DNA of 64,000 nucleotides from Cristatella mucedo (taxonomy: Eukaryota; Bryozoa; Phylactolaemata; Cristatellidae): the NCBI GenBank assembly GCA_009760855.2, contig WPIO01000012.1, positions 596,501 through 660,500 on the forward strand. The letters are read 5' to 3'. Positions within the stretch are counted from its first letter, which is position 1; every line of letters starts with the position of its first letter. Below the pieces are notes generated by a model, which was given only the letters and a program-made list of their open reading frames with translations, was not told the origin of the DNA and did not search any database. Made by a program: the position numbers and the translations under genes. Positions 1 to 64,000 of the stretch are shown here, in pieces.

Positions 1-850
1 TATCTAGACAAACGCCAGAAAGGAAGCTGGTAAGATCCTGCAGTGATCAGAAAGCGAAAGCCTCACTCGGTGAATCAGAAGCAGTGTAGATGCAACAGCT
101 GTAGTGCAAATCCAAGATGTTTCTGCCTGTGCTGGTTCGCTTGAGTTGTAAGCCTCGTGGGAAATATTTCTTCGTTCATCTCGTCTCGCGACGAAGTCGA
201 AAATTTGTGTTATAGACGCCCCTAACCTCGTCAAGAGATGCTGGGTATGGCTTGTGCACGTGCTTGAAATAATATCTCGATTTCCCTGTCACACTTGTGA
301 TGGTTTACCCTCTGCCATATACCTGCGTCTCAGGCAATTATGCTTGTCTCTTCAACCTGTCAGCTCCATACGATATCGTATATGCTGTGCTGGAACTATT
401 TTGTGCATGAACTTTTTAATTAATTAATTAGTTCTTATTCTGTAATTGATAAGAATTATTTTGCCATACTAGCGTGCAGCTTGATTTAGATGCGTCACAA
501 TAGCCTGTTACTCACTGAAGCTTGCGATATTTTGCAGTCAACATGTGAATATTTCAGTTTGTAACTTTAAAACCGTGTTGGCCAACTTTTCGATCGCTCG
601 CATCGCACTGACTTAAGGTACTTCCATTGTTTTTGCTTAATGGTTCAATGTTACTATTGCTGATAGGGGGGTGGATGAAGACGGAGCAAAGATGCCTGAG
701 GCAGTGCAATATTCGTTTGAACTATACAGCGCAAGGCGGGCGTCACGCGGAATGGCCAACCTCCAACCATAGTTTGCTCTCATCATGTTATCTATCGTTC
801 ACGACCAAGAGTACCCCCCAACGCTCTAATGGGCTTGCTGCATAAATCTG
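1..850. other. No recognised gene or repeat
   Basis: AT-rich sequence with a short AATT run near 415-430. I see no conserved protein. The missing 5' exons of ZNHIT1 were looked for here and not found. Confidence 0.5.
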
Positions 851-854
851 CCAT

Positions 855-950
855 AGGATCTCAGCCCAGTGGTAAGGTGCTCGACTTCACCCAAGCTTGC
901 TTCCTCCAGCTCGAAGGTTCGAGTCCTACTGCATCAAAATCTGTATTGGT
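855..950 (+). mobile_element. SINE-2 fragment (tRNA-like head)
   Basis: CAGCCCAGTGGTAAGGTGCTC resembles an A box region and GGTTCGAGTCC a B box, as in the other SINE-2 copies. The LINE-like tail is missing. The following ATCCATCCATC run (about 980-1030) is a small tandem repeat. Confidence 0.5.
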
Positions 951-1139
951 TCGATACCAAGTAGATGTGAAAGCCGTCAGCATCCATCTATCCATTTATC
1001 ATCCATCCATCCAGCATCCATTTATCCATCTGCTGCAAAATTAATGAGGCTGCTTGTTTTATTGGCATTCTTCCCATGCTGAGACATCGAAGGCCTTCTT
1101 GCTGTCCTTGCGCCAACCAAATGTGTCACCTCTGGTATG

Positions 1140-1272
1140 GCAGTCAATGGCTGTACGGTTAAATAATAAAGTAATTCATTCGTACAGCACTCTAGGAGAA
1201 CTGTATCTCTGATAAGGTGCTTTGCATGTGCCGAAAGCCTCGAGCCCGAGACCTCGGTCGTCAAAGGCTCTG
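1140..1272 (-). mobile_element. SINE-2 copy, antisense
   Basis: Read on the minus strand: a tRNA-like part with CGAGGTCTCGGGCTCGAG, then the tail GAGATACAGTTCTCCTAGAG, matching the 3' end of the local LINE family. It lies in the region upstream of the recovered ZNHIT1 exons. Confidence 0.6.
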
Positions 1273-1283
1273 GCTGTCCCTAG

Positions 1284-1384
1284 TTATCTGCAATCGTCGC
1301 TTCCGGCTCTGCCGATGAGCTCTGCAAAGTGCAGCTGGCCGTGACTGTCTACCCCAAGGACGCCTGTCACGATTATGTGCAGCT
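1284..1384 (+). other. Unassigned candidate exon
   Basis: A 101-base open stretch is bounded by CTAG and by a strong GTAAGT donor. It reads SGSADELCKVQLAVTVYPKD then ACHDYVQL in one frame; the other two frames have stops. I do not recognise it. Its exit phase does not join the ZNHIT1 exon at 1588 in the correct frame, so it is not part of that product. It may be a chance frame or an exon of an unknown transcript. Confidence 0.15.
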
Positions 1385-1587
1385 GTAAGTGCTTCAAGCT
1401 CTTTTTTTAGAAGAGCTTGCAGTTAGAGCCCTGGAGAGGGTGTGATGTGTGTCCTTGCTAGGCAGCAGCCGACATTAATAAAAATTATTTTAAAAAAACA
1501 GTGCATGCCATATACTGCGACTGGTCAGTGGGTGTCTGCTGCCATTCCCCTTCATTCGGTCTATGATGCTATTGATGGTCATTGCAG

Positions 1588-4258
1588 CAAAACGAAAAAG
1601 AAAACCAAAGAACGACGCCCTGAAGCTTCGCCTAGTGCGCAAGAACTTGTCTGCCCTGATCGAGGAAGAGGTCTGTACCAGCAGTACTATCGGCCTCTGT
1701 CAGTGTATGAATAATGTCCTTGAGTGGGGGTCTGCATCGTTAGCTTAGCCTTTAAACTGCGATTGTGCAGCCGTGCTCGTACATGCGCACACACGCACTC
1801 ACATGTGCTCAGAGAGAGAGAGAGAGAGAGAGACGAACGCACACCACCCGAGCTGGTCATGTACAATGCTCCCAGCAGCCTGGGCGTTGTTTAGGCTGCT
1901 TTTAGTGCTGTACAGCAAAAATTGCCACAAATTGATGAAAGGCCTTGTTTATTCGGCATTCTAATTTTAAAATTTTGTCCTTTGATATTGTATAGTATTT
2001 TTCACTTTTTCTCTTCGTTTTTATTCTGTAGAATGGCCCTGTTCTGTTATCATAAGCTTGCTTTAAGCTTTGGTTCTTTTTTTAGGCTGTAGCTTAGAAT
2101 GGGATTGCTACTGCCTTTAGTCTGGCCGAGTATTTGCAGCCAGTCGCAGCGCCAATGCGAAACTTGCTGCCTACAGCGATGTCTAGCAGGTGCACTAGCA
2201 TTGACCGTATGTACGTTGGTGTGCACATGACCTGGCCGGATCGCCTGCATTGGCCCGGGCCCATTTTGTTTTCTCTAATTCAGATGATGCTACTTTGAGA
2301 AGGAAACTGGTGTGTGAGATTTCTTGCTGACTTCCTTTTATGGGCTGCTTGCCAACACCGTGATTTATGCTTGCCGTTTCCTGCCGTTCGCTGGCCCATC
2401 TGTGTGTGTCTCAATGAAATGCCAGCAAAGTATGTAATTAGCAAAGCCTAAAGGTCTGCTGCATGCAGCATAGTGTGTACTGCTTGCACTGCCTGATCTT
2501 GCAAGATTTATTTGTGTAAGGAAAGCTGTGACCTGTCATATTCAGAGACTTGGCCAACTTCGGTTATTGTATTTTTCTGCTGTAGCAACTATTGAATATC
2601 AGTGGGCCGGCATACACGACGGCCGCTGTGCCTCCTTCGAAATACCCGGTCAGGCACTTCTGTGCCGTATGTGGATATCCTTTGCTGCTCATTGTTAGTG
2701 GATGCTGTGATCGCACCTATGTGGGCAGGCAGTGCCACTACCTGCAGTGCCAGCAGGCTGCTTTGATTTGCCTGGGTACCTCCCTGTCTCTTGCATACAG
2801 CAAAAACAATGTCCCTTTGTTTTGCTTACCATTAACGTGCAGTGAATGCCAAGTGCGAGATGAGCTCCTCATTCCCTTCTGCCTCGGTGGCCCAACCGAG
2901 CTGCTCCTAGCGATTTCCAGACGTTGCGCCTGCACTGGCCGGGTGCAAGATCCCATCCCCAGACAGCGTTCAATTGTCTCATCACGTGCAAAGTGATCTT
3001 GCCATCTTGCCGTGTGCTAACCGCCGGCAGCGTAGCCCAGAGGTAAGATGCTTGCCTTAAAAGACCAGTGTCGTGGGCTCGAGCCCTGCGGCATATGTTA
3101 AACGCCTGGTTAGAGATCAAGTTCTCTTAGTGTAGTGCGCAAATGGAGAATATTTATTTTATTTAGTATTATATTTATTTATCACTGTGCATGCAGCCTC
3201 TCGTACCTTCAGTTCCTGAAAGTGAGCCAGGCTCTGAATGAAGATGTTTTTTTGCAATGGCAGCAGCCTAATGAGGCTGGAATCAGACTAGCCACAGTAT
3301 TATCATGTATTTTGAGCACCGTAGCCTATTTTTGCTTGGTGACATGCCATTTGCAACGTCTCGAACCCTTTCTTTTTTGTCCAATGTTTCTTTTGCTTTT
3401 TGTTGGTGTGTGTTTTTTTTTGCTTCTCCGTCTCAGTCTTGACACCGAGACTGACAAGTCTCAAACCGAGCTCACGGCCCTGAAGCTTGTAGATACCACC
3501 ACTGCGCCCAAGATACTTGATGTACTTGGGCCAAGATAGGTTACCCTGATTAGTAGCTATGTTTCCATCTGAAATCAAGTTTGGAAGCGTGAATGTGCTT
3601 CCGAGCACTTTCATAGCCATCATGGTAGGCAACTTTATGTCACTGACCACTAGTAGTGTGTAGGCTGACCTTCACCTGCAGCGCCCTTCGCCATTGTTGC
3701 TACGGCTTCACCGTGTATCTGTCGCCAGCAACCTCGGATTAAATTAATAAAATCGAAATGCACGTCATGGCGCTCAGACAGTTTACCGAAAGCGCTACGT
3801 TATGGAGTCTTGAAACTCAGGTGGCTTCCGGTGGCAGTGGACAGGCAGCGATCCCGGTTTTTGCCCTCAGGAGGCATTCACAGGCAGCTCCTTCCTTCTT
3901 ACCCCTGAGCCCTGGGCTTTCAGCATTCCTCGCTTGCCGGTCACTCTGCTCTCGCAATCTCGTCGCTGTTGCTGAGCGCAGCGTTGCACCACTTGCCCGT
4001 GAGTGAAATGCTTCTTAACGTGCAGCTTCACCTTTCCTTCCACATACAAGTGTGTCACCTGTGGCATGCGCTACTGCTGCATCAAGTGCCTCGGCGTGCA
4101 CAGGGACACGAGGTGAGCAGTGGCTGCAGTAGCAGCAGCGCATCGAGGAAATAGCGACTGTCGGTCCTGCGCTCGGCTTGCCGGCGCCGAGCTCATGACT
4201 TTATGACCTCTGCATCTGCTGCTTGCTGCCCTGCAGGTGCATGAAGTGGACCGCATAG
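1588..4258 (+). CDS. ZNHIT1: ZNHIT1-like HIT zinc-finger protein, last four coding exons (5' end not found)
   Basis: Exons 1588-1670, 2586-2674, 4032-4112 and 4237-4258 splice in frame to the last ~90 residues of a ZNHIT1 homologue (human protein ~154 aa). The first exon gives a Lys/Arg-rich stretch then LKLRLVRKNLSALIEEE, matching the human FKLRFRKNFQALLEE segment. The second gives SGPAYTTAAVPPSKYPVRHFCAVCG. The third completes the zinc finger (FPSTYKCVTCGMRYC, then IKCLGVHRDTR). The last gives CMKWTA and TAG; human ends CLKWTV. ZNHIT1 is a nuclear subunit of the SRCAP complex that swaps H2A for H2A.Z. Acceptors are CAG/TAG and donors GT, except the intron between the second and third exons, which looks like a U12 AT-AC intron. 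The N-terminal exons are probably upstream of the window. The gene converges on the myosin light chain gene. Confidence 0.9.
1811..1832 (+). repeat. (AG)n microsatellite
   Basis: About 11 units of AG in a ZNHIT1 intron, preceded by a short CA/CT-rich stretch. Confidence 0.9.
2675..4031 (+). other. Putative AT-AC U12-type intron of ZNHIT1
   Basis: The intron starts ATATCCTTT at 2675, the consensus 5' splice site of minor-spliceosome AT-AC introns. It ends TTCTTAAC (4012-4019), a near-perfect U12 branch site, followed about 12 bases later by AC at 4030-4031. Joining GG at 2673-2674 to C at 4032 makes a Gly codon and restores the ZNHIT1 zinc finger as C-x2-C-GFPST-YKC-x2-C. The only strong GT donor nearby (GTATGT at 2668) would remove the second zinc-binding Cys. 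There is no pyrimidine tract before the acceptor, as expected for U12 introns. Confidence 0.85.
3026..3190 (+). mobile_element. SINE-2 copy with LINE-like 3' tail
   Basis: TAGCCCAGAGGTAAGATGC (A-box-like) and GTGGGCTCGAGCCCTG (B-box-like) are followed by TTAGAGATCAAGTTCTCTTA, the same sequence as the LINE 3' end, then an AT-rich tail. It sits inside the putative U12 intron of ZNHIT1. Confidence 0.7.
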
Positions 4259-4561
4259 AGGGTGCTGCCGCCGGCTCAGTGGCTGGCAAGAGGGAGCTGC
4301 CTCGCTCTCCGTGACACAGCCCCCTCCTCTATGGCCGTGGTGGAGCAATTGACACGTGACGACGGCATGAACCGTGCTGCCGTCTCCGGGATGCGCTACT
4401 GCTGTGGCCTAGCGGTAGGAGCTGCGCACCGCAGCAGCAGCACAGTGGTTCGGTCGTGCCCATTTGACGACGACGTATCGCCTGCATCGTGTGTGCGCCA
4501 CTGCAAGTGCATGCAGCGTCGCATTCTCCGCTGCACCGAGAAGCGCAGCAGACGATTTGTG

Positions 4562-4567
4562 AATAAA
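4562..4567 (+). promoter_or_regulatory. Candidate polyadenylation signal for ZNHIT1
   Basis: AATAAA lies about 300 bases after the ZNHIT1 stop codon, before the end of the convergent light-chain gene. A second AATAAA occurs near 4907, inside the neighbouring gene. Assignment rests on position only. Confidence 0.4.
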
Positions 4568-4667
4568 CCACGAGATATATTGAGGACGAATGATAGCCAC
4601 AGTCCAGTTGGCGGCAGCTATACAGTTCTACAGTGCTAGCGCGTGAGTGTCACCGCTCGAGCTGGCT

Positions 4668-5860
4668 TTACATCTGCGGGCCTGCCATGACCTTCTTGAT
4701 GAACTCTGCAAAGTTAAAATTAGCTGTTTGTGGCCAATCATTGTGTCTGCCCGATCTGTCGCATGCCAATTTCGCCGTGCAGCATTACCTTCATACTTGA
4801 CGTTGCCATCCAAGTCCTCCACAGTATCTGTGTACTTGAGGATGTCATCGACTGCGCTGTCCTCCAGTTTCTCACCTGGAGAAGGATGAGTGACCATTCG
4901 CAGCAGCAATAAAGTCGAATGTGCGTACCGGATGTCTATCGTTCAGCTAGCAATGCAGCCCTGACGACTATGGATCGGAAAGTCCGAAAATACGAACAGC
5001 TAGTATTGGACACCATGAACGACGAAGCGTGCACCTGCTGGCCTAGCCACGGGCTTATGCTGTCCTAAGAAAATTGACCTGCTAACTCGTTGCTGAAAGC
5101 AATAGCAAACATGAGCAACGGGTAAATAATGTTACTAAGCCAGATTATTAACGAGCAACTTCTAGTTTTTGGATGCCGTTTACCCAAGTCGGCTGCTGTC
5201 AACCATGCCCCAAAATAAATGGTTGGCTTACTCAACGCAAGAACAAGAGGCTGTGTAGAGTCGACCTATTAGTAGCTAGAATTAGACTGGATACTACTGT
5301 GTCCACGGGATTGGTTAGTGAGAGCCGGTGGTATGGCGTGACTGCTGACTACAGCCGTACGAGCAGCTCTAACCTATGATTTCACCCTTAGTGCCACGGG
5401 TAGCAATAAAAGTAGGCGATTAGCTATCTTGACTTGCCTATAGAGGTCAGCGCGTGCCTCATCTCAGCTGACGAGATGAAGCCCTGTCCTTCCCTGTCGA
5501 ACGTCTTGAAGGCTTCCATGAAGTCGGCAAAAGTGCCTAGGTCCTGGTTCTTGCTGACGTCGTGGTAAATGGGCAGCAGCTCGTCGAACTTGTACTGTTT
5601 CTCTCCTGCGAACACGCAAGCAAGTGGTGAGCAGCCATGCGGATGCCACAAATGAAAGTCCGACATATGGCGAGCAAATAAGGCAGCTCACCCATTTTCT
5701 TTGTGCCTCCGTTTTTATTGATTTGCGCCAATGTGGGGTTTAGGCCGACGCAGCGAAGGAGATCTCCAACCTTGAAGCCATCGACGAAGCCGTCGCGACC
5801 ATCCCAGAAATCAAAGAGGTCGAAAACCTCCTTCACATCTGGAATCATTGATGCAGGCAT
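4668..5860 (-). CDS. Myosin essential (alkali) light chain
   Basis: Coding exons, 5' to 3' on the minus strand: 5692-5860 (5' limit uncertain), 5438-5605, 4789-4875 and 4668-4705, ending TAA. They give about 153 aa, the usual size. The product stabilises the lever arm of muscle myosin heavy chain. EF-hand 1 reads VFDLFDFWDGRDGFVDGFKV, followed by GLNPTLAQI and GGTKKMGEK. EF-hand 3 reads TFDREGQGFISSAEMRHALT. The C-terminus is VEDLDGNVKYEEFIKKVMAG then PQM. FDFWDGRDG is typical of molluscan and related light chains. I used the Met at 5858-5860 (MPASMIPDVKEV) as a provisional start; a separate first exon upstream is likely, because the family usually has a short N-terminus before the DVKEVF-like segment. 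The intron after the second exon begins GCAAGT rather than GT. The gene is convergent with ZNHIT1. Confidence 0.93.
4910..5437. other. Light-chain intron sequence
   Basis: The intron between the exons at 5438-5605 and 4789-4875. No coding similarity or recognised repeat was seen. Confidence 0.6.
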
Positions 5861-5949
5861 GCTGCGTGATAAGCGTCAGCTTGGGCGCATGCTCAATGCT
5901 TAGCGAACTAGAGTGTGGGGCATACGGGAAGGAAAGATGGCCTCTTGCT

Positions 5950-6095
5950 AATAAAAATAGCCATTTAAACAGCAGACCCGTTTATATAGCGGCAGAAGAG
6001 CTTTCAAAGCTATCGCTGCCTCTTTCAGTGGGCAATATGGGATTGCTCACTGCAAGGCTCGAAACTACGACCTGGGTCGTCAAGAGCGACCCCCT
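5950..6095 (-). mobile_element. SINE-1 copy, antisense, diverged
   Basis: Read on the minus strand it shows the family order: tRNA-like part with a decayed B box, then the TGCCCACTGAAAG and AGCTTTGAAAGCTC segments, and CTGTTTAAATGGC at the 3' end. It is the most decayed of the five copies. Confidence 0.55.
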
Positions 6096-6189
6096 CGGCT
6101 ATCCTGCAAGGAGACATTCACTCTGCATTTGCGGCAGTCCATTCTCGGAGAGCACCGCTCGTTAGAATGGAGAACATCCCGGCCTCACC

Positions 6190-9100
6190 GGGGTAGGGGC
6201 TCAATAGACTTCGCTCCTTGTGGCACCGGATGGATAGTCGCCCAAGCATTCGGCGGCAGGGGGGGAGGCTAGGCCCCCCCCCCCGCCGAACCAGCTTCGT
6301 CGGCTCGGCACTCTCCTAGCGGATTTTCGCGTACTCTCGTAGCAGATAGACGCCCAATTCACTCTCATTAGCTGCATCCAGCCGACTCGAGCAGACCTCG
6401 CCCCGACGCCGGCTCTTTAATTGCGGATTTACGAGCTGGGTTTGCCCTATCGCGGGCGGGCAGCCTGCGCTGGAGGCTGGGAGCCGGCTTGTGTTTCCGC
6501 TCGTTGAACTCGTCCAAGCCGGGCGGGTCCGGCTGCTCGGCCGGCGAGAGCGGCCTCGACCTTCGCTTCCAGCGATTTCACAGCGACGGCTCCTCGCTCG
6601 CCGTTCGAAATAACAAGACCGTGGCTCAGTCGCTTCCCCTCCATCCGCCCACCTCGCATGCCCCGGACCTGGCCTCCGACGCCTTCGGTGGGAAAGGGGG
6701 TGGCGACAGCGTCGTTCCTCGAACGCCGGCTCGAGAGCGGGCGGGGGCAGAGAATAAAGCAGCGACCGACTACCGCCGAGTTCGTTAGCCACGCTTCCAT
6801 ATATGGCGAACGGCGGCGGATCGTAATGCGAGCCGGTTCCCCCTTTGTAAGCGCGATGAGCCGAATGGCTGGGCAGCCGTACTAGGAGAAGCGACTGTGC
6901 CATAGGTTAATCTGCTCATCATTGGAGCATTTCCGAGGCTCGTTGGCGAGCGCCGGCAGGGCACGGCCATGCGCTGTCCGCCCAAAAAGACTCTCGCAGA
7001 AAAAGGTCCAGTCCGTCGAAGCCCAGTCTCTCAGCCGCCCGCCTCCCAGCTCCACGAAGCGCCGGCTGCAAAATCGGAAAGCTAAAAGCTTACGGAGAGC
7101 AAACGGACGTGCGGCGGGATTTCCAAGGACCCATGTTTGGTTTTGTGCTTAGCCGGCGAGCCTCCCTAAAACCACCCAGCCGCTTGCCTCTGCTAAGAGC
7201 TCCACTCTTCGTGGCAGTCAACCGTCTGGTACCTCAGCCACTGCCTGCGCGCTCTCCGTCCCGACCCCCGCCCCCATGCGGTGGGGCTGCCGTACAAAAC
7301 CCGACACCGCCGAGATCCCGAGTCGAGAACTTCGCATTCGCCTGAGAATCGCCCTTCGCGACGAACGACGGCTCGCACTCACAACCTCCGCTTCGCCGGC
7401 TCACCCCTGCGCCTGGAGTGCGCTCGTTCGGACCCAGCTCGACAGGCGCCTATCAGCGTGCTCTCGCGATCAATCTCCGCTCCGCTGGTCCGGCCGGCTG
7501 GAAGTTCCGGCCGGCGGGCAAATTATGGGCGAAAAGGGCGGATGTGGTCCGGTCGCTCCCGCCACCCGGCTGTCGTCTAACAGTGTGCGTGTGCAGCCCG
7601 GTGGCGGGTCGGCGTTCGTGGGAGCAGCGACTGGGTCGACGCGTCGGTCCGCTAAGGCTGCATCCGGCGCCGGAGCGGGAGACGGAACGAGCAGCGTGCG
7701 GCACACCGCCGCCGACGCCTGCTATCCCCGGCCTCAAGCCGGGGCGGCGGCAGCGGCCTGCCGACGAAGAAAGAGCTGGAACGCCGGGTCGGCGGGCGAT
7801 ACGGGTGCGCGCGCAGGCCTGAGGGATCGGCAGAAATCGCGTGGCTAACGGCAAGGGAAACGCCGGGACAATGGCTGGCGAACGGTCAGTCCGGCAGCAG
7901 AGCCGCCGAAGGGCTTCCTTCGGCACGCCCCCTCACTCGTCCGTAGGCCGCCCGGCCCAAGTCGTGCGGAAGCCGCTCTCACCTTCGATTTCGGACTCGC
8001 TTAGCTTCGCCTGCAAAAATGGCGAATGAAAGCAATGGCAGGCGCGAGCGACCGGCGAGAACTGGGATCGCTAGCGCAGCGGATGGGCTGCGGCACTGAA
8101 GCGCCCCCCCCCCCCCCCCGCTGCGGCGGCCGCAGCGAAGCGAGAGGCCACGTACCATGATAGCTCTGAGAACGTGCAGCAAATCCGGAGCTCTGACCCA
8201 AAGTCGGAACCGGCCGCGAGCGTATTTCAATAAATACAGCGTACCGCCAGGTGGCGCCCGAATGGCTGGGGCATGCCATTATTTTGGTACCTCAGGTCAG
8301 ACGGTACGAGTTGAAACTGTCACACGATGAGCTCTCAATAAGAATACCGTATCAGTTAGAATATATATTTTTATAATGCACAATTTTTAAAAGCTTTACA
8401 TAAAAATACCCGATCAAGAAACACTGACGGCGAATCTAAAACGCTGCGACGTTCACTACAAATGAACTCACCCACAGCGACCTTAAAAGGCCAGTAGGCG
8501 TATAGCACGCAAGCCCTTATGCGGCGCCTATGGGTCCGCGTAATAGACGCGTTCGGCGCTCGCGTCGTCTACTCTCGGCCGCAGCAGCCGAAGCGAGGAA
8601 GTCGAGGTCAATCGATGGTAGATAGCTCCTATCTGTAATCGACGAGAGTGTGCCGCCTCCAGCCGCTCCGCCGGTGGCGGCTTCGGCAATCGAGGCTTCG
8701 GCGGCCGAGGGCGGCAGAAAGACGCGAGGCCGCACCTCGCGGCAGTCTTATTAAGGGCGAACCGAAGACCGCAATTACAGACGCCTGGCAGAAATCGCCG
8801 GCCTCGGCATTGCAGCATTTCCGACGCGCGGCGTCGCGTCCGGATACCATAAGGCCCCCCCCCCCGGCGTCGCCACTAAGACGGCGTCCGGTCAAGTCGC
8901 GCTCCGAGCCGTAAGCACGCGGTCACCCAACCGACGAGCCGGACGCTCGAGACGACGACACGGCACACAGCGAAAAAGGCACCGAGAGTTGAGGCTGAAA
9001 GCACCAACTCTCGCATTACTTACGCAGCAGTTCGGTTACGGTGCATCCACCAATTTATTTTTAGGTAGTTCCCTCGTGCGCTCTCAGGAATGCAGACTGC

Positions 9101-10050
9101 AAAGCTACGCCCCCCCCGAACCGCCGACTTGGCCCGACCGTACCGCCTTTCGCACGCTGGCTCTACGCGGAGGGTACTTCGCAGGGAGCCATTTTCTTGA
9201 GAAGGCTCAAGCGGAACGCTGCGAAAGTTTGATGGGCACGCTTTAAGCGCCGGAACTCTCGTAGTAGGCAACGACGATTCAAGCTTCGCGCTGCCGATTC
9301 TCGGCCGATCGAGGTAGTTCGCAGTAATAACTGCCGCCCTGTTGTGTCGTATGCTGCGACGTGGGACAAACTGCACGCCATTTCATCCCTTCGTCAAAGG
9401 AGCGCGGCGCTCGCCGCCCACTGACTCCGCCCCCGCGTGGCAGTTGAGGCCAGGCGTTCAAGGCTGCCTCAACGGGCGATTTGATTAATGACACCCCCCA
9501 AGCGAGCAATCTAGGCTCGCTATTACAGTAATCAGCACCATTAGCGATGTTTCCGGCTCTCAACGAACTTCTTTCGAGCGACGGCTCTCTCGGTTGGAAT
9601 GGCCCGCGCCGTACAGACGGGCGCCGTCCGCTCTCATCATTGAACTGGCGGTGCGGCTCTACGCGCGTCGTTCGGGCCGCGAACGCCTCAAGTCCTCAAC
9701 GCCTCAAGTCCTAGAGTCGGAAAAATGCTCCCGCGTGGAACTTGCATAGAAACAATTGCAATAACGCTGGCAGGTGCCCAGGCCCGAGGCTAGACCTCAA
9801 AGCCCTCGACCTCGAGCCTCGACCTCGAAGAAGCGCGTTCAGTCGCTCCCTGTACTCTTACTACTTCGCTTCTGGTTTGCTGACTACGTCGCAGGACCGG
9901 GAAACCGACCGAGCTTGAAAGCTCGTAGGAAGCTGTGGAGCGCCGCTATAAACACGGTAGCTGCGTGGCATCCACGTCCGGGCAGAACTAGGACGCAAAG
10001 GAAGCTCTCGTGAACGGCGCTAGTCTCAGCCGACGCGCGACGAATGCGGG
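6190..10050. other. GC- and CpG-rich block with no recognised gene
   Basis: Composition changes sharply near 6190 and falls back after about 10050. CG dinucleotides are dense and poly-C runs occur (6277-6286, 8105-8120, 8857-8864, 9108-9114). Long stop-free frames exist on both strands (up to ~195 codons), but they are low-complexity Arg/Pro/Ala-rich and match no family I know, as expected of GC-rich noncoding DNA. It lies upstream of the light-chain gene, so it may hold that gene's promoter and 5' exon. Confidence 0.45.
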
Positions 10051-10284
10051 TAAAGCCTGAACCTAGTGTTGCGGATGGCGACTTGTAGGTATAGCACCAA
10101 TACACGCAAATATTTCGACAGTAGCAGGAGCACGCGAAGAACGCCCATAATTCAAAATAGCAAGTCCGTGCCAATAGCTGCCACAGCTTACATCAACGGC
10201 TCGGTGGCCTACAGCACAAATCAGCTCAAATGCCTTGGCTAAATTCCGAAGCGCAACTGCCTGCCTATTGTACGGCGTATGCTT

Positions 10285-10390
10285 CGGTACGGCCTCGGCC
10301 ATTATTTATCGCTTAATCGGTTTCTCGACGTTACAGTTCCGGAAACGCGAAGAATTAATAAGAGTCATAATGAGAACTCACCGGCTGCGG
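10285..10390. repeat. Short block shared with 39466-39562
   Basis: Both places contain CGGCCTCGGCCAT, TTATCGC, GTTTCT, then TTACAGTTC-GAAA-CGCGAA in the same order with small gaps. Both lie upstream of minus-strand genes. It could be a dispersed repeat or a promoter-associated element. Confidence 0.45.
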
Positions 10391-10421
10391 ATTCGCTTCG
10401 ATAAGTCATAGCCGACAACGC

Positions 10422-10475
10422 AGCGCCATCTTGCCGCGTGACGGAAGAATGCCATCTTGCCGCGCGATGGAAGGG
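10422..10475 (-). promoter_or_regulatory. Doublet of YY1-like motifs
   Basis: GCCATCTTGCCGCG occurs twice, at about 10425 and 10451, each followed by a GAYGGAAG-like string. On the minus strand this is CAAGATGGC, the YY1 core often found just downstream of transcription starts. The orientation fits a minus-strand start site serving the light-chain gene. This is inference from motif and position only. Confidence 0.35.
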
Positions 10476-10479
10476 CGGA

Positions 10480-12228
10480 GTTTCTAGCTTTAATTAGTAG
10501 AGATCTGGCCGGTTTAGCTCAACGCCGTTTCAGCGCGGCTTTAATTTCTGGCCACGCCTAATGACCATTCAGAATTATCGTCAAGGACTCGCCTTCCTTG
10601 CAAAGAATGGCGGATGCTAGAGCGGTGCCCGCGTTGGTTGACGCGTACCGCGATTGGAAAATTTTTTGGGACTCGAGAATCTTTGAATTAGGGTTTAAAT
10701 CTCCTTTTCAGAGAGCTCTGGTCGGAATATCTTCTAAGCGGAGCTTCTGGCTCTCCCAAAATGGAAAAAGAGCAGTTTTTTGGAGAGACGAAATTACCTC
10801 TCTGATAAGCAAAATTTTGACGCGCTGCTTCAGGCCGAAGCTTCTCCGGAGGGAAACACTGCCATAGCCGAGTTACATAAGCCTGCTGGACAGGCAGCCT
10901 TCGGGGGAGAGCTGGCGCCGCTTCAGGCTCGACAAACGGGGCTGCCGGTCTACTTTTTGAACGGCGTCTAAAAAAAAGGCTTTCGGACGGCACTCTTTGA
11001 TGCAGACATTCAAACGGCGCTATTGGCTATTTGGCGGCTTTCGGAGCTGATCGAGAGAGCTCGATTCACCAGAGACCTCTTAACCAGAGGAATTTAGAGG
11101 CCTTTGACCCACTAGGATAGACGAACTCGGGACTGGAGCGCTGACGGGAGGCCCGGCGAAAGGTCTTCATAGCATCCTTCGAGACTCGATGACCCTCTCT
11201 CGGAGACAGACAGAGAGCGTCAAATATGCTTAGCCCGGCAGCTGCCTCGTTAGCTCCTCCATAAAATTCTCTATTTTCTCTAGAAAAAAATAAATGGAGG
11301 CTTTTTCATAAGTTAAAATCCATCTATGCACCCCAAAGATGCACCACAAAGCTGGGCTCTCAGCACCTCTAAAAGCAATTGCCATACTCAATTTTAGGAA
11401 AGTCTTAATATCTGCACAGAACACACGCCGCCTGGTAGCCATTTTAGATGCCCTGTAAAAATGTTGTAGTTTGGTAACTCCATTGCAGCAGCCAAATCGC
11501 CACCGCTATCGGTCGTCGTGCTGCCATTTTCTTTCGCTCTAAAAATTGTAATCGACCTCCAAATCAAAGCTCACTTCTCGTGATGCCTCTTGTGGTGAAG
11601 CTTTTTAGAAAAAAGTATGTGCCCTGCAGCTCACTCAAACGTCCTAAAACATCTAGGAAGAAAAAGTGCAAGACAAGAATTGGGGAGACTATTTATGACC
11701 TTGCAGAATTATAAACAAAGACGGCGGCCACATGGTTAGTCACATCCAAGAATTCGTTAATTCCTAGGGAATTTCGAAAAACCCAAGATAAACTCCTCAA
11801 CAATCCAAGTAGCAACGTGAAACTGTCACAAAAGTTAAAATTAAAGTCAATCTTTAATTTATGATAACCAATTTTTAAAATAAACCAAGGCAGTGTGCTG
11901 TGCAACCTTAAACGTAGCGTATGAATCCGGTTCTTGACATTATTGAGAAAGCACGGATTATCTTAATGAGTGACCTCCTTATGTATTCACTCATAATTTG
12001 GCGGTCAAAAGACACTATCCTTGATGGCGACGGGCGATTGATTACGACCATTGACCACTCGCTGTTGGAGTATGCCGTCCGTACAAGAGATTCAAAGGAC
12101 TGCTTCGAAAGGACAGCAGTAGGCTTAAAACTAAACAAGGAATGAGCGGCAACGGCTGCACATCCACCAATTTTCAATGACATCGAGTTGTAGCTGAAAG
12201 GGAAGCCTGCGGGATCGGCCCGCGTAAC
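10480..12228. other. Intergenic, no recognised gene
   Basis: Short open frames on both strands (for example near 10598-10867 and 11921-12145) show no domain I know and overlap each other on opposite strands. I see no support for coding. Confidence 0.45.
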
Positions 12229-12403
12229 GGTGAGCCGTGATGGCACACTAGGTAAGGTGGTTGCTTTCACGACCTTGGTCCCGAGGTCGTGGGTTCGATT
12301 CCTGCAGTGGGCGATTCTTTATCGCCACTGCAAGCGGTGGTGATAGCCGTAAAGGCTCTTCTGTCGCTATACAAAAAGAGGCTGTTTAATCAGCTAGGAA
12401 AAC
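12229..12403 (+). mobile_element. SINE-1 copy, tRNA-like, near full length
   Basis: It starts GTGAGCCGTGATGGCACACT, with A box TGGCACACTAGG and B box GGTTCGATTCC spaced as in a tRNA. The body has two self-complementary parts (CGCCACTGCAAGCGGTGG and TAGCCGTAAAGGCTCTTCTG) and a 3' end AGGCTGTTTAATCAGCTAGG. No LINE-like tail is present. Confidence 0.8.
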
Positions 12404-13546
12404 AAACAAAAAACGGTCAGCCATCTTGTCAAGCTGTTTCAGGTTTCAATCGAAACAAAAAGGTCGGGTCGACAGCATCGTCAAAATGATGTCACAAACA
12501 CGCGTCGCTAGTGGTTTATTGCATAGGCTAAAGTGCGAGATTCGCACTCGCACTTTAATAGTAATCACTTTAATAGTAATCTTCGGCGATGCAATTTACA
12601 CGGACTCGACGGCGGCAGCGGCAGAGTGCTGCACCTAAGCTGCGGCTCTTCGATCATTTTGAAAAAGCATGATAGGGCGGCCTGAGGCGCACAGCTGCGG
12701 GATGTTGAGAGACAACGCAGCTACGAAGCCTTGCGTTCTATTTTACTTGGCTGAGTGCAATTTCTTCGGAAGCCACGAAAGCCGCAAGGTGCTTGCTTGT
12801 AGAGAAATGCCAAAAAGAAAGTGAAGACGACGCGACTGATGAGGAAATACCTCCATTACAGGACCGACTAGCTGATTCTGTTTCAGATTTCTCCACTCTC
12901 GATTTCTTAATCCATATCCAACTCATATTAAGAAGCATTCCCACTCGCCTGCGGAGCCGAGCAAGTACACAAGCTGCACGTCTCACAGAAGCTACGTCTC
13001 GTTGGTTGCAAAAAAAGGACTTGTTCGTAATACGATGACTATTTCGGCTCGGATACATCAAGTAGTCCAATAAAGAAAAACATTAAGAGCTCCTTTAAAC
13101 AGGGGCTCCAATGCTGCAGGAAAATATTGTGTAGATAGAATAAGCGTTTTCTCTACAGGCCCAGCTCGCAATTCGTAGCTTATCCCCTGGCGACGGAATC
13201 GGTTAAAATGGTCGGATATTTTATTCTTGAGAACAGCTGCACAGCAGCTTTAAAGCCGAGTTTTGCAGCTCTTATTCCCGACGAGAAACTCAACTGGGAT
13301 AAGCAAACTGCACTTAGCTCAGAAAGATTTACAGAGTTCTATGGCAAAAAAACACTCATATCAATAACTCTTACTTGATGCCGGAACAGCATCTAGACAG
13401 CTCCTGCGTCTGTACATTTTGTTACGATCATGCGACCCTCACTAGAACGGGTATCGGCACAACACGTGCAAAGGCCTGAAACTTGCAATACGCTGCATAA
13501 GCTGCAAAAGGAGCCAAAACGCTTGTCTTATAGAACTTGATTATTT
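12404..13546. other. Region between SINE-1 and the 3' end of ALDH copy A
   Basis: Short opposing open frames at 12738-13070 have no known domain. I see no gene. Confidence 0.45.
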
Positions 13547-13552
13547 TTTATT
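13547..13552 (-). promoter_or_regulatory. Candidate polyadenylation signal for ALDH copy A
   Basis: TTTATT on the plus strand reads AATAAA on the minus strand, about 160 bases after the stop codon of the gene. Confidence 0.5.
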
Positions 13553-13708
13553 ATCCTTCAATCAAGCTTTACAACCGTAGCAAGCTGCTATTAGTGCCTT
13601 CCCACAATCGATGCAGCAAAACAATACGTCGGCGTTGAAATTCTCACGCGATGTGCAGCACCAGCTCTGCTTTCACAGCATGCCGGTACCATTGGTCTGC
13701 AGCTGATT

Positions 13709-14679
13709 CTAGTGACTCTTAGCATCAGGGGTTCTTATGACAACCTGAAAAGACCAACAAGATATGCATAGGCTGCAACACCCAAGCCCCACCAGCATGA
13801 ATGAAACCACTCGACCGAGGGCAGCCATAACAGTAGGCTGCTAATTTATATCAATTAGCACGGATCAAGATGACAGAGCACACGATCAAGCTGCCGTAGG
13901 ATAGTTCGAGTTTCCCAAGCCTTATTACTCTTCGTATAGAATCGTCAGATTAGTGCATGCTAGAAGACTCGATTCTCTTGATCTACCTGGATAAGGCGCT
14001 GGATGTTGGTGACCACTGCACCCAACGATACATTTTTTTCCAGTTTCGTAGTCATTTTAGTGGGGTGGGCAGCTACTTAGCGTATGACCAACCCCCTGCC
14101 CTGCAGCTAACCTCGGCGGCAGCAGCTTAGCTGCCCAGTCTACGGAGCGAGGGTTCATTGATATGCTCGAAGTCTGAACACACAGCTGCCTACTTTACTG
14201 TTTCGTTTTGCTTTTACTTCGGCGATGCAAAGCTGTTGAGCTTTGATGCCATTTTGCTGACCAACTATAAAAGGTTTGGTATGCTACATACCTAGAGATC
14301 GTGGCGATATGGGCTGCTTAGCATAATAGCCTTAAATGCAGTGAATGAGGCCAACTTAGGCCAGCATGAACAATCTGCTGATTAAGGAATATACCATCAG
14401 GAATAGCGTTTCCGGCAATAACCCATCACTTCGGTAGTAGTGAACGTTGGCAGATAGGCATGGAACAAGCCAGCTTGATTGGTCTTGGGCTGGGGGAGTT
14501 CAAGCCAGACTTCATACTACCGTACTGTCTGTACATCATACTACAGTGGCTTTTTGTCAAGGAGTGCATTAGAGTCACTCACCATTAACACGTGTCAGGA
14601 TAGGCTCCAAACAGCAAGAATGAATCACTGGCATTAATCTATTGCCACAACTCGCACTCCACCCTCCCTCCCCTGGGCA

Positions 14680-14717
<38 letters not shown>

Positions 14718-17485
14718 GCATTTGTCTAGCACTCAAAAGAACCAAACCACTTTCTAGGCACTTTTCGTATGCAGAGAAAAAAGCGTGATTTGGTTAGCAA
14801 TTACATGCATTTTCACCACCTAAAAGCACTCAAAGGGCAATTCGTACGGACAGAGCAGTGGCTTTTAAAAACAGATAGGTGTTAAGCTTCTTTCTAAATA
14901 TCATCAAATCAGAAGATAGTGTGATTTTTGTCGGTAGTGGCAGTAAAATCTATAATTCTACACTGCTACGGTCCATATGGGTAGTAAACTATCTTTGTCT
15001 CCTATTGGAACATTGCACTATTTCAGTTTTGCCCAGGTTAATCCAGAAAGGGCCGAGCTTAACTACCATACACCTGCACTTTAATAGCATGAGCACACTT
15101 TGTTGTTAGACTGGGACTAGCAACCTTTCGTCTTATGACCAAGCAACCCTAAAATAGAGCCTCTTCATAACTTATTTTCTTAAATGTGCAAAAGGCAGCC
15201 TGGTAACAATATGCTACGGCCAAGTCTAGGTGAACATGGATGCTCTAGAAAACTTAAAAAGCAGATCGATGGCGAAAAGATTCGGAATCTGCTATATACA
15301 CTAACACACGTAAAAAAAAGCCTGAAAAAAGAGACGAATTCAAACCAGTACTACTATTGCGGAGACGAATACAGTAATGTATGACTTCTACGTGCGAAAA
15401 GAGATGCAGGCTCGGGGTCTTGGGATTTAGCCTGTCCCTAAGACACTGGGTAGGTTAACAGAGATTGGTAAAACATGCACAGCGCACAAGATCGGCTGAA
15501 GAAAGTAAAAAGTCAATGAACATTGCATAAAATAAGACGAACCCGCTTTTTGCTCAATTCTCTTGAACAAAGCATAGCTCCTCGAAAGAAGCTATCACTT
15601 CAGAGTCAAGAGCACCACACAATAAAATCGGCTGACAATTAATACTATCTTGCAAGAAATACTATGACAGCACTTGCATCCACAACAATCGGGCTGAGCG
15701 AGATGAAGGCCACCTTCCAGCACGTGACATGGACGAGATTAGCCTGGAAAATGGAGAACTTTTCCTGAAAGAAGAACTTTTCCAACTACCTCGGCGAAGT
15801 GCTTGCATCTGCACTCGACCGCACGATGCACCGTGCATTTACACACAAGCTGGATGAATAAAAAAAATGTATACTCATTTTACCTGAAAATTGCTTTTCG
15901 TCGGGGCTAATATCCTGCAATTGAAACAGCCTAGAGAGTAAAACCCAGCCAAACAAATTACTCACGCACACGTAGTAGTTCCTGTACATGTAGCGTTTCT
16001 GCAAATATCCCACTTTTAAAATATGATGGTTGCATCAACCTCTCTTGACGGCCTCGCGAACCCCAAAGCCCTTGCAATATTTCCCTGCACATGCCTAGTG
16101 AGTGCGCTATACAAAACTCTCCTGCGTAACACCCACATGGTCTTTATGATTTTGAGGAGTTACAGACGGAAATACATTACATTACAATGGTGACTTCCCA
16201 GAGAAGGATACGGAACCTACGTACAGTTCGGTCTTCAACACAGGAAAGAAACCGCAATTACTTTTCCCCGTAGATTTAAGAAGCAAGCACAGCAACCGTG
16301 CCCAAGAACCCAAGCTCGCGTGGATGGAATTTGCCAGCAATCCTCTGCCCCAATATAAATTAGCCTATTCAGTCAGCTGACCTTTAAGTTATGCTCCTAC
16401 TGCCAATTCAAACCTCAGCCAACACTTACACGGTCTTTACTATAGTTTATTCATTAGGTGCATCCAAACCACCTACATTACCAACTTTTCTATTGCTCCT
16501 CACATTCACCATGATCTGTGAGATACATGTCAATTGACGGAACTTCATCACCTAAGGTCGGTGCTACAAACACTGCAGCTACCTAAACACGTGTCCTTTG
16601 CCACATACACGGCTCACGTAATAGGTGCTAGTACTGTCAGCAGGAAATAAAATTGCCTGCTGCAAGCAAAGGGATAAATCGCAAAGGCTCTTTTGATGCT
16701 CTATAAATGAGGCAATCGGATCAGTCAACCTTTACTTTTTTAATAAATACATATTCTGAATTACCATTTTTCTGGGTACGTGCAAGCCAATGCTATTGCT
16801 ACTTCGGTTCAACACAAAGATTTAAAATATTCTAAAATTTGACAGGTGCATCAGCCAGCAGATTTTACAAGAGATTTCTATATTAAGATTAGTTTACAGG
16901 CGAAGCTAAAACCCCAAGCCCTGCATGATTCCGCAGCACATCAAAGAATGCAGGGTCATAGGATTGATGAACATAAAGCAAAATCATTGTGCGTTATTTT
17001 CATACCGTTTTGATTTCATAGTACTCTTTCAGAGCGTCCTCTCCTCTGAAAATAAAAAAAATCGCTAAGCACAAAACCACTACAAATAAAAATGGTGCAG
17101 CAACAAAATGTGACAACAAAGTGACAATCTAGCAGGGATTGGTCAAGCTTGTGTCATTTGGAAACCCCAGCTTCTTGGTATTTCTAAGAAAGCACAGCTG
17201 TAGAATAGGTAAGCTGTCGTACCTGCACGAGGAAGGGTGGCCTTTAGCATGTGGCCACACACACGTTCACACAGTCGCGAGATGTGCGCTCAAGCTCCAA
17301 CTCAGCAGCAGCATAGCTATAGCTGTATGGCTAGGCGTGAGCACTGACGACACGACAGTCACACACAGCGACAGACTGGGCAGCTTTGCCACCAGCCCAG
17401 CAAATCGCAATGGAGTAAACCATCGACCCAAACATTGCAATGACTTAATTCTACCTCGGCTGATTGCTATCAGTGACCCATCACA

Positions 17486-17519
<34 letters not shown>

Positions 17520-17963
17520 TAATAATAACAATAACAGTAATAAGTTTACATAGCGCCCTCAGAGAACTGAATCTATTTTTAGACACTTTACAGATGGTGT
17601 ATAGAAAGCATTAACAAATGATGGTTGGTACATCCGAAAGCAGCAGGCATAGTGTAAGACCCGCCGAATGCTGCAATAAACAGGTGCATATGCGCAATCG
17701 CACGAGCACACACGCGAATACGCATACACGCACACACTCGCATACATTCACACTCGCATACATTCACATATGCACACACACATGCACGCACACACATACT
17801 CGCATACATGAGCCTACACACACACACACACACACGTGCGTGCGTGCAAGTGCAAACACACACACATGCACACACACACACACACACACACAGACACACA
17901 CACACACACACACTCGTATACATGCACATATGCACATACATACACACTCTCATACATATGCGC

Positions 17964-18006
<43 letters not shown>

Positions 18007-21000
18007 GCACATGCAAGCATGTACAAACAAGCACATGTGCCCTTCATGCACTTAAAGAAGGCGGATCGGTCCACTTACAACTCCTTGCCATATCCAGACT
18101 GTTTAAAACCACCGAAAGGGGTGCTGGCATTGACTATGCCATAGCAGTTCACCCTAGAAAAAAATCAAGACATCCTATATCGTGTGCCTTGGCAGCAGAG
18201 TATTAGAGCGTCGGTAGTTGATCGAAAGCGTGTAAAGTGTGTAGCAATTCCGAGCATGAAATCAGCATGAAGATATGAGGAGGCCGCTGGCCTGCCTCCC
18301 AGCTTGACACTCACCAAACTGAGCCACTTTTGACGCTGTTAGCAATGGACAGCGCCTTGTTGATATCCTTGCTGAAAACGCCGGAGGCGAGGCCGTACGT
18401 GGTGGCGTTTGCACGGTTGATCACGTCGTCGATAGTGCTGAACCTAATGATTGGCTGTACCGGGCCGAATATCTAGAGCGAGGAAAAGAAAGCGAGCCCA
18501 TGCGCTGCTGCAGAACCAAAGGCTGCCGGCTGCTTGAAGTGAGCTGCTGAAAGGGCTGCCGAACAACTACTGATCGGCTACTGGATCAGAGGAGCAGTTC
18601 GACGGCTGCGCAGAGCAGGGCCGGGCAACCGAGGAAATGCACTGCCAGTAGCGATGGGAGCTAGTCGCTACGGCTGCGATTGGGGAAAGGAGCAGGCTCC
18701 GAGAGATGCCACCGAATGCAGAGATTGTGAAGGCTGAGCGTGGACGATGCCAGACGTGGCGAGTCTGTCTTTGGTTCGGCAGCCGAATCTGACCTCCTCG
18801 CGAGCGATCTTCATGTCATCGCTAACTTCGGAGAACACGGTCGGCTGAACAAAGAAGCCTTTGCTGCTGCCTGCCGGCGCTCCACCGAACTCCAGCTTGG
18901 CTCCCTGCTGCTTGCCGCTCTCGATGTAGCTCAGCACCTTCTGGAACTGCTCGCTGTCAACCTGGCAGGCAGACAGAGTCACTTCAAGCGATCGCACATG
19001 CATGGAATCGTTTGGCACCAGCGCAACTAGTAACGATACCCGATAAAGTTCAAAATGACTGCTACGAACAAAGGAACGCAAGAGTCAGACCAGTGAACTA
19101 TTAGGATCACAAAACCTAAAGGACAAGAGTATGACTGCTTACCTTATCAGCCTGTCTAGATTCAACAGCAGTTAAATTTCCAACATGCTTGTAAAGTAGT
19201 GTCCCTCTATCTGAATATGCCATATTTGGCCATTCTTAATATGCCTAAACCTATAATCATTAATCAGTTACCCAGAAAGACACATGTAAGGAAATATAAG
19301 ATGGCAAGCAAACCGGAAGCATGCAAATTAATGTCCACTTCCAGATACTGTTTGTCTTGGATACTTAGTGTAATCGATTCAACCGATAATGACCGTCATA
19401 TCAGAGAAGTAGCCAGGTTAAAGCCAAAAACTGACCAGACCGAACCAGACCTGGATCTTCTTAGTGGCAGCAATCAGCAAATTTTCTTAAATTGAATTAT
19501 GACAAAACCAACTTACTAGTTATGGGTAAACCAAGCGTGATTCGGAAATTGAAAAGACTGACGCTCAGAATCGGTTCTGCCAGCACATCTCCTGTTGAAT
19601 CTGCTCGAAATCTAGGTGCCATGTTCCAAAGTGACCTTTAATTGGACTACCACATCAGCTCCACAGACAAGTCTGCCTACTTTCAGCTGCATACAATTGC
19701 TAAAATTCGGCTTGTTTAGACAGTGATACCACATCTAAATTGGTCCATGCATTTGTGACATCCCGCCTTCCGTTCATTCATTGTCTCCAGCCTACCTATA
19801 AGATCTACTCCCCCCACCAGGCTAAGCATCGTACCACCCGCTTTTCGGAATCTAACTGTTTACCTATACCTTGTACAAACCTCAATCCTTTCGAGACCGA
19901 GCCTTTAGTTCGTATGCTCCCAAAGCCTGGAACTCACTTCCAACCCGCGTTACCTAACATCTCCTGACTTGTCCAAATTTAAGAAGAAACTAAAAACACA
20001 TCTATTTATGACAGCATTTAGTGGGTCGGTGTGATTCGTCCTTTATGTGCTTGCTTATGTGTGCTGACACTGTTGCATGCTGCCACTAACCATACTTGCA
20101 TACTGACCCTGTGCATGTCACCCCTAATCATAGTATTCTTGTTGTGTGTTGAGCATGCTACCACTAACCATTCGATCGTGCTTCCTTTGCAGCAATTGTA
20201 AAGCACCTAGAAAGAGATTGAGTTCTCTTAGGGTTCTTTATCAAGTGTACTATTAATATTATTATTATTATATATTTCTGAAGTATGTTGGTCAGAAAAG
20301 CAGCCTGACAAACACTTTCGGGTCGGTCCAGGGGTGAGCCAGCATCCGTTGGCTCTGCTTCCCTACACATATGCACCACACTATATTGGGGATGGACATA
20401 AACAATCTGCTAAAGATTCTCCCGAAAAAAAATTCCGACATGATGACTTGAAGGCGCACCCACTGACTGCTGCAGAAAAGAGCTATTTATAGGATTTTCA
20501 AACTCCGACAATGAACTTCTTCTCCGGCCAAACAAATTAATATGAAGGCATAAAAGTATTCTCACGGAAGGCTTGCAAATAAAAAGTGCAGACTTAGGCA
20601 CGCATTTAACTTTAGAGTAAAGCAGCTTGCTCATTTGCTGACAAGTCATGTCTTTGGCAATGGCAAAGGTATAAACACCAAGTCTTTGTGCATTTTTAGC
20701 TGTAGGAAAGACAAAGTTTTAAACAAAGCCAGATCGGCTGTCAATAAACCGCAATCATATCAGTCAAAGTGGAATAGCTGCCGCTAGTAGTTAGTGCAGT
20801 GAATGTGGGTACTAGAAATGCAATGAAATATGCGGTTACTACGGATTTCGGGTATTTAAACATGGCTCCTCTGAGGACTAACAAATGCGACACGTTTTAG
20901 CATTTTGCTCCATAGGAGCTCTCTTATGTCTGCAAAGTCGCTGTGACATGAGGGGAGGGCTTCCCTAACGACAGAAAGCCGGCTTCGTCCAGCTCATTTT

Positions 21001-24000
21001 AGTGCCTAGTCCATCAAGCCTAGGTCACCGCTCGACAGTATCACGAAAGACGACTGCAGGCCTTGCACGAAATGAACCTAAGCAACCGAGAAAACGCATG
21101 GACTCTTTGCATCAACCATCAAGTGATGAGCTAAAATTTTAAAACGCATGGCAGTATGACAAGTAGAATGTGAGCAGATTGACCAAAGATGACGACCATT
21201 CAAGACGACTTTCACATGAAGGTGCTGACTCTTTAGTAGTGGAAGGCATCACTCTAGGAGCTGTTTGTCGCTGGCAATCACTACCGGGGTAGTCATGGGC
21301 ATGGAGGCACTGTACCGGAGGCTTACCAGGCATAGATTTTGAGAAGTGTCACCCAATGCGAGCCTTTGAATTACCAGTGACACAGAAGAGATTGTCTCCG
21401 ATGGGTCTGGCACCACGCGCACTATACGGCAGACGACTAGAGTCGAGTTGTTTATGGACCAACAAGTCCATAAGTAATTGAAAATATGAGATGTAGCACC
21501 CTGAATGTCTCCAGCCAACAGATAAATTTGATAGTGGAAGTGTCATGATTTGGGGTTGACTCTGTTCTTCCTGAGTCAGAATCCTGCTCCATATTAATGG
21601 ACCAATGGACCAGCATGTGCACATCAATCTGGTAAAAAATGTTGGAATTGTAAGTGCCTGAGCACTGCTGGGGGCACGATTACATTTGGAAAAAGGACAA
21701 TTACCTCAAGTACACAGCAAAAGCTTCTAAAAGGTTTTTTGCTGGAGCAGGTCTCAGAGTCATGACTTGGCTGAGTCACTGGCCTGACCTAAATGCACCA
21801 TCGGTGTAGGTTGGAGTGCTGTCTGAGGTATGATTGTGGGCTTTGACTCTGAAATCGAAACTGTTTTAGCCTGCCGAAGTGCTACTTGGGTAATAATACG
21901 TCAGAGACCTGGAGGTTGGTGGAATTTATGCCACGGCATATACCGTGGAGGAGACCACCAAGTAAATCATTAGCGCTATAAATAATACTTTTACTTTTGC
22001 ATGGCGTTAAGCATACATATAATAAATAGTGCGCAGAAATTCATGATCTATTCTTCTGTATGCTAAGTCAAAAGCCATTACCAGACACCGGGCGGGCCTC
22101 ACTATTCCTAGTGAAATAAGACTTTTGAGAAGTAGTGTACATATAATCATCTTTGCAATAAAGTAAAGATTAGCTCATTAAACAGCCTCATTTACATAGC
22201 AGCAGAAAATCCTTCACAGCTATCACCACTGCTTGCAGTGGGCACTACTGGGTTGTCAACTACAGGACTCGAACCCACGACCTGGGCGGGTGAGGTGCAA
22301 GCACTTTACACCGGGTGGGCTAAGACCTAGCGATGACCAGTAAACAGTAGGCCTCACAAGAAACCATTTCTTACTAAGTGACTCCTTACGAGGCAATAAC
22401 AAATGACGACGAACCATCTTTAATAGTGCCACGTGTGCACTGCATACCATCAGAGCAGTACAAGGCGAGTGAAAAAGAAGAATGACTAGTGGTTCAGATG
22501 CCATACTAAAAAGATGCGGCCATTCTTTAACGGCCAAAACTTTGAACTATCACAGCATCCAAACAATAGCATGGCATTGCCTATACAATAATGGAATGGA
22601 ATGTATCTCCGTCTGTAACTTCACAAAGCCATGAAGACCATGTGGGTGTTACACAGGAGAGTTTTGTATAGCGCACTCACAGCCTAGGCAGCTTTCGGTA
22701 CGCATTCGGTTGTCAACAGACTTCGTCTCATGCAACAAAGAGAAAGTGGGAAGTATAGCAGAGTCAGGAGAGCAGTTGAGGTAATGAGTAGCATGGAAGT
22801 AGCAGCTCAGGACCACTGAAAAGGATGAGCCATAGTCGGTACAATAGACTACATCTCAGGAACCCCAGCTCAACTAGCTACAGTATATCCTTCAGCAGCT
22901 CACACCAGCCTACTGCATCCATACTCTTATAAGGGTCGCCCTCTAACAGTTGGCTGCACACAAGTTTTCAGCAGCCCGGTGGGCTATAAGGCAACGTCGA
23001 AAGCTCAGCGCTGCTGCACTGCACTGCAGTTCCACTGCATACCTGCCACTAACCTCCAGTGCATACCTGCTGCTAACCAGACCGTGACTCACGGATGTGA
23101 GAACTATTGGCATGCTACTGGTTTTGCAACACGAACAGTTTCACAAGCGATCTGACACTGGAGAAAAAGAGAATGAGTAGAATTCACACTCAACAGGAAG
23201 CCCGTGCATGGGTCCCCCACACAGTCATAGGCCAATAAGAGCCAACAAGCCTCAGAGGTCCTCACCTGCGGTCCTTGCTGCGTCTTCTCGTCATACGGAT
23301 CACCTACGACCCTCTGAGCTGCCATTGCTCGCGAGCGGCTCACGAACTCGTCATAGACATCGTTGTGCACATACACTCGCGACGGGGCACTGCAGGTCTG
23401 GCCAGCATTTCCCATCATGCCCACGTGACACCACATCACTGCTTCGTCCACTACAAAATAGACGTGTACTTGTGTGCCATCTTGCTTCTATCCTCTTTGC
23501 ATGAACAACAGGTTCTGCCACTAACCAAATATACCCACAAGCATGCTGGACGACAGCATTGGTGACAATCATTTCATCAATATCCCCCGAAAAATATTAG
23601 CACAGCAGCAGCAGGTAAACATCTTCTTATAAAGGAATAATTCTTAAGGAGTTCGTATAAAGGAATAATTTATTACACTTTTTGCAATCCCGACGAATAA
23701 TCGACAAGCATGATCATCGTAGATACGCAGCCAAACAACGTATGCACATTTGGAGGAGGCCCAGGAAATCAGTAAGTAGGCTTTTGAGGAGAACTGCAAA
23801 AAGAGAGCAAGGTGCCCGGCATGCTTGCAACAATGTATCGTAGGGCCACGGTTCATGCTCACGGTGCACCACAGACCAATCGTTACTTTAGTAGTCAGAT
23901 GCTGCATCATCTTTCGATGACAGTGACAACGTACTGGTTGTTAATGGCATGCAAAATGCAAGCCAGCAACAACATAAAGTCTAGACCAGACTAGTGAAAA

Positions 24001-27000
24001 ATGGATCCCGGTGCACTCTCGTGACTGATCACGTATGCAACATCATAAGATGTTGTACACACACTGCTCAGGCCGAACACATTAAGCTCCAATTGCTTCA
24101 CTGCAAGACAACGTTGGGTACTATTTGCAGCCACAGCAGGCCCAAATTGGACAGGAAAACCGCAGGCCGAATGCTTGTAAACTTGTAAAGGTAAAAAAAA
24201 GCAAACGACAAAGATGCACAGCAAAACTGGTAAGACGACTCGCCTATGGAGGAGCCATGAGGATCCAGACGGGTTCTGTCATGAGAAATTGCCAAGGAAG
24301 TAAAAAAAAAAATCCTAGCTGCTTAAACAGCCTCCTTTTGTATAGCGACAGAAGAGCCTTTACGGCTATCACCACCACTTGCAGTGGCGATAAAGGATCG
24401 CCCACCACAGGAATCGAACCCACGACCTCGGGACCGAGGTCATGAAAGCAACTGCCTAAATGCTTACCTCATACGTTTGAGGCTAGGGTTCAGTATCCGA
24501 AGCCGAAAAATAAAAATTTTGTCCATAGCGAATGCACTCGCGATTCTGTTATAAAGCACTATGAACCCGGTAGCCGGCTCAGCCGTATTTACAATTTAAG
24601 TTTGACTTCCTTTCTTATTCGATGCTTTCTCTTTTCATGAGAAAAGATGTGGGTGCCAACTGAAGCCCTGTATACATTGCAATAGATACTGCCAAAACGC
24701 ATCACAGAAGCCAGCTGCAGCAGACTGCTTTAGGTGAGCCGTGATGGCACACTAGGTAAGGCGGTTGCTTTCACGACCTCGGTCCCGAGGTCGTGGGTTC
24801 GATTCCTGTGGTGGGCGATTCTTTATCGCCACTGCAAGTGGTGGTAATAGCCGTAAAGGCTCTTCTGTCGCTATACAAAAGGAGGCTGTTTAATCAGCTA
24901 GGATTTTTTGTGTAGTGTGATGGGCCACGACTATGTCTGTAGTCTGGAAAGCACAATGACACAGCTTTGAGCTACAGCTCTCAAGTCACCCTCTCCACAT
25001 TGACACACAACACAGACGACAGCGACAGGTGAAAGCTCGGGCACTGACCTTGCTGGGAGAGCACTGTGTCAGTGAGTCAGAGTGTAGATAGGGTCTGTCG
25101 GACTACTTATAATTCATTCGTATAGCGCCCTAAGAGAACTTAGTCTCTCTTCTGATCATCCGAGGAACCACTTAAGTACTGGGTACCTCGGCTCTGTGCT
25201 CGGTCTGCCTCTTTTCACAATTTATACTCTCCCTCTTGCTTATATAATCGCCAAGCACAATCTAGGCTGTCACTTCTACACAGATCTCACTCAGTTTTAC
25301 CTTTGTTTTGATCTCTTCCAGCCCTCGAGCACGTCGAATTCTCTACACACCTTTGCTGCATGTATTCATGATATTTGCACACGGATGGCAGCAAACTTTC
25401 TTAAATTGAATGACCACAAAATCAACCTATTAGTTATGGGTAAAACCAAGTTTGATTCAGAAATTGGAAAACCAAATGTTCAAAATCGATTCCACCAGAA
25501 TATCTCCTGTTCAATCTGCATGCAACCTAAGTGTCCTGCCTCAAAGCAAATATATGACCACATCAGCTCCACAGTCAAGTCAGCCAACTTTCAGCTACAA
25601 ACACTACCGAAATTCGGGCTTGCTTAGACAGTGATAATACATCTAAATTGGTCCATTCATTTGTGACATCCCGTCTCGACTTCTGTGACTCGCTGCTTCT
25701 GGTCTCCCGGCATGTGCAATCAAGCGCTTACAGTTGGTGCAAAACTCAGCAGCTAGGCTCCTCTGTCGTGAGCGGTTCGGTTGCCACATCACACTACTTC
25801 ACGTTGACCTGCATTGACTTCCAATCAAGCAGCGTATCGACTTCAAGGTTCTGTCACCTAATTTTTGGTCCCTTCATTCTTTGGCTCCAGTTTACCTATC
25901 AGAACTACTCCCCATCAGGTAAAGAATTGCACAACTCGTTGTTCTGACTCGAATAGCTTAGCCATACCTCGTACGAACCTCAGAACCGTTGGAGACCGTG
26001 CCTTTAATTCCTATGCTCCCAAAGCTTGAAGCTCACTACCGAGGCACGTCATAATGTTTCCTGACATGGTGAAATTTAGAAAAGCTTAAAATGCACCTCT
26101 TTATTACAGCATTTGGTGGGTCTTTGTGATACGTCCTTGGTGTGCATGTACCTGCTTACACTGTGCCTGCTGCTTGTTGATGTTACAACCAACCATTTGG
26201 TAATGTTTTGTATGCAGCATCAGTAAAGTGCCTAGAAAGAGATTCAGTTCTCTGACGGTGCTATACAAATGTATTATTATTACTATTATTATTATTATTA
26301 TTATTCAGGCACTTCACATACGCCACAGGGCTCGAGCCTAGAACCTCGGACAGCCCTTGGTCAGGTCGAACACATTAACCACTGGGCCAAACCAGCAGGG
26401 CAATTCACTCTCACTCCAAACGCCTGCCCCTGAAATGCTACAAGCTTTCAAGGCTGGACCCGTGATGCAAAGCGAATTCAGTGTCACCAAATCTTCTCCC
26501 AATGCTAAATAAATACGTGCAACAGTGCTGTCGATGGAATTGTTTTGTTGCCCCCTGGTGAGACCCTTTATTGCCGGCCGCCAGGGGGCTGATGGCTGCT
26601 CGGGCTCGTCTGCCGGTAGATAAATGAGACTATCGAATCAGCCAACCTTTACTTTGTGCAGATACATCGGGTTCAGCAGCGCTAATAGCAGCAGAGGGCG
26701 AGGCACAGCGAGTGAGAGCTGAGCTGCACCGAGTACTTACGATCGGCATCGGCAAAAACGACGACCGGGCTCTTGCCTCCGAGCTCCATCGTGACTCGCT
26801 TCAGATTAGACTTGGCAGCGGCAATGGCCACAATTTGGCCGACCTGCAAGTGTGCATAAAAATCTCTGCCAGGCTGCTTCGACTTGAAACAAAGACGCAC
26901 GGCGAGGCAGCACGAGGCTTCCGGTGTGCCAAGCAGGAGGCCAGCGGTGGCGGCAGCGAGAGAGCACCTCGGTCGAGCCGGTGAAGGCAACCTTGTCCAC

Positions 27001-30000
27001 GTCCATGTGCTCCGATATGGCCGCTCCGGCCGTGGGTCCGTAGCCGGGGATGATGTTCACCACACCCGGTGGGAAACCGGCCTAGCAAGTGCACAAAAAA
27101 CCCGGCAGTGCACTGGCGGTACACGAGCACCGAGCTCTACCGGCAGTCGCTCTGCCGAGAAATGCAGCGAAGTGAAAGCGGAATATTCAAAGGGGGAAGC
27201 AGAAGTGCACCGACCACTCGGCTCATTCTGCGAATTCTCATTCTCAAGTCGCACGTTGAGAAATTGGAGAGCTCGTTATCAACACCGTTGCTGCTTGCAA
27301 TGTGCGTTTGCAGACATCAGAGCCAACTGTGACAGGGGGCGGTGCGATTAGAGCCCGAGCCTCGGAGCATGTGACATAGCAGTAAACGTCAAGCTGCTGC
27401 TGTCGATTGGCTCCCCTTTTGTGGCTGCACCAGAGTTTATTATTAGCAATTCCTGTATTACTACTTTTGCATTAGGAAGCATAATCTGAAGTGGTGATAG
27501 CATATAAGCTTTGATAGCTTGGTAATCAGTCAGTTGACACCAAACCTTCACTGAGAGTGGCTAGCCTTGTGCCGGAGCTTATTTGGACTTGTCAGACATT
27601 TGACGTCAAGATGTTGAATCGAACCAGACGTCGTCATTCAGATGCCTTATTTCTAATGGATGGACGATATCGGTGACTGACGTATCAATCTATCGCCTAC
27701 ATACCAGCCTGGTATCAATCCTGCAACTATACCCTAGAGTAGGCAGACCCACTGACATTCGATATGTTGGGCTGGGCGTCACCTTGCCCCGGAAGGGCAA
27801 GCCTGGGGTCAGCTCCCAGAGGCCCACGGACCGGAACTTGGGACAGCATGCTCGCGCTCTTTTGACGGAAGCCCTCGACTGTTGTGGACGTCCGATCCGT
27901 CTATCTCAAAGTACTCAGCTAGCCGGGTCTTGGACGGAGTACGCTTGTACTGTTGGGACAGAGTTCGGTGACGGTGTGACTGTGGAAGCCGACTGAGAAC
28001 TAACACGTTTGTTCTCGCTTGCCGCATCTTCTCACGCCCCTGTAGTTTCCCTTCGATAGGATCTTCCCCTGTACACTTGTTTAGTTCCCCCTTTGTATAG
28101 CTTTTGAGTCTCCAATAGCACAGCTCACACTTTGAACACCAACCTGCTGTCTGCGTGCAAGATGTCGTCAAAGGTCAGTTGTGAATGCAAGAAACAGGCA
28201 GCTACTGGTTCAGTCCAGCAGGCAGCCATTTCAATTAAATCAAATAACATGTGCCCGATGCACCTCCTATTATGCCGAGGAGCAAAGTCCCTTAAGATCA
28301 GGCACCAGGCAGAAGCAGAATGAAATGTCTCTAGTGGGGCAGCTTTCTCTAGGAAGCTCTTCCTGAGAAGCTTGATTCTTTTTTAAATTAAGCTGCTGTC
28401 AAACGCGAGAAAATGCAGTGCCTTCACAATTGTGCACGATTGTGCACAACTGTGCATATTTACAGGTTGGGTCAAAGAGCAGGAGCTGCGGCTTGGCCCA
28501 TCTTAACCTGGCTTGCAATGAATGGAGGACGATCCAAACACTCGACATTACGGAACCGCACCAAACGATGCTCCAACCTACACCCATGGCCCTGACCACG
28601 GATCTACTATGCTAGCAGCAGCAAGGCGGCACTGTGCCGAGCTGGCCAGCAGCAGCAGCTGTGTGGAAGCAGCCCGACATGGCACGAACTCCCCCCCCCC
28701 AACCCAGAAGCAGTCGCATTGGCTGAGCCGTCTGCTGGTGCTCCTGAGAATGCTACTTGTCACGACGCATCGTCAGATCAATTTTTATGGAAGAGGTAAC
28801 CTCTGACTCGTTAGGTGGCAACACAAACTCCTCTCGTGTCACCTGGCTCTCGTGCTGCTAACGACACAGGGGACGAGCTTGCCTTTTGAAACGCACAGAA
28901 CGCCAGGCAATGGGCACGCCTTGAGTCGCCGAACGCTGGCACTTGAGTAGTGCCACGAATTATGCAAACGAACCTCCGTGATGAGCGAGGCCACATAGAG
29001 GGCGCTCAGAGGTGTCTGCTCAGCGGGCTTCAGAACAATCGTGTTGCCGCAGGCGAGCGCAGGTCCCAGTTTCCACGCCATCAATGGAATTGGGTAGTTC
29101 CACTGCAAGCATATAGACAAGTTAATAGGCGGCTGTCAAACAGTATGCGCCAGACAAAAGAATACTCTGGCATACTGGAATTAAACGAACAGCCTGCCAT
29201 ACAAATAATGAAGCAGATCTGCAGTGCATCCTTGACAAGGAGCCTAAACAGCATTTCCACTATTCACGATTAGCGGGCTCACAGGTCTTAGCAGAGACAT
29301 GATGATAAGCAATCATATGATACGTCATATGATACGCTTGTCATCATGTACTCACATGTGAACTTGTGATGGGGGCCGAATCTTTGAACTAGTCTTGGGG
29401 GCCAAAGCTAAAGACAGCTCAGAGTAGCGCTAGACATCACACATAGATATCACTGCTGCGTGGGCAGAACCTATGCCTCTTCCAGCTCACTGGCAATGCC
29501 TTAAGAGCCCACATGCAATCGAGGCACGGCCGTGGAAGGAGAGAGCCGTTCAAGCACGAGTGCAGGGCTGCCATTGCCCAGCATTCCGTTGCTCAGCAAA
29601 AACAAGAGACGATAACGAGCCGAGACGTGACCCCGTGGCTCGTCTCTCAGTGCGATAGCAGAAGTCAAGAGAGCTCGGCTGGTAGCAGCTAAAACTAAAG
29701 GCAAGCACCAACTCTCTGGAAGCTGGAATCATAGAGGCAGCATCTGCGGACACTTGGTCGTGCACTCGTAGAGTGCTGTGAGCATGCACGCCATTGCTGG
29801 TGGCAGCAATAATTTGACGATTGCTGCCCCAGAAAAGAGACATCGAAGGATCAAGTTTTCTACCTCGCGGGACGTGAGAAACAGGTAAAGCTTTATATCT
29901 TGTTTATTAGATGCTTCACCCGACATGCCATTGATTTAGTCTGCCACCACAACAACAGGACGATTTGCGTGTTTATGCACTGTGCACTCAGCTTCAATAT

Positions 30001-33000
30001 GGACGACAATGTCCAGAAGCAATAAAAAAGACTGCCAGCACAGCACAGTGACTTCTCGGCTAGGCAGGCAGGTGGCAGTTTCAATAGCAGTGTTGCTATG
30101 AAGGGGGACTGTCAAACATGAGAACAAATGCAGAAAACTGCCACAAAGCATTGCCTATATCAGCCTTAAGAGTTCCTTGATTCCATTCGGTATACATAAT
30201 GCAGCCAGCAATCATTTCAGCAAAAAATATATGATAAGAGCCTAGACGAAGGTATCTCTGGCAGACTGTTATCCTAAGCATGACTACACCGCCATCTACC
30301 ATGTATATATACAGGGGCACACAAATCTGGAAAAACAGTAAGAACTGATATCGACTTTAGGTCTCACAAATGATATCGTGCAAGTCATATTCCAGATGAC
30401 TGCAAGACAATGGCTTAGCATACAGTGCTAGCAACACAAGCATAGCCAATTAGATAATGTGCAATGACAATACCAGCATAGCGACTAAAGAAAACAGTTA
30501 ATACATCACATAAGGCATCACAGCAGGGAGTGGGCTTGAGCTACTCACAGGTATGATCTGGCCACATACACCAATAGGCTCTAGCCTTGTATAGCAAAAA
30601 TTCGGACCATCTGAAACGAAGGAGAACAGGCTCCTAGGTCGTAACCTGAAAACTATGCGCAGTGGGGATGCAGGTTCACGTGCTCCTTAAATATGGCAAA
30701 TAAAACTAGCAGCAGACTAGGCATTCAGCAGAAGATTGCTCATAACCCGAGAGAACGTGCCGGCAATAAATCGGTAAATTAAGCAGTGCAAATGATTTTA
30801 GATGGACGTCAAGCTAACGTGCTTGTGACAGCAAACGCGACCCCAGTCCAATAAGATAGCATCAACCCGAGTGAAGATTCTATCCGAAGTGGACATGTAA
30901 TCACTGGGACCGGTAAAAGGCAAGCTACAGGGGTAATAGATATCGATACCGACCTCGCTGCTTCTCGAGCTTGGCCCCCAGCCTCTTCGTTGCTTGCTTT
31001 GTCAGCTACACAGCTTAGCAGCTTGATAGGTACATATGTCTAACGTCAGGTGGGCCACTGCTCAATAGCAAATATGACTTTGAAAGCTTCAAATCATTCA
31101 CACAAGAGAAGCATGGCCAGAAAAAGCGACAGAATAGACAAAGAGAGGATATTGGTGGAGCCAAGGTCAATTAAAAAAAGGCAGCGTGCCATTAACATTG
31201 ACATTATTATTGCCCACACAAAAGAAAATAAGAGGAATTTAATGTAATGTAAAGTATCTCCACCTGCAACTCCTCCACAAAGCCACAAAGACTAAGTGCT
31301 ATGTATGAGAGTTTTCTAAAGCACAATCAAAGCCTAAGTGGCTCTCGATACGTATTCAGTAGCCAACAGACTTCATCTCACAAAACAAAGAGAAAGTGAG
31401 ACGCATAGGAATTGTCCTGAAAGCTTTAGTCCAGAGGATAGATCCCATGCATAAATGTATTAAGGCTGTAACCACTGATATAACTGGTCTTAAAAGTGAT
31501 CTTCTTTCCCTTAGAGCTAAGATATCACTAGGGGTCTTACAGTGATTAATTCATCCAACTCACAATTTTTTTTTTAATAACATCAGCCTACCTACCTCAC
31601 ACACTATTCACCAAGGCATAATCTGAGTGTGCTAATGTTCTGCCTGTGCAGCAAGCTGGATCCTACAGCTAGCTGCACACGATCGCTACCTCCATGCCAC
31701 ATTGCCACCCAGTGTCATCCTATTGCTACAAGACTGCTCAGGCTGTCATCTCTGGTGTTAACTTCGAGTAACATGATACAAGAAGTAAAGTAAAACATTA
31801 TGATGATAAAGATAAATACTAATAATTACAAACGTAGTGGCAACCATGGAAATAATACTGATTCGATTGCCGAGCTGCTTTGTGCAATCATTTTCCTTTT
31901 CAAACTATCCCGGAGCAGCAGCACATCCTTTCTTAACTACGGCCATCTCAAATGCACTGGTTTTTCTCACAGCTATCTCACTTGCCCACTATTCCCACTT
32001 ACTATGCACAGCAACCTGGAGTGGACCGACAAAAGCACACGTAGACGTTAGCCAGTTTGTGCTCACCCATGGGTATTGTCTTTCCGTGCAGCTTGTCACA
32101 CCAGCCAGCGTAGTAACGCATCACCGAAATGGCGTGCCGAATCTCATTAGAAGCATTCGTGAACGGCTTGCCATTGTCGAGAGTCTCCAAACTCTACAAA
32201 GAAATACAGATGAAAGAGACATCAGAAGGGCAAGACAGGACAGACGACTTGCAGCAGGTTTTTGCTGCCGGCAGACAATCACTGCAAAGGTAAAATTTAA
32301 AAAGAAAAAAGAGCCCAGCCACAACTTGCTCACCACGTAGGCAGTGGCTTTCTTGGCCCGACTAGCAGCAAGCATGCAGCCGCCGGTTGCATGGTTAAAG
32401 GCAACTCATAATGGCTACACGGACCCACAAGCTAGGTACAAAGCGCTATGACGAAGCCGTTCTCATTGAGCCTGCCGAATGGTGCCTCGCCCAGCATGTT
32501 CGAAGCTAGCATACACGCGAGGCTCGGAGACTTTTTGTGTCCAGCCACCAGGATGTATATTAGCATGTGCCACACGGTGTGCATCCACTACAGCTCAGCT
32601 CCCACTCGAACCGACCGACAGGTCAACGCCTGGGTCGCCTACCCCCCCCCCCGAGGAGGGGCAGGGGACAGCTCAGGTCAGCACAGCGCAGGCCAAGAAG
32701 CCAGCCGTCGGCCACTCACCGCCAGATAGTCGATGTCGCGCTCCATCAGGTTGGTCAGCTGCACGATGAGCGCAGCTCGAGCACTCGGATCGAGCAGGCG
32801 CCACGGCGATCCCAGCTTGAATGCAGCCCTCGCGGCTGCCACTGCTTTGTCGACATCAGCCTGAGGCGAGAGCACGGGCGGCGGCTCGCGGCGGGTCAGG
32901 CGAACACGAGCGGATTGCAGGCGCATGATTGCTGCCGCCACATCACTAACGCCACCAACGCCATGCTGCTTTCAACGAGAGCGGGCATGGAGCCAACGAC

Positions 33001-36000
33001 GGCAAGACACACTCTCACCTTGTCGCCTTCCTGCACCAGCGCTATCGTCTCCGCGGTCGCCGGATTCACGGTAGGAAACGTCTTGCCACTCTCAGAATCC
33101 ACAAACTCGTTGTTGATGAACAGCTGCAAAGACGGGATCGTCGAAATGTACGCATTGCATGACCCTCCGAGCAGCGCCCGGCATAACGCGGAGGGATGAG
33201 AGGATGCAAAGTCAACCTCGTGGCAGTGACCGCAAGGCGTGGCAGTGACCACATGACCGCACTGTCCCGGAGGTTGAACCGTGGTTGCTGTCCTTCATTG
33301 GGGACTCTCGGCTCCCGGGTTCGGATACTGGAGGCAGTAGGATCTTCACTGATCGATCACTTTTCATCACAACCCGGAAGTGTGCATGGCTGCCATGGTG
33401 CCATGGTGTGCTAAGAAAGCCTGGAACTCGCTACCGACTGATATCATATCTCGTGACTTGACGACATTTAAAACGAAGCTAAACATTCACGTGCTTCCTA
33501 ACAACAGTTTTTCTGTCGACGTGAATTGCATTTACGTCCTGGTGCATGCTGAAATTGCTTGCATTATCATCCCCACCCAGCTGACAAGCTGTTACTCTGC
33601 CTAACCAGCTGGGCTCAGCTGCAGGCCCACGCATAAGGAGTGGGTGGACAGCATGGATGCTGGGTACGTGGTTTGAAAGGGGGGGGCCTGAACATGATCG
33701 CAGCTTCTCTTTTGCGAGCAGCATACACAGCTGGGCCACGAACTGCAACTGCAGCCCTAGGCAACTAGTGAGCAGAATGCATCTCCGTCGCCTGGATGAG
33801 TGAGCGAGGCTGTCCTTTACAGTAGCAGCCATTTGCCACAGGTGCAGCTATTCTCGGTTGTGCGTACATTCAGCACACGATGCAGCGAATGTCGCACGAC
33901 GACAGGTAAGCAAGCCTCCTCCCTGATCACTGAGACACTCTGAAGCCGTTAGCAATAATGCCGAGCAACCCGGGGCCTTCGGCAATGGCCGGACCCGGAC
34001 CGGCAATGACTCGTTGATGGTGAAGAGTGGCAAAGACAGGGTCGTCGCAATGCACGCATTGCGCGTGAGAGTAAGGAGGCCGTCAAAGCCAAACTCGGTA
34101 GCAACACCACCGATCAACGGCTGACCAACCTGCAGATCAACGGCTGACTGCGAGCAGCGTTTGTTATGGGGGACACCAGCCAGTGAGCTAAGGAATCTGT
34201 CATGTGTCTCTCTTCTTTTGAGGCTTGGTGCATCATACTTATGATAGCCGTATCAAATAATGCAGTACACTGATGAGAGTGTGTGTCGGGGAAGTAAATA
34301 TTGGGCTTCCCTTTTCGATGGCTGAGCTTCCAAGTTGTGCCAACATCATGCTCACTTCTCGTGGTGTGCATTACATCTCTGTGTGCTTCGTGTGCTGCTC
34401 GAGGCAGGCTGATTGGTGAGGTTACTATTTTACTTGATGCTGGTTGAGACATGGTTATTGTTCGGGTCCAAGCTTTGGAGTAGCCCAAACACTGTCGTAT
34501 TTTGTGGAAAGCCATTGTCAACTAATGTACCATCGCCTGCAGAACTTTGCCTATTGGTCAGTTCTGTTTCAGGGTAGAGCTGTGCATAAATTTTGGTGGC
34601 GCCTACCCCCTATATCCGATTTGATTTACGTGTGAGAGAGAATCTCATGCAGGCTGATAAACTGATGGTCACCACTCCTTCGAGCCGGACATAAATAAGC
34701 CATGATGACACGATCATCATATATAGTAGCTCGTGCTCTCCCATCCGTTTAAGCTCAGGGCTGAGCTTCTGCTTGTCCTATACCTGGAAGGGATGAAAGT
34801 ATGTCGTCGACTGTAGGGCGACATAATACTGAATTCAGCCAAGATTGGCTGGGGTTTCTAAATTGCCTCCCGTCAGAAGCTGAGCATGAACTTCTGTCAG
34901 CTCTAGCAAGACATTTTGAAATCAATCGTGGCTTTAAATTTACTCCGACGTTTCCATGTCTGGATAGGCTGTCTGCTTCAGAGTTGATTTGGAAGACAGG
35001 AGGCTTCGGAGTCTTTGCTGGATGTCAAACATCGGCACAAACGGCCTTGACCTTGTTGTCAACTGAGTTGAATTATAGGCTGACCACCCCTAAGGATTAA
35101 ATTGAGTACATACAATAAAACGCACTAGTATTTGGACGGCTGGGGCAGCAGTCGTGACGACTACCTACTTGCCCACATTTTGAATTACTTTGCAAGTTCT
35201 TATGTTGACCCACGAGGCCTGCCATGGCCTGCCTCCTTCACACCTAGCTGAACTGCTGTACGAGTTTCAGCCTCCTCATGCCCTCGGGTCCTCTATGGGC
35301 AATAAATTTCTGTTCCTTTGCTTTTAGACTGTTGGCGACAGAAGCTTTTTGCTCTGCAGGCAGACTGTGGAACTCACTTCCACAATTCCTATATAACGAC
35401 ATCTACTGTCCTGCTTTCGGCTGTGGCAGGATCAGGCTGCTGAGGCGTTATGCACTCACATCCCGGTCTGGCTAGTGCAGGGCAACATGATGGCGATGCC
35501 ACACTCACAAATCACAACTCCGGTCCAGTGGGGAGCTTAGGAAAGCTGCTAATCGAGCAAATGTAATCTATCCAAATACTTTTACAATTTAATACATATA
35601 TAAACCTATTAATGATTAGTTTTTTAGTCCGTAAGTCTAATACTTAGTTAGGCCGTGGTCCGTCACTGACGTCACATTTACATAGAGTCCGTGTGCAATA
35701 AAGGACTGTAAATATTGTAAAGGCTACGGGCTTATAAAGGGCTATGAACTTAAAGAGGGTTTTTCGAAGGGTGGTGTGGTTTTCCAACAGTTTGCCCTCG
35801 CTGCACTACGACCCCCTTTGCAGTTTTAGCGGACCCTTTCTTACTCCTTTCACATCGCTGACCATGCGGAAACGAATGCTTACGCATTAATTAATCAGCG
35901 AAGTTCGTACAAAGTATTTGCATTGCAGTAAATAGAATGCTATTTCACATAAACTATTTCTTTTCTTGTCGCTCGACACCAGCAATGCTGCTTCTTCGCC

Positions 36001-38901
36001 GTCCCTATTACCCGCTGTTGTAACATTGCGGCAGCATGTTGAGCAAAATATACAATTTATTTAGATATCGCCCCAAGAGAACTTGATCTCTATTCAGGTC
36101 CTTCACGTGTGCCTCGGGGCTCGAGCCCACGACCTCAGCCAGACTTTGGTCCCCGGAGCGAGCACCTTAACCGCTGGACCAAACCAGCTCGGAGCAGTAA
36201 TTCATCTTCATCTTCCGAAAACCGGTCCGAATTTCTCCTGGATCTACTGTGAGTTTTCTTTTTCAAATTTCTCTCCTCATACTCGATGAGCTGAAACCTA
36301 GTTACAAGTTTTCGGAGCAGGCTGTCACCTGCATGATCCGGTACTTAAATTGTAGTTATGGGCAGCTATTCCGAAAGAGCAAACTTCAGTGTCCGCCTGG
36401 CGCCGTCATTATTGGTTCAGATACCTTAAGAAACTAGTCTTACATACCTCTCTTTATAAATATTTAGGAGTTCTAAGGGACGACCACGTCGCAGCGGCAA
36501 CAGCCGATGAAACTCCAACAAAGTTCCCGTCAGCTGGCTTTGATGTTAGACAACCGAGGCAAGCATTTCGGCTTATTACAATTGATATTTGAAATACATT
36601 TCCTGGGCAGCTGCGTTCCAGTTTGCAAGAACAAAAGCGGAGAAAGGCAGACTTTCCGTCTCTCTCAAAGACACTCATTGGCCGAATGCCTTTCGGGTTG
36701 CTTATTTATTGTGCAAGCACTAATAACGCACTTGGGCATTTGGGATAACATCACTTACTATAGGATCAAGTACAGAGAGGACAGCCCAGATACAATCCCA
36801 ACGGAGGGCATTTCTATGGAAGTACCATGAACGAAAACGGTCTCAAGTATGCCGTGGCGGCTCATGCCTGCACGGCTCCAAGCTCCCGCTGGCATTTTGT
36901 CCACCAATCGCAGCCACCCTGTAGCGGTCTCTGGCACGGCCTTGTCGCCGACTAAGTGCCGACCAGCCGTCAAGCGAAAAAGCACTGTAAAAGCCGCCAG
37001 CGAAGACGTGCCCCTCCCACCCTTGCCCCGCGCCTTTCGGTGGATTTTGCGAGCAGCAGCTCCTCGCGTGCTTCTTTGAAAACATGCGACCTTCGTCCGA
37101 GCCAGTAAGTTATCATCCGCTTCCGTCTACGTCCATTTTTTAGATCTTCAGCAGATCGCGTGGAAGCTGTGGGGGTCACCCTATCTCGGCGAGATACACC
37201 TGGGGTGGCCTCTCTATTTTAATACTTCTGCCGTGGGATTGCCAGGCAAAGCCATAGTATGAGCACGTGCAGTGTTCACACGTTTCAGGCAGAGCAACAA
37301 ACGAGCCTGCTAGTCTCTAGCCCTTAGTAATACCTGGATTCTGCTTCTCTATTGCACGGCTCCGCCTGAGGCTCTTAATTTCAAGCTCCAGATCAGTGTT
37401 AGCTAAGGTCCCCTTTAATTCTCCTGCTTCGGCTTACCGATTTGAAATACCCAATTCTTTGGGCTTTTTCTCAGGCAACTCTTCCATGGACTCCTACTCC
37501 TCTATTGACTCTGGTCGTTGAGCTGCTCCTCATACCAACACCAAAGCCTTGTTCTCTATTGACTCGTCCCGTTTCCCCTGTTGACTCGGGTCTCTTGGCT
37601 GCTCCACTTTCCGATTCAAGGCCTTCGGAGATCTTTGGAGGCCTTCAGTTCCCGCGCTCCCCAAGCTCTCTACCGACAAGCGCGAAGCTGTCTCCTGACT
37701 TGACGGCATTTAAAATGAAGCCGAAAATTCACGTTTTCCCGCAAATTTTGTTCATTCCATACATTTGTTTCTACAAGTGGTTGCGCGTCCTCAAGTTGGT
37801 GAGCTGTCAAGTCACTTTCACTAATCAGTGGAAATGCTTCCTACCGGACCCATCGTAGAGTGACTAGAAAGAAATTTAGCTGTTCTCTCAGGGATCGCTC
37901 AAATCGGAGCTACACAAATGTTTAATTTTTACTTTATGCTATTAAATTACAGCTGGTGCAGCTGTTCATAGCCTGACTAGCTTGCAAGTTCATAGCCTGA
38001 CTAGCTGCAGAGATCTGGAGGCCAGCTTCGAGCTCAGAGGGGAAGGGGCAGCTAGCCTGGATTGTCGCCGACTTTCGTCGTTCTGCCTGCTAATTGCTAC
38101 GATGGTCACAGCAGGCATAAGGCCCTCACCTTTATTAAGCTGTCAGTCCTACATCATCAGCGACAGTGAAGCTTGCAGCTCACTTTCGATTGGCATCGCG
38201 ACATCGCCTGCCTTGACTGCATTCAAAAAGCAACTGAAAACCATTACTCAGCATTTTTTGTCTCACCAGTATGAATTGGCCTTTATGCTGTATTTGCTCA
38301 TGCTGGCTGACACTGCGCATGTTATCACTATGAGTTTTAAAGCACCTGGATGGAGATATATTTCTCTTATAGCGCTATAGAAATAACTTGCTCTTATTGC
38401 TATAACCAATTGACATGCTTCCTTTTCAGCATTCGCAACGTGCCTAAAAAGCAATGAAGTTCTCCGATGGCGCTATATAAATATCTTATTGATATTATTT
38501 TGACTAGAGCCTTGCCTAGGCAAACTGATAGCTGGAGATGGGCGGCTGTCCACAGACGTGGCGACCTCGCCTGCAACATGGCTCATCCGTTACCAACTCT
38601 TACCGCAGCAACAAACGGGTCGATCAACGAACGCGCGCATTACTTCCTTTCAAGCACGTGCAAAATTCTTAACAGAAATCTATTTCAGCGCAACACAAAT
38701 TTCTTACAATAATTAATAAAATGCGAGCTTCCTGGCAGCGGTGGGGGCGAAACAGTCTGCCGCAAGCCAGGCGGACTCAAGAAATAAGTGTCGGATAGGC
38801 CCAGAAGCAAAAGAGGAGAAAGGCACGAAGCTAGAGCCGGCAGAATAAGAACACATATATACCTTGGTGTACTTGACCTCTGGATTTCTTATCGACGGCA
38901 T
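13709..38901 (-). CDS. Aldehyde dehydrogenase, ALDH1-type, tandem copy A (14 coding exons, 493 aa)
   Basis: Exons 5' to 3': 38863-38901, 33019-33123, 32720-32860, 32067-32193, 30549-30610, 28974-29102, 26968-27081, 26741-26843, 23266-23450, 18794-18961, 18315-18472, 18079-18153, 17006-17045 and 13709-13744 (TAG). All introns are GT-AG and the frame never breaks. The protein oxidises aldehydes to acids with NAD(P)+. It starts [13 protein letters not shown] with no mitochondrial presequence, so it is cytosolic ALDH1-like rather than ALDH2. Key residues: Asn160 (IIPWNYP), Lys183 (KPAEQTPL), GSTEVG 236-241, general base Glu259 (MELGGKSP), nucleophile Cys293 ([10 protein letters not shown], in exon 9), EEIFGP at 390-395, and NCYGIV at 446-451. 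The 34-residue Glu-Cys spacing matches human ALDH1/2 (268/302). The introns hold many retroposons. Exons 2-3 and 7-8 are almost identical to copy B; the rest have diverged. Confidence 0.95.
14678..14775 (-). mobile_element. LINE 3' tail with (AAT)n
   Basis: About 12 AAT units (14681-14716) are followed by a decayed match to the antisense LINE 3' end, ending CTTTCTAGGCACTTTT. Confidence 0.7.
16092..16190 (+). repeat. TACATTA-family repeat, 3' part
   Basis: It contains GAGTGCGCTATACAAAACTC and ends ATACATTACATTACA. Other copies are near 22.6, 31.3 and 62.9 kb. Confidence 0.7.
17240..18010. repeat. CA/TG-rich microsatellite arrays
   Basis: (CA)n runs at about 17483-17515, 17817-17835, 17855-17935 and 17968-18005 are joined by imperfect CACGCA/CATACA sequence. 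The long His/Thr- or Cys/Val-rich frames here are artefacts of the repeat. It lies in ALDH copy A intron 12, just before exon 12. Confidence 0.9.
17519..17615 (-). mobile_element. LINE 3' tail fragment
   Basis: AATAATAACAATAACAGTAATAA precedes TAGCGCCCTCAGAGAACTGA, the antisense 3' end of the local LINE. It is embedded in the CA-rich region. Confidence 0.75.
19460..20275 (+). mobile_element. CR1/L2-like LINE, 5'-truncated, decayed
   Basis: Similarity to the intact copy runs from the ...FLKLN region after the RT core, through [10 protein letters not shown] and the [14 protein letters not shown] segment, to the 3' end AGAGATTGAGTTCTCTTAGG and an ATT-rich tail. Frameshifts, stops and an internal deletion break it. 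It lies antisense in ALDH copy A intron 9. Confidence 0.85.
20280..22170. other. ALDH copy A intron 9, unannotated part
   Basis: Only short overlapping frames with no recognised domain. No repeat family was identified by eye. Confidence 0.5.
22172..22332 (-). mobile_element. SINE-1 copy, antisense
   Basis: Minus-strand order: GCCCACCCGGTGTAAAGTGC, then GTCGTGGGTTCGAGTCCTGT (B box), CCCACTGCAAGCAGTGGTG, and AGGCTGTTTAAT at the 3' end. It lies in ALDH copy A intron 9. Confidence 0.7.
22587..22840 (-). repeat. TACATTA-family repeat, antisense
   Basis: Reading the minus strand, the right part matches 62770-63000: TTCAGTGGTCCTGAGCTGC, CTCTTTGTTGCATGAGACGA, TGAGTGCGCTATACAAAACT, then GGAGATACATTCCATTCCAT. 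Confidence 0.75.
23266..23450 (-). CDS. ALDH copy A exon 9 (catalytic cysteine)
   Basis: This exon encodes [20 protein letters not shown] and continues to DEKTQQGPQ. The Cys in GQTC is the nucleophile. The copy B equivalent at 51458-51642 differs at nine residues, several beside the active site (HVGMM versus HDAMM, QTCS versus QSCC). Confidence 0.95.
24311..24470 (-). mobile_element. SINE-1 copy, antisense (inverted partner of the copy at 24733)
   Basis: Its reverse complement contains GACCTCGGTCCCGAGGTCG, GGGTTCGATTCCTGTGGTGG and the GGAGGCTGTTTAAGCAGCTA end. By eye it is roughly 95% identical to the forward copy 260 bases downstream. Confidence 0.8.
24733..24906 (+). mobile_element. SINE-1 copy, near full length
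   Basis: GTGAGCCGTGATGGCACACT at the start, A box TGGCACACTAGG, B box GGTTCGATTCC, and AGGCTGTTTAATCAGCTAGG at the end. It forms an inverted pair with the copy at 24311-24470 in ALDH copy A intron 8. Confidence 0.85.
25105..25145 (-). mobile_element. Short LINE 3' end fragment
   Basis: TATAGCGCCCTAAGAGAACT matches the antisense LINE 3' end. A forward LINE fragment follows at once. Confidence 0.55.
25146..26305 (+). mobile_element. CR1/L2-like LINE, 5'-truncated, decayed
   Basis: It runs from the RT region around GVPQGSVLG (here decayed, [20 protein letters not shown]) through a broken YADD region ([12 protein letters not shown]), FLKLND, and the SRLDF region, to AGAGATTCAGTTCTCTGACG and an ATT-repeat tail. 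Multiple frameshifts make it inactive. It is antisense to ALDH copy A, in intron 8. Confidence 0.88.
26308..26402 (-). mobile_element. SINE-2 head, antisense
   Basis: The minus strand reads CTGGTTTGGCCCAGTGGTTA, then GGTTCTAGGCTCGAGCCCTG. It directly follows the ATT tail of the LINE, so it may have inserted into that tail. Confidence 0.6.
26682..27140. repeat. Near-identical tract shared with ALDH copy B (exons 7-8 and flanks)
   Basis: It matches 55527-55985 through exon 8, intron 7, exon 7 and part of intron 6, with only scattered differences (for example AATGG/AACGG, and a 3-base AAG insertion in copy B). Exons on either side have clearly diverged. This is a candidate gene-conversion tract. 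Confidence 0.85.
26741..26843 (-). CDS. ALDH copy A exon 8 (catalytic glutamate)
   Basis: It encodes [20 protein letters not shown] then [14 protein letters not shown]. The Glu in MELGGKSP is the general base. The copy B exon (55585-55687) differs only at AIA/AVA. Confidence 0.95.
27141..28800. other. ALDH copy A intron 6, unannotated part
   Basis: The stretch 27600-28180 starts TGTTGGGCTGGG-like near 27767 and has LTR-like composition, but I could not find matching ends or a target-site duplication. TGTGCAC-type short direct repeats lie at 28432-28460. Confidence 0.4.
29103..30548. other. ALDH copy A intron 5
   Basis: Contains CATATGATACGT/CATATGATACGC, a 12-base direct repeat that is partly palindromic (about 29316-29340). 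No other recognised element. Confidence 0.5.
31240..31400 (-). repeat. TACATTA-family repeat, antisense
   Basis: Reverse of the 3' half of the family: TAATGTAATGTAAAGTATCT, then a CACAAAGCCACAAAGAC region and CAACAGACTTCATCTCA. It is diverged, in ALDH copy A intron 4. Confidence 0.65.
32675..34000. repeat. Near-identical 1.3 kb tract shared with ALDH copy B (exons 2-3)
   Basis: It matches 60912-62228 from just downstream of exon 3, across intron 2 and exon 2, and about 0.9 kb into intron 1. About the first 560 bases look identical by eye; later parts have rare substitutions. Both copies share the same LINE scrap inside. The surrounding exons 1 and 4 differ at 3 and 6 residues. Confidence 0.9.
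33283..33600 (+). mobile_element. LINE C-terminal/3' scrap inside the shared tract
   Basis: [20 protein letters not shown] resembles the C-terminal [20 protein letters not shown] of the LINE protein. The same scrap is present at 61517-61835 in copy B. Confidence 0.65.
33975..34065 (-). pseudogene. Relic of a duplicated ALDH exon 2
   Basis: GACTCGTTGATGGTGAAGA and TGGCAAAGACAGGGTCGTCG then CAATGCACGCATTGCG align with the 5' edge of exon 2 and its upstream intron (33100-33160: AACTCGTTGTTGATGAACAG, CTGCAAAGACGGGATCGTCG, then AATGTACGCATTGC). The acceptor is damaged and the frame is altered. It lies in intron 1, right at the end of the shared 1.3 kb tract. Confidence 0.6.
34066..36044. other. 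ALDH copy A intron 1, unannotated part
   Basis: A 99-codon plus-strand frame at 34801-35100 starts [21 protein letters not shown] recognise no family and there is no supporting context. The remainder is AT-rich with no recognised element. Confidence 0.4.
36045..36205 (-). mobile_element. SINE-2 copy with LINE-like tail, best preserved
   Basis: The minus strand reads CTGGTTTGGTCCAGCGGTTA (A-box part), GGTCGTGGGCTCGAGCCCCG (B-box part), then ATAGAGATCAAGTTCTCTTG and GGGCGATATCTAAATAAAT. The last part is the 3' end of the CR1/L2-like LINE. Confidence 0.8.
36206..37440. other. ALDH copy A intron 1, GC-variable part
   Basis: A GC-richer patch lies at 36850-37190. It contains ACATGCGACCTTCGTCCGAG and resembles, weakly, ACATGCGTCCTTCGCAGCCC at about 63860. 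No gene was recognised. Confidence 0.35.
37600..37925 (+). mobile_element. LINE 3' scrap, decayed
   Basis: [18 protein letters not shown] resembles the LINE C-terminus. It is followed by AGAAAGAAATTTAGCTGTTC TCTCAGG, a decayed 3' end. Confidence 0.55.
38090..38490 (+). mobile_element. LINE 3' scrap, decayed
   Basis: [20 protein letters not shown] matches the LINE C-terminus. It is followed by AAAAAGCAATGAAGTTCTCC and GATGGCGCTATATAAATATC, the family 3' end. Confidence 0.7.
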
Positions 38902-39465
38902 GGTTAGGTTAGCAAAAGCCGGAAGCCGTACGAGCGACGGTCGCGTAAAGCAGGCGGTGGGCGTGGCTTTGATCCCAGAACTCCGTGAGCGAATATCCGG
39001 AGAATCGGCCGCCTGATGAGGCGTGGCATCTCCAAATGCGGGCCCCACCAGTAGCTGCAATGGGTGCCTCTCGCCGCTTCTTTAAAGGGACGATTTGGTT
39101 AACAATGTCCCCATGCAAGTTATGCATGCGTGCTACTCAAATATTCATGCGTGCTACTCAAATATGCATGCCCGCTAGTCCTCGCCATCAGCGCTTCATG
39201 TCTTAAGGGAATTGCTTCGAGTGGCAGCACTATCTGAAGTTGACGAGCCGCTCCGGCAGGCCCCTCTGTTTCGGAGTGAGTTGGCGACCTGTAAGAGGCG
39301 AAGCTAGGGGGCGGCACGGGTGTCAGCTTCCGCCCCTGGCCTGGTAGGTGGGAACGGAGTCTGACACTCAGTCGGGCAGCGAGGCAGCTGGCCCCTTGGT
39401 GCTTGGCCAGGCAGCACGACACCCTCGGCGGCTGGAGGGACGCCCCAGACCCCCCCCTTTAATGC
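38902..39465 (-). promoter_or_regulatory. Probable 5' leader and promoter region of ALDH copy A
   Basis: GC-rich sequence directly upstream of the start codon at 38899-38901. It includes two copies of ATGCGTGCTACTCAAATAT (39125-39165), a 20-base tandem repeat. No clear TATA box. The role is inferred from position. Confidence 0.4.
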
Positions 39466-39562
39466 GGCCTCGGCCATAAGTTATCGCACATTCTGTTTCT
39501 AGCCATTACAGTTCTGAAACCGCGAATAATGAGTGTCAGCCATTATCTGACTAATTAAGCTC
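39466..39562. repeat. Block shared with 10285-10390
   Basis: See 10285-10390: the same ordered segments CGGCCTCGGCCAT, TTATCGC, TACAGTTCTGAAACCGCGAA and TAAT. Confidence 0.45.
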
Positions 39563-40056
39563 ATCGCCGCTATACCACCTCCTTCCAAACAAAGGCCGCC
39601 CACGGCCGTAGTAACAAAGAAATCTCACATCCAACTATGTGAGGTGTCAATGTTCGGTTGACCACCTCGTTGGGCTCTTGCTACCGAGGACTTTTCAGAC
39701 GCTTCTCTTGAAGTTGTCTCTGTAGTTCTCTTGTCTGTATCCCCCTTGTCAATAGCCGTCCCACCAGCGAGCTGGAGCTCGAAGCGCCTCCTGAAACCTT
39801 GACTTTTCATATTTTCAGGCTGTCTTGGTCACTTGGCTGAAGACAGATGAGCGCCTTTAGCCGCTATGCTATCTTAATAGATACTTAACTATCTCAAACT
39901 GGAACGAGATTATTACACGCAACACAGGGAGGAACAAACATCCCTACAACGTAGCAGCGGACGAGTAATTGTAACTTCGACTTATCGTGCTCAGTACTTG
40001 CAATGCCTCAGCAATCCAGTCTTGTCGGCCTTAATTTTAGATATGCAGCCTGTGAT

Positions 40057-40215
40057 GTATAATAATATAATAATAATAATACATTTGATATATCGCTCTC
40101 AGAGAACTCGATCTCTTTCTTGGCACTTTACATTTACTGCAAAGGAAGCACGATCAAATGGTTAGCGGTATGATAGACAAAGTACAATATTCACTTGTCA
40201 ACAGCATACACCCAC
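40057..40215 (-). mobile_element. LINE 3' end, antisense
   Basis: ATAATAATAATAC precedes TATCGCTCTCAGAGAACTCG and ATCTCTTTCTTGGCACTTTA, the antisense 3' end, in the gap between the ALDH copies. Confidence 0.8.
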
Positions 40216-40549
40216 GGGCAGACTTTCGAAAGGCATTGTAAATTTAAGTTACTTACAGCAAATCTGAACATTCAGCAATCGTAGCATTCGGTAACCGCAA
40301 GAAGCTCACCAACATGTGCACGAAAACGACATTGATCGACACAGCATCGCATCCGTCAAATTTTAAAGTAGACAGCATAATCACATGAGAAGTCACATAG
40401 GCATCATGACGCAAAAGGGAAGAAAATTTCTTGAGTTGACAAAAATACGAAGAGTAGCCGTAGTCCAGACGTAAAAATCACGGGATAGACCAGCAGTCGT
40501 TGGGAGCGTAAAGCAGTGGCACTCGAGGCATATCCATGTCACTGCCTGC

Positions 40550-41290
40550 CTTGCACTTCAACCCAGAAACGAGGGTCCTTATCTGGCACGTAAAGAGGGT
40601 TGGAAACTGTCGAATTACTCATAGTGCAGATACCGTCAGCAGTAGGCCCGCGGTGAAGGGAAACAGCTTTCCAGCATCGTAGCGACAGTCGATAACCTCA
40701 GCAGCTCCAACAATAGCAGTCTCGGAGCAAGTTACAAAAGTCACATGTCCCACAGTATTTATCGTCGGCTCAGGAAGAACTGCTACATACATTGCAATTC
40801 ATATCCTCAGTCGAGGCTAAGGTACCAGACACCTTCGCGCTATCAGCAGCTATTTCTATGCTCGCGTCTAAAATCAAAGTCTCTGGCTTTCCAAGCCCTA
40901 TATCGGGGTTCCCGACTTTAACACACGAAGCTTCAACTATGGCCTGCAGCTGTGCCACATTGGTAACGAACCTTATCGACCTTGACGCCTATATTAAGAG
41001 TAGTACATTTGAGCACGCCACCATTATTTTTCGCACTCAAGCCTCAACCTCTTAGCAGCCTCAATATTACTGACAGCAGACTCCTGGCTAGCCGCGACAT
41101 TTACGGAAGATTGTTCGAACTCTTTCGCCAGATACTTTAATGCCCCTCTGCCATCAAAGCGTCCATACTTTCTTTGAAACACATCTACATCCTACTCGAT
41201 TCTTCGCAGCAGCCATAATGCCTCTTCAGCTTGCTCTAGCACCACTCGCTACTCAGCATCTCGCAATCCCTTGAACTCAAAGGAAATCTT
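40550..41290 (-). other. Possible decayed transposon coding region
   Basis: The minus strand has broken open frames including KYLAKEFEQSSVNVAASQES and MNCNVCSSSS followed by a Cys-rich part. Such coiled-coil plus Cys-rich composition occurs in LINE first ORFs, and a LINE 3' end lies downstream on the same strand. I cannot confirm this. Confidence 0.25.
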
Positions 41291-41294
41291 TTGG

Positions 41295-41680
41295 TGATCA
41301 AGCCTTTAGTTCATATGCACCGAAAGTCAAAAACTCACTTCCTGCTACTTTCACTGCCTGCAATAACCTTGCATCCTATAAGTCTCGGCTAAAGACCTAT
41401 TCCGGCCAGCTTTTCCTTCCACAGAGCAAACTTGTTTGTTCGTTTGTTTCTGTTCCCGCGTGCCTTGCATGCATACCTACCCATTATTCAGTGTACGTTT
41501 CAAGCCAGAGATCCTACTAACCGGTGGCTGTAATTGTCTTCACATTTGCTTTAGCCTAAGCTAGATACTGGTTTGCGTTTGCTTGCTCGATACCATGCAT
41601 GTGACTAACAGTTCGGGATTGATTCTCTTTCAGCGAGTTGTATAGCGCTCGGATAGAGATTAGGTTCTTCGAGGGCGTGT
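41295..41680 (+). mobile_element. LINE 3' scrap, decayed
   Basis: CAAGCCTTTAGTTCATATGC matches the GDRAFSSYA codons. The sequence runs to TATAGCGCTCGGATAGAGAT, an altered 3' end. Confidence 0.6.
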
Positions 41681-42319
41681 GAGGGAACATGACTCCGAAG
41701 CCATCGAGCACTGGACGGAGACCCAACGAGGGCTCAGAGCTGCCTCAGCAGCCGCAGGCTCACGATTGGTGGAAGGGCAGAAGATGACTCGGTGGATGAC
41801 ACTCTTGCCCAAACCCATGCATTGGTGAATCTATGGAGACATCCATCTACAACAGACTGCTGCCAGCTGTCGAGCGGGTTCGGAACGAACAATGGCTCGA
41901 CAAAGCGAAAACAACGCATGCATGGAATATAAAGGTTGCCGAAGAGCACAAGGGTAGGGGGGCTCGATCCCTCGACGCCGGCAGCCGTCTTGAGTGCGTA
42001 CGCAGGGCTTGGCCGGCGTGGTGTGGAGAGTAACGCGCTTGGTGTTGAAGCCATCAGGCTTGTTGCTCGGTCGCGATACCCAGCCAGACGACAGGTCGTG
42101 CTGAGAGCTTTCACGGGGCGCCATACTAACGACGTATTAGAAATATTATTATTATATCCACCCGCTGCTGTTTTTCTAGTCCTACGTCGTGGTTTCCTGA
42201 GAGCTTCATCATCTCTAATCCATTCCGACTCAGTGCTGCTATTCTATCATCGACTTGCTAGTCGACTTTACTTGAGATGTATTAGTAACCGCGTGGGTCA
42301 CTGGCTATTGATCTCACGG

Positions 42320-42415
42320 ACTTTATATAATATGTGAGGTGCCTAGAAAGAGACTAATTCTGTTAGGGTTCTAGGCAAATATACAATAACAATTATTATT
42401 ACCTACTATTATTGT
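42320..42415 (+). mobile_element. LINE 3' tail fragment
   Basis: GTGCCTAGAAAGAGACTAAT and TCTGTTAGGGTTC, then an ATT-rich tail. Confidence 0.65.
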
Positions 42416-42759
42416 GATATTCCAAACTAGGCTTGTGCTCGACTGTCATATCACACCCACACACCCACACGCGCGAACACGCAAGCATTGTAGCCCTCAA
42501 TCTCCTGCCACCATCCTAGATTGCTACTTCAATGCTTCTGACTGGCAACCTCACGTCCCATTTTTCGTGGTGAAATAAAGGCTATTGGCTCGACTGCTTC
42601 GTAAGATAAAGGCCGTTGGCTTTCGCATTTCGAAAGTCGCCCAGGTTTAACAATAATGATAATAATACATTTGCATTTCAGACAACTTAGTATTTGTATT
42701 TTGCATTTAATTCTACCTCAATGGGAGACTCTGGAGTATTGACGTGAATAGAAAAAGAT

Positions 42760-42925
42760 CATCAGAAGAACTACTGAAGTACTGGGTACCACAGGGATCG
42801 GTGGTTGGTCCACTTCTTTTCACAATTTATACTCTGCCTCTCTCTCTTGCCGATTCCTTCCATACAGATGACACATAGCTGTAACTATGCTTTGATCATT
42901 CCCAGCCCTCCAGCATGTCAAATAA
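42760..42925 (+). mobile_element. LINE reverse-transcriptase scrap
   Basis: KYWVPQGSVVGPLLFTIYTL, a match to the [15 protein letters not shown] motif, then a broken AD-T region and the SQPSSMS-like segment. It abuts an antisense LINE at about 42928. Confidence 0.75.
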
Positions 42926-42927
42926 AA

Positions 42928-44275
42928 GATAAATCAGATCTCTTTCTAGGTACTTTACATATGCTGCATATGAACGAAGCATTAATCAAATGGTTAGTCA
43001 TAACGTGCACAGTGTCGACAAGCATAACGTGATCAGGGGGTAACTTGCAGTCAATATATAAATATGGTTAGTGGTAGCATGCACTTTGCCAGCACCCATA
43101 AGCACAAAAATGACAAAGGAAGAGGTCATGTCACGTAGACCCAGCAAATGCATTGAGACAAAGGTGCCTTTCTAGCTTCTTTTTTAAATGTCTTCGGGGA
43201 TATAGTGACGTCAATCGATAGTAAGTTCCAGGCTTTGGGAACAAACGAAATAAAGGCATGGTCTCTGTGAAGGATTTCAGGTTCGTTCGAGGCTTAGCTA
43301 AATTATTTTAGTCAGAAAGCAGGCAGTACACTGCCAAACCTTGTGGTGTAGTATATGATAGGTACGCTGGAGCTAGAGAATGAAGGGACCTGAAAGTGGG
43401 TGACTGAACCTTCAAATCTATAAGCTGCTTGATTGGGAGCCAGTGCAGGTCGGCGAGAAATGGTGTGAATAGGCATCTATAACACTCACGAGCGACAAGC
43501 CTAGTTGCAGAGTTAGACACCAACTGTAAGTGCCTGGTTGCATAGGCCGGGAGACCAGAAAGCAGTGAGTTACAGAAGTCGAGACGGGATTTCACAAATA
43601 CATGGATCAATTTGGATGAGGTATCCCTGTCTAAGCAGGCCCGAATCTTAGCAATGGTGCATACCTGAAAGTAGGCAGACTTGACTGTGGAGCTGATGTG
43701 GTCGTCTTATGAAAGGTCACTTTGGAACAGGACACCTAGATTTCGTGCAGATGCTACTGAAGATATGCTAGCAGATCCGACTTTGAGCATCAAGCTTTCC
43801 AATCTTGTAGTCACACTTGGTTTGCCCATAACTAGTAAGTTGGTTTTATCGTCTTCCGATTTCAGAAAGGTTGATGTCATCCATGCGCTGATGCCAGCAA
43901 TACATGCGGCAAGGGAGTTAAGAGAATTTGACGTGCTGCAGGGATTAATGCATAGGTACAGCTGTGTCATCTGCATAGAAGTGAAAGCCTAGATTGTGCT
44001 TGGCAATTAAATCGGCAAAGGAGTATATATGTGAAAAGTAGTGAACTGAGCACAGAGCGCTGAGGTACCCCGTACTTCAGCGGTTCCTCAGATGATCTTT
44101 GCCCGGTCAAATCAATACTCTGTGGAGCCTCTCGCTGAGATAGGACCTGAACCATTGCAGTGCATTGCCAGTGATACCCAGGCGAGATGAGAGGTGAAGA
44201 GATGAGAGGTTTGAGAGCATAGTAACTGAAGGCACAGTCACCGAGGGTTTTTGAAGTTAGTAAGGGACACAAGCA
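42928..44275 (-). mobile_element. CR1/L2-like LINE, antisense, decayed
   Basis: The minus strand shows [30 protein letters not shown] (decayed YADD region), [37 protein letters not shown] and the 3' end GATCTGATTT-like. Several frameshifts are present. It abuts the forward scrap at 42760-42925 head to tail, suggesting one LINE inserted into another. Confidence 0.85.
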
Positions 44276-44329
44276 ATCTACCAGTCAGAAGAGTGGAGGT
44301 TCGTCAAGAGGTCTGAAGTGAAACTAATT

Positions 44330-44540
44330 CAGATAGGTAGGCCAGAGCAATACAATGGGAGGGACCTAAAGGTGAGTTACACGACCTTGGTCAATGAGCT
44401 GCTGTGGCAGTATCGACGTTTACGAAATTTCCTTGCACGGGCAAGAAAACCTAGGAGAAGTGAGTTACATAAAGTGTAGTCGGGATGTCACGAATGCATG
44501 AACCAGCTTGACTGTAGCGTTCTCTTCCTAGCAAGCCTAA
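44330..44540 (-). mobile_element. LINE scrap, antisense
   Basis: Decayed similarity to the LINE region around the HSLAPAY and RLDFCNSLL codons (for example GAGGGACCTAAAGGTGAGT and GTCGGGATGTCACGAATGCA). Confidence 0.55.
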
Positions 44541-45280
44541 TTTTTTGCAATATTACAATGATAAAAGGCTTGATTGTGGTATATAGAGTGAAATGGTGAG
44601 AAATCTTATGCTTCAGAACGTGTAAGGATGGAATGATGCTCGCGTTCGTCGAACAACTAAAACAAAGATAAGCAAACTGCTGTCAGCTCAAACAATTTCA
44701 AAACACAAAATGGCAAAGCACACCACCAAGCATGTGTATCAGTCAGTTCCACCTGGATGCTGTTAACAGCATTTACACAATTTTCCTAAGCCTGGGTAGC
44801 CAATCACGCAGCTGCCCCTATAATCTTGTGCACAGCCTTATTTCACATAAATAATATGGTGACCAGCTATGTAAAATATACCACAAAAAGAGTGCTGCTG
44901 GCGTGAGCTCCTCCAATTGCCCAATAATTGAAGTACCAAGCAATTGTTGGCCAACAGAACAGTAGAATCAAGCAACTAATAAAGCAAGTCTTGCATGGCA
45001 CGTGCTTCACTAACATCCGAGCAAAAAGACCAAACACCTTAAAAAGAATCAATATTTACTTGTATTATATTTCATCCAAGCATCACAAACGTCACATGAT
45101 GCTGTTAATGCTTATCGGTGCTGAACCAGCAGGCATCCAACAGTGACACTGCTTACCTACATGTTTACAAGCACCATAGTCAGAATTATGTAACATGCGC
45201 TTGTGTTGCAACAGGCATAACATCATGTGCCATTGTTTCTGCTTGCACTACAGGCTAGCACCATGGATCCCCGGTTGATC

Positions 45281-48200
45281 TTAGCGAGACTTGGCATCCG
45301 GCGTTCTGATGACAACCTGAAAAGATTCATAACTGATAGAGAGAGTGCAAAATCCCGGCACCACCAACACACGTGAAATCAAAAGGCCACTAGATAATAG
45401 TAAAATAAAATAACATGTCTATGGCACTCTAAGAGAACTAAATCTCTTTCTAAGCACTTACATGTGCTGGAAAGAAAGCAAGTCGATTGAATAGACATCA
45501 CAAGCATGATTTCAATATGCAGAAGTTTGCTAAAGAAGTCACTCAGTAGTGAGTTCCAGGCCTTGGGAGTGTGGAATAGAAGTCTGATCTCCACAGAATT
45601 TGAGGCTGGTCAGAGGCACAGCTAGAGTGGGTGGTACTACAGAGAGCCTGATTAGGAAGTGATTTAAATATGCAGGCTGGAGCTAGAGAATGGTGGAGCA
45701 TATAAGCGAGTCACAGAACCCTGGGGTCGTTAAGCTGCTTGATGGAGGGCCACTTCAGGTCGGTAAGTGGTACAATGTGACACTTGTAACGTTACCTGCA
45801 AACAAACCTAGCTACTAGTTTTGCACGAACTGCATGCATTGCACATGCAGGAAGACCTGCAAGTAGTGACTTACAAAAATCTAGACGGGTGTGTCACACG
45901 AAGTTGCATATCAATGACAGCATAGCATATAATACAAATCGAGCTATTGGGATAGCTCGATTTTGCCATGGCAATAAATGCGTGTATCGAATTATCGAGT
46001 TGACATACACTAGTAGCTCAGTTTCTTCATTCTATGAGGATAACTATCTGGAATCAGGTGACTTATTACTCTGCCAATTAAGTACAACGTAGAGACCGTT
46101 TGACTGGAGATTTTTGTCAGCTATATGATAGACAAATTGATCGTAAAAGAAGCGACAGTGAATTGGGGAGCACAGGCATATGGAAATCAAAGAGAAAAGG
46201 GGTGGAATCGGAACAGGTCTGATATTTGGAAAAGCTCGGCATGCACGAAATCACTGTAACGTGAACACGTCGAGACAGAAGTGACAACTTTTACCAGAAC
46301 GAACGTGACAGTTCAGTCCGGCACCAGCCAGCTTGATTAGTCTTGGGCTGGAGACATGCAAGCTAGGCACTGTACTTCTGGATTGGCTACATAGACATCT
46401 GCCAAACTGCAAATAAGTTTGAGCAGATCATCATTAGCATACACTATAGTCAAGCTTTCAATGCGAAGCTAGTCAACTACTTCAGTTATCTATCACCCCT
46501 ACTTCCAAGCCATCAACCCACTTACGGGTCATTAACATCTGCAGCTGCCATCATGCTCCCAAGGTTGCTTGAGTATGCTACTGTTTTAGTTACCGTGGGG
46601 CTAAACTCCTTCCTTTTGCCAAAGGCCAGTTAGATATGTACAGGTTGACCCAAGTGAGGTCAACAATCAGCCTTAATTCCAAATCACAAGAAACTCGACC
46701 ACAACCACTGCAAAGCACGGTGCAAGCATGCAATGCCCGGTGCAAGCATGAAATGCCCACTCTGGGGCTTGGAGTTCTCTCTTTAGCTGCGCTTCCTTAT
46801 TCTTTTAGAAGGCATGCCAGCCAAAAATGGGGAGACACGGACAGTCTATCAGCATGGTCTGGAAAACTATACGGCAGAAGTATCAAAGAGAAGGTGTAGC
46901 ATCTGCAAATCCTTAAAGCTAAATAAATTTGAAGCAACAGCTAAGCACATCGAGAAAGAGCTAGACCTTACCCATCCCAAACTAATAATATAATAATAAT
47001 AAATTTACTATAGTGCCCTCAGAGAACTCAATCTCTTTCTAGGCACTTTACAATAGCTAGGCACTTTACAATAGGAACCAAAGAGTGAAGAGACCTAAAA
47101 GTGAGTGACAGAACCTTGAAGTGGATGCGTTGCTTGACTGGGAGCCAGTGTAGGTAGGCAAGAAGGGGTGTGATGTGGCAACTGACAAGCATAGCTGCAG
47201 AGTTTTGCACCATAATAATGCCTAATAATAAAAATAATAATACATTTGATACAACATCCTAAGGGAATTAAATCTCTTTCTAGGCACTTTACATTTGCCT
47301 AGCTGCAGAGTTTGGCACCAGCTGTTAGCACCTGATTGCACATGCCGGTGGACCAGCAAGCAGTGAATTACAGAAGTCATGACGGGATGTCACAGATGCA
47401 TGGACCAATTTAGATGTGATATCCCTGTCTAAAAAAGCCCGAATTTTACATTTGCATACCGCCCTCTGAGAACTTAACCTCTTTCTACACACGTAGCATA
47501 TACTGCCAAGGAAGCAGGAACATATGGTCAGTGGTAACATGCAGTGCCAACATGTACCATACGGTTAGTGGTAACATGCAGTGAAAGCATGCATATGCAC
47601 ACAAGATGGGTCTTAGCGACATGAGCATAAACACAAACTATGCACACATAATGACATGAGCAACACAAACTATGCACACATAAGCTGCACACCAGAGAAT
47701 GACTAGTCCTACCGTCTTAATTTCGTAGTATTCTTTCAGAGCATCCTCGCCCCTGAAAGAAGAAAAAATCCCCTTAGTACAAGACCACCGTAGATAGACA
47801 TGCAAATTATACTACATAATAACCTCTTGAAGTAGGAAATCGCTTTTAAAAATGGCATTAACTAATGTCGGTGAAACTTGCTAAAGAACATAAAAACGCA
47901 AGCCTTGAAGAACAGATTTGCTCCTGCGAAAACTGTTGCTCGGACACATTCAACCACTTTAGACAAGGCTTAAATGGGCATCGTGTTAAGTGTATGCTAG
48001 CATGGTATTCTCTCTAGGATTGCCCCTCGTAAACATTTCCATTCTAAAATGCGAAATTTAAGCCACCTGCGAACCAAGGCTATGCCTATTCATGACCAGG
48101 CCAGAGAGACTAGAGAAACTCGATGCACTTTGGTGGATGGTGGGGTAGCTATAGTTGGTGAATCACTTGGCTACGGTACCCCCAATTTTGCATGGGCCAT

Positions 48201-51200
48201 CGTTTGAATCGGTTGCCATCAGATCCCCACCAAAGAAATGAAAAAAGTGCCTCTCACAACTGTGATCTACCGACCCCATCTGTTTCTGGAATGCATCAAC
48301 AAAATATTCCTGTACGACAGGCCATGATTGATCGCTGGAGACTTTAACATTCACATTAACATGAATGTCAACAGTGCCAGGCAAGGCAGCTTCGTGTTAG
48401 GCAAGGCAGCTTCGCAGCCTGCCAAGCCGACCCCAATGGCAACAACCATCCCACTGCAAACCTGAAGTCGACCAGCCAGCACCGCTCTCGACACCACAGT
48501 GGGCTGCTGGTTCCCCATCCTGGCGTCCCACTATCTTACGCAATCACTGGCGTTCACGAGTGAGCGAGGAGGCCACGAGAGGAGAGACCACTTACAACTC
48601 TTTGCCGTATCCGGACCGTTTAAAGCCGCCGAAGGGTGTGGTGGCAGTGATCATGTCGTAGCAGTTCACCCTAGAAGCAAACCAAACGGTGTGCAAGATG
48701 GCACACACCAGCATCTAAGCACCAGCGCACTCGCGCACAACACGGCCGGTACATGCATCGACGCCGAACGTGACACCGGGCAGGCAGAAACGACTAAACC
48801 ACATGCCTCACTGCCTGCCTTTCTGCTGCCTGCCTGCCGCTCACCAAACCGAGCCACCTTTGACGCTGTGAGCAATGGCCAGAGCCTTGTTGATGTCCTT
48901 GGTGAAAACGCCAGCGGCGAGGCCGTACGTGGTGGCGTTTGCGCGGTTGACCACGTCATCAACGTTGCTAAACCTTATGATAGACTGCACCGGGCCGAAT
49001 ATCTAAATAAGAGGGGGAAAAGAAACGGCCTACTGAGGCTGCCCGATGCACGACTTGACTCCTCTATTTTCTTTTTTTTGCAAAGCTGACAGCCAGCACC
49101 AGCAGCTAACCAGTCAGCCGAACAGCAAAGAGGGCAGAGGCTTAATGCAAGGATCACCTCGCTACACTTTCTGACCGGCAGTAGGAGAGGTCGAGGAATG
49201 ACGAGTCGGGTCAATGCTGCAGCCTGCTTCGAAAGAAGCACGAGCCAAGGCTCCAAGCGACACAGTGTGTGTGTGTGTGGGGGGGGGGGCTCACGAACAG
49301 AGCGATTGAGAGAGGGACATGGGCTACTGCCATCGCCAGCAGTCTATGGCGAGGTTGCCGAATCTGACCTCCTCCTGAGCGATCTTCATGTCGTCACGAA
49401 CTTCGGAGAACACGGTCGGCTGAACAAAGAAGCCTTTACCGCTGCCTGCCGGCGCTCCGCCGAACTCCACCTTGGCTCCCTGCTGCTTGCCGCTCTCGAT
49501 GTAGCTCAGCACCCTCTGGAACTGCTCGCTGTCGACCTGGCAGGCGGACAGATGATGCTCCAGGCTGAGGCTCCAAAAGGTTGGCCCGCACGAAGAAACG
49601 CCAGAGCCCCGAGAGACTAGGCTCGCTAGCCCAGGGGTAGCGCGCGGTCCAAGGATCTCGAGAGCAATACGCGAGTGCCAGCGCAACATCTGCAAGGCAA
49701 CAGCAGCACGTGACTGCAATAACACCGCCTAGCCTAGATGCCTAGACGCTGTAGTGTGCATGCTTGCTGATGAAACTCCACTTCTCTCAAAATATCTGCG
49801 CCGGCTACTGCTTTCTTTACACGAAGGCGACCTCCTTCAACAACTGCATGGCAAGACGAATGCAAAGAGCTAGGCGGCAAACCGGAAGCATACGAACTGC
49901 GGCTGCTCTGCAGCCATGCTAATACTCAGACGAAAAATCTCGTTCATTAAGGCTTGCAACAAAAGCACGAGTAGTACTGGATCAATCTGGACTCGTGTCG
50001 AACGGGATGATCAAACGGTAAACGAGGCACGGACACCACCTTTGTTTGCAGGCAATTAGCCAGGAGCACACAAAAACCGGCCAGTTTAGAGGGCTTCTGA
50101 GAGCCGTGTCACGGGTTTCAATCGCCATTTGATTGCAACTAAGTCACACCACGGGGCTCAACGACGAGCTGGAGGTGACCACGATTCAAATTTGGAGAAC
50201 ACCTGGAACATTAACCGTGGCACTTCTTTGCACCGGCAAAGGCTTTAACCGGCCTGCTTAAGTGCATCTACAGCTAGGCAAGACACGATTCTAAGATTGT
50301 AGACATCAGTGACCCAGGTACGAACAAAAATCGTTAAACTGTAGTTTCTGATTAAGAAATAACTTGATGAACCTTCAGAAACTTGTCCATTTATCAACTC
50401 AATCAGAGCACCAGTCAAACTTCCAGAATTGAACTTGTCCCTCGCAGCCTTTTACTCACACCAGAGCTTTGGTATAGGTATTGGATTCTAATAAACAAAA
50501 ATTCGTGTTCACAAGGCAAACATAGCAGAGAAGCATGGCCGAGAAAATGGTCGTCTCACAATATTGCAGAGCAGCTGCTATTTGAAGCACTGCACTTTGA
50601 AGCAGCTGACAGGTCAGCATCGTCGCTGCAAAAGCCTGGTGCATAAAACGTGGCTTAACTACGAATGCCGGGGTGAGCAAATGCCGGGGTGAGGCTTACG
50701 GCAAGCACTACCGTCGGAGTTGCCACATGACACCACTTCTCGCCGACCTGCACTGGCTCCCAGTCAAGCAACGCATCGACTTCAAGGTTCTGTTGCTCAC
50801 TTTTAGACCCCTTCATTCTTTGGCTCCAGCCTACCTATCAGATCCACTCCCCCGCCAGGCTAAGCATCGTACCACACGCTTTTCGGAATCTAATTGTTTA
50901 CCTATACCTCGTACAAACGTCAAATCCTTTGGAGACCGTGCCTTTAGTTCGTATGCTCTCAAAGCCTGGAACTCACTCCCGGCTTGCGTCACGACATCCC
51001 CCTGACTTGACCACATTTAAAAAAAAGCTGAAAACATATCTATTTATCACAGCATTTAGTGGGTCCCTGTGATTTGTTCTTTATGTGCTTATGCGTGCTG
51101 ACACTGTGCATGCTGCCACTAACCATACTTGCATGCTGACCCTATGCATGTCACCGCTAACCATGTTATGCTTGCTGTTATTGAGCATGCTATCACTAAC

Positions 51201-54200
51201 CATTCGATCATGCTCCCTTTGCAGCGAGTGTAAAGTACCTAAAAAAGAGATGGAGTTATCTGAGGGCGCTATATCAAGTATACTATTATTATTATTATTG
51301 GATTGGCAGCACTGCGAGACCACTAGACAATATGTACCGCTCGAGAGGCTGGAACGTTGAGCAGACGCATCGCTCAGTAGCTGGCCAGTGCCTGGCTCAT
51401 GCGGCAGGGTCAGGTCCAGGAGCCTGGTGCGACTAGCAACAGCCACCGGGTTCTCACCTGAGGTCCCTGCTGTGTCTTCTCGTCGTATGGATCGCCCACG
51501 ACCCTCTGAGCCGCCATTGCACGCGAGCGGCTCACGAAGTCGTCGTAGACGTCGTCGTGCACGTAGACGCGCGAGGGGGCGCAGCAGCTCTGGCCGGCAT
51601 TGCCCATCATGGCATCGTGACACCATGATGTCGCTTCGTTCACTACAATACGGCACGTGTGATTTGGCAACACTTCCAGGAGCACGATTGTGTGTCATCC
51701 TGCGTGCACGCGTGACAAGCTCTGTCGAAAACTAAATGCACCAACGCGAAATCAGGATAGCAGCATAATAATAATAATAATAATATTGCACTTGATAAAG
51801 CGCCCTCAGAGAACTTAATCTCTTTCTAGGCGCTTTACATTTGCTGCAAAGTGATACGCAATAGAATAGTAAGTAAAATCATGCTTGAAAAACAAACAAA
51901 ATGAATAACATGGTTAGGGGTTACATGCACTGGGTCAGCATGCAAATGTGGTTAGTGGCAGCATGAATAGTGTCAGCACACATAAGCACATCGAGGACGA
52001 ATCACAAGGACCCACTAAATGCTGTCCTAAATAGGTATGTTTTTAAGTTTCTTTTAAATGTGGTCAGGTCGGGGGATGTTCTGATGCAGGTCGGGAGGGA
52101 GTTCCAGGCTGTGGGAGCATACGAGCTAAATGCACGGTCTCCAAAGGATTTAAGGTTTGTACGAGGTATTTCTAGACTGTTAGATTCCGAAAAGCGAGTG
52201 GTACGAAGCTTTGCCTGATGGGGTAGTATATCTGAAAGATAGGCTGGAGCCATAGATGAATGAAGAGACCTAAAAGTGAGCGACAAAACCTTGAAGTCAA
52301 TCCGTTGCTTGACTGGTAACCAGTGCAGGTCGGCGAGAAGTGGAGTAATGTGGCAACTGCGACGCTCACGACAGACAAGCCTAGCTGCAGAGTTTTGCAC
52401 CAGCTGCAATCGCCTGATCGCACATGCTGGTAGGCCAGTAAGCAGTGAGTTGCAGAAGTCGAGACGAGATGTCACGAATGCATGGACCAACTTGGACGTG
52501 GTATCCTTATCTAAACAAGCCCTAATTTTAGCAATGTTATGAAGCTGAAAATAGGCTGATTTGACTGTGGAGCTGATGTGGTCGTCTAACGAGAGGTCGC
52601 TTTGGAATATGACACCTAGATTTTGAGCTGATGCAACTGGAGATATGCTGGCAGAGCCAATTTTGAAAGTCAGCCTTTCCAATTTCTGAATAACACTAGG
52701 TTTGCCCATAACTAGTAAGTTAGTTTTATCATCGTTTAGTTTTAGAAAATTTGCTGCCATCCATGATCGGATGTCATCAATGCATGCAGCAAGTGAGTTG
52801 AGAGAATTTGAGATGCTCGAAGGCTGGGAGGGATCAAAGCAAAGGTACAACTGAGTGTCATCCGCATAGAAGTGAAAGCCTAGGTTGTGCTTGGCAATCA
52901 CATCAGCGAGAGGGAGAGTATAAACGGTGAAAAGGACCGGACCTAGCACAGAGCCCTGAGGTACTCCATATTTTAGAGGTACTTCAGATGATCTTTGTCC
53001 ATTCACGTCAACACTCTGGAGTCTCCCACTGAGATAGGACCTGAACCACTGCAGAGCAGTGCCAGTGATGCCCAGGCGAGATGAGAGGCGCTCTAGAAGT
53101 ACTTTGTGATCGATGGTATCAAAAGCTGCCGAAAGATCGAGCAAAACAAGAAGAGACACTCTACCCATGTCTGCATTCCTAAGTAGGTCGTTGTATACCC
53201 GAAGCAATGCTGACTCTGTGGAGTGATTAGCTCTAAAGCCAGACTGGAACTTACTAGCAAGGTGTGAGGTTTCGATATACGAGTTCAGCTGGTCTGCCAC
53301 GACCCGTTCCAGTGTCTTTGATAGGAATGGTAGAAGGGAGACTGGGCGGTAGTTGCTTAAGTTCTCTTGGTCTAGTGTAGCTTTCTTGAGAAGTGGCCTG
53401 ACTACTGCTTTTTTGAAAGGTGCTGGGACCTGACCTGAGGCTAATGACATATTAATGATGTTGGTTATGCATGGCAGCAGCAGATCAATGCAACGTAGGA
53501 GCAGGACAGTGGGAATAGGGTCCAGTGGACTTGTTGTCTTCTTTGATTGAGATACGAGCTTTAGGACTACATCACTAGTGACCTGTTTAAATGCAGACAT
53601 TGAGGCGCAGCCAGGAACCGAGGAACAGCATTCTAGTGGGAAGGTTGTCATCGCAGGGATGGATTCCCTGATTTTGTCTATCTTCTGCACAAAGAATCGA
53701 GAGAAGCGATCGGCTAGATCATCACAAGGATCATCTGGTAAGGAGCTAACCTGGGAACGGTTGAGGAGATGGTTTATTGTCGACATCAGCATTTTTGGAT
53801 TGTGCATCTGTGATTCAACAATGTTTCTATAGAAGCTAGACTTAGCCTTTGCTAGGATCGATTGGTACGACCTACAGTAGTCTTCATATGCCTGTCGATG
53901 GACAGTTAGTCCGGATCTTTTAAGTGTTCAGGCTGGACGACCTACAAGTAGTGAGGTTCAGAAGTCTAGTCTTGACGCTGTGAATGCATGGATAAGCCTG
54001 TCTGGCGTCCTTAGCTTAGCGTTTTTTTTCGACGTAACAACGGTGAAAGTTGGCAGACTTGACCGGAGCTCGTGTGCTTATTTAGTGAAAGCCTTTTTTG
54101 GCACGCAGATACTGGTCGAGCCGATTTGGAAGGTTTGGCTGTCCAGTAAAAAGCATCGCCGGCAATCTAAGCCTCTTCCCAAAAGCATCCTCTGAGTGCC

Positions 54201-57200
54201 AGCAGCAGATGAGCATATGAGGGCTCACAACAAAAGAGCAATCTGTCATGCTGATTTATCATGCTTCTTGTTATCCGAGGGTGCAACCGACAGGTTCGAT
54301 CAGCCAGGCACCACTGCGACTTTGGGGGGCAGGGCTGAGTTCGAGAGCACCAGCAGCAGCAGCAGCAGTCTGAAACATGCAGACATGCAGAAAGAGTGCT
54401 GCTCGTCCGAAGTCCTATCAATCTTTGCATTGACAGCAGAACAGCTTAATTGGTAAAGCACAGGGGCACAAACTAGAGGTTTATGGTAGCTCCCGCTTAA
54501 GAATTCTGTTCTGCTCTCAATCCCATTGCACACTGCCTCCGGTCGTTATGCATTCTCAAATCAGAGTAGTGACATGCGTCCATGCCAATCACAGCAGTGC
54601 AGAGTGGGCAAATTGCTATTCTGGTATGCCGATGACTCACACTGACAGCTGCTAATAGGGAAGAAAACAAGTCGTTTGTCATCCATACCAGCAGCAAGAT
54701 CAAAGCCCAGCCAGACTTTCCACTATTGCCACCCCTGGAGCATTCCTGGATGCGGCTGCCTCTACCAGGTTCGTGAATTGGGCTCACGCTGTTGATTTGT
54801 TTGCTGCGATCGAGACCTGGCTAGAATCACTAACTGCTCGATTATAACCGATGTCACATCCACAGGCTTCTCTTTGTTTCATACCCTGACGTATATAAAA
54901 TTAGTAGTGGAGCAGCAATTGTTGCTAGTTATAGGCTGAATTGTAAGCTGGTTGCAGCGTGTATTGATGACATTTGAATGGCGGCAAACTTTCTCAAATC
55001 GAACGACCGTAAAACCAACTGCTAATATGGGCAAGCTAATATGATATTCAGAAACTGGACAGCCAAACCTTCCAAATCGGCTCGACCAGTATCTGCGTGC
55101 CCTTATCCAAAAAAGGCTTTCACTAAATAAGCACACGAGCTCCGGTCAAGTCTGCCAACTTTCACCGTTGTTACGTCGAAAAAAAACGCTAAGCTAAGGA
55201 CGCCAGACAGGCTTATCCATGCATTCACAGCGTCAAGACTAGACTTCTGAACCTCACTACTTGTAGGTCGTCCAGCCTGAACACTTAAGTCGTTTACAAT
55301 AGGTGCAAAACTCGTGCTGCAGCTAGGCATTTCTTTTATAAACATCGCAACTAAAACTTTATACGATTGTTCCCCAATCTGCACCGGCTGCCCATCGAGC
55401 AGCTCATCAACTACAAGATTATGTCACTCACCTTTAGGTCCATCGATTTTTGCTCTGGCCTACCTATCTGAATAATTTTCACATCAGGCCCACCCCCATC
55501 ATACCACCCAGTTTTCTGACTCAGGTTAATAGCAGCAGAGGGCGAGGCACAGCGAGTGAGAGCTGAGCTGCACCGAGTACTTACGATCGGCATCGGCAAA
55601 AACGACGACCGGGCTCTTGCCTCCGAGCTCCATCGTGACTCGTTTCAGATTAGACTTGGCAGCGGCAACGGCCACAATTTGGCCGACCTGCAAGTGTGCA
55701 TAAAAATCTCTGCCAAAAGGCTGCTTCGACTTGAAACAAAGACGCACGGCGAGGCAGCACGAGGCTTCCGGTGTGCCAAGCAGGAGGCCAGGGGTGGCGG
55801 CAGCGAGAGAGCACCTCGGTCGAGCCGGTGAAGGCAATCTTGTCCACGTCCATGTGCTCCGATATGGCCGCTCCGGCCGTGGGTCCGTAGCCGGGGATGA
55901 TGTTCACCACACCCGGTGGGAAACCGGCCTAGCAAGTGCACAAAAAACCCGGCAGTGCACTGGTGCGCGTGCACCGAGCTCTAGCAAGAAATGCTGCCTA
56001 AAGGATAAGCAAAAGTGCACCGACTGCTCTGCGCTAGCAGCGTGTTACCAACACGTGCGCATATACACATGCACACGTACGCACACACACAGTTGCCGAA
56101 TGTCAGGTGCTCTGACGTCAGGCCAACTATCCTCGATCGGCCTATCCATCTGACCACCCTAGCACCTGCTGTGAACAAACAGAAGACAGTGAGAACAGCC
56201 GAGCTTTCGTAGAGTGAACCGGAGCCATCGACCCACCTCAATAATAATAATAACAACAATGCATTTGATATAGCATCCTCAGAAAAATCAATCTCTTTCT
56301 AGGCACTTTACATTACTGCTTTACACTCTGTACAATGGAACTCCGGCTGTTAGGTTCATGAGATCTTAAACCGAGCCCTAGAGTTCAAGGCATACGTCTA
56401 AAGAGCTACTCGGCCAGGCCATTTGGAAGTAATTGCAAGAATACTCTGCTGCAAAAGAATCCTCTCAATATGGCCATTGCTGCTGTGGCCATAAATTCGT
56501 TTGGGTAATTAAAGAGGGTTTTCGACGATGCCAGGCAAATAAAAGTTAAGTGAAGCATTTGTCAATATTTATTGACAGAGAATAACAAATACATATGCTG
56601 CTGTTATGAATGCATTTAGTGTGATGTAGTCCCTTTATGATTCTGTATTGTCTCTCTTGTTTTACCAAGCATAAAGACCGCAAGCTTTTGCACTGTCTCT
56701 TCTACTGTAGCACGTTTCACTGAGCCTGAGTTTTGGGCCCCGGCACTTCCCCCACCCACATCTGAGGTGGCATCTAGTAACGAGGAGGCAACGATTGTCA
56801 CGGTGCGTCTGTCGTAGGGAATGGTTTTTTCGGAAGAATGGGGCTGGGAGTTAACAGCTCGATCGTTTAGGTGGCAGCACATTCAGATCCGCACATTCAG
56901 CTCCCCAGCTCGATACACTAGCGCACTGCAGATCCTCTGCACAAGCAGCTTTTAGGCAGCCATAGCCGAGCCATTGCTGTGCGGCATGCCGGCCACACAG
57001 GCAAACACCAAGCAGAACGCCAAGCGCTGGCACTTGAGTAGTGCCCCGAATTGTGCGAACGAACCTCCTTGATGAGTGAGGCCACATAGAGGGCGCTCAG
57101 AGGCGTCTGCTCAGCGGGCTTCAGGACAATCGTGTTGCCACAGGCGAGCGCAGGTCCCAATTTCCATGACATCATCGAAATCGGGTAGTTCCACTGCAAG

Positions 57201-60200
57201 CAAGTACCAATGATGTTAAGGGGAAGCTATCGGGCGATCTTCGTGAGGCAAAGATGTACTGGGGAGATGGATCCTATGTTAAAACGAAATGCCTGGCCTG
57301 AATAGAACAAAGCCAGGCTGCAGAGAACGTATGACAAGGAAAAACTACATTACCAGTAATCACCACAAACGGGCACAAACAATTAAGCAGACACAACAAT
57401 AAACAAGGTGCCTGTCGGCTCATACAGTGAAACCCCGAGAAATGCAAGGCATGGGATGGAAGGCAAAGCATCACCACGGTGCCATTTCGGCAGATAGAAA
57501 TAATAGTGAAATATGATTCAAAATCATACTAAACTAGCAATGTGAAGCTTGGGTGAATATTTCGAGCACCCTGATAAATTTCGCATACTTTATCGGTGAA
57601 CAGCGCAAGTCCAGACTTGGTTAATACTTCATTCAATTTAGCAAGAACCGTTGGAAAGCATTCTATTCATCTCTGGGTACTGGATACCATGCCTTGCTTT
57701 GAGCCAGATCGGTTCAAGGCTGTGCATGCACAATAAATCGGACGTTCATCAAATAAATCATTAATCAAAGTTTGGCCCAAGTTCCCGATGAACTGCGTTT
57801 GCCAACCATCGAAATATATTCATTTAAAGTGCAATCCTTTGCATAGCCAAAAAACCTTAGCACACAATGGTGAGGACAAGCTGCAAAGAAATACCTTCCA
57901 AAACAACGACTATGTCAAAGGCTGCTAAAAAGTCGGCCCATTGCCCATTCTTGGCCCCATTTGTTATGCAGCTTGCAGCAGCCGAGCGGTCGTTTTAATT
58001 TCATCGAAATCTATGAGGATAACCTTTTCGCTTTGCATGGGCTGCGCTGGCAGACTTTAAGAATGAGCAGTACTTTGCTCTTACCGTTATAGCAAACAAA
58101 TATAAAGGGTAGGCAATCGGAGACACTAGTTCGACATGGAGTGCAGAGGTCAAATGCATGCCGCTGGCAGTTGGCAAGAACAAACAGACACACACTGACT
58201 TCACGCCTCACCAGTCAAGGCAGGTATACATGCCAGGCTCCAAACGATCCATGCTGCAATTGCATGGATGCTCGCTCGCACGCACACAAGCGGCAACATG
58301 AGCAAAGCCAAGCAAAACATTCGCACAGGCAACGACAGCTTGGTAATCCGAGTGCACGAGGCAAATTTTAAAAGGCACCTCAGCACGGCATAGGTTTCGC
58401 ACTACTCACGGGTATAATTTGGCCACACACGCCAATAGGCTCGAGCCTCGTATAGCAAAAATTAGGTCCATCTGAAACGAAGGAGAAAGTACCTTTAGCT
58501 TAAGTAGTGACCACGCATTTAATTAGGCAGGGATGCCTGACAAAGTACTCTCGAATTGTATTACATCAGCCAACGTGACTACGGAGCTGATGTGTACTCA
58601 TCTAGCGGATGATAATTTTGGAACAAGACACTCAAGATGCAGTGCTGGGGTAATAACCAAGGGATATGCTGGCAATGCTAAATTTAAGGGTACGATTCGA
58701 GAGAGGGTGATGCTATAGAGACCGTTATGGTAATCAATCGGGACATCAAAAGCCAGCTGCCCGCCTGTATAAAGCCCTGACTTGTGGATGAACAACATGC
58801 ATTACATTGGTAAGTTGGCTAGAACTTTAGGGATCACAGCTCTTGGTTCAGGGAGCACAGGTCGTGGTTCTCCTACCGAGGACGACTTCTTTTTTCAGAG
58901 CTATAAGATCGAACAGAGGTCTTGTTGCACTTGACAAATCTGAGCAAAGGTTTCCTAACTTTGCAGTACACCGGAAAAGGCACGAGCTCTTCATGCAAGC
59001 ATAATCTCGAAGTGCGCTAACGGTCTGTCCGTGCAACACTCGACAACAGCCATGAGCAGGATTACGTCAGCCTACCAATCACCTGCTGCCTACACCTACC
59101 GACGACTCCCCTTTCCAAAGTCGTGAGATGGTGAAAAGAACGATGAAACATTATCAAAATATAACGGCAAATTATAATGTCGAATGGAATTCTGCTTCCA
59201 CAGTGCTGCTGGCTGGGTGTTCTACCTGCTTCGGTAGGGGGATAACCAGGGGGCCTCACTCTGGCTGGTGGCACAAGACACTGCATACGGCTGCCTACTC
59301 GCTTTCCTGCTTGCATAGCACAAGACGACTCGCTTGCTACAAACGCCACGCCTCCTTCGTAAGAAACCATGGACCGGTCGTGGATTGCCTACGAAGCTGA
59401 TTCTTCGGAGCAGTGGCACATGCCTCATCGGCTGTGGCCACTTCGGCTGCGACGGCGTGAGTCGCAGCAGCACAGCTGGCCAGACGTGGGCACCAGCTAA
59501 AGCCCGAACAGCGCGGGCCTTGGTGGTGTGACTATTCGAAGTGTTTGTGGCTCTCTCGGTGGACGGAGGACGGTGGAGTATGCAGACAGTAACGATATAG
59601 CACGGTGATAAAGGAAACCACTGAAGGCTGCTCAACTAAAACTGTGTAACGAGTCAAAACCTATAGCCACCAACCGGTCTTTAAGCGCCGATGTCAGCTC
59701 AGTAAAGCCTGTCAAACCAAGGTCTCGGCGGTTTGCAGTTGCAGACACATGATGTTCATCTAGGGAGGGGGACAAGACCAGCGAAATGTTTCGATATGGG
59801 GGCAAGACCTACAAGATTTTGATGTAGGTGCAGCTAAAAACGTCATTAAGGAAAAATGATAGTGCTAAATCATAGCGTTTATTCGACACGAACTCGGCGG
59901 TTGCACATCGAGTTAAATTAAGACATTTCGTCATTTGTGACGGTCGGGAGCATAGCGCTAGGGGGTGGCCCAACCCTACAGTAGAAGGAGAGGCAAATGC
60001 CCCTGGCTCTGCAACTGACGGTTAGGTATCAAGCTAGCAGTAGAGCGCAAGCTCTCCTAGCCTGGAGCACAGTGGCAGTATTGTACTCAACTGCTATTGT
60101 GTCCATGCATACATGCGAACACAGATGCATGGCGATGAGCGCAGATGCATGGCGATGAGCGTACACAGCATCAGAAAAACGGCAGAGAGCAACGGCAGAG

Positions 60201-63156
60201 AGCAATGCTCTAGCAGCAGCATTTCGACAGCAGCTGGCTTTTCAAGGCTGCACTCACCCATAGGAATTGTCTTTCCGTGCAGCTTGTCACACCAGCCAGC
60301 AAAGTAACGCATCACGGACATTGCATGCTTGATGTCGTTCGCAGCATCCGTGAATGGCTTGCCATTGTCTAGAGTCTCCAGGCTCTGCAAAGGAAAGATG
60401 AACGGCAGCCCTAGTGCGGACGCAAGGGCTGTCAACTTGCAACAGTGAGCTTCCGATGACAGCCCAAAACATTAAGCAGCACCACGTGGTAAATAAAAGT
60501 GGAGCTCGATCAAACGCTGCTGCTGGCCGCTCACTCGCGCAGTGAACCCCTCGGTACACTGATGGAATGAGCGGCACAGCTGCTGGCTGCACGGTTAACG
60601 TCCATTTGCACTCGCCCAAGGGGGCAGCTCGCCCAAGCCAGACGCGGAGTGAAACGTCATAGGCGTAGGTTTTTGAAAGTGGCTCCGAAGGAAGCTGCTG
60701 AAAGGCACCGGAAGGTGGCCTTCTGGCTCGGAGGGGGAGGCGGGGGCAGTGAGGGGTAGGACCAAGACTGATGCCATCCTAAGCACTGCCAGAATATACT
60801 AGCTTTCAAAAAAAAAACGATACTCCGTGTCCACCACAGCTCAAACCTATCACTGGCACCGACCGTCTGGTGGAGGCCATGATGGGGGGGGGAGAGAGAG
60901 AAGGGTATGGGACAGCACAGCACAGGCCAAGAAGCCAGCCGTCGGCCACTCACCGCCAGATAGTCGATGTCGCGCTCCATCAGGTTGGTCAGCTGCACGA
61001 TGAGCGCAGCTCGAGCACTCGGATCGAGCAGGCGCCACGGCGATCCCAGCTTGAATGCAGCCCTCGCGGCTGCCACTGCTTTGTCGACATCAGCCTGAGG
61101 CGAGAGCACGGGCGGCGGCTCGCGGCGGGTCAGGCGAACACGAGCGGATTGCAGGCGCATGATTGCTGCCGCCACATCACTAACGCCACCAACGCCATGC
61201 TGCTTTCAACGAGAGCGGGCATGGAGCCAACGACGGCAAGACACACTCTCACCTTGTCGCCTTCCTGCACCAGCGCTATCGTCTCCGCGGTCGCCGGATT
61301 CACGGTAGGAAACGTCTTGCCACTCTCAGAATCCACAAACTCGTTGTTGATGAACAGCTGCAAAGACGGGATCGTCGAAATGTACGCATTGCATGACCCT
61401 CCGAGCAGCGCCCGGCATAACGCGGAGGGATGAGAGGATGCAAAGTCAACCTCGTGGCAGTGACCGCAAGGCGTGGCAGTGACCACATGACCGCACTGTC
61501 CCGGAGGTTGAACCGTGGTTGCTGTCCTTCATTGAGGAATCTCGGCTCCCGGGTTCGGATACTGGAGGCAGTAGGATCATCACTGATCGACCACTTCTCA
61601 TCACAACCCGGAAGTGTGCATGGCTGCCAGGGTGCCATGGTGTGCTAAGAAAGCCTGGAACTCGCTACCGACTGATATCATATCTCGTGACTTGACGACA
61701 TTTAAAACGAAGCTAAACATTCACGTGCTTCCTAACAACAGTTTTTCTGTCGACGTGAATTGTGTTTACGTCCTGGTGCATGCTGAAATTGCTTGCATTA
61801 TCATCCCCACCCAGCTGACAAGCTGTTACTCTGCCTAACCAGCTGGGCTCAGCTGCAGGCCCACGCATAAGGAGTGGGTGGACAGCATGGATGCTGGGTA
61901 TGTGGTTTGAAAGGGGGGGGCCTGAACATGATCGCAGCTTCTCTTTTGCGAGCAGCATACACAGCTGGGCCACGAACTGCAACTGCAGCCCTAGGCAACT
62001 AGTGAGCAGAATGCATCTCCGTCGCCTGGATGAGTGAGCGAGGCTGTCCTTTACAGTAGCAGCCATTTGCCACAGGTGCAGCTATTCTCGGTTGTGCGTA
62101 CATTCAGCACACGATGCAGCGAATGTCGCACGACGACAGGTAAGCAAGCCTCCTCCCTGATCACTGAGACACTCGGAAGCCGTTAGCATAATGCCGAGCA
62201 ACCCGGGGCGTTCGGCAACGGCCGAACCAGGCATGCATCCGAGGGAGGCAAGCCGACGCTAGTGCAGAAGCTTTACTGCTCACATCTACTAGCAGCACGG
62301 CCAGCTGCAATTAGCCATAGGGAAACGGCTCTCGGGTCGGCATCGTTGCAGAGCAACGTTGTAGACACAGCGAAATATTAAGCACACCTGCTACACCGAA
62401 TGCTTTAGCTCAGCAAGGACCCGACGGGCAGCCAACGGTGTTCATGATCTCCGTGTTGGGACTAAAGGCTCATGTCTTCGAGTTGACGCGTACTTACAAG
62501 CATATCACAGCAAAAGCCGGGTTTTTTTTTACCGAGAACCAGGTATTTCCGGCACATATCTCATACTTGTATTTGCCAATTACTGGTCGCAAGCGTTTCG
62601 CTGCACCTTCCTCGTGCGAGTGAACGTTAATGATTTGTGCCGCCCACTCATGCGGTTGAAAATAGGCAGCAAGCCGCTCAACCGTGCGTCCAGTTCGTCC
62701 ACACATTGGCCAACGCAGGTCCCCACTCAGGAAAGCATGCCATCTACTCTCCAACTGCCGACTATGGCACATCTTTTTCAGCGGTCCTGAACTGCTACTT
62801 CTATGCTACTCACTACCTCAACTGCTCTCCTAACTCTGCTATGCTTCCCACTTTCTCTTTGTTGCGTGAGACGAAGTCTGTTGGCTACCGAATGCGTACC
62901 GAAAGCCGCTTAGGCTGTGAGTGCGCTATACAAAACTCTCCTGCGTAACACCCACATGGTCTTTATGACTTTGTGGAGTTACTGACGGAGATACATTACA
63001 TTATATGCCAACACGTCTCCCACTCCACCACCGCCCCCCCCCCCAGGGGCAATCGTAGCAGTCTGCCATTAGCAACATGAACATACGACGCTACCGCAGG
63101 CTACAATGAGAGCTGACCTGCGAGTATTTGACTTCCGGATTTCTAATCGGCGGCAT
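45281..63156 (-). CDS. Aldehyde dehydrogenase, ALDH1-type, tandem copy B (14 coding exons, 493 aa)
   Basis: Exons 5' to 3': 63118-63156, 61253-61357, 60954-61094, 60258-60384, 58410-58471, 57065-57193, 55815-55928, 55585-55687, 51458-51642, 49369-49536, 48845-49002, 48596-48670, 47713-47752 and 45281-45316 (TAA). Every exon has the same length and phase as in copy A. It starts [13 protein letters not shown] and ends [11 protein letters not shown]. Asn160, Lys183, GSTEVG, Glu259 and Cys293 ([10 protein letters not shown]) are intact, so it should be an active cytosolic aldehyde dehydrogenase. By hand count it differs from copy A at about 45 residues, concentrated in exons 4, 9, 11 and 12. NCYDMIT replaces NCYGIVN at the substrate tunnel. 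Copies A and B are head to tail, with a gap of about 6.4 kb. Confidence 0.95.
45405..45895 (-). mobile_element. CR1/L2-like LINE 3' part, antisense, decayed
   Basis: It starts TGGCACTCTAAGAGAACTAA ATCTCTTTCTAAGCAC (3' end) and continues into the RLDF region (CAAAAATCTAGACGGGTGTG). It is in ALDH copy B intron 13. Confidence 0.75.
45896..46980. other. ALDH copy B intron 13, unannotated part
   Basis: It contains CCAGCTTGATTAGTCTTGGG (46325-46345), homologous to intron 13 of copy A. No gene. Confidence 0.5.
46983..47215 (-). mobile_element. LINE 3' part, antisense
   Basis: ATAATAATAATAAATT, AGTGCCCTCAGAGAACTCAA and CTTTCTAGGCACTTTACAAT, with the last part duplicated (CTAGGCACTTTACAATAG twice), then coding antisense as far as the QNSAA codons. 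Confidence 0.8.
47217..47445 (-). mobile_element. LINE 3' part, antisense, internally deleted
   Basis: An AAT-rich tail and CCTAAGGGAATTAAATCTCT, then a jump to the QNSAA...[10 protein letters not shown] codons and on to the CLDKDT region (ATCCCTGTCTAAAAAAGCCC). Confidence 0.75.
47446..47570 (-). mobile_element. LINE 3' end, antisense
   Basis: ACCGCCCTCTGAGAACTTAA and CTCTTTCTACACACG, followed by the family's 3' UTR (GCAGGAACATATGGTCAGTG). This is the third LINE 3' end in a row. Confidence 0.7.
48170..48385 (+). mobile_element. LINE AP-endonuclease domain scrap
   Basis: With frameshifts, the plus strand reads [20 protein letters not shown] and [22 protein letters not shown] is the hallmark of the apurinic-type endonuclease of non-LTR retrotransposons. 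It is an isolated 5' piece in ALDH copy B intron 12. Confidence 0.75.
49540..50694. other. ALDH copy B intron 9, unannotated part
   Basis: No coding similarity. The poly-G run near 49278-49289 lies in intron 10, just outside this stretch. Confidence 0.5.
50695..51300 (+). mobile_element. CR1/L2-like LINE 3' part
   Basis: [40 protein letters not shown] and [20 protein letters not shown] run almost unbroken to the C-terminus, then AAGAGATGGAGTTATCTGAG GGCGCTATATC and (ATT)n. It is antisense in ALDH copy B intron 9, ending about 157 bases from exon 9. Confidence 0.9.
51766..53925 (-). mobile_element. CR1/L2-like LINE, 5'-truncated with intact reverse-transcriptase frame
   Basis: One open frame runs from the truncation point near 53923 to the stop at 52002 (about 640 codons). 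It covers the linker ([16 protein letters not shown]), RT motifs ([72 protein letters not shown]) and the conserved C-terminal part ([49 protein letters not shown]). The 3' UTR ends GAGATTAAGTTCTCTGAGGG CGC with an ATT-repeat tail at 51766-51785. The endonuclease half is missing, so this copy cannot move by itself. The lack of decay suggests a recent insertion. It is sense-oriented in ALDH copy B intron 8. Confidence 0.95.
53920..54147 (-). repeat. Inverted-repeat arm 1 (LINE piece)
   Basis: It is the reverse complement of 55054-55288, nearly perfect over about 230 bases apart from a 7-base deletion near 54095. It starts exactly at the 5' truncation point of the intact LINE, with the junction at CTTTTAAGTG/TTCAGGC. 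Confidence 0.9.
54940..55525 (+). mobile_element. LINE fragment, forward, truncated at the conversion tract
   Basis: From the ANFLK segment (GCGGCAAACTTTCTCAAATC) through SRLDF, the [13 protein letters not shown] (decayed QNSAARLV) region and CACCGGCTGCCCATCGAGCA. It stops at TTTTCTGACTC, abruptly where the sequence shared with ALDH copy A begins. No 3' tail is present. It includes inverted-repeat arm 2. Confidence 0.8.
55054..55288 (+). repeat. Inverted-repeat arm 2
   Basis: Partner of 53920-54147; the spacer is about 0.9 kb. Both arms are the same LINE stretch in opposite orientation. Confidence 0.9.
55527..55985. repeat. Near-identical tract shared with ALDH copy A (exons 7-8)
   Basis: Counterpart of 26682-27140. 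Its low-coordinate edge cuts a LINE fragment off in mid-sequence. Confidence 0.85.
56240..56332 (-). mobile_element. LINE 3' tail, antisense
   Basis: AATAATAATAATAACAAC, then ATAGCATCCTCAGAAAAATC and CTCTTTCTAGGCACTTTACA. Confidence 0.75.
56333..57064. other. ALDH copy B intron 6, unannotated part
   Basis: An 88-codon minus-strand frame at 56616-56882 includes [21 protein letters not shown] do not recognise it; it might be transposon-derived. Confidence 0.35.
57194..58409. other. ALDH copy B intron 5
   Basis: No recognised repeat or coding segment. Confidence 0.5.
58472..60257. other. ALDH copy B intron 4
   Basis: A 20-base tandem duplication, GCAGATGCATGGCGATGAGC, lies at about 60122-60161. 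Nothing else was recognised. Confidence 0.5.
60385..60911. other. ALDH copy B intron 3
   Basis: No recognised element. The tract shared with copy A begins near 60912, inside this intron. Confidence 0.55.
60912..62228. repeat. Near-identical 1.3 kb tract shared with ALDH copy A (exons 2-3)
   Basis: Counterpart of 32675-34000. Exon 2 (61253-61357) and exon 3 (60954-61094) encode the same residues as in copy A, and intron 2 (158 bases) looks identical. The exon 2 relic seen after the tract in copy A is not recognisable here. Confidence 0.9.
62229..62764. other. ALDH copy B intron 1, unannotated part
   Basis: No recognised coding or repeat sequence. Confidence 0.5.
62765..63003 (+). repeat. TACATTA-family repeat, longest forward copy
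   Basis: It contains CCTGAACTGCTACTTCTATG, CTCTTTGTTGCGTGAGACGA, GAGTGCGCTATACAAAACTC and CACCCACATGGTCTTTATGA, and ends GAGATACATTACATTAT. There is no coding potential. Confidence 0.75.
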
Positions 63157-63660
63157 GTTCAGGACGACGAAGTGCGAGCGACCAGCTACACCAACTCTCC
63201 CAGCGTGGCGGCAGGCCCGTATACGTAGAAGGGGTCTCGGTCCCAGAATTCAGCTTGCGCGATGTCAATTACGCTACAGCCAATCGGAGCCGAGCTCGTC
63301 GCCAGCGGTGCAGGCCTCTCCTCCCCCACCCCATCCACCCCAGCAGCGCGATCAGGAAGCTGTGTGCCTGCCGGGAGCTCCGCCTTCAGCATCCCCCCGG
63401 TAATCATTTTTCCTTTTAGGCTTTCAGGAGGGTGGACGGTCTGTCTTCGACGGCGGCTAGACACTTGTCGAGCGGTGCTGTCTGCACTGGGTGTCGCGGC
63501 GAAGCTCTGTTGGCGAGAGCTCCGCTTTTCTCCATACGGGGCAGAAGAAAGGCTGCTAGGGAGGAGCGCCTTCGGGGCGCACGTTGTGAGTGGTTTCTAC
63601 GGGGAGACGGAATTTTTTTTAGAGGGGGGATCGAGAAGTAAAGCTGTATAGACATATTTT
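63157..63660 (-). promoter_or_regulatory. Probable 5' leader and promoter region of ALDH copy B
   Basis: GC-rich sequence upstream of the start at 63154-63156. A stretch near 63235-63260 (GGTCCCAGAATTCAG) weakly resembles 38970-38985 upstream of copy A (GATCCCAGAACTCCG), the only visible promoter similarity. The role is inferred from position. Confidence 0.4.
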
Positions 63661-64000
63661 AAAAGGCCTGCCGACCCGCAGCTTCGGGCTTTTTCACATG
63701 CGGTACCAATATTCGATTTAGGCAGTCGAATATTCCTCATATTTTATTTTTTCTGGAAAGGGCAGACGGAGGCCAGCGGATCTGGAGAAGAGAGTACGAC
63801 GTGGATGCGGGGGGGGGAGCAGGGCGGTCGCGTGCTGGCCTGCTGAGAGCGTCCGTGGAAACATGCGTCCTTCGCAGCCCGCTTTGGTGTTGGGGTGTCG
63901 TCGCTTGCTTGCTGTTGGGAGAGCACTAAATTTGGTTATGAAATATAGAGCATTTTTTACGAAGCGGCTCTACATTCTCGTCGTCGCAATTTCTCGTCGC
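63661..64000. other. Window end, no recognised gene
   Basis: AT-rich then GC-rich sequence with a poly-G run near 63810. No coding similarity. Confidence 0.45.

What the first reader, a model, noticed from the sequence alone, without database searches (positions are those of the whole stretch)
2675..4031. AT-AC (U12, minor spliceosome) intron splitting the ZNHIT1 zinc finger
The donor ATATCCTTT, branch site TTCTTAAC and terminal AC about 12 bases later all match the U12 AT-AC consensus. Only this splice gives the zinc finger the right Cys spacing and the conserved Gly-Phe-Pro-Ser. The nearest GT donor would delete a zinc ligand. AT-AC introns are a tiny minority in animal genomes, and gene finders that assume GT-AG will break this gene.
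Basis: partly seen in the sequence, partly recalled or inferred. Interest (0 to 1): 0.8.

Follow-up and report, generated by a model that had tools for sequence, protein, structure and literature searches.

The report
Rare-type AT-AC intron in ZNHIT1
The ZNHIT1 gene of this animal is interrupted, inside its zinc finger, by an intron of the rare AT-AC kind removed by the minor spliceosome; this is real and easily mis-annotated, but it is an ordinary member of a well-known class of introns.

Summary
Window 2675-4031 is best read as a 1,357-base, phase-2 U12-type AT-AC intron in the gene for ZNHIT1, a SRCAP/SWR1-complex subunit. The donor is ATATCCTTT and the branch site TTCTTAAC; the branch adenosines lie 13-14 bases before the terminal AC. 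Splicing there gives a continuous protein aligning with human ZNHIT1 over 145 residues (E 4e-51), including CAVCGFPSxYxCVxCG. The genome also holds U11, U12 and U4atac snRNA genes above Rfam cut-offs, plus CENATAC and TXNL4B, the factors linked to AT-AN minor introns. U6atac was not found, but it may be masked or missed.

It is not the only splice that keeps the Cys spacing. A GT-AG pair 19 bases downstream (2694/4050, also 1,357 bases) stays in frame and gives CAVCGYPLLLICVTCG. An AT-AG ending at 4025 adds only Phe-Thr. Both fit the family worse (zf-HIT 29.1 and 38.0 bits against 41.3). Such an offset pair occurs near 28% of random position pairs.

No RNA evidence or other animal genome was available, so usage and conservation of the position are inferred or untested. 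New member of a known kind, of modest interest.

The parts
1588..1670 (+). ZNHIT1 coding exon (..KRKRKPKNDALKLRLVRKNLSALIEEE), followed by an ordinary GT-AG intron 1671-2585
   Evidence: tblastn to human ZNHIT1; phase-consistent join
2586..2674 (+). ZNHIT1 coding exon with the first half of the zf-HIT finger (..HFCAVCG), ends in phase 2
2675..4031 (+). U12-type AT-AC intron, 1357 bases
   Evidence: donor, branch site and distance match; best protein of all in-frame splices
2675..2683 (+). U12-type 5' splice site ATATCCTTT; CCUUU can pair with AAAGG near the 5' end of this genome's U11 snRNA (CAAAAGGGC)
4012..4019 (+). U12-type branch site TTCTTAAC; can pair with GUAAGGAA of this genome's U12 snRNA, one G-U pair, one A bulged
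4030..4031 (+). AC 3' terminus, 13-14 bases after the branch adenosines
4032..4112 (+). ZNHIT1 coding exon (FPSTYKCVTCGMRYCCIKCLGVHRDT), followed by GT-AG intron 4113-4236
4237..4258 (+). Last ZNHIT1 coding exon (RCMKWTA stop)
4024..4025 (+). Competing in-frame AG (GTGCAG), 7-8 bases after the branch adenosines; would add Phe-Thr
2694..4050 (+). Competing in-frame GT-AG pair (ATT|GTTAGT ... ACAAG|TGT), same length, keeps Cys spacing but replaces FPSTYK by YPLLLI

Best explanation
2675-4031 is a U12-type AT-AC intron in phase 2 of the ZNHIT1 gene. Inferred mechanism: the U11/U12 di-snRNP binds donor and branch site together. U11 pairs with CCUUU, and U12 pairs with UUCUUAAC, bulging an adenosine. 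U6atac then replaces U11, and the AC at 4031 is the acceptor, joining Cys-Gly to Phe-Pro-Ser. The sequence elements, the coding consequence and most of the machinery are shown here; the splicing reaction itself is inferred.
For: The donor and branch motifs sit where the protein alignment needs them. The joined protein aligns with human ZNHIT1 over 145 residues without a gap at the junction, and its zf-HIT score, 41.3 bits, is the highest of the alternatives tested. U12 at 114.9, U11 at 102 and U4atac at 81.2 bits are all above cut-off. CENATAC and TXNL4B are present; CENATAC promotes AT-AN minor introns, and TXNL4B is its strongest interactor (PMC8280824). The branch distance is near the published optimum of 11-13 nt, and AT-AG is disfavoured (PMC3584512). 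The three other introns reconstructed for this gene are GT-AG.
Against: No transcript data. U6atac was not found above cut-off. The branch site has one departure from TTCCTTAAC. A GT-AG alternative with correct Cys spacing exists.
Confidence: 0.93

Rival explanations
1. A U2-type GT-AG intron 2694-4050 is used instead, giving CAVCGYPLLLICVTCG.
For: In frame, with exactly the same intron length and preserved Cys spacing. The donor GTTAGT matches five of six intronic positions of GTRAGT, and there is a pyrimidine-rich stretch before ACAAG. zf-HIT is still above the Pfam cut-off, at 29.1 bits.
Against: It loses the conserved FPSxY and scores 12 bits lower on zf-HIT and 8 bits lower against human ZNHIT1. 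The donor has T at +3 and no G at -1. It would leave the FPSTY reading of 4032-4050 and the well-placed U12 signals unexplained. A pair at equal offset occurs near 28% of random position pairs.
Confidence: 0.04
2. A U12-type AT-AG intron 2675-4025, with the AC six bases later staying in the exon, giving CGFTFPSTYKCVTCG (two extra residues), as the main isoform.
For: In frame. The AG is good in itself, and the zf-HIT score is 38.0 bits.
Against: The AG lies only 7-8 bases after the branch adenosines, against an optimum of 11-13. AT-AG combinations are disfavoured (PMC3584512). It puts a two-residue insertion into the alignment with human ZNHIT1 and scores lower (74.4 against 80.8 bits).
Confidence: 0.03

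Closest known systems
U12-type (minor-spliceosome) AT-AC introns of animals and plants
   Same: A-type 5' splice site ATATCCTTT, CTTAAC-type branch site close to the 3' end, AC terminus, phase other than 0, in a gene whose other introns are GT-AG
   Different: Nothing in kind. The host gene, ZNHIT1, was not named as a minor-intron gene in any open-access paper found; published supplementary lists and intron databases could not be consulted.
ZNHIT1 (p18Hamlet) / yeast Vps71 (Swc6), SRCAP/SWR1 subunits
   Same: Aligns with human ZNHIT1 over 145 residues including the zf-HIT finger
   Different: Position and class of introns in other animals' ZNHIT1 genes were not testable here

Membership tests
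U12-type AT-AC intron | 5' splice site close to ATATCCTTT | tested here: met
   9 of 9 at 2675-2683
U12-type AT-AC intron | Branch site close to TTCCTTAAC | tested here: met
   TTCTTAAC at 4012-4019; core CTTAAC exact, one C-to-T change upstream
U12-type AT-AC intron | Short branch-to-3'-splice-site distance (optimum 11-13 nt) | tested here: met
   13-14 bases from the adenosines to the last intron base, 12 from the final C of the motif (PMC3584512)
U12-type AT-AC intron | Terminal AC, and joined exons encode the conserved protein | tested here: met
U12-type AT-AC intron | Organism has the minor spliceosome | tested here: met
   U12, U11, U4atac above cut-off; CENATAC and TXNL4B
U12-type AT-AC intron | U6atac snRNA gene present | tested here: inconclusive
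   None above cut-off; two 22.7-bit partial matches with shared flanks.
U12-type AT-AC intron | Spliced out by U12-dependent splicing in RNA | not testable with these tools
   No RNA data; no processed copy of the gene in the genome
ZNHIT1 | zf-HIT finger and full-length similarity | tested here: met
   PF04438 41.3 bits; E 4.2e-51 to human ZNHIT1 over 145 residues

The most novel reading that the evidence does not exclude
The overlapping U12-type (2675/4031) and U2-type (2694/4050) site pairs are both used, a staggered twintron-like arrangement that makes two ZNHIT1 fingers of identical spacing but different loop sequence (FPSTYK or YPLLLI), with the choice set by minor-spliceosome activity.
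Probability: 0.03. Interest if true: 0.6.

Novelty: new member of a known kind. Interest (0 to 1): 0.22.

Why it matters
A gene finder limited to GT-AG or GC-AG would mis-build ZNHIT1, most likely through the in-frame GT-AG decoy at 2694/4050, which gives a plausible but wrong zinc finger. The case also links an H2A.Z-loading complex subunit to the minor spliceosome in this animal. It says little that is new about the minor spliceosome itself.

Tried and rejected
A retrocopy or paralogue of ZNHIT1 that would serve as a natural cDNA: none (the weak hits at C155 and C110 have E above 0.3). U6atac by Rfam model and by three sequence patterns: none convincing. The 5' pattern hits L013 and L016 share flanks, score 22.7 bits (cut-off 33) and look like degenerate copies. 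The U11-48K zinc-finger family gave only a cluster of CHHC fingers on one contig and was not used as evidence. Papers linking ZNHIT1 to minor introns: none; the hits were incidental. A scan of the window for further U12 donor/branch pairs gave only loose matches with no coding context.

Full report
Observation. As isolated motifs in 64 kb they are not remarkable: shuffles contain at least one in 36% and 40% of trials. Their placement is. The protein alignment fixes where the intron must begin and end. A Markov estimate puts the donor at that exact base at about 3e-6, and a YTTAAC core within 8-20 bases of the required end at about 0.004.

Gene. Upstream sequence from the same contig supplies one more exon, ending at C33:595587. 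Joined with window exons 1588-1670, 2586-2674, 4032-4112 and 4237-4258, it gives an open frame that ends in RCMKWTA-stop. It aligns with human ZNHIT1 residues 9-153 at E 4.2e-51, with no gap at the AT-AC junction: HFCAVCGFPSTYKCVTCGMRYC against PFCAVCGFPSPYTCVSCGARYC. The three other introns reconstructed are GT-AG. The start of the protein was not located. No second copy or processed copy was found.

Alternatives. All GT-AG, GC-AG, AT-AC, AT-AG and GT-AC pairs near the junction were enumerated; 276 stay open, and the AT-AC pair scores best against human ZNHIT1 (184, next 172). GT-AG 2694/4050 has the same length of 1,357 bases, stays in frame and gives CAVCGYPLLLICVTCG. It loses the conserved FPSxY, scores 29.1 instead of 41.3 bits on zf-HIT, and a pair at equal offset occurs by chance near 28% of random position pairs. 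AT-AG ending at 4025 adds Phe-Thr, scores 38.0 bits, and its AG is only 7-8 bases from the branch adenosines. A review of the minor spliceosome gives 11-13 nt as the optimum and AT-AG as disfavoured (PMC3584512).

Machinery. Searches of the whole 572-Mb genome found one gene each for U12 (114.9 bits), U11 (102 bits) and U4atac (81.2 bits), all above the Rfam cut-offs. The U4atac gene happens to lie on the same contig, about 173 kb beyond the window. The U11 5' end (CAAAAGGGC) can pair with the donor's CCUUU, and U12 GUAAGGAA with UUCUUAAC (one G-U pair, one bulged A); this is read by eye from the sequences. CENATAC/CCDC84 and TXNL4B are present. CENATAC promotes splicing of AT-AN minor introns, and TXNL4B is its strongest interactor (PMC8280824). 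U6atac was not recovered.

Verdict. It is a U12-type AT-AC intron in ZNHIT1, established on sequence and homology and not on RNA. About 24% of minor introns are AT-AC (PMC8280824), and minor introns occur widely across animals (PMC10639083), so it is a new member of a known kind. No open-access paper found names ZNHIT1 as a minor-intron gene, but gene lists in supplements and intron databases could not be read, so the gene may already be listed there.

Noticed in passing
L003 (G000:C33:833904-834033): The genome's only detected U4atac snRNA gene lies on the same contig as this ZNHIT1 gene, about 173 kb downstream of the window.
   Followed up: partly
52002-53927 (-): Open frame of 641 codons with a reverse transcriptase domain (RVT_1, 112 bits), probably a non-LTR retrotransposon; fragments of similar sequence at 25088-25627, 43308-43706 and 50610-51005.
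   Followed up: partly
18668-19084, 49324-49728, 60657-61205 (all -): Several aldehyde dehydrogenase exons (PF00171); an exon with [15 protein letters not shown] appears twice with identical translation (32896-33294 and 61130-61528), which points to tandem ALDH copies.
   Followed up: partly
4700-5870 (-): Exons that by eye look like an EF-hand (myosin light chain or troponin C type) gene just downstream of ZNHIT1, on the opposite strand.
   Followed up: no
L013 (G000:C45:13897) and L016 (G000:C534:7717): Two copies with shared flanks that carry the U6atac 5' core AAGGAGAGAAGGTTAG but score only 22.7 bits; possible degenerate U6atac copies or alternative haplotigs.
   Followed up: partly
G000:C603:704230-837773: Cluster of six zf-U11-48K-type CHHC fingers on one contig, perhaps tandem GTSF-like genes.
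   Followed up: no
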